From a virus, in IMG/VR virus record IMGVR_UViG_3300045954_000074, positions 1-34,302 of that record: 34,302 nt of DNA. One strand, 5' to 3'. The notes beneath the pieces were generated by a model. It was not told the DNA's origin and did no database searches. It saw only the letters and a program-made list of their open reading frames with translations. Positions 1 through 34,302 of the stretch are shown in pieces (position 1 is the stretch's first letter; every line of letters starts with the position of its first letter). A program made the position numbers and the translations under genes.

Positions 1-246
1 CTAAGCTAAATCGGCAAACTTGCCATAACCTGATGTTTGGGTTAAACGTTGACAAACTCGATCTAAAGTTGCATTACCTGTAGCGGGAAACTCTTGACCT
101 AAGTGATAAATAGCAGACAAATCAGCACAGAGACTAGCATCACCATCGCAATATGGAAGTATTAAAGCTTCCGGCATTCCAACTTCATTAATATCGTTGC
201 AGAGGAAAGAGGTGTTAGCAGCCTGTTCGTTATTAAACATTGTCAA
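1..246 (-). CDS. hypothetical protein, 81 aa
   Basis: I do not recognise this protein. It is small and acidic with four cysteines, and has a central stretch (ALILPYCDGDASLCADLSAI) and a C-terminal part that look folded. It has no membrane segment or signal peptide. It is transcribed leftward, away from the ribbon-helix-helix gene at 408, and the two share a 161-bp divergent intergenic region with a perfect palindrome. The window starts exactly at its stop codon, so its downstream neighbour is not visible. It may be a host gene flanking the prophage or a phage-end gene. Confidence 0.5.
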   Translation of the reverse strand: MTMFNNEQAANTSFLCNDINEVGMPEALILPYCDGDASLCADLSAIYHLGQEFPATGNATLDRVCQRLTQTSGYGKFADLA

Positions 247-324
247 AATTCCTTTGTGTGTAACCCAGTCGTCTTCGTAGCGGTGGACTGGGGTGATTGG
301 TTTGGGCTTGCGTGTAGTGTTTTT

Positions 325-372
325 ACCCTTGTGATTACTAATTTAGACCATCTATAGATGGATGTCAAGGGT
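325..372. promoter_or_regulatory. nested dyad, candidate operator
   Basis: A perfect 14-bp palindrome, CCATCTATAGATGG (348-361), lies inside a wider inverted repeat, ACCCTTG (325-331) and CAAGGGT (366-372). It sits between the divergent genes at 246 and 408. Small ribbon-helix-helix proteins often bind such sites in front of their own gene, so autoregulation by the 408 product is a reasonable inference. No clear -35/-10 pair was identified. Confidence 0.5.
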
Positions 373-407
373 TAGAATGAAAAAAACTAGAAAAAAATCT
401 TACGCTT

Positions 408-632
408 ATGAAAGGCAGTAATTCTGGGTATTTTCAAAGTCAAGGAGTCGGTTCTAAGCATAAGCAACCAGTTATATCCTGTATCTACCCAATAAAAGTA
501 GATGCAATTTTACGCACTATAGAAAACCGTTCTGCCTACATCCGCAAAGCAGTAATTAAGCAAATGTATCAAGATGGACTCCTAGATGAGCAGCTAGTAG
601 AAGAGTTACGAGCCAATGGGCTGTTAGACTGA
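408..632 (+). CDS. small ribbon-helix-helix (CopG/Arc-like) DNA-binding protein
   Basis: The 74-aa product has a flexible N-terminus of about 22 residues. A short strand (VISCIYPIKVDAIL) follows, then NRSAYIRKAVIKQMYQDGLL, the usual pattern of a ribbon-helix-helix fold: strand, helix A, Asn-Arg-Ser turn, helix B. Such proteins act as dimeric repressors in plasmid, phage and toxin-antitoxin modules. No partner toxin is visible next to it. The palindrome at 348-361 is a plausible operator. It lies just outside the head operon, so it may belong either to the phage end or to the host. Confidence 0.6.
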   Translation: MKGSNSGYFQSQGVGSKHKQPVISCIYPIKVDAILRTIENRSAYIRKAVIKQMYQDGLLDEQLVEELRANGLLD

Positions 633-749
633 AAAAATTCAGTATAGACGGTGTAAACCGCAAGGATTAGGCTAATAATGGCTTTTCCATTTTTGATTTG
701 ATATAAATGTCCCTGCCAGCCATCGCATCAGGTTGGTATTTTTTTTAAT

Positions 750-1217
750 ATGAAACTCCCACAAATTGGCACAACTGAACAGAAAAAAGCGGTTTTCAAG
801 TTCCTGGCGCAAAACCAATATCAGGGAACTGTAGAAGAAATCCTGGCTGGCCCCGTCCGAGCCAAAAACGGTGGCATCGCTGGAAGATTTAGAGATGGAG
901 AAAAAATTGTTTACTGTTTCCTACAACCATCAGGTGATACTTGGGAAGCTCAATTTGAAGAACTGCAACTGGCAGAAAATGACCAAGACACAGTAGACTC
1001 ATTCACCGAAAAACTACGCTCAAAACAGCTAACCAATGGATGGATTAACCAAATAAGAGACTTATTGAACATCTCAGAAGACCTTATCAGCTTTCAGGAA
1101 GCCTTAACCAATAACTACCAAGTTTTGAGCATTAACGAATTTAGCAGCATCATGGGAGAAGCCATGACCGCATCAAGGTTAGCAGGTCAATATGAGGTAG
1201 AAGAAGATGACATTTGA
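750..1217 (+). CDS. detached C-terminal part of a DUF935-type portal with an extra N-terminal module
   Basis: This is the first gene of the head operon, 155 aa, overlapping gpF by 11 bp. The last ~50 residues (SEDLISFQEALTNNYQVLSI through MGEAMTASRLAGQYEVEED) read like the extreme C-terminus of Mu gp29/DUF935 portals, where an alanine-rich helix ending in AxLxGR/Q is typical. The portal at 19067-20335 lacks this segment. The N-terminal ~60 residues resemble the C-terminus of the neighbouring gpF protein (YQ-x-V-E, GxFxD, Y, W), so a small module is shared. No ribosome binding site is evident before the ATG. It may join the portal vertex as a separate chain; that role is inference. Confidence 0.6.
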   Translation: MKLPQIGTTEQKKAVFKFLAQNQYQGTVEEILAGPVRAKNGGIAGRFRDGEKIVYCFLQPSGDTWEAQFEELQLAENDQDTVDSFTEKLRSKQLTNGWINQIRDLLNISEDLISFQEALTNNYQVLSINEFSSIMGEAMTASRLAGQYEVEEDDI

Positions 1218-2175
1218 ATATAAAAAATTACCCTTCTCACAAGCCATTGACTTCTTCCGTGATAAAGTCAACGTTCCTACAACCGGCTACCGAGACGTTT
1301 GGGAACAAGAACATGATATCGCCTTTGTAGTCGCAGGAGCAACAAAAGCCACACTTCTAAGCGATTTTCGCCAAGCCATTGATGAAGCCATAGCCCAAGG
1401 GAAAACCAGAACGCAATTCCAAAAAGACTTTGACCAAATCGTAAAAACTCACGGCTGGGAACATCAAGGCGGGCGTGAGTGGAGAGCCAACATCATTTAC
1501 GGGACAAATCTCAGAACAGCCTACGCCGCAGGACGCTGGGAACAAATGACCGACCCCGACGTGTTAAGGATGCGTCCTTACTGGATGTACGTACACGGAA
1601 ATTCACGCCATCCTAGATTACACCATTTAGCCCTAAATGGTAAAATATTCCCAGCTGATGACCCCTGGTGGCAATATAACTTTCCCCCCAATGGCTGGGG
1701 CTGCAAATGCCTTGCTCGGTCACTATCTGCACGGGATGTAGAGAGAATGGGTGCAGAAATTGAAACCCCACCCCGAACAGCTACCTACACCTGGACTGAC
1801 CCCGAAGGGAAAACCCACCAAATTATTAACAAACCAGACCCCGGCTGGAACTACACCCCAGGACGCTCCACACCCCAGGAAAAAGCCCAAATCTTGGAGA
1901 ACATACTACAGAACCTCCCAGCTGATCTACGCTTCCAAGTAGAGCGTGATGCCGTCCAACGTACCCAAGCCCAACCTGCATTTAAGCAGGGTTTATTTAA
2001 GTACCTAGTCCAGCAAAAATACCAGAAATCAGTAGAGACTATTGGCATCCCTGAAGTAGATGAAAAGGGAAACCTTACAGGCTTTTTTCAAGATGAAACT
2101 GGCACATATTATGGACAAATTCAAGCTGATAATAATAACTGGGTATTAAAATATGAGCGTGACCCTGAAAATTGA
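1207..2175 (+). CDS. Mu gpF-like head morphogenesis protein
   Basis: The 322-aa product matches the Mu F family. An N-terminal helical region contains AIDFFRDKV and VWEQEHDIAFVV. The family signature follows around residues 135-175: HGNSRHPRLHH, LNGKIFPADDPWWQYNFPPN, GWGCKCLARSL. gpF is a minor head protein needed for capsid assembly and associated with the portal. The C-terminal ~55 residues (FKYLVQQKYQKSVETIGIPE onward) form an extra module related to the N-terminus of the preceding gene. The start overlaps the previous stop and has a purine-rich leader (GAGGTAGAAGAAG). Confidence 0.9.
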   Translation: MTFEYKKLPFSQAIDFFRDKVNVPTTGYRDVWEQEHDIAFVVAGATKATLLSDFRQAIDEAIAQGKTRTQFQKDFDQIVKTHGWEHQGGREWRANIIYGTNLRTAYAAGRWEQMTDPDVLRMRPYWMYVHGNSRHPRLHHLALNGKIFPADDPWWQYNFPPNGWGCKCLARSLSARDVERMGAEIETPPRTATYTWTDPEGKTHQIINKPDPGWNYTPGRSTPQEKAQILENILQNLPADLRFQVERDAVQRTQAQPAFKQGLFKYLVQQKYQKSVETIGIPEVDEKGNLTGFFQDETGTYYGQIQADNNNWVLKYERDPEN

Positions 2176-2596
2176 CGACAGCGAAATACAGGAACAATTA
2201 AATATACTCGCATCAAGACTTCAAAACCTTGACCCAGTTTACAAAAACATTGGTGAGTACATGGTACTCAGCATCCTAGATCGCTACGACAAAGAAATAG
2301 ATTCTCAAGGGAAACCTTGGGCACCATTGACCGCAGCAACAATTAAACAAAAACAACGTAAAGGAAAAATCCAAAAAATTCTACAACAAGATGGAAACTT
2401 GAGATTAACAATAATTTATCAAGCATCAGCTTCACAAGTGGAAATTGGCACAAACCGCATTTATGGAGCCATTCACCAGTTTGGGGGGAGGGCAGGAAGG
2501 GGGAAGAAAGTTAATATTCCTGCTCGTCCTTTTTTGGGGGTTAGTGTTGTTGATGAAAGGGAAATTGTGGATATTATTCAGGATTTTTTATCCTAA
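2153..2596 (+). CDS. Mu gpG-like virion morphogenesis protein
   Basis: The 147-aa product fits the phage virion morphogenesis (Mu gpG) family. It has an N-terminal helix with hydrophobic spacing, the typical QGKPWAPLTAATIKQK region, a central LxxSIxY-like strand, GAIHQFGG, and PARPFLGVS near the C-terminus. In Mu it acts in head-tail joining/tail completion. It overlaps gpF by 23 bp. Its stop overlaps by 4 bp the stop of the leftward zinc-ribbon-like gene, which marks the edge of the inserted opposite-strand cassette. Confidence 0.85.
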   Translation: MSVTLKIDDSEIQEQLNILASRLQNLDPVYKNIGEYMVLSILDRYDKEIDSQGKPWAPLTAATIKQKQRKGKIQKILQQDGNLRLTIIYQASASQVEIGTNRIYGAIHQFGGRAGRGKKVNIPARPFLGVSVVDEREIVDIIQDFLS

Positions 2597-2841
2597 TATT
2601 CACAGGTTTCTGTATAGCATTGTTGCGGTTCAATATACTTGCCATTCACTTTTTGAAAATAAAATGCGTTCGGGTCGCTTAAGTACGGAGCTTGTTCGGT
2701 GCATTGGGCATCATGAGATAAATAATTAGTGTATTCTATCCCCATATTCCGATTGCCCTCAGAATCAATGTGTTGAAAAATGGCTCCACAGTTTGGGCAA
2801 GGGCCAATGTATCCTGCTTGGGGTTTGAAATCTCTTGGCAT
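2593..2841 (-). CDS. small CxxC (zinc-ribbon-like) protein of an inserted cassette
   Basis: The 82-aa product has a CPNCG motif at residues 15-19 and further cysteines at about 47, 75 and 80, so one metal site is possible. I do not recognise the family. It lies 2 bp downstream of the repeat-containing gene on the same strand, so the two form a cassette oriented against the surrounding head operon. Its 3' end overlaps the gpG stop by 4 bp. Confidence 0.55.
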   Translation of the reverse strand: MPRDFKPQAGYIGPCPNCGAIFQHIDSEGNRNMGIEYTNYLSHDAQCTEQAPYLSDPNAFYFQKVNGKYIEPQQCYTETCEY

Positions 2842-2843
2842 TG

Positions 2844-3497
2844 TTATTTTCCTACTGCGTAAAGTGAAATATTTGTTACCGTGCCGCTGGTGGCGATGGA
2901 TGTGATTTTTGCCCTAATTGCGGTAACTGGTTTGCCCGTTGTACTTACTGCCGAACCAGCGGTTAAACCAGTTAGGCTAGCCAGGGTAAACCAGCTACTG
3001 TTAAGCACAGAACCTTCTAAATCGCAATTAAAGCTAGTAAGAGTACCAGCACCAGTAATAGAGGTTAGTTGCAAAGTAAACTCGCTACAAACTCCTAACA
3101 GCGCAACAGCGGAGGAAGTGGAGGTGATTGGTGAGACCGTATAAGTCAGTAAATTGCCATTATCCGCTATCGTAGATACTCGAATCCTGTTGCCGGATAT
3201 CGTACTGGTAACAGTTGTGATTTTGTCTAATAGCCTTTTTACAAGGCTGATTAAACCCGTATTTGCGGTGTCTGAGTTTGCAGCTGAGTCAGTTGCAGTT
3301 CCAACAACAGTTGTGATTTTGTCTAATAGCCTTTTTACAAGGCTGATTAAACCCGTATTTGCGGTGTCTGAGTTTGCAGCTGAGTCAGTTGCAGTTCCAA
3401 CAGCAGATTTAATATCATTCAGAATTTCTGATGAATCAGATCCTGAGGCTTCATTTGCTATATGTACTTTTAGATCCCCTTCCGAAGTGAAGTTCAT
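2844..3497 (-). CDS. repeat-containing probable virion surface/tail protein
   Basis: The 217-aa product opens with MNFTSEGDLKVHIANEASGS, then carries two identical 32-residue repeats containing the motif NTGLISLVKRLLDKITT. A Thr/Ser/Gly-rich beta-type C-terminal half follows, with alternating hydrophobics and no cleavage signal. Similar 'DTGxxSLIxLxKRLLxxLT' repeats followed by a beta domain occur in phage tail, fibre or decoration proteins, which supports a virion surface role. It is transcribed against the flanking head genes and diverges from the protease gene across a 27-bp dyad. Confidence 0.6.
   Translation of the reverse strand: MNFTSEGDLKVHIANEASGSDSSEILNDIKSAVGTATDSAANSDTANTGLISLVKRLLDKITTVVGTATDSAANSDTANTGLISLVKRLLDKITTVTSTISGNRIRVSTIADNGNLLTYTVSPITSTSSAVALLGVCSEFTLQLTSITGAGTLTSFNCDLEGSVLNSSWFTLASLTGLTAGSAVSTTGKPVTAIRAKITSIATSGTVTNISLYAVGK
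3211..3402. repeat. perfect 96-bp tandem duplication
   Basis: Positions 3211-3306 and 3307-3402 are identical over all 96 bases, read base by base. The unit is 32 codons, so the frame of the leftward gene is kept and the protein carries two identical repeats. Complete identity suggests a very recent duplication or ongoing homogenisation. Confidence 0.95.
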
Positions 3498-3573
3498 TGT
3501 TTGATATTTAAATAATTTAAAACTAGCATTAGAATTTTAATTAATCTATCCTGATATTTTTCAGACTTCCAAT

Positions 3574-3600
3574 TCACAATTCTCTTTAACAGAATTGTGA
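3574..3600. promoter_or_regulatory. perfect 10-bp dyad at the start of the protease gene
   Basis: TCACAATTCT (3574-3583), a 7-nt spacer and AGAATTGTGA (3591-3600) form a perfect inverted repeat between the divergent genes at 3497 and 3597/3603. As RNA it is a hairpin that includes the GTG at 3597 and ends 2 nt before the ATG at 3603. As DNA it is a candidate operator. No Shine-Dalgarno sequence is present, so translation may be hairpin-controlled. Confidence 0.6.
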
Positions 3601-3602
3601 TT

Positions 3603-4496
3603 ATGAAACTTCTGCAAATCTTTAAACGCGGCAAACACACAGCAATGAGTGGCGTTACTCTCAGTTTTTCCGAGAGTGATATTAAAACATCTATTAACGC
3701 CTATGACCCAGAAATACACGAAGCCCCCTTGGTAGTGGGGCATCCCAAGACTGATGATCCTGCATACGGCTGGGTAAAATCACTTTCTTATAAAGAAGGT
3801 GTAATGGAAGCTCTACCTACACAGGTAGATTTTGACTTTGCCCAGATGGTAAATGAAGGGAAATTTAAAAAGATTTCCGCAAGCTTTTACCCCCCCGATA
3901 GCCCAAATAATCCCGTACCTGGAGTCTACTACCTCAAACACGTAGGGTTTCTAGGTGCTGCTGCACCAGCCGTAAAAGGCTTGAAAACAGCCAGTTTTGC
4001 AGAAGATGAAGAATATATTGAAGTTGAACTTGACTTTTCTGAATTTTGTCAATATCAAACAAAGGATAAGGGTAAAACTTTGGATGAAGAATTAAAAGCC
4101 CGTGAGGCGGCTCTCACTGAGAGAGAGAAAAAGCTTAAAAAATTAGAAGCAACTAGCTTTGTTGAAGGTATCAAAGGCAAAATATTGCCTGCTTATAGAA
4201 ATGGTTTAGTTGAGTTTATTAGTAGTCTAGATCCTGAAACAGAGATTGAATTTTCAGAAGGGGGTAAAACAACTAAAAAGCCCAGTTCCGACTTTATTAA
4301 AGAACTATTAACAAATCTTCCAAGTGTAGTTGAATTTAAAGAAATAGCCGGAGGGGAAACACCAGAACCAGAAACAGACCCACACAAGATTGCTATAAAA
4401 GCACGCCAGTATGTGGCTGACCAGAAAGGAAAAGGAATTGATATCTCCTACACGGAGGCGGTTGAGTATGTGATGCAAGGGGGTAGTAACAAGTGA
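3603..4496 (+). CDS. Mu gpI-like prohead protease/scaffold
   Basis: The N-terminal half matches the Mu I protease family: IFKRGKHTAMSG, then AYDPEIHEAPLVVGHPKTDD with a candidate catalytic His at about residue 47, PAYGWVKSL, and KKISASFYPP with candidate Ser at about 92/94. Residues ~155-190 are a charged coiled coil (KAREAALTEREKKLKKLE). The C-terminal part is acidic, as expected for the internal scaffold (Z-type) region. The product should build the procapsid and cleave itself and scaffold. GTG at 3597 would add two residues; I prefer ATG at 3603. The stop overlaps the next gene as GTGA. Confidence 0.85.
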   Translation: MKLLQIFKRGKHTAMSGVTLSFSESDIKTSINAYDPEIHEAPLVVGHPKTDDPAYGWVKSLSYKEGVMEALPTQVDFDFAQMVNEGKFKKISASFYPPDSPNNPVPGVYYLKHVGFLGAAAPAVKGLKTASFAEDEEYIEVELDFSEFCQYQTKDKGKTLDEELKAREAALTEREKKLKKLEATSFVEGIKGKILPAYRNGLVEFISSLDPETEIEFSEGGKTTKKPSSDFIKELLTNLPSVVEFKEIAGGETPEPETDPHKIAIKARQYVADQKGKGIDISYTEAVEYVMQGGSNK

Positions 4497-4852
4497 GGAA
4501 GCATACATTGATTGACTGTGCAATCCCTGAAGGGGAAATCCCTCCATATCGCATTGTCAAATACGGCACGGGTAAAGGAAGCGTGACTCTAGCCACCGCC
4601 GCTACTGACAAAATTATTGGAACTTCAAACCATCTACTAACACTAGCCACAGACATGCGAATTGACGTTCACAAAGGTGGTATTGGTGAAGTTGAATATG
4701 GCGGCAACGTTACAAAGGGAGATTTCCTAACTGCTGATAGCCAAGGCAGAGCAGTAGTTGCCAGCACTGGAAACCGCATTATAGGCATTGCAGAGGAAAG
4801 TGGCGTTTTAGGTGATATCAGCTCGTATTTATTCGCACCAGGAAAAATCTAG
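4493..4852 (+). CDS. DUF2190-like capsid decoration protein
   Basis: The 119-aa beta-rich protein has the DUF2190 pattern: an early YRIVKYGTGKGSVTLA strand, a repeated glycine-rich beta core (GGIGEVEYGGNVTKGD), then FLTADSQGRAVVAS and NRIIGIAEES. In Mu-like and lambdoid phages such proteins sit between protease and major capsid protein and serve as decoration or stabilisation proteins. The start is GTG, coupled to the upstream stop by a 4-bp overlap, with GGGGGT as probable ribosome binding site. Confidence 0.75.
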   Translation: MRKHTLIDCAIPEGEIPPYRIVKYGTGKGSVTLATAATDKIIGTSNHLLTLATDMRIDVHKGGIGEVEYGGNVTKGDFLTADSQGRAVVASTGNRIIGIAEESGVLGDISSYLFAPGKI

Positions 4853-5794
4853 ATGAATAATAAAGCACCATTTCCAGTTGACCCAGCACTTACCGCTATT
4901 GCAATAGCTTACCGTAATACCCGCCTAATAGCCGATGAAGTTCTACCAAGAGTTCCTGTAGCACGGCAGGAATTTAAGTGGTGGAAATTTGCAATGGATG
5001 AAAATTTCAGAATCCCTGATACTAAAGTCGGTCGCACTTCCCGACCCAACGAAATCGAGTTTTCAGCCGATCAAGAATCAGATAGTACGGAAGATTTTGC
5101 ATTAGATGATCCAATTCCACAATCGGATGTAGAGAACGCTTCCGAAGGTTATGATCCCGTTGGTCGGGCCACAGAAAGCCTGACTGACTTAATCATGCTA
5201 GATCGGGAAAAAAGGTGTGCTGATATAGTATTTGACGAGAACACCTATCCAGCCAGCCAGAGAGAAACATTATCTGGGGCAGACCAGTTTAGTGATCCAT
5301 CTAGCAAGCCAATAGTCAAGTTAATGAGGACTATGGACAAGATGATCATGCGCCCAACAATTATGGTCATAGGTCGTTTGGCTTTCACGGATATGATCCA
5401 GAATCCTAGTATCGTTCGTGCATATAACAAAAACGATGGGGGAGATGGTGTAGTTGATAGTCAATTCCTGGCAAATATATTAGGGCTGGAGAAGGTGCTA
5501 GTTGGGGAAGCATGGCTAGTAACCTCCAAAAAAGGACAAGCGAATACAACTGCTAGGGTATGGGGAAAACACATCTCATTGCTGCACCGTGATACATTAG
5601 CTAACCCAACCACCGGCACGGCTGGAAGACCTACCTTCGGGATTACTGCCCAATGGGGAAAAAAAGTAGCTGGACGGATTCCAGACCCTCATATTGGTAT
5701 GCGTGGTGGTGTACGTGTTCGTAGCGGCGAGTCTGTAAGGGAATGTATTTGCGCCCCTGACTTTGGCTACTTCATCAAAAACGCAGTTGCGTAG
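4853..5794 (+). CDS. major capsid protein (Mu gpT-like position)
   Basis: The 313-aa product starts directly after the DUF2190 stop. Its features fit HK97-fold major capsid proteins of Mu-like phages: an N-terminal DPALTAIAIAYRNTRLIADE region, an acidic loop with tryptophans (KWWKFAMDENF), the E-loop-like DDPIPQSDVENA, and a C-terminal P-domain/A-domain end (FGITAQWGKKVAGRIPDPHI). Position between decoration protein and gp36-like connector strongly supports the call. It is the main shell subunit. Confidence 0.85.
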   Translation: MNNKAPFPVDPALTAIAIAYRNTRLIADEVLPRVPVARQEFKWWKFAMDENFRIPDTKVGRTSRPNEIEFSADQESDSTEDFALDDPIPQSDVENASEGYDPVGRATESLTDLIMLDREKRCADIVFDENTYPASQRETLSGADQFSDPSSKPIVKLMRTMDKMIMRPTIMVIGRLAFTDMIQNPSIVRAYNKNDGGDGVVDSQFLANILGLEKVLVGEAWLVTSKKGQANTTARVWGKHISLLHRDTLANPTTGTAGRPTFGITAQWGKKVAGRIPDPHIGMRGGVRVRSGESVRECICAPDFGYFIKNAVA

Positions 5795-5802
5795 GAGGGA
5801 TC

Positions 5803-6234
5803 ATGAACTACGCAAGTCAAGATGACATGGTGGAGTTATTCGGCTACCAAGAGATAGTTGACCTTACCAACTTAGAAAATCCCGGTGCTAACACAATAGA
5901 CTCAGTACGCCTTGAAAAAGCCTTAGAGTACGCCTCTAGAGAGGTAGACTCATACCTCCAAGCACAGTACACATTACCTCTTCCGATTATTCCTTTAGTT
6001 CTGAAGAACAAGGTAGCCGATATTGCCAGATATCAACTCGATGGTTATAAGGCTAGAGAGGATGTTAGACAACGCTATGAAGATGCTGTGAAGTGGCTTC
6101 AAAGGTTAGCTGAGGGAAAAGTGAGTCTGGGACTGGATCAAACTTCCCAACAACAGGTTAGTGTCAGTACTGTACACTACTACACCCCAGACAGAGTATT
6201 TACCCCAGATATTTTGAGAGATTATGTTAGCTGA
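5803..6234 (+). CDS. DUF1320 (Mu gp36-like) head-tail connector
   Basis: The 143-aa product opens MNYASQDDMVELFGYQEIVD, the usual start of DUF1320 proteins, followed by helical AREVDSYLQAQYTLPLP and a helix ending in DAVKWLQRLAEGKVSLG. These proteins form the connector ring between portal and tail. A good ribosome binding site (GGAGG) lies 6 bp upstream of the ATG. Its 3' end overlaps the next gene by 11 bp. Confidence 0.85.
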   Translation: MNYASQDDMVELFGYQEIVDLTNLENPGANTIDSVRLEKALEYASREVDSYLQAQYTLPLPIIPLVLKNKVADIARYQLDGYKAREDVRQRYEDAVKWLQRLAEGKVSLGLDQTSQQQVSVSTVHYYTPDRVFTPDILRDYVS

Positions 6235-6649
6235 AATTGAGGAAGCGATCATCAACCGCTTGCAGACATTACAAGATGATGGGGTGCGCGTGATCGGCTT
6301 TCCTGATAATGCCAACGAATTAGGGAAGCCAATGGGTGTAGGTCAAGTCTTGGTTGGCTTCAAAAAAGAATCTCTATCATCAGCAACAGGCAATGTTTTA
6401 ACAGCACCAATTGTTCAAACTCATACCCTCAAATTTGAAATAAGTCTGCAACTCAAGAATTTACGGTCCCACAGTGGAGCATACCCAATCATGGATAGAA
6501 TCCGGCAGTTGTTAACGGGATTTAAACCAATTGAACTATTAAAACCTATGTATCAAAGTGAAGGGGGATTCATAGACATAAAAGAAGGCATCTGGTATTA
6601 CTCAATGATTTTTGATTTACAAACTTATTACACTAAAAAACTAATTTAG
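6224..6649 (+). CDS. Mu gp37-like tail terminator/neck protein
   Basis: The 141-aa product has the Mu gp37 family layout: an N-terminal helix (IEEAIINRLQTL), a beta region with VGQVLVGFK, a strand pair around HTLKFEISLQLKNL, helix YPIMDRIRQLLTGF, and a C-terminal beta hairpin (WYYSMIFDLQTYY). Proteins of this size and position close the tail tube below the connector. It overlaps the DUF1320 gene and is followed 9 bp later by the tube protein. Confidence 0.75.
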   Translation: MLAEIEEAIINRLQTLQDDGVRVIGFPDNANELGKPMGVGQVLVGFKKESLSSATGNVLTAPIVQTHTLKFEISLQLKNLRSHSGAYPIMDRIRQLLTGFKPIELLKPMYQSEGGFIDIKEGIWYYSMIFDLQTYYTKKLI

Positions 6650-6658
6650 GAGTTAAAA

Positions 6659-7441
6659 ATGCTAAGTGGCGTTGGTCAGTTGGGAATCTTCACATTAGAT
6701 CAAACAAGTAAAACTTTAGGTCAAGATGTCTTCTTTCCTGGGCTGTTTGTTGATTTCAGCTATGATGGTGAGTCCCAAAAAAAAGAAGCAAAGGCTTGGG
6801 TTAGTGGTGTTAAAAAGACTGTATCATCAGCAGTTGGAGAAGAAACATATACCCTGAAACTTGCCTTTGAATACCTGGATTGGACACATCTTGGATTCGC
6901 CTATGACGAAATAGCCCAAGTTTCTCAAAATGTTGTTCTACCAATATTTAAAACGGCAACAGTTCCCGCAAGTACAGCATACGAAACTGCTGATAATGAT
7001 ATTACCACTACCAACGGAAATAGTATTAAAGTTTATGTACCCAATAGAGGTGCATGGGGCGAAGCTGGATTTAGACAGAGAACATCAAATAACCCATCTG
7101 CTAAAGAATTTAAAGTCGATACAACTGCTAAAAAGCTAATTTTCCATTCTTCTGACGCTGGTGCAACAATACAATACTCCATTAATCAAACTTATGCTTC
7201 GATTGAAAGTATTGGCTATGAAGCAACCGCAGACTCCTTTGGAAAATTAAGTTTTATTGGTAAAGGATACGGCCCCGAATTTCCGTCTGGAATCATCATC
7301 TATTTACCTAGTATCACTAGAAGTTCTATTGTTTCGATGAGTACTGATGATGTGCCTAAGTTTGAAATAGAGTTTTCATGTAACGTTCCGGCTGGGAAAC
7401 GCACTCCTCACCAATACTTTAACTTGGCTACAGCTACATAA
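6659..7441 (+). CDS. probable major tail tube protein
   Basis: The 260-aa product is beta-rich, with no membrane segments. It begins MLSGVGQLGIFTLDQTSKTL and contains long alternating strands plus a likely immunoglobulin-like insertion around residues 95-175 (TADNDITTTNGNSIKVYVPN). Its place directly after the gp37-like gene, with no sheath gene nearby, suits a siphovirus-type tube. The assignment rests mainly on position and beta content. The ribosome binding site is GGAG. Confidence 0.65.
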   Translation: MLSGVGQLGIFTLDQTSKTLGQDVFFPGLFVDFSYDGESQKKEAKAWVSGVKKTVSSAVGEETYTLKLAFEYLDWTHLGFAYDEIAQVSQNVVLPIFKTATVPASTAYETADNDITTTNGNSIKVYVPNRGAWGEAGFRQRTSNNPSAKEFKVDTTAKKLIFHSSDAGATIQYSINQTYASIESIGYEATADSFGKLSFIGKGYGPEFPSGIIIYLPSITRSSIVSMSTDDVPKFEIEFSCNVPAGKRTPHQYFNLATAT

Positions 7442-7927
7442 GTGAAGAAAGTAACCCTGACATTGCCTAGTTCTGATCTGCCCAATCTGGTGCTTTATCA
7501 AATACCAGATGGGGCTGATGATTTTGTGCTGAGATCAACTGTTGATGTAATTAAAGCAGGTGAGCAGACAAACCAAGGGGTGGATACTTTGGAGGGGGCG
7601 GGGAAACAGTTTTTTGTCTGGTCGTTTCAGGTTTGTGTGTCCCAAGATGAGGCTTTACTATTCGACGAGGTGCGATCGCAACAGCAAAGCCTTTATCAAG
7701 GTAGGACAGACGGCAAGATAACTTTACAAGATGAGCGATATTGGGTGGTTAACAGCGATTCCACCAAAAATTTAAGGAGTCGTTTTGACGGGACGGCAAC
7801 CAGTTGGGGCGGGACAAAATACCGCATATCCTGCCCCGTATTTCTAAGAATCCCAGAAAACCACAGTTCCCAGATGGCTGAGGATATGTGGCTTTTACAG
7901 TTTGATGCCAAAGAGCTAACCGCGTGA
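7442..7927 (+). CDS. last gene of the head operon, probable tail protein
   Basis: The 161-aa product is unrecognised. It has an N-terminal beta region (KKVTLTLPSSDLPNLVLYQI), a tryptophan-rich middle (QFFVWSFQVCV) and a C-terminal strand ending QFDAKELTA. It starts with GTG immediately after the tube gene stop, without a clear ribosome binding site, suggesting coupling. Its last 12 bases overlap the end of the convergent tail operon. The only HIP1 octamer noticed in the window (7672-7679) lies here. A minor tail protein is the best guess. Confidence 0.55.
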   Translation: MKKVTLTLPSSDLPNLVLYQIPDGADDFVLRSTVDVIKAGEQTNQGVDTLEGAGKQFFVWSFQVCVSQDEALLFDEVRSQQQSLYQGRTDGKITLQDERYWVVNSDSTKNLRSRFDGTATSWGGTKYRISCPVFLRIPENHSSQMAEDMWLLQFDAKELTA

Positions 7928-8188
7928 ATCCATAAATGCTTGACCACTAGCGGTTCTGCCAATGGCAGGCACTACATCACCAATGCGTATCCCTGCGTTG
8001 GTGATACTTTTTGTTCGCATGATTCCACCATCTGGAAGGTTTACCTTCTGCTGTCCGGTTGTGGGATCGTATTCGCCCATCGTGCCAGTTACGCCTGATG
8101 CAGCTGCTTGGGTTATACGCTGGGTGTTTTGAGTGTGGCGATATTCGATTTCACCGCGCGTTTGTATCAATCTGGTTAAATCGGTCAT
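7916..8188 (-). CDS. small baseplate/spike-like protein, paralogue of the VWA protein N-terminus
   Basis: I start this 90-aa protein at the ATG at 8188, because ATG and the upstream TGA overlap as ATGA. An upstream extension to 8269 would lie inside the VWA gene. It begins MTDLTRLIQTRGEIEYRHTQ and has MGEYDPTTGQQKVNLPDGG. The VWA protein begins DDLTRKIQKQSEVQYQRTQ with IGEYHQESGRYKVIYPNGG, so the two are tandem paralogues. The short N-terminal helix plus small beta domain with a D/NGG turn suggests a tail-tip structural module. It is the last gene of the tail operon. Confidence 0.65.
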   Translation of the reverse strand: MTDLTRLIQTRGEIEYRHTQNTQRITQAAASGVTGTMGEYDPTTGQQKVNLPDGGIMRTKSITNAGIRIGDVVPAIGRTASGQAFMDSRG

Positions 8189-9069
8189 TTCAATCCTAGT
8201 AATTCTTTGATGTCTTGTAAGTAAAAATCTGAAGGTGTGGCAGCAGGTAGGCTGAGAGTATAGGAACAATCGTATTTCTCCAGTCCTGGTGATGGGTAGG
8301 GTGATGCACCATCGATAGCAGCCTGAACGTGGGCTGCAAAAGCCGATTCTACTTGCGGATCTGGGAGATATTCGATTGAATAAACTCTGCCTTTGAAAAA
8401 TTTTCTCTGTGCATAAGCATCAATAAAATTAATTCTGTCCCGTGCAAAGTCTGATGTTGGTTCCTGTGAAACATCTCTGGGAACCTCGTGATATACGCTA
8501 TAGGATTCATTAATGAACGCCAGAATTACAGCTTTATTGGCTTCTGTTTCTTGATCAACTCTGGGATCAAATGAGAAAAAATTCAGCCAATTCTCACTGC
8601 CGTCTAATCGAATTTGAAAATATTTATCTACTCTTTCTTGAGTTTGGTAAATAGTTTTTTTGAGTAGTGTTTTTAGCTGATTTAAAGCATTTTCAATAGC
8701 TGGAATTTCAGCATCCATACTTCCACTAGTGTCTATGAAAGCAATGATGTAAGTATCTAATAATGTTAATGTTGGCGTTTCTTCCTCTTCGATTTGAGGG
8801 GGAATATGTTTTTTGTAATCCAGGCTAATAGATTGCGCTCCATAAGCTTGAGTTGCTCTGATTGGAGTGCCGTCAGGGACACTGGAGTTAAATAGTTTTA
8901 CTCCAGAAATTACCTGTCCCCCGTTTGGGTAGATTACTTTGTATCGCCCAGATTCCTGGTGATATTCGCCAATTTTTAGTAATGGTGGTGGTTTGATTTT
9001 CTGTTTTTGGGTGCGTTGATATTGCACCTCTGATTGTTTTTGGATTTTTCGAGTTAAGTCGTCATCCAT
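8185..9069 (-). CDS. von Willebrand factor A (VWA) domain protein in the tail operon
   Basis: The 294-aa product has an N-terminal ~90-residue module shared with the next gene, an acidic linker (EEEE), and a VWA domain. The domain begins at strand TYIIAFIDTSGSM, where D113-T-S115-G-S117 is a complete MIDAS metal-binding motif. The following helix, LNQLKTLLKK, and strands (WLNFFSFDP) fit the Rossmann-type fold. VWA domains bind protein ligands through a divalent ion. Its place suggests a tail-tip or adsorption role, which is inference. A heptamer-type repeat (CCATTAC, 9066-9086) spans the start and provides GGGT as ribosome binding site. Confidence 0.8.
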   Translation of the reverse strand: MDDDLTRKIQKQSEVQYQRTQKQKIKPPPLLKIGEYHQESGRYKVIYPNGGQVISGVKLFNSSVPDGTPIRATQAYGAQSISLDYKKHIPPQIEEEETPTLTLLDTYIIAFIDTSGSMDAEIPAIENALNQLKTLLKKTIYQTQERVDKYFQIRLDGSENWLNFFSFDPRVDQETEANKAVILAFINESYSVYHEVPRDVSQEPTSDFARDRINFIDAYAQRKFFKGRVYSIEYLPDPQVESAFAAHVQAAIDGASPYPSPGLEKYDCSYTLSLPAATPSDFYLQDIKELLGLK

Positions 9070-9085
9070 TACCCATTACCCATTT

Positions 9086-9766
9086 CTAAATGACCACACC
9101 GTACTGGAATATTTTTCCTGCACTGTCTATGGTTTGGGTAAAGAGATAGTCCTCGAATCCCGCGAGGATTCCCTGGCTACTGCCTCTCGTTGCAATTCCT
9201 CCATTGAGAATGCAGAAGTAGCGGAAGGTTATAGAGCCGCTAGTTGGTGAAAATGTAGCATTGACAGGCCCTAAGGTTGCTTGTCCCAATGTGTAGTTAA
9301 TGGTTGCCGAAGGAGGTGTTATGGGCTGCCGGGCGCTGCCAAAGTAGCTTGCAACTTCTTTCCGTACCCACACGTCTAGGTCATCTTTAGCAGCCAATGG
9401 TCGCTCAGTAATGGTCGTTGTACCACTGCCGGCACTGGTGATATCAATTGGCGTTCCCGTTTTTGTAGCAGGGTTATAGGTGCTTTCGATACAAACTTGA
9501 AAAGTTGAGCCTGAGACGGTTATCACCCTGTACTCTGTGTTTGTCGCTAGTCCTCCGGGCAGGCTTCCACCGACATTAGAGAATGTTATACGATTGCCGT
9601 TGACAAAATCGTGTCCGGTGGCGGTAATGATTTCTGAGCCGCTGTTGACGCTGGACATAGTAACGACTGTCGGGTTGTCTTGTACCAGAAAGGCGTACCA
9701 GCCGGTTGCTGAGTGGATTGCGTTAAGTGCGCGTTGTTTCTCTTTTAAGGATTTCTCGAAGGTCAT
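9086..9766 (-). CDS. tail/fibre-like structural protein with a beta domain
   Basis: The 226-aa product has a short N-terminal helix (EKSLKEKQRALNAIHSATGW), then a beta domain at about residues 35-115 containing TGHDFVNGNRITFSNVGG and a Thr-Glu-Tyr-Arg-Val strand. That pattern recurs in phage tail fibre and baseplate proteins. The C-terminal part (GPVNATFSPTSGSITFRYFC) is another beta module. No enzyme motif is seen. It overlaps the ferritin-like gene by 44 bp and lies 16 bp before the VWA gene. Confidence 0.6.
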   Translation of the reverse strand: MTFEKSLKEKQRALNAIHSATGWYAFLVQDNPTVVTMSSVNSGSEIITATGHDFVNGNRITFSNVGGSLPGGLATNTEYRVITVSGSTFQVCIESTYNPATKTGTPIDITSAGSGTTTITERPLAAKDDLDVWVRKEVASYFGSARQPITPPSATINYTLGQATLGPVNATFSPTSGSITFRYFCILNGGIATRGSSQGILAGFEDYLFTQTIDSAGKIFQYGVVI

Positions 9767-10370
9767 GTGGTATGTAAAGTATGGCTTTTATAGCCTGAAA
9801 GTACCATTTAATTAAGTATAAATAGGCATGAACAATGCCCATTTCATCAACTAAAGCATTCCAAAGATATTGGTGATGCTTGTCTTCATCTTGGGCAATT
9901 TTTTTGAGTATCTGTTGTAAAGAGTTATTAGCCAAGGTACTTAAAAAGTAATAGAAAAGCTTGCCCAAATTTTCGCCTATACACATAAATGCCAGGCTGT
10001 CAGCCCAATCATAATCAGCAGCTTTGCGTTGGTTAAAAAATGCCCTGGCAGTAGCATATTTTATGCTTATTCCGTCTGTGTGCTGCCACTGTTTTGTATT
10101 GCCGTTTTTAGTCCATTGAATTGAATTGTCAGCAAAATATTCTGAAGTTGTAGCAATAAATCCTATTTTTGTCCGTTGGGGTCTATTTTGCTTGTCAAGT
10201 AAGCTCCATAGCATTTTAGCATGGACATTTTCTTGATTGGCATGATGCAAAAGTTCATCTGCTAGTTTATCCTTTCCTTCCTCCTTTGCTTGCAAAGATT
10301 TTTTCAAGCAGAAATCATGAAATCCACATTCTAATTTTCCTAAAAATCGAATAAGTTGTGTGGTTCTCAT
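9723..10370 (-). CDS. ferritin-like diiron protein
   Basis: The 215-aa product is almost all helical and carries both halves of a ferritin-like four-helix diiron site: E14 in helix A, E47-N-V-H50 in helix B, E133 in helix C and E162-D-K-H165 in helix D. Spacing of the two ExxH motifs fits ferritin, rubrerythrin or related oxidases/oxygenases. An insert of ~40 residues (FADNSIQWTKNGNTKQW region) lies between helices B and C. The C-terminal hydrophobic stretch (HAYLYLIKWYFQAIKAILYI) may be a membrane-associated or packing helix. It is translationally coupled (ATGA) to the gene before it, within the tail operon. Function is unknown: iron handling, oxidation or a purely structural bundle are all possible. 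Confidence 0.75.
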   Translation of the reverse strand: MRTTQLIRFLGKLECGFHDFCLKKSLQAKEEGKDKLADELLHHANQENVHAKMLWSLLDKQNRPQRTKIGFIATTSEYFADNSIQWTKNGNTKQWQHTDGISIKYATARAFFNQRKAADYDWADSLAFMCIGENLGKLFYYFLSTLANNSLQQILKKIAQDEDKHHQYLWNALVDEMGIVHAYLYLIKWYFQAIKAILYIPHDLREILKRETTRT

Positions 10371-10717
10371 CAGAATGATTCAATAGTGATAATTCCGTTG
10401 AGATTGTCCATTGACACACAGCAGCAGTCCCACTGAATGCCTGAGCTTGGTTTAGCTGGATTCTTTTGGAATAAAGATATTCCTTGTTGCTGAGTGCTTG
10501 GTGTGATAGTGAAAGTTCCACCTATCGCAGGTAAATTCTTGTACCATTTTCTGCCGTTAAAGTTTGAATTGGCTGCTCTATCCCAGGTTTGAATTTGGAT
10601 AGGGCCAGTTCCGGTATGCCCAGGTTTCAATGCTGCGGTTAAGGTGAGAATTTGATCATAAACGTCTGGACTGAACTTAATAACTTTTCCCCCTACTGAA
10701 CAAGTCCCACAATCCAT
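10370..10717 (-). CDS. small structural protein of the tail operon
   Basis: The 115-aa product is unrecognised. It begins MDCGTCSVGGKVIKFSPDVY and has cysteines at residues 3 and 6, plus a CCC cluster near the C-terminus (WDCCCVSMDN). The middle is glycine/threonine-rich and likely beta. It starts 4 bp after the stop of the hub gene and overlaps the ferritin-like gene as ATGA, so the three are probably translated together. The cysteines could bind metal, which would be of interest next to a diiron protein. Confidence 0.6.
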   Translation of the reverse strand: MDCGTCSVGGKVIKFSPDVYDQILTLTAALKPGHTGTGPIQIQTWDRAANSNFNGRKWYKNLPAIGGTFTITPSTQQQGISLFQKNPAKPSSGIQWDCCCVSMDNLNGIITIESF

Positions 10718-10721
10718 AATT

Positions 10722-12866
10722 TTATCCTTTATAACAGCTTAATTCCATAGGATAATTGATTTTTTCTTCATAATTATATTGCTGATTAACTATCCCAATA
10801 TCAAATATTATTTCATAATTGTACAATGCCTGAACACTAACATTTAAATTGCTGGATAAAATGGTAATCTCATATTCATAATTATTAATAATTGCAGTAA
10901 CATTTAAATTGATTCCATAATCATATGAGGCAATAATTTCAGATGGGAAGTTAGGAAATACCTCATCTGAAATTACGGTAATTAAATAATCATAGTTAGT
11001 GGTAACTTTGATTGTTTGGCGAATTGGTGATGTTGGTAAATCTGGTGTGGTTGGTGGGATATCCCCTATTACTGGGATAGCTCCCAGGTAATTGCCAATA
11101 AAGCTAAATGTTAGGGTTCCTCTTTCCAGCACGATAGCCGGGGAATCCATAATGAATGCCCCATTATGGATGTTAACTGTACTAAATGGGGTTGGGTCAT
11201 CCAGCCATTCAGGTATATCTGATGGTGGGATTGTTATTAATCTGGAGCGATATCTTTGATGCTGCAAGCTGCCAATTAAACTTGCAAGTTCTTGTGCTTC
11301 AGCATTGTTTTGTAAGGTGCTGCAAGATGTCTCAAATTCTTTCTCATAATAAGGGCTGAATGTAGCGGGATAGAATCTCCCTTCTCCCTTAATTGTGATG
11401 CTGCCAATTGGATTGTCAGGTTCTTTAGTAATCCAAGCCGGTGGATTTTGATTCGGTTGGCGTTCTGTAGTTTTTAAAAGCAGTTCGCCCAGGCTGTAAT
11501 ATTTAGATTGGGATTCTACCTCACCACTGCCATCTTTAATAGTCAGATTAGTTTCTATTGAATTTCGTTTATAAATGATTTTTTTGTATTCAAATCTCTC
11601 ACATTTAGGAATTTCTTCAGCGATACCATTTATACTAACTATACTGTCATCGTCTATCCAAGATTCAATAATTTGTTCTTTGGCTGCTAGTTGATATCCC
11701 GATGTCCCAATCGGGAATAATACTTTTTTCGTTGTGGTTTTGCCTCGTAAAACTCCATCATCCCCACCTATTCTTGCAGTACCTGGCAAAGTATTACTGT
11801 ATTCAATTGTCACTATTTCAGCTTTGGTAGATGCCCTGTTGCCGGGGAAGTTATCGGGTAGCGCAACACCCAAAAGTTTGTATGTAATAGTTTCAGATTT
11901 AGTTAATCTGGCTTTGCCATCAAAATAATTAGTTTCTGTGCCATGTTCAGTTTCAATAACTGATTTATTGCCAGGATAAGCATCAGGCAGAGCGACACCT
12001 AAAGCCTGCTCAATTAAAAATTTTCTGCTAATTTGATTCCCTTGTGTTACTGAAGGAAAAATTGTTTCCCGCCTTTGGAGAATTTTCCCCTGTTCATCTG
12101 ATGCAAATTCTTCAGTAATTTGAGGTTCATCTTTCCCGCAGGTGGCAATTTTTTCACAAGCCCCAGAAACTCGGAAAATCTCAGATGGAATCTCTAATCC
12201 TGATTGTCTTTCAAAGACCTTGATTTTGGGACGAGAACGTTGGAACAAGACTGTTGTGGGTCGATAGTTAACAGCGCGGATAATTTCATTTTCATCACAA
12301 TAAAGCCAATAGCCACGTTCTCCACAGATTTGCTGTGCAAGAGAGATATAAGATTCTGAAAATTTATTCGGCGGAACTTGAAACCCCCCACTGATACCTA
12401 TTACAGCGGTAAGTCCTGCCATTTGTAATAGTTTTGTAACTATTGTTGCAGCGGGAATGATTTCTCGGTTGACCTGAAACCCTAACCCCTCAAAATCCTT
12501 AGGGGGCGATTCAAAATCCCGCAGTCCCAGTTGATCAGTCAATTCAGCTTGCCCAGCTAAATTATCCTCGTCGTAAAAGTACTTTTTGATACGGAGAGTG
12601 GTAATCAGCCTGCCCTCAATCCTTACTTTGATGGCGTGTATACCAATTGCCCATCTTTGAGGGTTCTCCAGGTCGTCCAGAGACTCAGCCAGCAATGCGG
12701 GGTTTAATGGATTCTCAAGCACCAAAGACCCTTGCCAAGAATAGGGTGTGGAAATTTCAGCCCTGGGGCGGCGTAAAGTAAATTGACTGACAAGATGGGT
12801 GATATCCCAATTGTCATCGCCGATTGTTAATTGCCAGTTGGAGACTGAGAAATTTAATGGGGTCAT
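10722..12866 (-). CDS. large tail tip/baseplate hub protein
   Basis: The 714-aa product follows the tape measure with an ATGA overlap, the usual place for a tail-tip or hub protein. The N-terminal ~230 residues have features of hub domains: paired strands (NWQLTIGDDNWDITHLVSQF), a central insert with helix SYISLAQQICGERGYWLYCD, and NEIIRAVNY. This SLAQQICGERGYWLY pattern is common in gp27-like hub proteins. Then comes a long beta-rich middle and a repetitive C-terminus with several YDYxI/YNYEI strands. Only the first part is assigned with any confidence. Confidence 0.7.
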   Translation of the reverse strand: MTPLNFSVSNWQLTIGDDNWDITHLVSQFTLRRPRAEISTPYSWQGSLVLENPLNPALLAESLDDLENPQRWAIGIHAIKVRIEGRLITTLRIKKYFYDEDNLAGQAELTDQLGLRDFESPPKDFEGLGFQVNREIIPAATIVTKLLQMAGLTAVIGISGGFQVPPNKFSESYISLAQQICGERGYWLYCDENEIIRAVNYRPTTVLFQRSRPKIKVFERQSGLEIPSEIFRVSGACEKIATCGKDEPQITEEFASDEQGKILQRRETIFPSVTQGNQISRKFLIEQALGVALPDAYPGNKSVIETEHGTETNYFDGKARLTKSETITYKLLGVALPDNFPGNRASTKAEIVTIEYSNTLPGTARIGGDDGVLRGKTTTKKVLFPIGTSGYQLAAKEQIIESWIDDDSIVSINGIAEEIPKCERFEYKKIIYKRNSIETNLTIKDGSGEVESQSKYYSLGELLLKTTERQPNQNPPAWITKEPDNPIGSITIKGEGRFYPATFSPYYEKEFETSCSTLQNNAEAQELASLIGSLQHQRYRSRLITIPPSDIPEWLDDPTPFSTVNIHNGAFIMDSPAIVLERGTLTFSFIGNYLGAIPVIGDIPPTTPDLPTSPIRQTIKVTTNYDYLITVISDEVFPNFPSEIIASYDYGINLNVTAIINNYEYEITILSSNLNVSVQALYNYEIIFDIGIVNQQYNYEEKINYPMELSCYKG

Positions 12867-14989
12867 AGGGGCATGGAAGTGCGGATCAAGTCCATGACTT
12901 CATAAACCTGATTCATCTCATTATCTCCCCGATAGAAGTTAAAAGCGTTATTGCTAATTGGCTTGCGTTGACGCAAGTCTTCTCTTAGTCCCTGAATTTC
13001 CCGGGTCAATTGGTTAAAGTTGCCACCGATACCAGGCGCTACGGTCACTGCCCTGGTGCTAAGTGGGTTCATCAGTTCAGCTACTTTTTTAGCGGAAACA
13101 ACATAACTGTTGGTGTTGGGGACTACAACTTCCGAAACTCCGGGAATAAACTGACCGCCTGGCCCGTCACCTACTAAATAGGGTTGTCCCGCTGTCATCG
13201 GCCCACCAGTGAACCTAGATGTGGGGGGAGCATCAGACGTAGGTCTTTGAGTTTCTTTAGCCGCTGCCTCAGCTTCTTGCTGGGCTTTTTCCTGTGCCGC
13301 TGCGGCTTCCTGGGCAGCTTTCATGGCTTTGGCGAATTTTTCAGCCTCAATCCCTGCCAATTCCATTGATTGAGCTGCCCCCCTGGTTTTGTCACTTACA
13401 TCTAGCTGATTGATCAGAGCTTTTTTATCAGCAGCCAAACGTTCTTGTTGATTTTTGGCTAATTCTGGTTGGAGAGCCAATTGTTGCTGGGCTTGCTGCA
13501 CGTTTTGTTTTGCCAAATCAACTGATTGTTTAGCAAGTTCAACTCCCTGCTGGGCATTTTTTATCGCCTCAGTATCCTTAGGATTCTCATTGGCGGTAGC
13601 CAGTTTTGACTCAGCCGCATTCAAGTTTTGCTTGGCTTGATTTTCGGCTATTCTGGCTTCCGTTAGTGACCGATTAGCAGCAATCTTTTCTTGCTGTATT
13701 TTCAGAGCAGTTAGTTGCTGTTCTCTCTCAATTTCTGCTAATGCCGCTTCACGCTTCTGTTGGGCAATTTTATTTTCAATGCCTTGCCGCTCCTTGACTA
13801 GTGCTAATTCGGTGGTTGCGCCGTCTTTGATTAATTTATTCAGCGCCTCCTGGAGAATTGCCCGCGCTGCTAGGCTATCAGTTTTTTCTATCTCTTTTTT
13901 CAGGGCCAAAGCTTGCTGGAGAACCTGCACTTCACCTTCAGCCTGGCTTTGCTGGAGATTGGCCAAGGATTTTTGAACGGCGGCACGGGATTCTAATAAC
14001 TGTCGCTGACTATCTATGGATTTGGTGATTGCGTCAAAAGCTGCCTTTTCTTTCTCTAATCCAGCAGTGATGTTGGCACTGGCACGGGCTTGAGCGCCTG
14101 CCCTCTCCTCAATCGCCTTAATGGCAGCAGCCTTTATTTCCTCCTGTTTGGCAAATTCATTTTGTAGTAGTTGCAGCTGCAAATCAGTGGTTTTTTGTCG
14201 GCTGGCACGGATTTTAGATTGCCGTGCTTCCTCATCTTCTGGGTTAGCCGATTTTGGCAGTGCTAGTAAAGCTGCAAGCCGCTGTTGCTCAAGCTTCAAT
14301 TCTTCTGCGATGCTGTTTCGCTTGGCATCAAGTCGTTGATTCTCGGCTTGCTTGTGGCTTAAAACTCCTTGGTTGAGTAATTGTTGAATTTGGATTAACC
14401 GGGCGGTTTCCGAGCCTTTAACCGCATCAGCAGCCTTGCTTAAAGAGGTTTCTAAGTCTTTGAGATAAACTGCCTGCTGTTTTTTTAATCCCTCAGTCCT
14501 GGTCTTGAGTAAGTCAACTTGTAATTGGCGTTCTTGGTCTATTAACTGCCGTGCTGTATCACCATTGCCCCTTCCCTCCTGGCGTTCCCTAGCCAGAGCT
14601 GCACGGGTAGCTTGAAGTCTTTTTTCTAACTCCTGCTGCTTCAGTGAAGTTATCCGTACTTCACCGTCAACTTGTCTAATCTGTCCTGTTTCAATCTCAG
14701 CTTGGATTTTCTGTTGCTGAAATTTCACGTCAGTCAATTGCTGATCTGCTTCTCGCTGCTTAATTTTGGTAATTGCCTCAGCAGCAGCCACCTGTTGCTC
14801 AAAGGCAATCTTGGTATTGGTTCGGACTCCTTCTAACTCCTTAATTGCCTCTGCTGCTGAAATTTGCCCTAATTGATGGCGTTTTTCTGTCAACTGGATT
14901 AATTCTTTAAACTCCTCCCGCAAAGAACGAACCTCACCGATAGTTTTTTTAATACCAGAACTTTTAAAACCTATAGTTACTTTTGTCAT
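12863..14989 (-). CDS. tail tape measure protein
   Basis: The start at ATG 14989 gives MTKVTIGFKSSGIKKTIGEV. An upstream in-frame ATG would add a hydrophobic leader that looks like translated UTR. About 500 residues are Gln/Ala/Glu-rich coiled coil (many QQ, EKAQQEAEAAAKE). A C-terminal cap of the type found in tape measures follows (GGPMTAGQPYLVGDG, then FIPG). Tape measures fix tail length and occupy the tail lumen. At 708 aa it would suit a tail of roughly 100 nm by the usual ~0.15 nm/residue rule (inference). It is the first gene of the tail operon, downstream of a strong terminator. Confidence 0.85.
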   Translation of the reverse strand: MTKVTIGFKSSGIKKTIGEVRSLREEFKELIQLTEKRHQLGQISAAEAIKELEGVRTNTKIAFEQQVAAAEAITKIKQREADQQLTDVKFQQQKIQAEIETGQIRQVDGEVRITSLKQQELEKRLQATRAALARERQEGRGNGDTARQLIDQERQLQVDLLKTRTEGLKKQQAVYLKDLETSLSKAADAVKGSETARLIQIQQLLNQGVLSHKQAENQRLDAKRNSIAEELKLEQQRLAALLALPKSANPEDEEARQSKIRASRQKTTDLQLQLLQNEFAKQEEIKAAAIKAIEERAGAQARASANITAGLEKEKAAFDAITKSIDSQRQLLESRAAVQKSLANLQQSQAEGEVQVLQQALALKKEIEKTDSLAARAILQEALNKLIKDGATTELALVKERQGIENKIAQQKREAALAEIEREQQLTALKIQQEKIAANRSLTEARIAENQAKQNLNAAESKLATANENPKDTEAIKNAQQGVELAKQSVDLAKQNVQQAQQQLALQPELAKNQQERLAADKKALINQLDVSDKTRGAAQSMELAGIEAEKFAKAMKAAQEAAAAQEKAQQEAEAAAKETQRPTSDAPPTSRFTGGPMTAGQPYLVGDGPGGQFIPGVSEVVVPNTNSYVVSAKKVAELMNPLSTRAVTVAPGIGGNFNQLTREIQGLREDLRQRKPISNNAFNFYRGDNEMNQVYEVMDLIRTSMPL

Positions 14990-15081
14990 AATCTTTTTGC
15001 CAAAATAAAACATACAAAAAATAGCTACTTTTTTAAAATAAATCAAATCCGAAGTATTTCATACAAACTTATTTCAAGCAC

Positions 15082-15115
15082 AAAAAAAGCCCTATAAACT
15101 AAAAAGTCTAGGGCT
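15082..15115 (-). terminator. rho-independent terminator of the accessory cassette
   Basis: On the minus strand AGCCCTA, a 14-nt loop and TAGGGCT are followed directly by seven T. It lies after the HNH gene and before the tape measure gene, separating the accessory cassette from the tail operon. Confidence 0.85.
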
Positions 15116-15178
15116 GCTAAAAACTTACATTCGTAAAATAAAACTTATACAATCAATTCAAAAAAAACAACAAATACA

Positions 15179-15574
15179 TCAAACCCAAGTATATTGCTGC
15201 CACCTCACAGGAATCAAACCACTCCTAACAAGACTACTAGTTAACGAACGATGCTTTTCATCCTCACGCAAAGCATGGCATACAGGACAAAGCACCCTCA
15301 AATTACTAGCATGATTACTACCCCCACTAGAAAGAGGTCTAATATGATCAATATGACACTCTTTAAAATCCACATCAACCAAACAAAAACCAAAAACTTT
15401 AGGTGCAGCAGTAGGAGGACTCTTGCAAATACCTCCGTCCCTTTCATAAATCCGTCTACGAGTCACATTCCACTGCTCAATAGGCTGGCGCTTCCAACAA
15501 TGAACAAGCTTATAGTCGATATTTCTAGCACTACGTCGCCGCCTCAAATCCTCATAAACCTGTTGATTATCCAT
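15179..15574 (-). CDS. HNH endonuclease
   Basis: The start at ATG 15574 (131 aa) is supported by AGGGG upstream on the minus strand. Residues 73-101 hold the beta-beta-alpha-metal signature: CHIDHIRPLSSGGS with D76-H77, N91 (NLRVLCPVCH), and the CPVC pair. The N-terminus is Arg-rich, likely DNA-binding. Many phages carry such a nuclease for genome packaging or as a homing element. Here it is far from the terminase and ends the accessory cassette, so a packaging role is not supported by position. It overlaps nothing and lies 10 bp after the RAMP-like gene. Confidence 0.85.
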   Translation of the reverse strand: MDNQQVYEDLRRRRSARNIDYKLVHCWKRQPIEQWNVTRRRIYERDGGICKSPPTAAPKVFGFCLVDVDFKECHIDHIRPLSSGGSNHASNLRVLCPVCHALREDEKHRSLTSSLVRSGLIPVRWQQYTWV

Positions 15575-15584
15575 ACAAAAACCC

Positions 15585-16208
15585 CTACTCCTGCACCACA
15601 AAACTCAAAACATCAAACCTTCCATAACCGATAGAAGTCCTGCCGTCGCCCACACCAACCAAAGCCCCAGCCGCCTCCACCGCCGCCTGCATATCTCGCC
15701 GATTAACAATCGTTGCATCCCACAAAAGAGTAAAATCACAAAGCCAGCCAGGAGGAGTAGCTACACGATAACGAATATTACGCCCCTTAGTAGAAGGATT
15801 ACGAACACCAATAACCTCAACATAAACAGGCGGCAATTTTTCAAATCTCATCGTACCAGCCTCAATCTTTTCTGGTGACTCCGGCAAAACCAAAACCTCG
15901 CCACCATTACTCACATAAATTAAATCATCCAAAATCTGCAAACAACTAGCAATAGGCAAAAACAAATTACTCTTTCCTTTTTTAACTGACTTACCTCCAT
16001 GCTTAATACAACCAAAAAAATAAGTAGGCAACAAATACAACCTGCGGTCATCATCCATTAAAACCGTCCGCCTCCATTCATCAGGATTATTACCAGCAGT
16101 TCCACTCCTCTCCTTTGCTTCAGGTGACAAAGCATCAATACCAAAATGATGCCATGTAAGAATACGATTACCCTTAACAGAAACCTTTGCTCTCAAAATA
16201 CTTGACAT
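15585..16208 (-). CDS. RAMP-like (Cas7-like fold) phage protein
   Basis: I start at ATG 16208 (207 aa). An upstream extension would translate a simple repeat. The layout matches a family of phage proteins with a RAMP-like fold: PDEWRRTVLMDDDRRLYLLP near residue 42, a basic stretch HGGKSVKKGKS, and a C-terminal glycine-rich loop after a helix, GALVGVGDGRTSIGYGRFDV (181-200). This G-rich loop is the typical RAMP motif. Family members occur in many phages with unknown function; RNA or DNA binding is only inferred. It is no CRISPR component here: no array or other cas genes are seen. Confidence 0.55.
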   Translation of the reverse strand: MSSILRAKVSVKGNRILTWHHFGIDALSPEAKERSGTAGNNPDEWRRTVLMDDDRRLYLLPTYFFGCIKHGGKSVKKGKSNLFLPIASCLQILDDLIYVSNGGEVLVLPESPEKIEAGTMRFEKLPPVYVEVIGVRNPSTKGRNIRYRVATPPGWLCDFTLLWDATIVNRRDMQAAVEAAGALVGVGDGRTSIGYGRFDVLSFVVQE

Positions 16209-16221
16209 GGCTAAAATCCTT

Positions 16222-16290
16222 ACAGAAAAACTAACAAAACAGAACCTGACAAAACTTGACAAAACAAAACAGAACAAAACAGAACAGAAC
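16222..16290. repeat. AAAACAGAAC-type short repeats in a leader
   Basis: Degenerate copies of a 10-mer close to AAAACAGAAC (plus strand), with AAAACTTGAC variants, lie just upstream of the RAMP-like gene. On the minus strand the transcript leader would be U-rich. Such short repeats are common between genes of filamentous cyanobacteria. Confidence 0.5.
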
Positions 16291-16331
16291 TTAACGCAAC
16301 ATAAGAAGACATATATACAAAGCAATTCTTA

Positions 16332-17381
16332 TCACAGCTTATTAAGCCAATGATAACGTTGCCAATCTTCAGCATCTAAAGTCAAAACAATCACCTCTTC
16401 CGTACCATAAATAGGAGTCACTGAACACCGAAAACGCCAGATATATTCATCCTCATAAACATAATCAAAAAATTCAGTCTGTGCATTAGACAAAGCCTTT
16501 CTAATAGCATAAATTCGAGGTTCACTAATTCGTGAATCCACAATACTTGCAGGTTGTCCAATCACAATCTCACGAGGCTTATTTAATCGCCTTGGATCTG
16601 ACGCATAAAGATCCAAAAACCGAAAACCCTCATCACTAGCATCATGAAGAGAAACAGCAACAGATGAAACACCCATCGCTCTTATAATATCTTGGTGACG
16701 TTGAGCGCGTATCTGGAATTGTTTAAGCTGTACATCTGTATAAACTTGAATCAAATTATCACCACCATTGCTCATAAAATACTCCGCATAAAATTCACTA
16801 CGAGAATTAATCACATCGTAAAGCATCCCCCTCAAAAAAAGTAGTCGTCTTCTTGGAAAACCCAAAGCATCAGCTTTTAAATTAATAACCTCTCGATAAT
16901 ATGAAAGAGTTTTAGCAATCGAATTATCCTGAGTTTCAATCACCAAAACAACTTCATCAGAGTTTCGGATTACTCGAACCTGTTGATAAAATTGACACTG
17001 CTTTAAACATATAAGAGCAGAAGCTTCTTGTACACAAAGCCGAACAAAACATTCAACAAGTTTCTTAATAAGGCTCTGATAATTCTCAGAAGCCTCCTTG
17101 TTTAAATTTTTACCAAGCAAATAAATAGCTGGATAAAAAACAGAAAAGCAAGTTGATCTACCAGGACAAGTCAATCTAATCCGATTAATTAAATCAATCT
17201 TTTGAGCCGCCTTTCTCAAATGATTTTGACGGTGAAGTAAAACTAAAAACAAAAACTCATCAGGACACTCTATTACCAACTCCCCCCGTTCTAAAGTAAT
17301 ACTTGTCGCCTCCTGAATCATTGCCTTATGAAACGACCAAAGACTATCAACAAAGCAACGTAAAGCTTCATCAGCATCCAT
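16332..17381 (-). CDS. PAS-like protein with two repeated strand-helix modules
   Basis: The start at ATG 17381 gives 349 aa. Two similar segments occur in the N-terminal two thirds: ITLERGELVIECPDEFLFLV and, about 120 residues on, NSDEVVLVIETQDNSIAKTL, each a strand pair followed by a helix with LHRQNHL or LSYYREV. The pattern weakly recalls the DnaA N-terminal domain. The C-terminal ~80 residues look PAS-like: IGQPASIVDSR, helix IYAIRKALSN, then strands FFDYVYEDEYIWRFRCSVTP and EVIVLTLDAEDW. The gene at 30899 has a similar layout. A sensor or regulatory role is possible but unproven. Confidence 0.5.
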   Translation of the reverse strand: MDADEALRCFVDSLWSFHKAMIQEATSITLERGELVIECPDEFLFLVLLHRQNHLRKAAQKIDLINRIRLTCPGRSTCFSVFYPAIYLLGKNLNKEASENYQSLIKKLVECFVRLCVQEASALICLKQCQFYQQVRVIRNSDEVVLVIETQDNSIAKTLSYYREVINLKADALGFPRRRLLFLRGMLYDVINSRSEFYAEYFMSNGGDNLIQVYTDVQLKQFQIRAQRHQDIIRAMGVSSVAVSLHDASDEGFRFLDLYASDPRRLNKPREIVIGQPASIVDSRISEPRIYAIRKALSNAQTEFFDYVYEDEYIWRFRCSVTPIYGTEEVIVLTLDAEDWQRYHWLNKL

Positions 17382-17406
17382 TAACAAAAAACCACTATGT
17401 TTAGAA

Positions 17407-17432
17407 AGGGGTGTAATGTAAAATACACCCTA
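17407..17432 (-). terminator. hairpin between two accessory genes
   Basis: GGTGTA and TACACC, extended by AGGG/CCCT with one bulge, enclose an 8-nt loop between the genes ending at 17451 and starting at 17381. On the minus strand it is followed by CCTTTCT only, a weak T tract. It could be a partial terminator or a processing hairpin. Confidence 0.4.
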
Positions 17433-17450
17433 CAAGTAATGGGAAAACTT

Positions 17451-17735
17451 TTAAGCAACAGCTACGATATAAGCAACCGCCTCTTCACTAGTAACGTGTG
17501 ACAAGCGATCAATTATATTCAACGGTTGTGATATCCATGCGCCAGATAAATCCTGATAAAACGTACCTAATAGCCTCATACCAAGCCATACTCGGTACAA
17601 AGCGCCAAAATCACTATCAGGATCTTGATCCACCTCAACCTCCGGCAAAATAGGAGAAAACATAGCAGCCTGAGCTTCTAATTCAGTAAACAACTCAATT
17701 TGTGCTGATGTTATAGTGTCAAACAACTGTGGCAT
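17451..17735 (-). CDS. hypothetical protein, first gene of the accessory cassette
   Basis: I use ATG 17735 (94 aa). A TTG at 17756 would add seven residues. The sequence has an N-terminal helical region (TITSAQIELFTELEAQAAMF), an acidic proline-rich middle (LPEVEVDQDPDSDF), then GALYRVWLGMRLLGTFYQDL and a short C-terminal helix. I do not recognise it. It is expressed from a strong-looking minus-strand promoter that faces away from the HTH gene at 17906, and its mRNA should begin with a long hairpin. Regulation by that HTH protein is likely. Confidence 0.5.
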   Translation of the reverse strand: MPQLFDTITSAQIELFTELEAQAAMFSPILPEVEVDQDPDSDFGALYRVWLGMRLLGTFYQDLSGAWISQPLNIIDRLSHVTSEEAVAYIVAVA

Positions 17736-17763
17736 AATCAAGAAAACCTTTTCCAATAGGTTG

Positions 17764-17815
17764 AAAGAAAGGCGATCACAGACAGCCTGAGAAACTTAAG
17801 TGGTCGCTTTTCTTT
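17764..17815 (-). promoter_or_regulatory. 5'-leader hairpin of the accessory transcript
   Basis: AAAGAAAGGCGATCAC (17764-17779) pairs with GTGGTCGCTTTTCTTT (17800-17815), 16 positions with two G-T type pairs and a 20-nt loop. The predicted minus-strand start, about 7 bp after the -10 at 17824-17829, falls at the outer edge, so the mRNA would begin with this stem. It could stabilise the message or control translation. Confidence 0.5.
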
Positions 17816-17823
17816 ATGCATTG

Positions 17824-17875
17824 ATTGTAAACTATATAGTTTGCACTTGTCAAGTATTTAGTTTGCAGTTATAGT
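17824..17875. promoter_or_regulatory. divergent overlapping promoters with an HTH operator
   Basis: On the plus strand TTGTCA (17847-17852) and TATAGT (17870-17875) are 17 bp apart. On the minus strand TTGACA (17853-17848) and TACAAT (17829-17824) are 18 bp apart, so the two -35 boxes overlap. The near-perfect palindrome TGTAAACTATATAGTTTGCA (17826-17845, one mismatch) fills the minus spacer. A second half site TAGTTTGCA at 17859-17867 lies 22 bp on, within the plus spacer. The layout fits a repressor, probably the 17906 product, controlling both directions. Confidence 0.7.
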
Positions 17876-17905
17876 AGAATTAATAAAAAAGAGTTACTTA
17901 TATCT

Positions 17906-18154
17906 GTGAAAGTTAGAAAAATTAAAAGAGAAGAAATCGAAGTCCCCGACCTTCCCTTAAAAATTGCTCAAGCCCAAGAAAAATCCGGCAAGCCCATATC
18001 AGAAGTATGCGAATCAGTGGGATTTAGTCGCACCTACTGGTATCGTCTAGTTAATGGTAAAGAAGAAGCAATTGCAGTCGAAACACTGCGTAAGCTTGAA
18101 AAAACACTAAATACAAGCTTTGAGGTAAAATTTGAAGGTGAAGCAAATGCTTAA
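17906..18154 (+). CDS. XRE-family HTH regulator
   Basis: The 82-aa product starts at GTG 17906 and has a classic Cro/CI-type helix-turn-helix at about residues 17-52: LKIAQAQEKSGKPISEVCES, then VGFSRTYWYRLVNGKEEAI, closed by TLRKLEKTLN. It is transcribed against the surrounding minus-strand genes and shares overlapping promoters with the accessory cassette at 17735. This makes it a likely local repressor of the cassette and of itself. No toxin-like neighbour is evident, so a toxin-antitoxin role is not supported. Confidence 0.85.
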   Translation: MKVRKIKREEIEVPDLPLKIAQAQEKSGKPISEVCESVGFSRTYWYRLVNGKEEAIAVETLRKLEKTLNTSFEVKFEGEANA

Positions 18155-18171
18155 TCCTTCTTAGGCTATCT

Positions 18172-18435
18172 ATGCTAAACAATCACATCATCCAAGTAAA
18201 AACTATGCTCCTGCTAACAGGGTCTACAAGACTAGTCGAAATAAACAGATGGCTACCCGTTACCCAAGTCCAAGCAGAAATTAAAAAACTCAAACCACCA
18301 ACAACCACGCAAGATTACATCAAGTGCCATATCTGCACATGGGACATCCTCTACATAACTCAGCTAAACAACAACAACGGATTTGCACCAGCATCACTAG
18401 CACACCTCTTTTTTGTCGCCATTCCCTCCAATTAA
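18172..18435 (+). CDS. doubtful small reading frame after the HTH gene
   Basis: An 87-aa frame starts 17 bp after the HTH stop with a weak AGG upstream. The product (MLNNHIIQVKTMLLLTGSTR at the start) shows no motif I know, and the codon pattern is not convincing. It fills the 295-bp stretch between the HTH gene and the minus-strand gene ending at 18450, in which I otherwise see nothing. Confidence 0.25.
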   Translation: MLNNHIIQVKTMLLLTGSTRLVEINRWLPVTQVQAEIKKLKPPTTTQDYIKCHICTWDILYITQLNNNNGFAPASLAHLFFVAIPSN

Positions 18436-18449
18436 GCACAAGCAATCAA

Positions 18450-19037
18450 TTACATCCGTGCTTCTAAATCTTGTCTAGCCCGTTGCTGCCATTCCCGTTG
18501 TTGGGCTTTCTCTCTGGCTTTGGGGTCAGCTTGCTGTGTTTGTTTAGCCCGTGCTTCCAAAATCTCAATCAGTTGTTCAGCAGGTACAGTTTGGGCTAAT
18601 TCAAGTGCTTTGCTTATATCGTTTGTATGTGAGGAGATTGCGGCGATTATTTCTTCATAAGTGGCATTTTTACCACCTTTAGAATTATCAGATTTTGGAA
18701 AATTAAATGCAATCAAAATTCCCTCAAATAACTGTCCTTCTACCTCGTAAGGAAACAGCATTTGAGTCATCATATTAAAATCAATCCACTCTAAACTAAT
18801 GCCACACAGTTCTAAGCATCTATGGCACAGGTGGCGGAAATATTTATCACTATCGTAAACTTCCTGCAAAAATAAATCTTCGTCTACCTTCTTTAAGCAT
18901 TCTTGAACCTGAAATAACCGCCTCTGTAACTCCTCACGACTTGCCAGCGAACAACCGCGAATTAAACGATATTGCCCATTAACATCTTCAAATTCTAAAC
19001 AATCAAAACTTTCAACATCAATATAATTAATTCTCAT
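18450..19037 (-). CDS. probable tail assembly chaperone-like protein
   Basis: The start at ATG 19037 gives 195 aa. A TTG at 19043 would add two residues. The mid-part (YFRHLCHRCLELCGISLEWI, then FNMMTQMLFPYE) resembles the 'CxxLLGIxxxWL...LxxLLF' region of siphovirus tail chaperones, and the C-terminus is a charged helix (QREWQQRARQDLEARM). It lies between portal and tape measure in the reading direction. With the head-tube module placed back there, this would be the normal chaperone position, upstream of the tape measure. No frameshift extension was found. The assignment is tentative. Confidence 0.4.
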   Translation of the reverse strand: MRINYIDVESFDCLEFEDVNGQYRLIRGCSLASREELQRRLFQVQECLKKVDEDLFLQEVYDSDKYFRHLCHRCLELCGISLEWIDFNMMTQMLFPYEVEGQLFEGILIAFNFPKSDNSKGGKNATYEEIIAAISSHTNDISKALELAQTVPAEQLIEILEARAKQTQQADPKAREKAQQREWQQRARQDLEARM

Positions 19038-19066
19038 CGCCAACAGCCCCCATTTTGCTAACCTAA

Positions 19067-20335
19067 CTAATCCTTAGCGTCCATTTGTTCTAAATTTGAA
19101 TTTTTCAAAAACTCATCATCATCAACCGTACCGCCATCCTGGGTATCTTCCATGAGTTCGTAACCCTCGCCATAAACCTCCTCAACCTTTTCCAGTTTGA
19201 GGCGATAACCCATGTCAAATAATGTTTTATCTCTGTTGGATCGTTTTTCTAAATCTTCCTGTTCCTCAAAGACTCGCCATACTGTAGGCGGTTTGGCACC
19301 CGGAACATTCAGTTCCGTTACCCAAACGCAATATGTCTCATTGAGGGTAGCAGACAATAAATCAGAATCTGCCTTAGACAGTTCTAAGCGGACACCATTG
19401 TGTGTCTCAGCAGCAGCCCTACTGCCAATATTCCCAATATTAGTAGTAAGCGTTTCCCCCAAAACAATCTCACTCACCTGCTCATCCATATACCGGACAA
19501 GCCTTTCATACAAATCAGAACTTGATGACCTAGTTGCCTCCAACAACTCAATCAGCGTCCCTTCAGGAATCACCACCCCCGCATCCTGAACGATCGCCTC
19601 CAAAGCCGCCTTTAACTTCCTAACCTCCCCCTCACTCGCCCCATTTGGGTACTTACCCACCGCAGTGGGCATCCCAAACTTTTCACAAAACACTAGCCAA
19701 AAACTAATTCCCTGCCGTTTAAACCACGTCGGGAAAAACAGCTTACTCCCCAACCCCCTCCCAAACGGACTTCCATCCTTCGCCCCAAACGAATGCCGAA
19801 TAAACTTCCGACCCGGTAAAGCCTCACCCGTCACCATATTTTGCAGAGTTAGCAACCGCAGCGAATTATCCGGCGCAAACGTAAACCGTCGCTGATCCCT
19901 TGCTAAAAACTTCCTAACAACAATCTCATCCCCCACATCCTCCCACAAAATTTCACTCACCCCGAAACCCTTCAAAGTCGCATCCAACAAATCCAAAGTC
20001 AGTTGATCCAGCTTATTCTCCAACTGCCTCTTGACCAACTCCGCCGCAACCTTATCCTTCCTACTCGTTCCCCCCGGCTTCACATCCCAAGTCCGAGCGA
20101 TCACCGCCAACTTCCGCTTTTGCAGCACCGCATAAGCGTGTCCATCCTCCTCAATCTCATCATAAAGTTTTAACCCCTTCCCATTTCCCCGCCTCAGCAA
20201 AGTCTCATCAGGATTTTGTAATACCCCACCATAGACCGTGTAATTAATGTCACGCTCTACCGTTGCGATTTCCGTCTTCAATTCCGTCGAGAGTTTCTTC
20301 TTTTTAGCCACGAAAAGTAAAGGTATTTTTTCCAC
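19067..20335 (-). CDS. DUF935 (Mu gp29-like) portal protein, C-terminally short
   Basis: The 422-aa product starts at GTG. It carries DUF935 hallmarks: YAVLQKRKLAVIARTWDVKP, LDATLKGFGVSEILWED, FGRGLGSKLFFPTWFKRQGI, FWLVFCEKFGMPTAVGKYP, and ALEAIVQDAGVVIPEGTLIE, followed by SEIVLGETLTTNIG. The portal is the dodecameric DNA gate of the capsid. Family members are usually near 500 aa and end with an alanine-rich helix; here the protein ends earlier in an acidic tail (DTQDGGTVDDDEFL). The missing end seems to be the separate gene at 750-1217. It follows the large terminase by 45 bp. Confidence 0.9.
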   Translation of the reverse strand: MEKIPLLFVAKKKKLSTELKTEIATVERDINYTVYGGVLQNPDETLLRRGNGKGLKLYDEIEEDGHAYAVLQKRKLAVIARTWDVKPGGTSRKDKVAAELVKRQLENKLDQLTLDLLDATLKGFGVSEILWEDVGDEIVVRKFLARDQRRFTFAPDNSLRLLTLQNMVTGEALPGRKFIRHSFGAKDGSPFGRGLGSKLFFPTWFKRQGISFWLVFCEKFGMPTAVGKYPNGASEGEVRKLKAALEAIVQDAGVVIPEGTLIELLEATRSSSSDLYERLVRYMDEQVSEIVLGETLTTNIGNIGSRAAAETHNGVRLELSKADSDLLSATLNETYCVWVTELNVPGAKPPTVWRVFEEQEDLEKRSNRDKTLFDMGYRLKLEKVEEVYGEGYELMEDTQDGGTVDDDEFLKNSNLEQMDAKD

Positions 20336-20380
20336 TTCCTAGCAAAAATCAACACCCTAAATCCAGCCTGAAAAACATCA

Positions 20381-21694
20381 CTAGAAATTCACCCAATCCC
20401 CCAAATTCAACCCCATTCGCCTACCACCAATAGACTCAAACTCAATCGGTGCAGACCCATTAGAAGCCGCATACAACCCCAAAAAACCAGCCCAAGCCCT
20501 ATCCGCGTGACCATTTTCATTCGCATCAGCATCAAACTTTACACCACCAGTAGCAGTCGGTATCTTCTTCAAACTGTGTAAATCAGCCCTCAAATCAGCA
20601 TCCCCAATCGGAATCCTCACCTTCCGATCCTCAAACTTCTGCCTCCCAATTGTTGCTAGTACAAGTTTATTAGTATTAGTAAAAAGTACACCCTCAGTCC
20701 TCAGATTTCCGTAGCGACGCTGTGCATCCTCCACAGGCTTCTCACCCATCCCCGTTTGATCCATACACAAGCGAACCACCCTGTACTTTTTCATCAATTC
20801 ATCCAGACATTCATCCTGATCCGCAAAAGTAGCTCGCTTCAGAGTAGTTATTTCCCGACACCAGAACACATCTCCCACCTTCTCCCACACCCAAGCAACC
20901 CATAAATCCCTACGTCTCCCAATATCATTTCCTATAAAACAGGGCCCACCACAATACAAATCTGGAATCCCTGCATTCTCATCCTCAACAGCATTGATTA
21001 AATCATAAGAAAGCCAAGCAGAAGCCTCATCAAGCCACTGCAACTCATACTCCTGCGCCCAAGCATCTTCATCATTGAGCGCCCGACGCAACTCTTCAAT
21101 ATCTCGCGGCAACCCATCCCGCACCGCTTGGTAAATATCAACAATATGACGACTCCAGGTAGGGTCATCAGCAGTCATTAAATCGTAAAACTTATTACCC
21201 TTACCCTGTGGCGTAGAAGTCACCCGCATCCAATGCCCCGCCGACACCATCGGAAAAACCGCCGTCCAAATCTTACGACTGTCCTTGTGGATACCAAACT
21301 CATCTAGATAAACATTTGCACTAGGGCCCCTAGCAGTATCAGGATTCGCTGGGAGTGCAGTAATCCTGCTTCCATTAGGGAAAACTACCTCTAAAGCCTT
21401 GTAAATTCCATTGTCCGTTTCCCAATCATATTCCAGCGATTCAAATCCCAGACTGTAAGCCTTGCAGTGAGGTTTAATATTCTCATTGACAGCATCCTTA
21501 GCCTGTCTCTCACTTCGGCTCAGGATAATCCACCTTACCCGCCTGCCCTCCACAATCTTTTCAAAGCAGTGATCAACAATCTCCAAAGTTGCCGTGAAAG
21601 TTTTACCAATTTGGCGTGACCACATACCCGCCTTAAATCGGCTCTTATCTTGAATCCATTTTTTCTCGTAATTGTATAAATTAATAGCAGGCAT
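20381..21694 (-). CDS. terminase large subunit (Mu gp28-like)
   Basis: The 437-aa product has an N-terminal ATPase with Walker A-like WSRQIGKT (residues 25-32), Walker B NVYLDEFG (127-134) and coupling motif TSTPQGKGN (159-167). The C-terminal RNase H-like nuclease has acidic residues at FIGNDIGRR (D257), LCMDQTG (D312) and NGHADRAWAG. It cuts and pumps DNA into the procapsid. In Mu-like phages it packages integrated copies headfully together with flanking host DNA. It starts 2 bp after the small terminase stop. Confidence 0.92.
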   Translation of the reverse strand: MPAINLYNYEKKWIQDKSRFKAGMWSRQIGKTFTATLEIVDHCFEKIVEGRRVRWIILSRSERQAKDAVNENIKPHCKAYSLGFESLEYDWETDNGIYKALEVVFPNGSRITALPANPDTARGPSANVYLDEFGIHKDSRKIWTAVFPMVSAGHWMRVTSTPQGKGNKFYDLMTADDPTWSRHIVDIYQAVRDGLPRDIEELRRALNDEDAWAQEYELQWLDEASAWLSYDLINAVEDENAGIPDLYCGGPCFIGNDIGRRRDLWVAWVWEKVGDVFWCREITTLKRATFADQDECLDELMKKYRVVRLCMDQTGMGEKPVEDAQRRYGNLRTEGVLFTNTNKLVLATIGRQKFEDRKVRIPIGDADLRADLHSLKKIPTATGGVKFDADANENGHADRAWAGFLGLYAASNGSAPIEFESIGGRRMGLNLGDWVNF

Positions 21695-21696
21695 AG

Positions 21697-22272
21697 TTAA
21701 AACAGACCGTAAATATCTTCTCTCACCACCCGCAAAGTCTCCTTATCAAGTTTTCTATGCTGGGGTTTACCTTCTTTCTCCGCCTTATCCGCCTCCTCTT
21801 CCAGCCTCCTCAGCCTCTCCTCCAACTTCTTCCGTACTTCCGCCTTGTACCTCTGCAAATACACAGAAGACTTATTTAAATCCGCCACCATCCTGCCAAG
21901 CATCGGCAGTGATATTTTTGGCCTCCTGTTCTCCTCCTCCTCACCCTCACCCTCACCAAAATCCAACTCCATCAAAACCCTAAGAGTCTTTTGATAAATC
22001 AGGCGAGTCACCGCCTCCGGCAAAGCATTTTCATCATCCCCACAAGCCTCCACCAAAGCCTTAGCCTGTTCCGTCGCCTCCTGGACATCAAACAGTTCCT
22101 TCTGAAACTTTTGCCCATAGCGGTGCAGTGAGGATTTCGTAATCTCATATCCCAACACAGCTAACTCATCAGCTAATTGCTGATAGTTGCCAAACGCATG
22201 AAGTATTAATTGTTTATTAAGATGACTTCTAATCTCTTCCGGCAGTAAATCCACCTTAGATCGTTGGGGCAT
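21697..22272 (-). CDS. DUF3486 (Mu gp27-like) terminase small subunit
   Basis: The 191-aa product matches DUF3486: MPQRSKVDLLPEEIRSHLNK, an HTH-like segment YQQLADELAVLGYEITKSSL with HRYGQKF, a helical core (TRLIYQKTLRVLMELDF), and a charged C-terminal coil. Such proteins recognise phage end DNA and load the large terminase. It overlaps the Mor gene upstream by 17 bp, so the middle activator and packaging genes form one transcript. Confidence 0.9.
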   Translation of the reverse strand: MPQRSKVDLLPEEIRSHLNKQLILHAFGNYQQLADELAVLGYEITKSSLHRYGQKFQKELFDVQEATEQAKALVEACGDDENALPEAVTRLIYQKTLRVLMELDFGEGEGEEEENRRPKISLPMLGRMVADLNKSSVYLQRYKAEVRKKLEERLRRLEEEADKAEKEGKPQHRKLDKETLRVVREDIYGLF

Positions 22273-22618
22273 TTGATTTGTTATTCCTCAAAATGTTCCA
22301 AACCTGCCTGTCTGTTAACTTGTACTCTCGTGCCAAAGTAGTAACGCTTTTACAACCACGCTGATTAAGAATGTTCTGATTTCTTAAACCCTTTTCTCTG
22401 TGGGTTGCTTTAGGTACGGTAATATACATTCCCCCAAACATCTCTACCAGTGACAGAAATGCCATCTCCCCCAAATCTAGGAGTTGATGTCCCTCACAAA
22501 CTTTTTTGGGAATGTAAATCCTTGTACCACCAAATAAACTGACAAGCTTAGTAGTCGCATCATCGCCAACTTCCTCAGCAATATCTTTCAGTTTTCCAGG
22601 CCAATCTAAATCTGGCAT
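22256..22618 (-). CDS. Mor-family transcription activator
   Basis: Starting at ATG 22618 the product is 120 aa. It has the Mor/C layout: an N-terminal dimerisation helix (WPGKLKDIAEEVG), the doubled FGGTRIYIPK and FGGMYITVPK strands, and a C-terminal helix-turn-helix (SVTTLAREYKLTDRQVWNIL, residues 91-110). Mor binds upstream of phage promoters and recruits host RNA polymerase through sigma and alpha subunits. It is the first gene after the early terminator and directly precedes the terminase genes. The activated promoters were not identified. Confidence 0.88.
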   Translation of the reverse strand: MPDLDWPGKLKDIAEEVGDDATTKLVSLFGGTRIYIPKKVCEGHQLLDLGEMAFLSLVEMFGGMYITVPKATHREKGLRNQNILNQRGCKSVTTLAREYKLTDRQVWNILRNNKSNAPTI

Positions 22619-22689
22619 AACAAAAATCTCAGCGATTACATTAGAATAGTACATTTATACTTAGAAGCTAACCTGAAACTTTACAGCAT

Positions 22690-22708
22690 AAAAACCCCCT
22701 TACGGGGT
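22690..22708 (-). terminator. terminator of the early operon
   Basis: On the minus strand ACCCC, a 5-nt loop and GGGG followed by TTTTT form a short intrinsic terminator. It lies after GemA and before Mor, so early transcription should stop here and the Mor-terminase-portal operon needs its own promoter. Confidence 0.7.
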
Positions 22709-22802
22709 CAATAGGTACTTTAATTAACCTGGGATTATCCAATACATATTTCTTTACGTTCCGCTTCTTGCTTCTGCCATAACTCACCTTTTAATTTTCA
22801 AA

Positions 22803-23198
22803 TTACTTACTCACCCGCTTCAACCATGCCTTCAAAGCATCAATAACCTTAGCCTTCTGCTTAGTAGACAACCACTCCAACCGTTCAACGCCCGTTTGAC
22901 GTTTAACCCAACCATTTAGCGCATCACGGCTATTATTCGTAGTCTTTCCCTTCTCAAACAGTTGTTGCCATAACTTCAAAATCAACTCATCTTGTTTGGA
23001 AATAGTGCCATTAATGTTCCCCCAAGCCTCCAAACTCTTAACCAAATCAGGGAGTCTTTGTAAATCTAAATCCCCCGCAGAATCAACATCAAAACTCTTT
23101 CGTAACAGATTTTGATAATCATCATCTGACATCCCGATCTGCTTCTTCAGAATATGTACTCGTGCCAACAAACCAGCCCGTCTTTCCGCATCACTCAT
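22803..23198 (-). CDS. gemA: GemA (Mu gp16-like, DUF1018) regulatory protein
   Basis: The 131-aa product fits DUF1018: an N-terminal helix with LLARVHILKKQIGMSDDDYQ, then NLLRKSFDVDSAGDLDLQRL, a middle linker, and the C-terminal signature WVKRQTGVERLEWLSTKQKA. In Mu, GemA alters host gene expression and DNA supercoiling during lytic growth. It overlaps the upstream gene as ATGA and is the last gene before the early terminator. Confidence 0.88.
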   Translation of the reverse strand: MSDAERRAGLLARVHILKKQIGMSDDDYQNLLRKSFDVDSAGDLDLQRLPDLVKSLEAWGNINGTISKQDELILKLWQQLFEKGKTTNNSRDALNGWVKRQTGVERLEWLSTKQKAKVIDALKAWLKRVSK

Positions 23199-23764
23199 TG
23201 CAACTCACCAACAAATTTAACAGGTTGATTTTGAGTCAGAAAAGCACTCAAAGCCATTTGTAAAATTTCCTCCTCAGACTTTCCAACCCTTTTCCCAAAA
23301 GCTTGTACCATCTCATACAATTCCTTCGGCACATTCGCCAAAATCGCCGTCTCCTCTTCCTCCCCCGCCTCCTTTGAACTGGCTTTCTCAATCTCAGGAA
23401 TAATTGGGAGTAGTTGAGGAATTGGTAAACTTAACTGACCTTCAACTAAAGGAACACCAATTTTTTTTAACTTAGCCATCATCTTCAGATGAGTCATAGC
23501 GCGGCTTTTCAGCCATTGGCAATTAACATGGATCTCCCCCGCATTTACTGGCCAGTAATAACCAGATTCCGGCGTAGCCAAAATCGGAAACCCCTCATTT
23601 CTCAATCTCGTGACAATGTAGCGAATCCATCGTTCATCAGAAGCTGTACTCTCTTCACCAGTAATTAAAGTTACTAACTCTTTGGCTTTAATGCCATTTT
23701 CAATCCCACGTCTGTATTGAACCTCTAGAAGCACTCTTTGTGGTGTGATCGCAGTTTTCATCAT
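23195..23764 (-). CDS. early protein with winged-helix-like N-terminus
   Basis: The 189-aa product has a candidate winged helix at residues 10-60: GIENGIKAKELVTLITGEES, WIRYIVTRLRNEGFPILATP, GYYWPVN. A middle helical part and an acidic linker (KEAGEEEETA) follow, then a C-terminal YEMVQAFGKRVGKSEEEILQ that resembles a ribbon-helix-helix or short dimerisation helix pair. It is likely a DNA-binding early regulator, but I cannot name a family. A strong hairpin lies just ahead of its start, and ATG GemA overlaps its stop. Confidence 0.6.
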   Translation of the reverse strand: MMKTAITPQRVLLEVQYRRGIENGIKAKELVTLITGEESTASDERWIRYIVTRLRNEGFPILATPESGYYWPVNAGEIHVNCQWLKSRAMTHLKMMAKLKKIGVPLVEGQLSLPIPQLLPIIPEIEKASSKEAGEEEETAILANVPKELYEMVQAFGKRVGKSEEEILQMALSAFLTQNQPVKFVGELQ

Positions 23765-23775
23765 TTCCCCCCTGG

Positions 23776-23794
23776 GGGTGGGAATTACCCACCC
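23776..23794. promoter_or_regulatory. GC-rich hairpin before an early gene
   Basis: GGGTGGG, AATTA, CCCACCC is a perfect 7-bp stem with a 5-nt loop, 12 bp from the start of the gene at 23764. On the minus strand the following CCAGGGGGGAAATG supplies the ribosome binding site, whose G run could also pair with the C run of the stem. That allows alternative folding that hides or frees the site. Confidence 0.5.
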
Positions 23795-23803
23795 TAAGAT
23801 TAA

Positions 23804-24394
23804 CTACACATAGCTGTCAAGAAAATGCTTTACTTCATCGGGTATCAATTCCTCTACTAAGTCAGCAGGAATAGGGATAGTGTTGAAAAAAGATAAAGCA
23901 GCCCACAATGAAAACGGCACTTCATCACCTTTGTAAACATTCACCACCAGCGCAAGTATCTGATTTGGTTTACCCTGCCATTCCACTTCAAAACAAGGCT
24001 TATCTTGCACAAACAAACTAGGGAAACAACTCATCATCGGGATACCACCTGGGAAGATAGAGTTTAAGCCCCGCAGGTAACAATTATCCTTAACCTTGAA
24101 TTTCACATCCAACCATTCAACATTCTGAAACCCTAAACCATCGAGAAATTGATCCAAATATAAGGGAAATTCATCTACAGTGGGTTGTTCAGACTCATCT
24201 TTCAGATGCTCGTTCAGAGACTCTAAATAAGCTTCATCAACAAAAATATCTTGAGTAAAGTCTTTTAGAAGTTCTAAAAACTCCTCAGATAAAAAGTTTA
24301 CTTGGCACAGAGATTTATCTTTGCCCATAGCCCTAGCCCTACACCAACTAGGAAATTTACCCGCATTCGGTAATCCAGTACAATAAAACTTCAT
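23804..24394 (-). CDS. early hypothetical protein, 196 aa
   Basis: I do not recognise this product. It starts MKFYCTGLPNAGKFPSWCRA, has an acidic helical section at residues 35-80 (FLELLKDFTQDIF), and a beta-rich second half (FEVEWQGKPNQILALVVNVY) ending in LIPDEVKHFLDSY. No transmembrane segment is seen. A good ribosome binding site (GAGGGA) precedes the ATG. Early operons of Mu-like phages usually carry such host-interaction genes between MuB and GemA. Confidence 0.55.
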   Translation of the reverse strand: MKFYCTGLPNAGKFPSWCRARAMGKDKSLCQVNFLSEEFLELLKDFTQDIFVDEAYLESLNEHLKDESEQPTVDEFPLYLDQFLDGLGFQNVEWLDVKFKVKDNCYLRGLNSIFPGGIPMMSCFPSLFVQDKPCFEVEWQGKPNQILALVVNVYKGDEVPFSLWAALSFFNTIPIPADLVEELIPDEVKHFLDSYV

Positions 24395-24408
24395 GCTTCC
24401 CTCTTCTG

Positions 24409-24471
24409 CTACTTGTTTGTTGGAATGTAAGTAAAAGTAGTAGCAACATCATTTGCTTTCTTTGTTGCCAT
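24409..24471 (-). CDS. possible 20-aa peptide
   Basis: A short frame encodes MATKKANDVATTFTYIPTNK between two early genes, 11 bp after the upstream stop, with GAAAAAAGA upstream. Its size and position fit a translated mini-gene, but there is no independent support. Confidence 0.25.
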   Translation of the reverse strand: MATKKANDVATTFTYIPTNK

Positions 24472-24482
24472 TGGGTCTTTTT

Positions 24483-24902
24483 TCAAAACCAGAACATAAT
24501 CTTGTAAAAAACAAGCTTTTGTTCATTAAGGAGAACTCCATCCTTTGAGTAATCCAGAATCAAGGCTTTTGGATAATCCGTACTAAATCTAATTAATCTG
24601 CTTACTCTGGGTTTACCAGAACTCGAAGTAACTTCCTGTTTGTGTGTAATTAAACTATTAGGAAAAAACTTCTTTTTGAACTCCAACTCAAAAACAGCAG
24701 AGTAGAAGGCATTAATCATATCTACGTGCTGGAATCTACACCCAGACAATTTTTGAACTAGATTTGCATATTCCCTCTTTAGCCAATTAAACCTATCAAG
24801 CCGCCCTATATCCGCATGAGAGAAATTGTAAAAGGAGGTGTCTGCAAAATGCCCTTTCACTTTATTTCTCAACTCCTCAAAAGTTAACAAATCACTCATC
24901 AT
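24483..24902 (-). CDS. early hypothetical protein, 139 aa
   Basis: The product begins MMSDLLTFEELRNKVKGHFA and contains a basic helical region (DRFNWLKREYANLVQKLSGC), then strands in the second half (VSRLIRFSTDYPKALILDYS) and an aromatic end (KLVFYKIMFWF). I do not recognise it. It overlaps the tandem-HTH gene by 11 bp and so is probably translated together with it. Confidence 0.5.
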   Translation of the reverse strand: MMSDLLTFEELRNKVKGHFADTSFYNFSHADIGRLDRFNWLKREYANLVQKLSGCRFQHVDMINAFYSAVFELEFKKKFFPNSLITHKQEVTSSSGKPRVSRLIRFSTDYPKALILDYSKDGVLLNEQKLVFYKIMFWF

Positions 24903-25671
24903 CCACCGCCCCAGAAAGTCTATCTAACTCAATGATTCTTTTTCCTAACCGGCAGTCTTGGCAGCATTCCAACATTCCAGGTGAAAAGCAATTACAAGCC
25001 AAGCCGTAATAAATTATTTGCTGAGGGAGGTTACCTTTAACTTTAATTATTTCTTCCTTGGTCTTAAATAACCCCTCTTCAATGCTTTGGTTAAACTGAC
25101 GGGAAATCCGATGCTCCGTGTACGGTTCTCCCAGATACAAAAGATTTTTCACCTGAGATCGGGTGACCCATTCCTCGCAGAAAATAAAATCAATAAGTCC
25201 TAAAAAAACTCTCCCTCCAGGCTCGATGTCTTTCTGCTTTGGTGTAGTTTTGATATGTAAACTTAAACGGTCAACATCCTCCAATTTTGTGCCAATTAGA
25301 TAGCAGACTTTAACGTTTAACTTGGTTCTGTTGATGTGTGGATACGTGCCACTTAGCACATAATTTAAAGTTGAATGAGCAACATTAAGATACTTTGCTA
25401 CTTTGGCAATAGTATATTTTTCACAAGCATCCCTCAAAATCTCAATCCAATTATCAGTAGGCGTAATTGGTTTGATAGGTTGAAGATGCTTTGCAACCAA
25501 TTCTTCCAACATCCGAGCATTTGCGGGATAAGTACCTTTCAGCACTTGTCTCACATAGTTATAAGAAACACCTAACTGATGAGAGACATTCTTAATCCCT
25601 AAAAGGTCACATTGGATCTTTAAAGTTTGTCTCCAATTATGTGTAGTGACCTCAACCTTCACACTAACCAT
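24892..25671 (-). CDS. tandem helix-turn-helix protein with C-terminal cysteine cluster
   Basis: I choose ATG 25671 (259 aa) because GGAGGTG lies 4 bp upstream on the minus strand. Two homologous HTH units occur: residues 13-50 (WRQTLKIQCDLLGIKNVSHQ, then LGVSYNYVRQVLKGTYP) and 75-112 (WIEILRDACEKYTIAKVAKY, then LNVAHSTLNYVLSGTYP), each ending in GTYP. The C-terminus has a possible zinc cluster (CNCFSPGMLECCQDC). Two DNA-binding units in one chain suggest recognition of a repeated DNA site, but the target is unknown. Confidence 0.65.
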   Translation of the reverse strand: MVSVKVEVTTHNWRQTLKIQCDLLGIKNVSHQLGVSYNYVRQVLKGTYPANARMLEELVAKHLQPIKPITPTDNWIEILRDACEKYTIAKVAKYLNVAHSTLNYVLSGTYPHINRTKLNVKVCYLIGTKLEDVDRLSLHIKTTPKQKDIEPGGRVFLGLIDFIFCEEWVTRSQVKNLLYLGEPYTEHRISRQFNQSIEEGLFKTKEEIIKVKGNLPQQIIYYGLACNCFSPGMLECCQDCRLGKRIIELDRLSGAVDDE

Positions 25672-25936
25672 TGAACACCTCCACCCCCTCGCCACGTACT
25701 TCTTGGAGGTAATTCAACAACTTAGAACCGTCCAGAGAAACAGGGCATAGTAATCCCACAACCAGAGATTCTTGAATGTAACGGGCTGCAACCTCTTGAG
25801 CTTCTCGCCGTGTCAAATCAACCCCACTAGCCGAAAAATTGTCCCCTTCCCAAGTGGAAATAACAGCAATTAAATGGTCTACAGCTTCAGCTAGAGGGAA
25901 AAAATAGTAACGTGGAACTTCTATTTTGTTAAGCAT
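25664..25936 (-). CDS. early hypothetical protein, 90 aa
   Basis: The product has an N-terminal hydrophobic strand (KIEVPRYYFFPLAEAVDHLI), an EGDNFSASGVDLTRREAQEV helix and a C-terminal strand pair. I do not recognise it. It lies 4 bp after the MuB stop and overlaps the tandem-HTH gene by 8 bp; its C-terminal codons supply that gene's ribosome binding site. Confidence 0.5.
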   Translation of the reverse strand: MLNKIEVPRYYFFPLAEAVDHLIAVISTWEGDNFSASGVDLTRREAQEVAARYIQESLVVGLLCPVSLDGSKLLNYLQEVRGEGVEVFNG

Positions 25937-25940
25937 CGTT

Positions 25941-26663
25941 TCAACCTGCCTTTGCTGTTAAGAAAAACTTTTGATTACCCCATTGAGAAGCACTGACACT
26001 TTCCCACCGTTGAGTTTTGGCAAGTGCCTCAATCCGCGACAATCCGACAATCATCAGGCCCATTCCGCCCTTACTTTCCTTATGAACTCTTTGCAGTAAA
26101 TCGTCGGTCACACCTACATCGCAAATAGTGTCTGCTAGAGTCCGTGCATCCTCAATATCAAGGGGCTGAAACTCTACAAATTGGCTAATACGTCGGGATA
26201 GCTGCTGGCGGTGTATCAGTTTCTTCTCAATCCCTTCCATCCCAATCAGCACGACCGGGACACCAGCCAAATCATGAATATCTCTCAGAATTTCCAGCAT
26301 TCTCAAATCCCGCAGCAAATAGTCACACTCATCAATGAAAAGAGGACGGCGGGTGGATTCAAGACTCTGGACAATATTGTTGAAAGTTTCAGCATTTCGC
26401 CATGCTGTGGGAGATCCCAAATCAGCAGCTATAGTGTTAAGCATGGATTTTAGATTCCAAGCAGCGTTTGCTCGTAGGAAAACTCCATTGACCCGTTCCT
26501 GCTTCACTAACCAGCGAATAGATGTGGTTTTCCCCGTGCCGGTGCCACCAAAAACCAAACCCATCGCAGGGATGCCCAAATCAAGCTGTGCAGTCTCTGA
26601 CAGAGATTCATAAGCTTGAAACAGCTTGAGCAGATTTTTTACCTTTGCAAGTTCTTTCTTCAT
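25941..26663 (-). CDS. MuB-like AAA+ transposition ATPase
   Basis: The 240-aa product has Walker A GGTGTGKTT (residues 39-47), Walker B PLFIDECD (107-114), a sensor-like VVLIGMEG (137-144) and a basic pair R157-R158 in LSRRISQF as candidate arginine finger. In Mu, MuB binds target DNA and activates MuA, giving target choice and immunity. It is shorter than Mu MuB (about 312 aa) because the N-terminal HTH region is missing. In that respect it is closer to TniB-like proteins. An intergenic hairpin precedes it. Confidence 0.9.
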   Translation of the reverse strand: MKKELAKVKNLLKLFQAYESLSETAQLDLGIPAMGLVFGGTGTGKTTSIRWLVKQERVNGVFLRANAAWNLKSMLNTIAADLGSPTAWRNAETFNNIVQSLESTRRPLFIDECDYLLRDLRMLEILRDIHDLAGVPVVLIGMEGIEKKLIHRQQLSRRISQFVEFQPLDIEDARTLADTICDVGVTDDLLQRVHKESKGGMGLMIVGLSRIEALAKTQRWESVSASQWGNQKFFLTAKAG

Positions 26664-26689
26664 ATGCTATGATTCCTTTGGATTTAATC

Positions 26690-26720
26690 CCTTGGCAGCA
26701 CTCAGAACAATCTGCCAAGG
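26690..26720. promoter_or_regulatory. 9-bp perfect hairpin upstream of the MuB-like gene
   Basis: CCTTGGCAG (26690-26698) and CTGCCAAGG (26712-26720) enclose a 13-nt loop. On the plus strand TTATTTTTTATT follows, giving a good terminator shape against antisense transcription. On the minus strand, the gene direction, no T run follows, so it would act as an mRNA processing or stability element between the 99-aa gene and MuB. Confidence 0.55.
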
Positions 26721-26727
26721 TTATTTT

Positions 26728-27027
26728 TTATTTGGACTTCCGTTTGCGCTGAGGTTTAGGGTTAAGTAAATCTTTGATGCGTTTTACAAGGTTTTCCCAA
26801 GCAGTAATTTGAGACGGAATACAGCCGGCACTACGGTCTTGGATATATTGGAGATAAGCATTTATTTGTTTTCTCTCACCGATGGAAAGCTGTTTTTTGA
26901 CAGTTTCCGACTGGGGAGATTTTATAAATGCTTCAAGCTCCGTATTGGTGTAGTCACTTCGATACATTGCTCGGACTTGTTCACATCGGGCTTTATACTC
27001 AGCCAGTGCTTTTTCATCCATTGCCAT
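26728..27027 (-). CDS. early hypothetical helical protein, 99 aa
   Basis: The product is helical and basic at its C-terminus (NPKPQRKRKSK), which may contact nucleic acid. It contains RAMYRSDYTNTELEAFIKSP and ERKQINAYLQYIQDRSAG. No known family. GAGAGG upstream of the ATG is a good ribosome binding site. It lies between transposase-linked small genes and MuB. Confidence 0.55.
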   Translation of the reverse strand: MAMDEKALAEYKARCEQVRAMYRSDYTNTELEAFIKSPQSETVKKQLSIGERKQINAYLQYIQDRSAGCIPSQITAWENLVKRIKDLLNPKPQRKRKSK

Positions 27028-27039
27028 AGAAAATCCTCT

Positions 27040-27387
27040 CTATTTATCCAAAACATTCCAAGGTAGTTCGTGGGCATATTTAATCTTGAATCCAAGAAGT
27101 CTGTAGCAGTGTTTAGCTACGATTTCCAATTGAAATAAAATCAAATACCAAGTTGGAACTTTTACAGACTCTAAAGAACCCGCATAAACATCAATTAGGT
27201 CAACAGTTTCCGGTTCTTCTTCCAGTCCTAATCTTTCAATCATGTTCCAATATTCGGGATGCTGTCTATATTGTTTCTCCCACACATCAAAAGCACTCCA
27301 TCCCTCTTCAGCATTCATCCAATCAAGATACCAAAATCCAAATTCTAAGGGTAAAGCTTCTAATTTTGGCTTAGTGTTTGAGGTCAT
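27040..27387 (-). CDS. early hypothetical protein, 115 aa
   Basis: The product is acidic and aromatic: LPLEFGFWYLDWMNAEEGWS, then a helix pair around YWNMIERLGLEEEPETVDLI and WYLILFQLEIVAKHCYRLLG. Not recognised. Its start overlaps by 17 bp a small gene on the same strand (27371-27523). Confidence 0.5.
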   Translation of the reverse strand: MTSNTKPKLEALPLEFGFWYLDWMNAEEGWSAFDVWEKQYRQHPEYWNMIERLGLEEEPETVDLIDVYAGSLESVKVPTWYLILFQLEIVAKHCYRLLGFKIKYAHELPWNVLDK

Positions 27388-27523
27388 AACTTCGCTCCAG
27401 TCTAACTAACAATTTCTTTGTATGATTCCCTAACTTAACCGCGTAGGGATATTGAACGTACGCGTCTATCATTTCAAGGAACATATCTAAAACCTCAAAA
27501 TTTATTTTGTTTCGCCAGGTCAC
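27371..27523 (-). CDS. small early gene, about 50 aa
   Basis: A short frame, open from the stop of the GIY-YIG-like gene, encodes VTWRNKINFEVLDMFLEMID then AYVQYPYAVKLGNHTKKLLV and RLERSYDLKH. It reads like a real amphipathic helical protein and fills an otherwise empty 163-bp gap. Starts are uncertain: GTG 27523 gives 50 aa; ATG 27484 gives 37 aa with GAGG upstream. Its end overlaps the following gene. Confidence 0.45.
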   Translation of the reverse strand: MTWRNKINFEVLDMFLEMIDAYVQYPYAVKLGNHTKKLLVRLERSYDLKH

Positions 27524-27550
27524 ATCTTCCAATACAAAAAAATGCTTTGC

Positions 27551-27802
27551 CTACTCAAAAATTAGTGGTACATAATCGGATAACAAAAAGTAATCACCAC
27601 CAAGTCTAAAAGGCTCTAATACATCTATTAAAAGAGCTTCCAATACCGCAGCATGAGGACATTCAAAAAAATCAACTGCTTTAAATCTGCTGTCACCTTT
27701 TGCCCTCGTTTGAGAATTAAGACAGTTAACTCTCGTATGGATTTCATTGCTAGTAATTCCAATCTTGAAGCATTTGCTATTTGAGACTAGGTAATGATAC
27801 AT
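27551..27802 (-). CDS. minimal GIY-YIG-like (T5orf172/MUG113-type) protein
   Basis: The 83-aa product has the compact GIY-YIG pattern: YHYLVSN in place of GIY, FKIGIT (12-17) in place of YIG, an Arg at 24 (TRVNCLNSQ), a Glu at 55 (AAVLEALLIDVL), and GGDYFLL at the end. In T5orf172-type domains these are the nuclease residues. It lies directly downstream of the transposase. Whether it is an active nuclease, a DNA-end processing factor or only DNA-binding is not known. Confidence 0.6.
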   Translation of the reverse strand: MYHYLVSNSKCFKIGITSNEIHTRVNCLNSQTRAKGDSRFKAVDFFECPHAAVLEALLIDVLEPFRLGGDYFLLSDYVPLIFE

Positions 27803-27821
27803 GAGAATTTACCTCACTAAA

Positions 27822-29969
27822 TTACGCCAGGGCGTGTGTAATTTGCTCCTCAGAAACCTCTAGGAAAAATAGTGTCCCCTTGCCTTCAGGTGTGCGGATA
27901 AAATGCAGCATCCATTCAGCATCATCGGCTGCAATCTCTTTTCCCTGTTGGATGTTGCGCCACATCTGGCAAAAATAATTACCATCTCTGATCACAACAG
28001 GCTGCTGTTCAATTCGGTTGAATGCGGCGCTGGCTGCTGCCAGTTCATCAGCACTCATTGGTTGAGGCTGCTTAGGTTGCAGTGCCTCTAATACCTCCGT
28101 AGCTATTTGCAGTCCTTTGGAGTCGTGAATTTCCCCTTTTGGACGGAAGGGAATAACATTGGTTCTTTCCTCTTGAGCATCAAGAATCGCCTCCACAACC
28201 TCTTCAACTTGGACTTTCTTAGCCAGTTTTTTAAGTGCTTTGCGTCCTTCCTGTACCCGTTCCTTCTGCATAGCCCGTGCCTTCACTGCCACCTCCTGGC
28301 GGTTAATACCAGTCCGGGCTGGGTCTTCAGCTACGCAAATTAAGTTAAAGTCACCATCAAAAACGTAAATTTTCCCCAAGTCCAGAGGGTCAAACCTGAC
28401 TTGTACAGTTTTGCCAATCCAGCCTTCCAACTCTGGAGCTATAAAATATGTACCCTCTAGTTGAATGCCACGCTTTTGAACTACGCGGAGTCCATCGCTA
28501 CCCGGAGCTTCCGCTAAGAGAATGTCTAAGGCTCGTTCGTCGGCAATCCGTCTGAGGTTGCCACGCCAGTTAGTGAACATTTCAAATGGTGTCGAGCCTT
28601 CTAGTCCTTCGTGGGGTTGATGGCTGTAAACCGTTTCACACCAACGATTACAGAACTGTTGGAAGTCCTTAGCGTTCATGGTCAGGACTATTTCTTGGTT
28701 CTTGGTCATCAACCTGTCAGCAAAACTTTCCCTAGCTCGTAGCTCCTGGCGTTCTGCCACGTTGTGACCAATGAATCCAGGCAACAACTCAACCAAATCA
28801 TGAGCAAAAGTTCGAAAAAATCGCTCAATGTGCGGTTTCTGCCAAGGTTGGAAAGGTTCACACAGCTTTTGCTTAATGTCTAGGGCTGCAAACAGGCGTT
28901 GTAAGTGGTTAGCAGTGTAATCTTTACCGTTATCTGTCTTAACCGTCTCCGGTACACCCCAATCCAAGAGGCATTGCCGGAGTAAAGTTGCTATTGCTAC
29001 AGCCTTTGACTTGGGTACAACCAGTAATTTAGACCTGCGGCTAAAAACATCTATGCACCCAATCAGGGTATAACGTCCATCTGCCAGCATCACATCGGCT
29101 GGTGTGCTGTCCATCTCCCAGAGTTGGTTAAGTCTGTCTACGCCATCGGAATAACTCCCGAAAGCAGTCATAAATTTTGACTTCCAAGCATCCGGGTTAG
29201 AAACGGCTGTGAAAATTTCCTGATTTTCATCCCGCCACTGCTTGATCCACCGTTCCAAAGTCCGTTGGCTGGGTAAAATTTCCGCCTCAAACCGGTTTTG
29301 CAGAACTGTTAACAGGTGTTTACCTGTACAGTGCGGGTACTGTGTCAACATCCCCAGTACAAAATCTTTCAGTTTGGGGCAACCATCAATTTTTGTGTCC
29401 CCTTTGCGGTTGCCATAATTTCCCGATAACGCCTGAACACTGCCTGCTTCTAAGGTTTTCATCCAGCGTTGTAGGCTAGATGGCGAAAGGTTAGGAACAG
29501 CTTGTTTAGTCGTTTGGGATACCTGTATTTCGCCTCTGTTGTAGGCATTGGCGAATATGTGATGACAGTTAACTTTTTTTAATTGATGCTGTTGGCAGTA
29601 ATTTTCCAGAATTTTTAATATTTCTAGGCGAGTGTCTATTCTTAGGTCACTCCCATTAGCTTTTTGCGGGTTTTTGGGCTTGATCGTCGGCACTTTTACC
29701 AGCACTTCTGTTACTGGTTGGGGTGCCGGCATCTCTACTTTTATTGGTTCTGGGCTTGGTTTAGCTGTCTCCAAGCTTTGATTTTCAGCAGTTTGGCGGA
29801 GATACTGCTGTGTTTCTTCTGGCAGGCTAGAGATGTGATACTCTTTGCCTCCTCCCAATTGTTGGCGATTGCGCCACTGCCAATTTTCTCTTTGGGCTTT
29901 TTTTATCAGCCCTTTAAGAGAACCGGGTAATCCAGGTAAGCCAGTTAATTCCGAAGTTCCGAGCCACAT
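27822..29969 (-). CDS. MuA-type DDE transposase
   Basis: The 715-aa product opens with the MuA N-terminal DNA-binding domain (TSELTGLPGLPGSLKGLIKK, then GGGKEYHISSLPEETQQYL). A linker and two HTH-type regions follow (SLQRWMKTLEAG; SQRTLERWIKQW). The RNase H-like core has the catalytic triad D287 (WEMDSTPADV), D346 (VKTDNGKDYT) and E382 (KPHIERFFRTF). A beta-barrel and basic C-terminus follow. It joins phage ends to target DNA for integration and replicative transposition. It is slightly longer than Mu MuA (663 aa). Confidence 0.95.
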   Translation of the reverse strand: MWLGTSELTGLPGLPGSLKGLIKKAQRENWQWRNRQQLGGGKEYHISSLPEETQQYLRQTAENQSLETAKPSPEPIKVEMPAPQPVTEVLVKVPTIKPKNPQKANGSDLRIDTRLEILKILENYCQQHQLKKVNCHHIFANAYNRGEIQVSQTTKQAVPNLSPSSLQRWMKTLEAGSVQALSGNYGNRKGDTKIDGCPKLKDFVLGMLTQYPHCTGKHLLTVLQNRFEAEILPSQRTLERWIKQWRDENQEIFTAVSNPDAWKSKFMTAFGSYSDGVDRLNQLWEMDSTPADVMLADGRYTLIGCIDVFSRRSKLLVVPKSKAVAIATLLRQCLLDWGVPETVKTDNGKDYTANHLQRLFAALDIKQKLCEPFQPWQKPHIERFFRTFAHDLVELLPGFIGHNVAERQELRARESFADRLMTKNQEIVLTMNAKDFQQFCNRWCETVYSHQPHEGLEGSTPFEMFTNWRGNLRRIADERALDILLAEAPGSDGLRVVQKRGIQLEGTYFIAPELEGWIGKTVQVRFDPLDLGKIYVFDGDFNLICVAEDPARTGINRQEVAVKARAMQKERVQEGRKALKKLAKKVQVEEVVEAILDAQEERTNVIPFRPKGEIHDSKGLQIATEVLEALQPKQPQPMSADELAAASAAFNRIEQQPVVIRDGNYFCQMWRNIQQGKEIAADDAEWMLHFIRTPEGKGTLFFLEVSEEQITHALA

Positions 29970-30148
29970 AAGACATGATCATGTGATATCAGGGTTTGTC
30001 TATCAATTTCTAGGAGCGAATGAATTGCCTGTGCAATATATTCACGAGGAGTTACACCTCGTAGAGCAGCCCCTAAACAAGCCTTCTGATAATCGGATGC
30101 ACTTAATACAGGTCTGACTATGTTGTTGACTCTAGACTTTGACTTCAT
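29945..30148 (-). CDS. small early regulator in the ner position
   Basis: The 67-aa product (KSKSRVNNIVRPVLSASDYQ; LRGVTPREYIAQAIHSLLEI) looks like a short helical DNA-binding protein, possibly ribbon-helix-helix, not the HTH type of Mu Ner. It is the first gene of the early operon, overlaps the transposase start by 25 bp, and faces the repressor across the operator. The position suggests a Ner/Cro-like role: damping early and repressor transcription. Confidence 0.55.
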   Translation of the reverse strand: MKSKSRVNNIVRPVLSASDYQKACLGAALRGVTPREYIAQAIHSLLEIDRQTLISHDHVLCGSELRN

Positions 30149-30151
30149 TTA

Positions 30152-30212
30152 TTGTCTCATCTTGTCTTAGGTTGTCTAAGACAGTATAGTACATAAAGAA
30201 CTTAAAGTACAA
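30152..30212. promoter_or_regulatory. immunity operator with opposing promoters
   Basis: TTGTCT repeats at 30152, 30162 and 30172, exactly one helical turn apart. An 8-bp perfect dyad TGTCTTAG-GTTGT-CTAAGACA spans 30163-30183. Early promoter on the minus strand: TTGTAC (30212-30207), 18 bp, TATACT (30188-30183). Repressor promoter on the plus strand: TTGTCT (30162-30167), 17 bp, TATAGT (30185-30190). The -10 boxes overlap, so the promoters face each other and bound repressor could block the early one. Confidence 0.75.
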
Positions 30213-30244
30213 TAGGTACGTTAGAAAAATTAAGCTAACAAAAA

Positions 30245-30883
30245 ATGTTGATCCAAAGTCGCAAAACACCTACACCAGAAGGAATAGAGCTTTTGAGCAA
30301 GGTTTTACAAGCCACTCTCACTTACAATAGGTGGTCTGAGAGGGAATTGGCGCGGAAAGCTGGTATCTCTCACGGTTCTGCTAATAGATATGTCAACGGT
30401 AGGATATTAGATCCACAGGATGACATATTACAAAAACTAGCACCGCACATATATGTAGCAAAGTCTATCAGTAATGAAGGTGTGGAAATAGATCCGCATT
30501 CCACATACGGTGATAACTGGATAGAACTAGAACGTATTGCTTTAGATGGAAAGCTTATAAAATCTCACAAACTATCCAAACACATGGAAATACTTCAAGG
30601 TCTTATTATTCAATATATTCAACGGGAAAATATCAATGAGGAAGAATTTGCCCGTAGAGCTTTATTACACCCCACAGTTATACGAGCAATTCTTTACGAT
30701 GGAAATATACTTGGGGATGATGCGATAGTAATATTAAGCCTGATATCAAGCATATTAAAAAATCCAGAAACAGGACAAACGTTTACTGGATGGTTAGAAT
30801 TAGCAGAATATTGTAAATTTCCTGTGGAAGCAGAAAAAAATTCTGCTTGTGATAATTCAGAGCAGAATCATGTATCACTATAA
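30245..30883 (+). CDS. probable phage repressor with two HTH units
   Basis: The 212-aa product has a Cro/CI-type HTH at about residues 31-52 (WSERELARKAGISHGSANRY), and a second HTH-like segment at about 129-153 (NINEEEFARRALLHPTVIRA). It is transcribed away from the early operon from the shared operator, as the c repressor is in Mu. Mu c itself is not of this type, but HTH repressors are usual in B3/D3112-like phages. Two DNA-binding units suit the three in-phase operator repeats. Confidence 0.8.
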   Translation: MLIQSRKTPTPEGIELLSKVLQATLTYNRWSERELARKAGISHGSANRYVNGRILDPQDDILQKLAPHIYVAKSISNEGVEIDPHSTYGDNWIELERIALDGKLIKSHKLSKHMEILQGLIIQYIQRENINEEEFARRALLHPTVIRAILYDGNILGDDAIVILSLISSILKNPETGQTFTGWLELAEYCKFPVEAEKNSACDNSEQNHVSL

Positions 30884-30898
30884 AGTTTAGTTTGAAGT

Positions 30899-31546
30899 TT
30901 AACTTATAGGTTCACAGGCAAGGGACTTTACAAGTCTTACCAAATCACCACGATAGTAGGTCAGTCTTGCATCAACTGTGAACCTTGCTGCTTCACCAGT
31001 AAATAAGTAAGCGACATAAGAAAAATTAGATAAACTAACTTCTCTCATCAATGTTTGCTTATACCGTAACAGTTCCTCCTCTATCCAGTAATTAGATATT
31101 CGCTTGCCGACCCAATCATTAGGATTGGTGCCACTAGACTGCTGTATACGAGAGTTACTCAAAAGTCCATTGTCATCTGAAACACGGATAATATAAGCCG
31201 CTCCTTCATAACCCAAAACTTCTGCAATAATGTCTTCTTCGCGTTCAGAAGGAATTCTACTGCGTAAATCTGTTTTAACTTCTTGGATAATATTCATATT
31301 TGGTAGATGTAACCTATAACTTGGATTAAGGGGAAAAGATACTCTTCTCTCCTTTGTAGCTATTGTTATACAGTTAGCATCTTTTTTGCAAGGCACAAAT
31401 TTAAGAATATCTTTGTAATTCTTAACAAGCTCCCGCCATATTTCGTCATTAGGACAATGAATTAACAAATTTTCATTAGCCACAGCTACAACACACTGGC
31501 TAATTAAATATTGAATATTATTCTTATCGCTGTCATTGCTGATCAT
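30899..31546 (-). CDS. PAS-like protein related to the 16332-17381 gene
   Basis: The 215-aa product has an N-terminal strand-turn-helix (QCVVAVANENLLIHCPNDEI) like the first module of the 16332 protein, and a C-terminal PAS-like region: GAAYIIRVSDDNGLLSN, WVGKRISNYWIEEELLRYKQ, then NFSYVAYLFTGEAARFTVDA and YYRGDLVRLV. It converges on the repressor gene with 15 bp between. Its upstream region holds the 11-bp repeat array, so array and gene may be linked. Function unknown; a sensor that feeds the lysis-lysogeny switch is speculative. Confidence 0.45.
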   Translation of the reverse strand: MISNDSDKNNIQYLISQCVVAVANENLLIHCPNDEIWRELVKNYKDILKFVPCKKDANCITIATKERRVSFPLNPSYRLHLPNMNIIQEVKTDLRSRIPSEREEDIIAEVLGYEGAAYIIRVSDDNGLLSNSRIQQSSGTNPNDWVGKRISNYWIEEELLRYKQTLMREVSLSNFSYVAYLFTGEAARFTVDARLTYYRGDLVRLVKSLACEPIS

Positions 31547-31619
31547 AGTAAATGGATTATGCTTCTGCCCTTGGATATATATTTTACAGGATTCTTTAGA
31601 AAAAAATAACTTTTACTAC

Positions 31620-31761
31620 TTAGTTCAGACTTAGTTCAGACTTAGTTCAGACTTAGTTCAGACTTAGTTCAGACTTAGTTCAGACTTAGTTCAGACTTAG
31701 TTCAGACTTAGTTCAGACTTAGTTCAGACTTAGTTCAGACTTAGTTGAGAACTAATCTCAA
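31620..31761. repeat. 11-bp tandem array with terminal palindromes
   Basis: TTAGTTCAGAC is repeated eleven times without a mismatch at 31620-31740. A degenerate twelfth unit follows and merges into two overlapping palindromes, TTAGTT-GAG-AACTAA (31741-31755) and TTGAGA-ACTAA-TCTCAA (31745-31761). The period of one helical turn places every unit on the same face of the DNA. It lies 74 bp upstream of the PAS-like gene. Confidence 0.95.
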
Positions 31762-32034
31762 TAAACTACAGAACACAACAGAAAGCGACCCCAATAACTC
31801 TAGATATATTCTGAGTATTTTTTACATTTGAACAACTAATACTCAATAGTATTCTCTGAACAATTTTGATGTCAACTTTTTTATTAGCCGGTCAGTAGCA
31901 ACATATTTCTTTATCTCTATTGGATGTGATAATAATTAAAACCCTAACCAGAGATGACATTAATCATATCCCTTGACAACCAGAATCCTAACTAATATAG
32001 TTGTAATTATTGGATCGCTACAACCATCCACAAT
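31762..32034. other. non-coding stretch, nothing recognised
   Basis: AT-rich sequence between the repeat array and the stem-loop. I see no credible reading frame, tRNA or promoter pair. Together with the array and hairpins it forms a 590-bp gene-free region from 31547 to 32136. Confidence 0.6.
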
Positions 32035-32080
32035 ATTTTTTAACTAGGCATCACTCTGGATGCCACTACCGTTAAAAAAT
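32035..32080. ncRNA. candidate structured RNA or nested stem-loop
   Basis: ATTTTTTAAC (32035-32044) and GTTAAAAAAT (32071-32080) are perfect complements. Inside them GGCATC (32047-32052) pairs with GATGCC (32059-32064) around ACTCTG. An asymmetric internal loop (2 and 6 nt) separates the stems. A second hairpin, ATGTCC-TCT-GGACAT, follows at 32079-32093. Both loops contain CTCTGG. The layout suggests a folded RNA ahead of the terminator at 32107; it could also be a DNA-level palindrome. Confidence 0.4.
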
Positions 32081-32106
32081 GTCCTCTGGACATACCACAA
32101 GTAAAG

Positions 32107-32130
32107 CCCCTCCTGCCAGTCAAGAGGGGT
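32107..32130. terminator. bidirectional-type terminator
   Basis: CCCCTC (32107-32112) and GAGGGG (32124-32129) with an 11-nt loop are followed by TTTT on the plus strand. On the minus strand, the direction of the methyltransferase ending at 32137, the tract is CTTTAC, so termination there is weaker. Confidence 0.65.
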
Positions 32131-32136
32131 TTTACA

Positions 32137-32874
32137 CTATTTCAAATTACTCGCATACCAATTAGCAAGCCGACTAACAGCAGTCCTGTAATACCCCTCA
32201 TCCTTCTCAATACCAATAAAATTGCGTTTAGTTTCCAAACAAGAAATAGCAGTAGTTCCCGACCCCAAACAATTATCTAAAACAGTGTCATTAATCTGAC
32301 TATAAGTGCGAATTAAATAACTAAAAAGCTCAATCGGCTTCTGTGTCGGGTGCAGACTCTTGTGATTCCCATTCGAGAACTTGATCACACTCTGAGGATA
32401 TCTAACCCCCTCATTATCGGTTATCACTTCCTTATTTTGCCCACCATATATTTTTGCCCTTTTCCCTGCCTTCTTATGGCTTTTATAAGGCTTTCCGGGC
32501 TGCATTTGTGGATTGTAAGTAGGTGCTTTAGGTGAAAAAATCAAAATATCCTCATGAATCCTCAACGGTCGTCGTTTAGCATTCAAAAAGCCAGTTGGCA
32601 TAGTCTTCAGCCACACCAAACTATACCTAAACCACTTGCGGTTACTATTAATCAAATCAGTTGTAAACGACTGCACTGCTGTTAATACAACCACACCATT
32701 AGGAGCAAGAACTCTCTTGTATGCTGCCCAAAGTTGTTCCAAAGGAATCTGCAAATCCCACTTACAGGCAGTAATCCCATAAGGCAAATCACACAAAATC
32801 AAATTAACAGAACCATCGGGAATTTGTTCCATCACCTGTAAACAATCCCCGTGAACAACAGAATTAAGTTTCAT
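32137..32874 (-). CDS. DNA methyltransferase (amino-methyl, DLPYG type)
   Basis: I use ATG 32874 (245 aa); TTG 32880 would add two residues. Motif IV is DLPYG (residues 29-33), followed by the target recognition region. SAM-binding motif I is DNCLGSGTT (200-208), with HPTQKP before it. This IV-before-I order is the beta class of N6-adenine or N4-cytosine methyltransferases. No restriction enzyme is adjacent, so it is an orphan that may protect phage DNA or alter gene control. DLPYG is usually found in adenine enzymes. Confidence 0.9.
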   Translation of the reverse strand: MKLNSVVHGDCLQVMEQIPDGSVNLILCDLPYGITACKWDLQIPLEQLWAAYKRVLAPNGVVVLTAVQSFTTDLINSNRKWFRYSLVWLKTMPTGFLNAKRRPLRIHEDILIFSPKAPTYNPQMQPGKPYKSHKKAGKRAKIYGGQNKEVITDNEGVRYPQSVIKFSNGNHKSLHPTQKPIELFSYLIRTYSQINDTVLDNCLGSGTTAISCLETKRNFIGIEKDEGYYRTAVSRLANWYASNLK

Positions 32875-33002
32875 ATCCAAATCATTAATAGGAATCCGTT
32901 TATATCAGAACTCCTATTCAGGCAATCACCCCGAAAGATTGCAGCCTAGACACCTAAAGCCACAAAACCCTACAGTAGACAGTAAACAACCTCCCAAATA
33001 AC

Positions 33003-33269
33003 ATGACTGATGAGAAGCAAGACAACCAAAGCCAATTTTTAAACTACTTTTTAACAGGATTACAAACTTTAATAGTAGCTGGTTTACTATGGGTTGGCAG
33101 CACGCTCCAATCTATTCAAACCATAGTAGTCAAGCTACAAACTCATAGCGACTATCAAAGTGCAGAAATCAAAGAGATTAAGAGCAAATCTGAAACAGCC
33201 TACTATAACTCAATCGAAAATCAAAAAAATATAAATTTGTTGATTGGCGCTCAATCATCGAAAAAATAA
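33003..33269 (+). CDS. small membrane protein, holin candidate
   Basis: The 88-aa product has a charged N-terminus (MTDEKQDNQS), one transmembrane segment (FLTGLQTLIVAGLLWVGSTL) and a C-terminal coiled helix with charged residues (SAEIKEIKSKSETAYYNSIE). One-span proteins of this kind in phages may be holins or lysis-linked factors. No endolysin gene is visible next to it, so the role is open. First of three short plus-strand genes. Confidence 0.55.
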   Translation: MTDEKQDNQSQFLNYFLTGLQTLIVAGLLWVGSTLQSIQTIVVKLQTHSDYQSAEIKEIKSKSETAYYNSIENQKNINLLIGAQSSKK

Positions 33270-33327
33270 CTATTTTCAAATGTAGGTGATAGAGTTTTCT
33301 CGTCTAACCTACAAATGGATTCTAACC

Positions 33328-33687
33328 ATGATAAGTCCAAAACCAACCTCAAACACACAAACAGCGATAGCGACATTTGTTGTCACCTTTGCAGAAGCCA
33401 TCAAAACTATCAAAGAACTTCTGTTAAATCCCCCTAAAGTTGCCCAGGAAGAACTAGCAGCCAAGCAACAACAAATTAATAGTCTAACTGCTCAAATCAG
33501 CACATCTGAAGCTCTAGACGACCAGACAGCTAAAGAAGTTGAAGAACTAACTTCACAATTAAAAGACCTCATGGCTGAGGTTGCTGCTGCCACTCCTGCA
33601 ACACCTGTTTTCGACTCTCAAACCACAGAAACCGAAGTAACTCCACCACCTGCTTTAGTAACTGAAGAAGAAACACAGGTAGAGTAA
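33328..33687 (+). CDS. coiled-coil small phage protein
   Basis: I use ATG 33328 (119 aa). GTG 33286 would add 14 residues. A hydrophobic helix (TAIATFVVTFAEAIKTIKEL) is followed by a coiled coil (EELAAKQQQINSLTAQISTS; VEELTSQLKDLMAEVAAATP) and an acidic Pro/Thr-rich tail. No family recognised. Short spacing to its neighbours suggests one small operon. Confidence 0.55.
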   Translation: MISPKPTSNTQTAIATFVVTFAEAIKTIKELLLNPPKVAQEELAAKQQQINSLTAQISTSEALDDQTAKEVEELTSQLKDLMAEVAAATPATPVFDSQTTETEVTPPPALVTEEETQVE

Positions 33688-33759
33688 TTCTATTGGTTTA
33701 ACCCCAAGAGCATTGCCCCAGCGATGCTCTATTAATTTGCCAACCTAAAATATAAATCC

Positions 33760-33975
33760 ATGCTAAACATCTCACTTTCCATAGAAGAACAACCAAAACA
33801 ACCCACTGTATCTTCTGATGAGCAAATTGTTCAAGCTGCCATCAATAATGCCGAAAAAGTTATCAGAGACTTGTTAGCAATAGTCTCTTTAAAAGGTAAC
33901 TCAGCCCAGGGCGCAGATGTTGCTCAGGCATGGCAACTAATCAGCGATTTAAAAGATGAAGGAGGCGATGAATAA
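33760..33975 (+). CDS. small hypothetical phage protein, 71 aa
   Basis: The acidic product begins MLNISLSIEEQPKQPTVSSD and has a helical core (EQIVQAAINNAEKVIRDLLA) ending in DLKDEGGDE. Not recognised. It follows the coiled-coil gene by 72 bp. Confidence 0.45.
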   Translation: MLNISLSIEEQPKQPTVSSDEQIVQAAINNAEKVIRDLLAIVSLKGNSAQGADVAQAWQLISDLKDEGGDE

Positions 33976-34128
33976 TCCGTATCAATAGGGTTACGAAGCT
34001 TATGCAACCTCAGCCTGGAAACATTCGGCTGTTCCGATGCCAAAATAGGAAACCCTGCCACCGTGCCTCCGAGCAAGAATGATTCTTGGAAACCCAAACC
34101 TATTACAATATGCGGTAAAAACTTCACC

Positions 34129-34302
34129 ATGAGTAAAATAGAAATACCAGAAAATTGGCATTTACACACACTAGAATTGCGCGATGCTGACTGTTGCAGA
34201 GAAGCTACCTGCCGATTAAGAGATAAGTTTGGAACTTGGGAAAATTTAGCCAGTCAAAATAATCTCGACAGACTAATAAGTTTGGAACTTGGGAAAATTT
34301 AG
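34129..34302 (+). CDS. possibly frameshifted small protein at the window edge
   Basis: From ATG 34129 the frame encodes 57 aa: MSKIEIPENWHLHTLELRDA, then DCCREATCRLRDKFGTWENL. A GTG at 34063 would give 79 aa. The last part is generated by a second copy of a 27-bp repeat read in another frame, which also supplies the stop. In the first copy the repeat encodes KFGTWENL; in the second the same bases give ISLELGKI and stop. The natural protein may therefore extend further in the other frame beyond the window. Not recognised. Confidence 0.45.
   Translation: MSKIEIPENWHLHTLELRDADCCREATCRLRDKFGTWENLASQNNLDRLISLELGKI
34223..34302. repeat. 27-bp direct repeat, 53-bp period
   Basis: The same 27 bases, beginning ATAAGTTTGGAACTTGGG, occur at 34223-34249 and 34276-34302. 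The second copy ends at the window edge, so the repeat may be longer. The period of 53 is not a multiple of 3, so the reading frame shifts between copies. Confidence 0.9.

Follow-up and report, generated by a model that had tools for sequence, protein, structure and literature searches.

Organization of the locus

The stretch of DNA analysed here (the window) is a complete virus record of IMG/VR (IMGVR_UViG_3300045954_000074, 34,302 nt). In it, a gene for a ferritin-like protein and a small gene for a cysteine-bearing partner are inserted between two genes of a putative tail operon (Table 1), so called from its position downstream of genes resembling those of a tail tube and a tape measure. 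No profile names any of the downstream genes of this operon as a tail protein. The reading frame of the ferritin-like protein, which an earlier note on this DNA had picked out, is a real one, running on the minus strand from an ATG, and translation places E14, E47, H50, E133, E162, and H165 exactly where that note had put them.

Table 1. Features of the two-gene cassette and of the genes that flank it (positions in the window)
Feature	Positions	Strand	Remarks
Conserved tail-operon protein, 226 aa, downstream flank	9086..9766	-	Start overlaps the end of the ferritin-like gene by 44 nt
Ferritin-like (rubrerythrin-type) diiron protein, 215 aa	9723..10370	-	Pfam PF02915 above cut-off; relative in G002 with the six ligands
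Ligands E162xxH165, helix 4	9876..9887	-	From translation; identical in G002
Ligand E133, helix 3	9972..9974	-	From translation; identical in G002
Ligands E47xxH50, helix 2	10221..10232	-	From translation; identical in G002
Ligand E14, helix 1	10329..10331	-	From translation; identical in G002
Partner protein, 115 aa, predicted all-beta, C3xxC6 ... C98xC100	10370..10717	-	Upstream of the ferritin-like gene
C-terminal peptide of the hub-like protein, NYPMELSCYKG	10725..10757	-	Present only with the cassette; its end doubles as Shine-Dalgarno
Putative tail-tip (hub-like) protein, 714 aa	10722..12866	-	Upstream flank of the cassette; role suggested by position after the tape measure

The stop codon of the partner gene and the start codon of the ferritin-like gene overlap as TGATG, both in the window phage and in its relative G002 (IMGVR_UViG_3300049486_000058), and the ferritin-like gene in turn overlaps the next start, in G002 by 10 nt. 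The translational coupling proposed in the earlier note is thus confirmed at both ends of the gene. A promoter scan gave 13 hits where chance predicts 12.9, and no separate promoter of the cassette stands out in it. The overlaps show that the two proteins would be made together, late, and with the tail. No RNA family was found in the cassette region, and no anti-phage defence family matches the pair.

Two further features of the operon should be mentioned here. The protein encoded at 8185-9069 (minus strand) has a von Willebrand A-like motif (IIAFIDTSGSMD, DxSxS) and is conserved in all relatives, with no match in Pfam. The tape-measure-like protein (12863-15046) is devoid of some 570-600 N-terminal residues, the versions of the relatives having 1243-1369 aa. 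The missing part is replaced by a 3.4-kb stretch (15046-18450) in which one ORF (15179-15601) is HNH-like and others are unknown; within the same stretch, the frame 15585-16325 (minus strand) has a C-terminal match to the unnamed phrog_4652 (E 1.4e-8). The shortened tape measure and this stretch suggest that the window phage may be in decay or may have been shortened or rearranged.

The ferritin-like protein

The window protein matches the Pfam family Rubrerythrin (PF02915) with E 6.8e-8 and 33.4 bits, and its G002 relative does so with E 2.6e-6 and 28.3 bits, both above the cut-off of 22.8 bits. This is the type of profile search that the earlier note had called for, and membership in the ferritin-like superfamily is well supported by it. 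The other diiron families give weaker matches. That to COQ7 (E 0.0026) is below the cut-off and covers only part of the protein, while the best PDB profile match, the acyl-ACP desaturase DesA2, is not significant (E 0.085), being aligned through E133 and E162xxH165. Encapsulin-associated ferritin-like families are matched below their cut-offs (E 0.06-0.07). For the encapsulin-associated ferritin-like cargo TIGR04535/EncB the score is 13 bits against cut-offs of 125 and 90, and the capsid gene of the phage encodes a B3-like major head protein rather than the encapsulin expected near an EncB-type cargo. A search of PHROGs gave no significant match for the ferritin-like protein (best E 0.15).

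With the NCBIfam equivalog profile of rubrerythrin (NF045767), the protein reaches 23.2 bits against a cut-off of 200, and Pfam finds no rubredoxin Fe(Cys)4 domain either in it or in the cysteine-bearing neighbour. For these two reasons it is, as judged from its sequence, not a rubrerythrin proper. By sequence and conservation it is instead a rubrerythrin-type protein with a complete set of predicted diiron ligands. Its two halves are separated by about 80 residues that include a conserved segment, QWxHTxGISxKY, and its C-terminal helix region is hydrophobic. Three cysteines (15, 21, and 130) are common to both members of the family and do not form a CxxC...CxxC pattern.

The ligand pattern taken alone is weak evidence, because shuffled and unrelated sequences also contain it: the loose spacing E-x-ExxH / E-x-ExxH occurs in 441 of 200,000 shuffles of the protein (0.2%) and in 11 of some 2,577 unrelated reading frames (0.4%), and is therefore uncommon but not rare.

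More can be learned from the G002 relative (10922-11617, minus strand), which is 51% identical and is the only one found. All six ligands are kept in it, compared to 4 of the 14 other Glu and His residues and 20 of the 41 other polar helix positions, the comparison being one between two sequences. In this one relative, the conservation that the earlier note had wished to see checked is complete. At the nucleotide level, the two genes are 64% identical at codon positions 1 and 2 and 40% at position 3, which indicates that the ferritin-like protein is under purifying selection. The retention of the iron-site residues suggests a working metal enzyme, at a location for which none is known in phages.

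The AlphaFold model of the protein, built from an alignment of two sequences, has a pLDDT of 39 and is too poor to serve as a check of the site. We attribute the low confidence to the small number of homologues. A Foldseek search with this model returned only noise (best E 1.8). With helices assigned from the same weak model, the ligands lie closer to the hydrophobic helix face than the other polar residues do, the mean distances being 56 and 114 degrees in the window protein (p 0.005) and 50 and 114 degrees in that of G002 (p 0.002). Five of the six ligands point toward the hydrophobic side, the exception being E133. The family match, the conserved ligands, and the helix faces together support the ferritin-like diiron identity put forward in the earlier note.

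The partner and the hub-like protein

The partner protein, which had been described as cysteine-rich, has five cysteines, and it is four of them (C3, C6, C98, and C100, in the pattern CxxC...CxC) that are invariant. Its predicted structure is weak (pLDDT 63) and resembles an assortment of beta-sandwich proteins with Z of about 5. These matches are non-specific, and we do not interpret them as a fold identity.

The hub-like protein carries four cysteines of its own, C181, C190, C237, and C243, that are kept in each of the four phages compared, whether or not the cassette is present. Because the cassette-free phages share them, the putative metal-sulphur site of this protein appears to be independent of the cassette. 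The earlier note had raised iron loading of the particle as one possible role; loading of the metal-sulphur site of this neighbouring tail protein was considered and demoted as less likely, the four cysteines being equally conserved where the cassette is absent.

What does accompany the cassette is a peptide at the C-terminus of the hub-like protein, which reads NYPMELSCYKG in the window and has a similar counterpart, NNPVEVGCFRG, in G002. This peptide is absent in the cassette-free relatives. Its last codons (AAAGGATAA, AGGGGGTAA) are at the same time the Shine-Dalgarno sequence of the small partner gene, and the ribosome-binding-site role could explain part of the similarity. Only the N-P-E-C part is for this reason counted as similarity at the protein level.

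Distribution of the cassette

Both genes of the cassette are present in the window phage and in G002, and both are absent in G003/L092 and L090. The latter are two distinct phages in three records, G003 being of the same phage type as L092. Their flanking genes are 56-64% identical to those of the window, and in them the hub-like gene directly adjoins the homologue of the gene at 9086, the stop of the former and the start of the latter overlapping in L090 and being about 20 nt apart in G003. The abutting flanks indicate that the two genes are gained or lost together, their co-occurrence being seen in two cases. On this comparison of gene orders, the ferritin-like and partner genes are an accessory two-gene insertion between conserved genes of the putative tail operon. 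This agrees with the earlier note, in which no standard tail component of this type was known: close relatives do without the gene.

Searches for further copies led back to G002. Profiles of both cassette proteins detected no other copy in about 100 loci fetched, and a search by protein or by PF02915 among 45-47 Mu-like records found G002 only. No ferritin-like relative was found in INPHARED or PLSDB. Scans of viral contigs, genome contigs, plasmids, and phages likewise gave G002 only; the exact-peptide scans are blind to distant relatives, and cellular relatives are possible.

The phage and its host

Judging from its genes, the window phage is a Mu-like transposable siphophage. It has a Mu-type portal that matches PF06074, a MuA-type integrase-transposase with a sequence resembling proteins annotated as Mu transposases, and a capsid protein 53% identical to that of B3-like Pseudomonas phages such as Ps60 and JD18. 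No tRNA was found in the window.

The genes of the window run on the plus strand in 1-7927 and on the minus strand in 8185-30148, so that the head-plus-tail block is inverted with respect to that of G003, relative to the transposase-portal part. G002 has the arrangement of the window, while in L109 the transposase, portal, head, and tail genes all point in one direction. The portal of the window has 422 aa, and none was detected in G002. In close relatives, the portal frame stays open through long and variable C-terminal regions, with total lengths of 1376 aa (L085 12358-16488, in G003) and 1031 aa (L087 4033-7128, in G001).

The earlier note had considered infection of a photosynthetic cell, and a cyanobacterial host is indeed plausible, although not proven. 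When the transposase is compared with plasmids, both full-length matches are from Chroococcidiopsis, a cyanobacterium, and the top four include a third cyanobacterial match. The relatives L090 (four copies) and G003 (three copies) are enriched in the HIP1 octamer (GCGATCGC), a sequence characteristic of many cyanobacteria, with about 0.1-0.2 expected in each; the window has one copy, with 0.2 expected, and G002 has none.

Proposed function

Our tentative reading is that the cassette serves as an accessory module of the tail tip or of late assembly, where the rubrerythrin-like diiron protein would act on or with its cysteine-bearing partner. The two proteins would be produced together, late, along with the tail proteins. 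The diiron protein would draw on O2 or peroxide to oxidise its partner or to load it with metal. Once matured, the partner would become part of the tail tip, perhaps where the hub-like protein ends in its cysteine-bearing peptide. Such docking is suggested by the occurrence of the peptide only in the two cassette-carrying phages, and it would resemble JBD30, where the next protein of the tip docks on the C-terminus of the hub (PMC11445458). In its specific form, with a diiron redox enzyme that matures the tail tip or is carried in it and a partner that docks on the hub peptide, the proposal is rather doubtful. The metal content, the redox activity, the interaction with the partner, and the presence in the virion are what we infer in making it.

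Scavenging is a close rival of the partner-maturation reading, although somewhat doubtful in itself. Here the protein would reduce peroxide or O2 in the manner of rubrerythrins or mini-ferritins, or bind free iron, late in the infected cell. The place in the tail operon would then serve only late expression, with the small protein as an electron donor or a passenger. There is a precedent in the Dps-type ferritin-like gene of Lactobacillus phages, which has been read as oxidative protection (PMC6669764). The best family match also fits, rubrerythrin being known for peroxide reduction, and so do the plausible cyanobacterial host and the presence or absence of the cassette as an accessory, which is consistent with a moron. 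The missing rubredoxin domain and the low NCBIfam score (23 against 200) speak against scavenging, as does the precise placement of the insertion between tail genes, where starts overlap and no promoter rises above chance; morons usually have a promoter of their own.

It is unlikely, although close behind the two readings above, that the two proteins, one helical and ferritin-like and the other beta-rich, are simply built into the tail tip, with the metal site providing stability or carrying iron. The location between tail genes, the coupling, and the hub-like peptide that accompanies the cassette are consistent with such a role, and metal-sulphur proteins are known in the tail tips of JBD30, RcGTA, and lambda (gpL) (PMC11445458). 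However, a complete and conserved set of redox-type diiron ligands exceeds the needs of a structural metal, the putative iron site in the neighbouring hub-like protein is independent of the cassette, and neither PHROGs nor INPHARED holds a homologue among known virion proteins. Finally, a ferritin-like fold in which no metal site works, or a chance resemblance of a helical protein to such a fold, would be compatible with the spacing found in 0.4% of unrelated frames, with the pLDDT of 39, and with E133 off the hydrophobic face, but is very unlikely given the PF02915 matches above the cut-off in both members and the six ligands kept at 51% identity.

If the diiron protein does act on the tail, phages would have a step in which a tail-tip protein is matured by redox chemistry. 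Metal-sulphur sites occur at the tail tip of several siphophages, and phage tails have been proposed to act as an "iron Trojan horse". If the diiron protein only scavenges peroxide, its gene would count as a new auxiliary gene of late infection, probably one of cyanobacterial phages. The small size of the cassette and the natural relatives that lack it make either role directly testable.

Comparison with known systems

In the open-licence literature, we came across no phage tail operon described as carrying a ferritin-like or rubrerythrin gene. The phage protein shares with rubrerythrin (PF02915; NF045767) the ferritin-like helices and the E...ExxH motif occurring twice, with Pfam scores above the cut-off in both phage proteins. 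It differs from it in having no rubredoxin domain, in scoring far below the equivalog cut-off, in the middle region of about 80 residues with QWxHTxGISxKY, and in the location of its gene, among the tail genes of a phage. COQ7 and the acyl-ACP desaturases are similar in the COQ7 match, the DesA2 alignment, and the hydrophobic C-terminal helix region, but these matches are below the cut-off and involve only part of the phage protein.

The Lactobacillus-phage genes are likewise of the ferritin superfamily and carried by phages, but they belong to the Dps family and lie in the DNA-metabolism region, uncoupled from tail genes (PMC6669764). Iron or metal chemistry at the tip of a siphophage tail is found in lambda gpL, the RcGTA hub, and JBD30 gp50. 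The metal-sulphur site of gp50 is formed by Cys147, 156, 238, and 245, and its spacings of 9 and 7 compare with 9 and 6 in the hub-like protein of the window (PMC11445458). In these three systems, however, cysteines of structural proteins make up the site, rather than the Glu and His residues of a diiron center, and no such cassette is needed.
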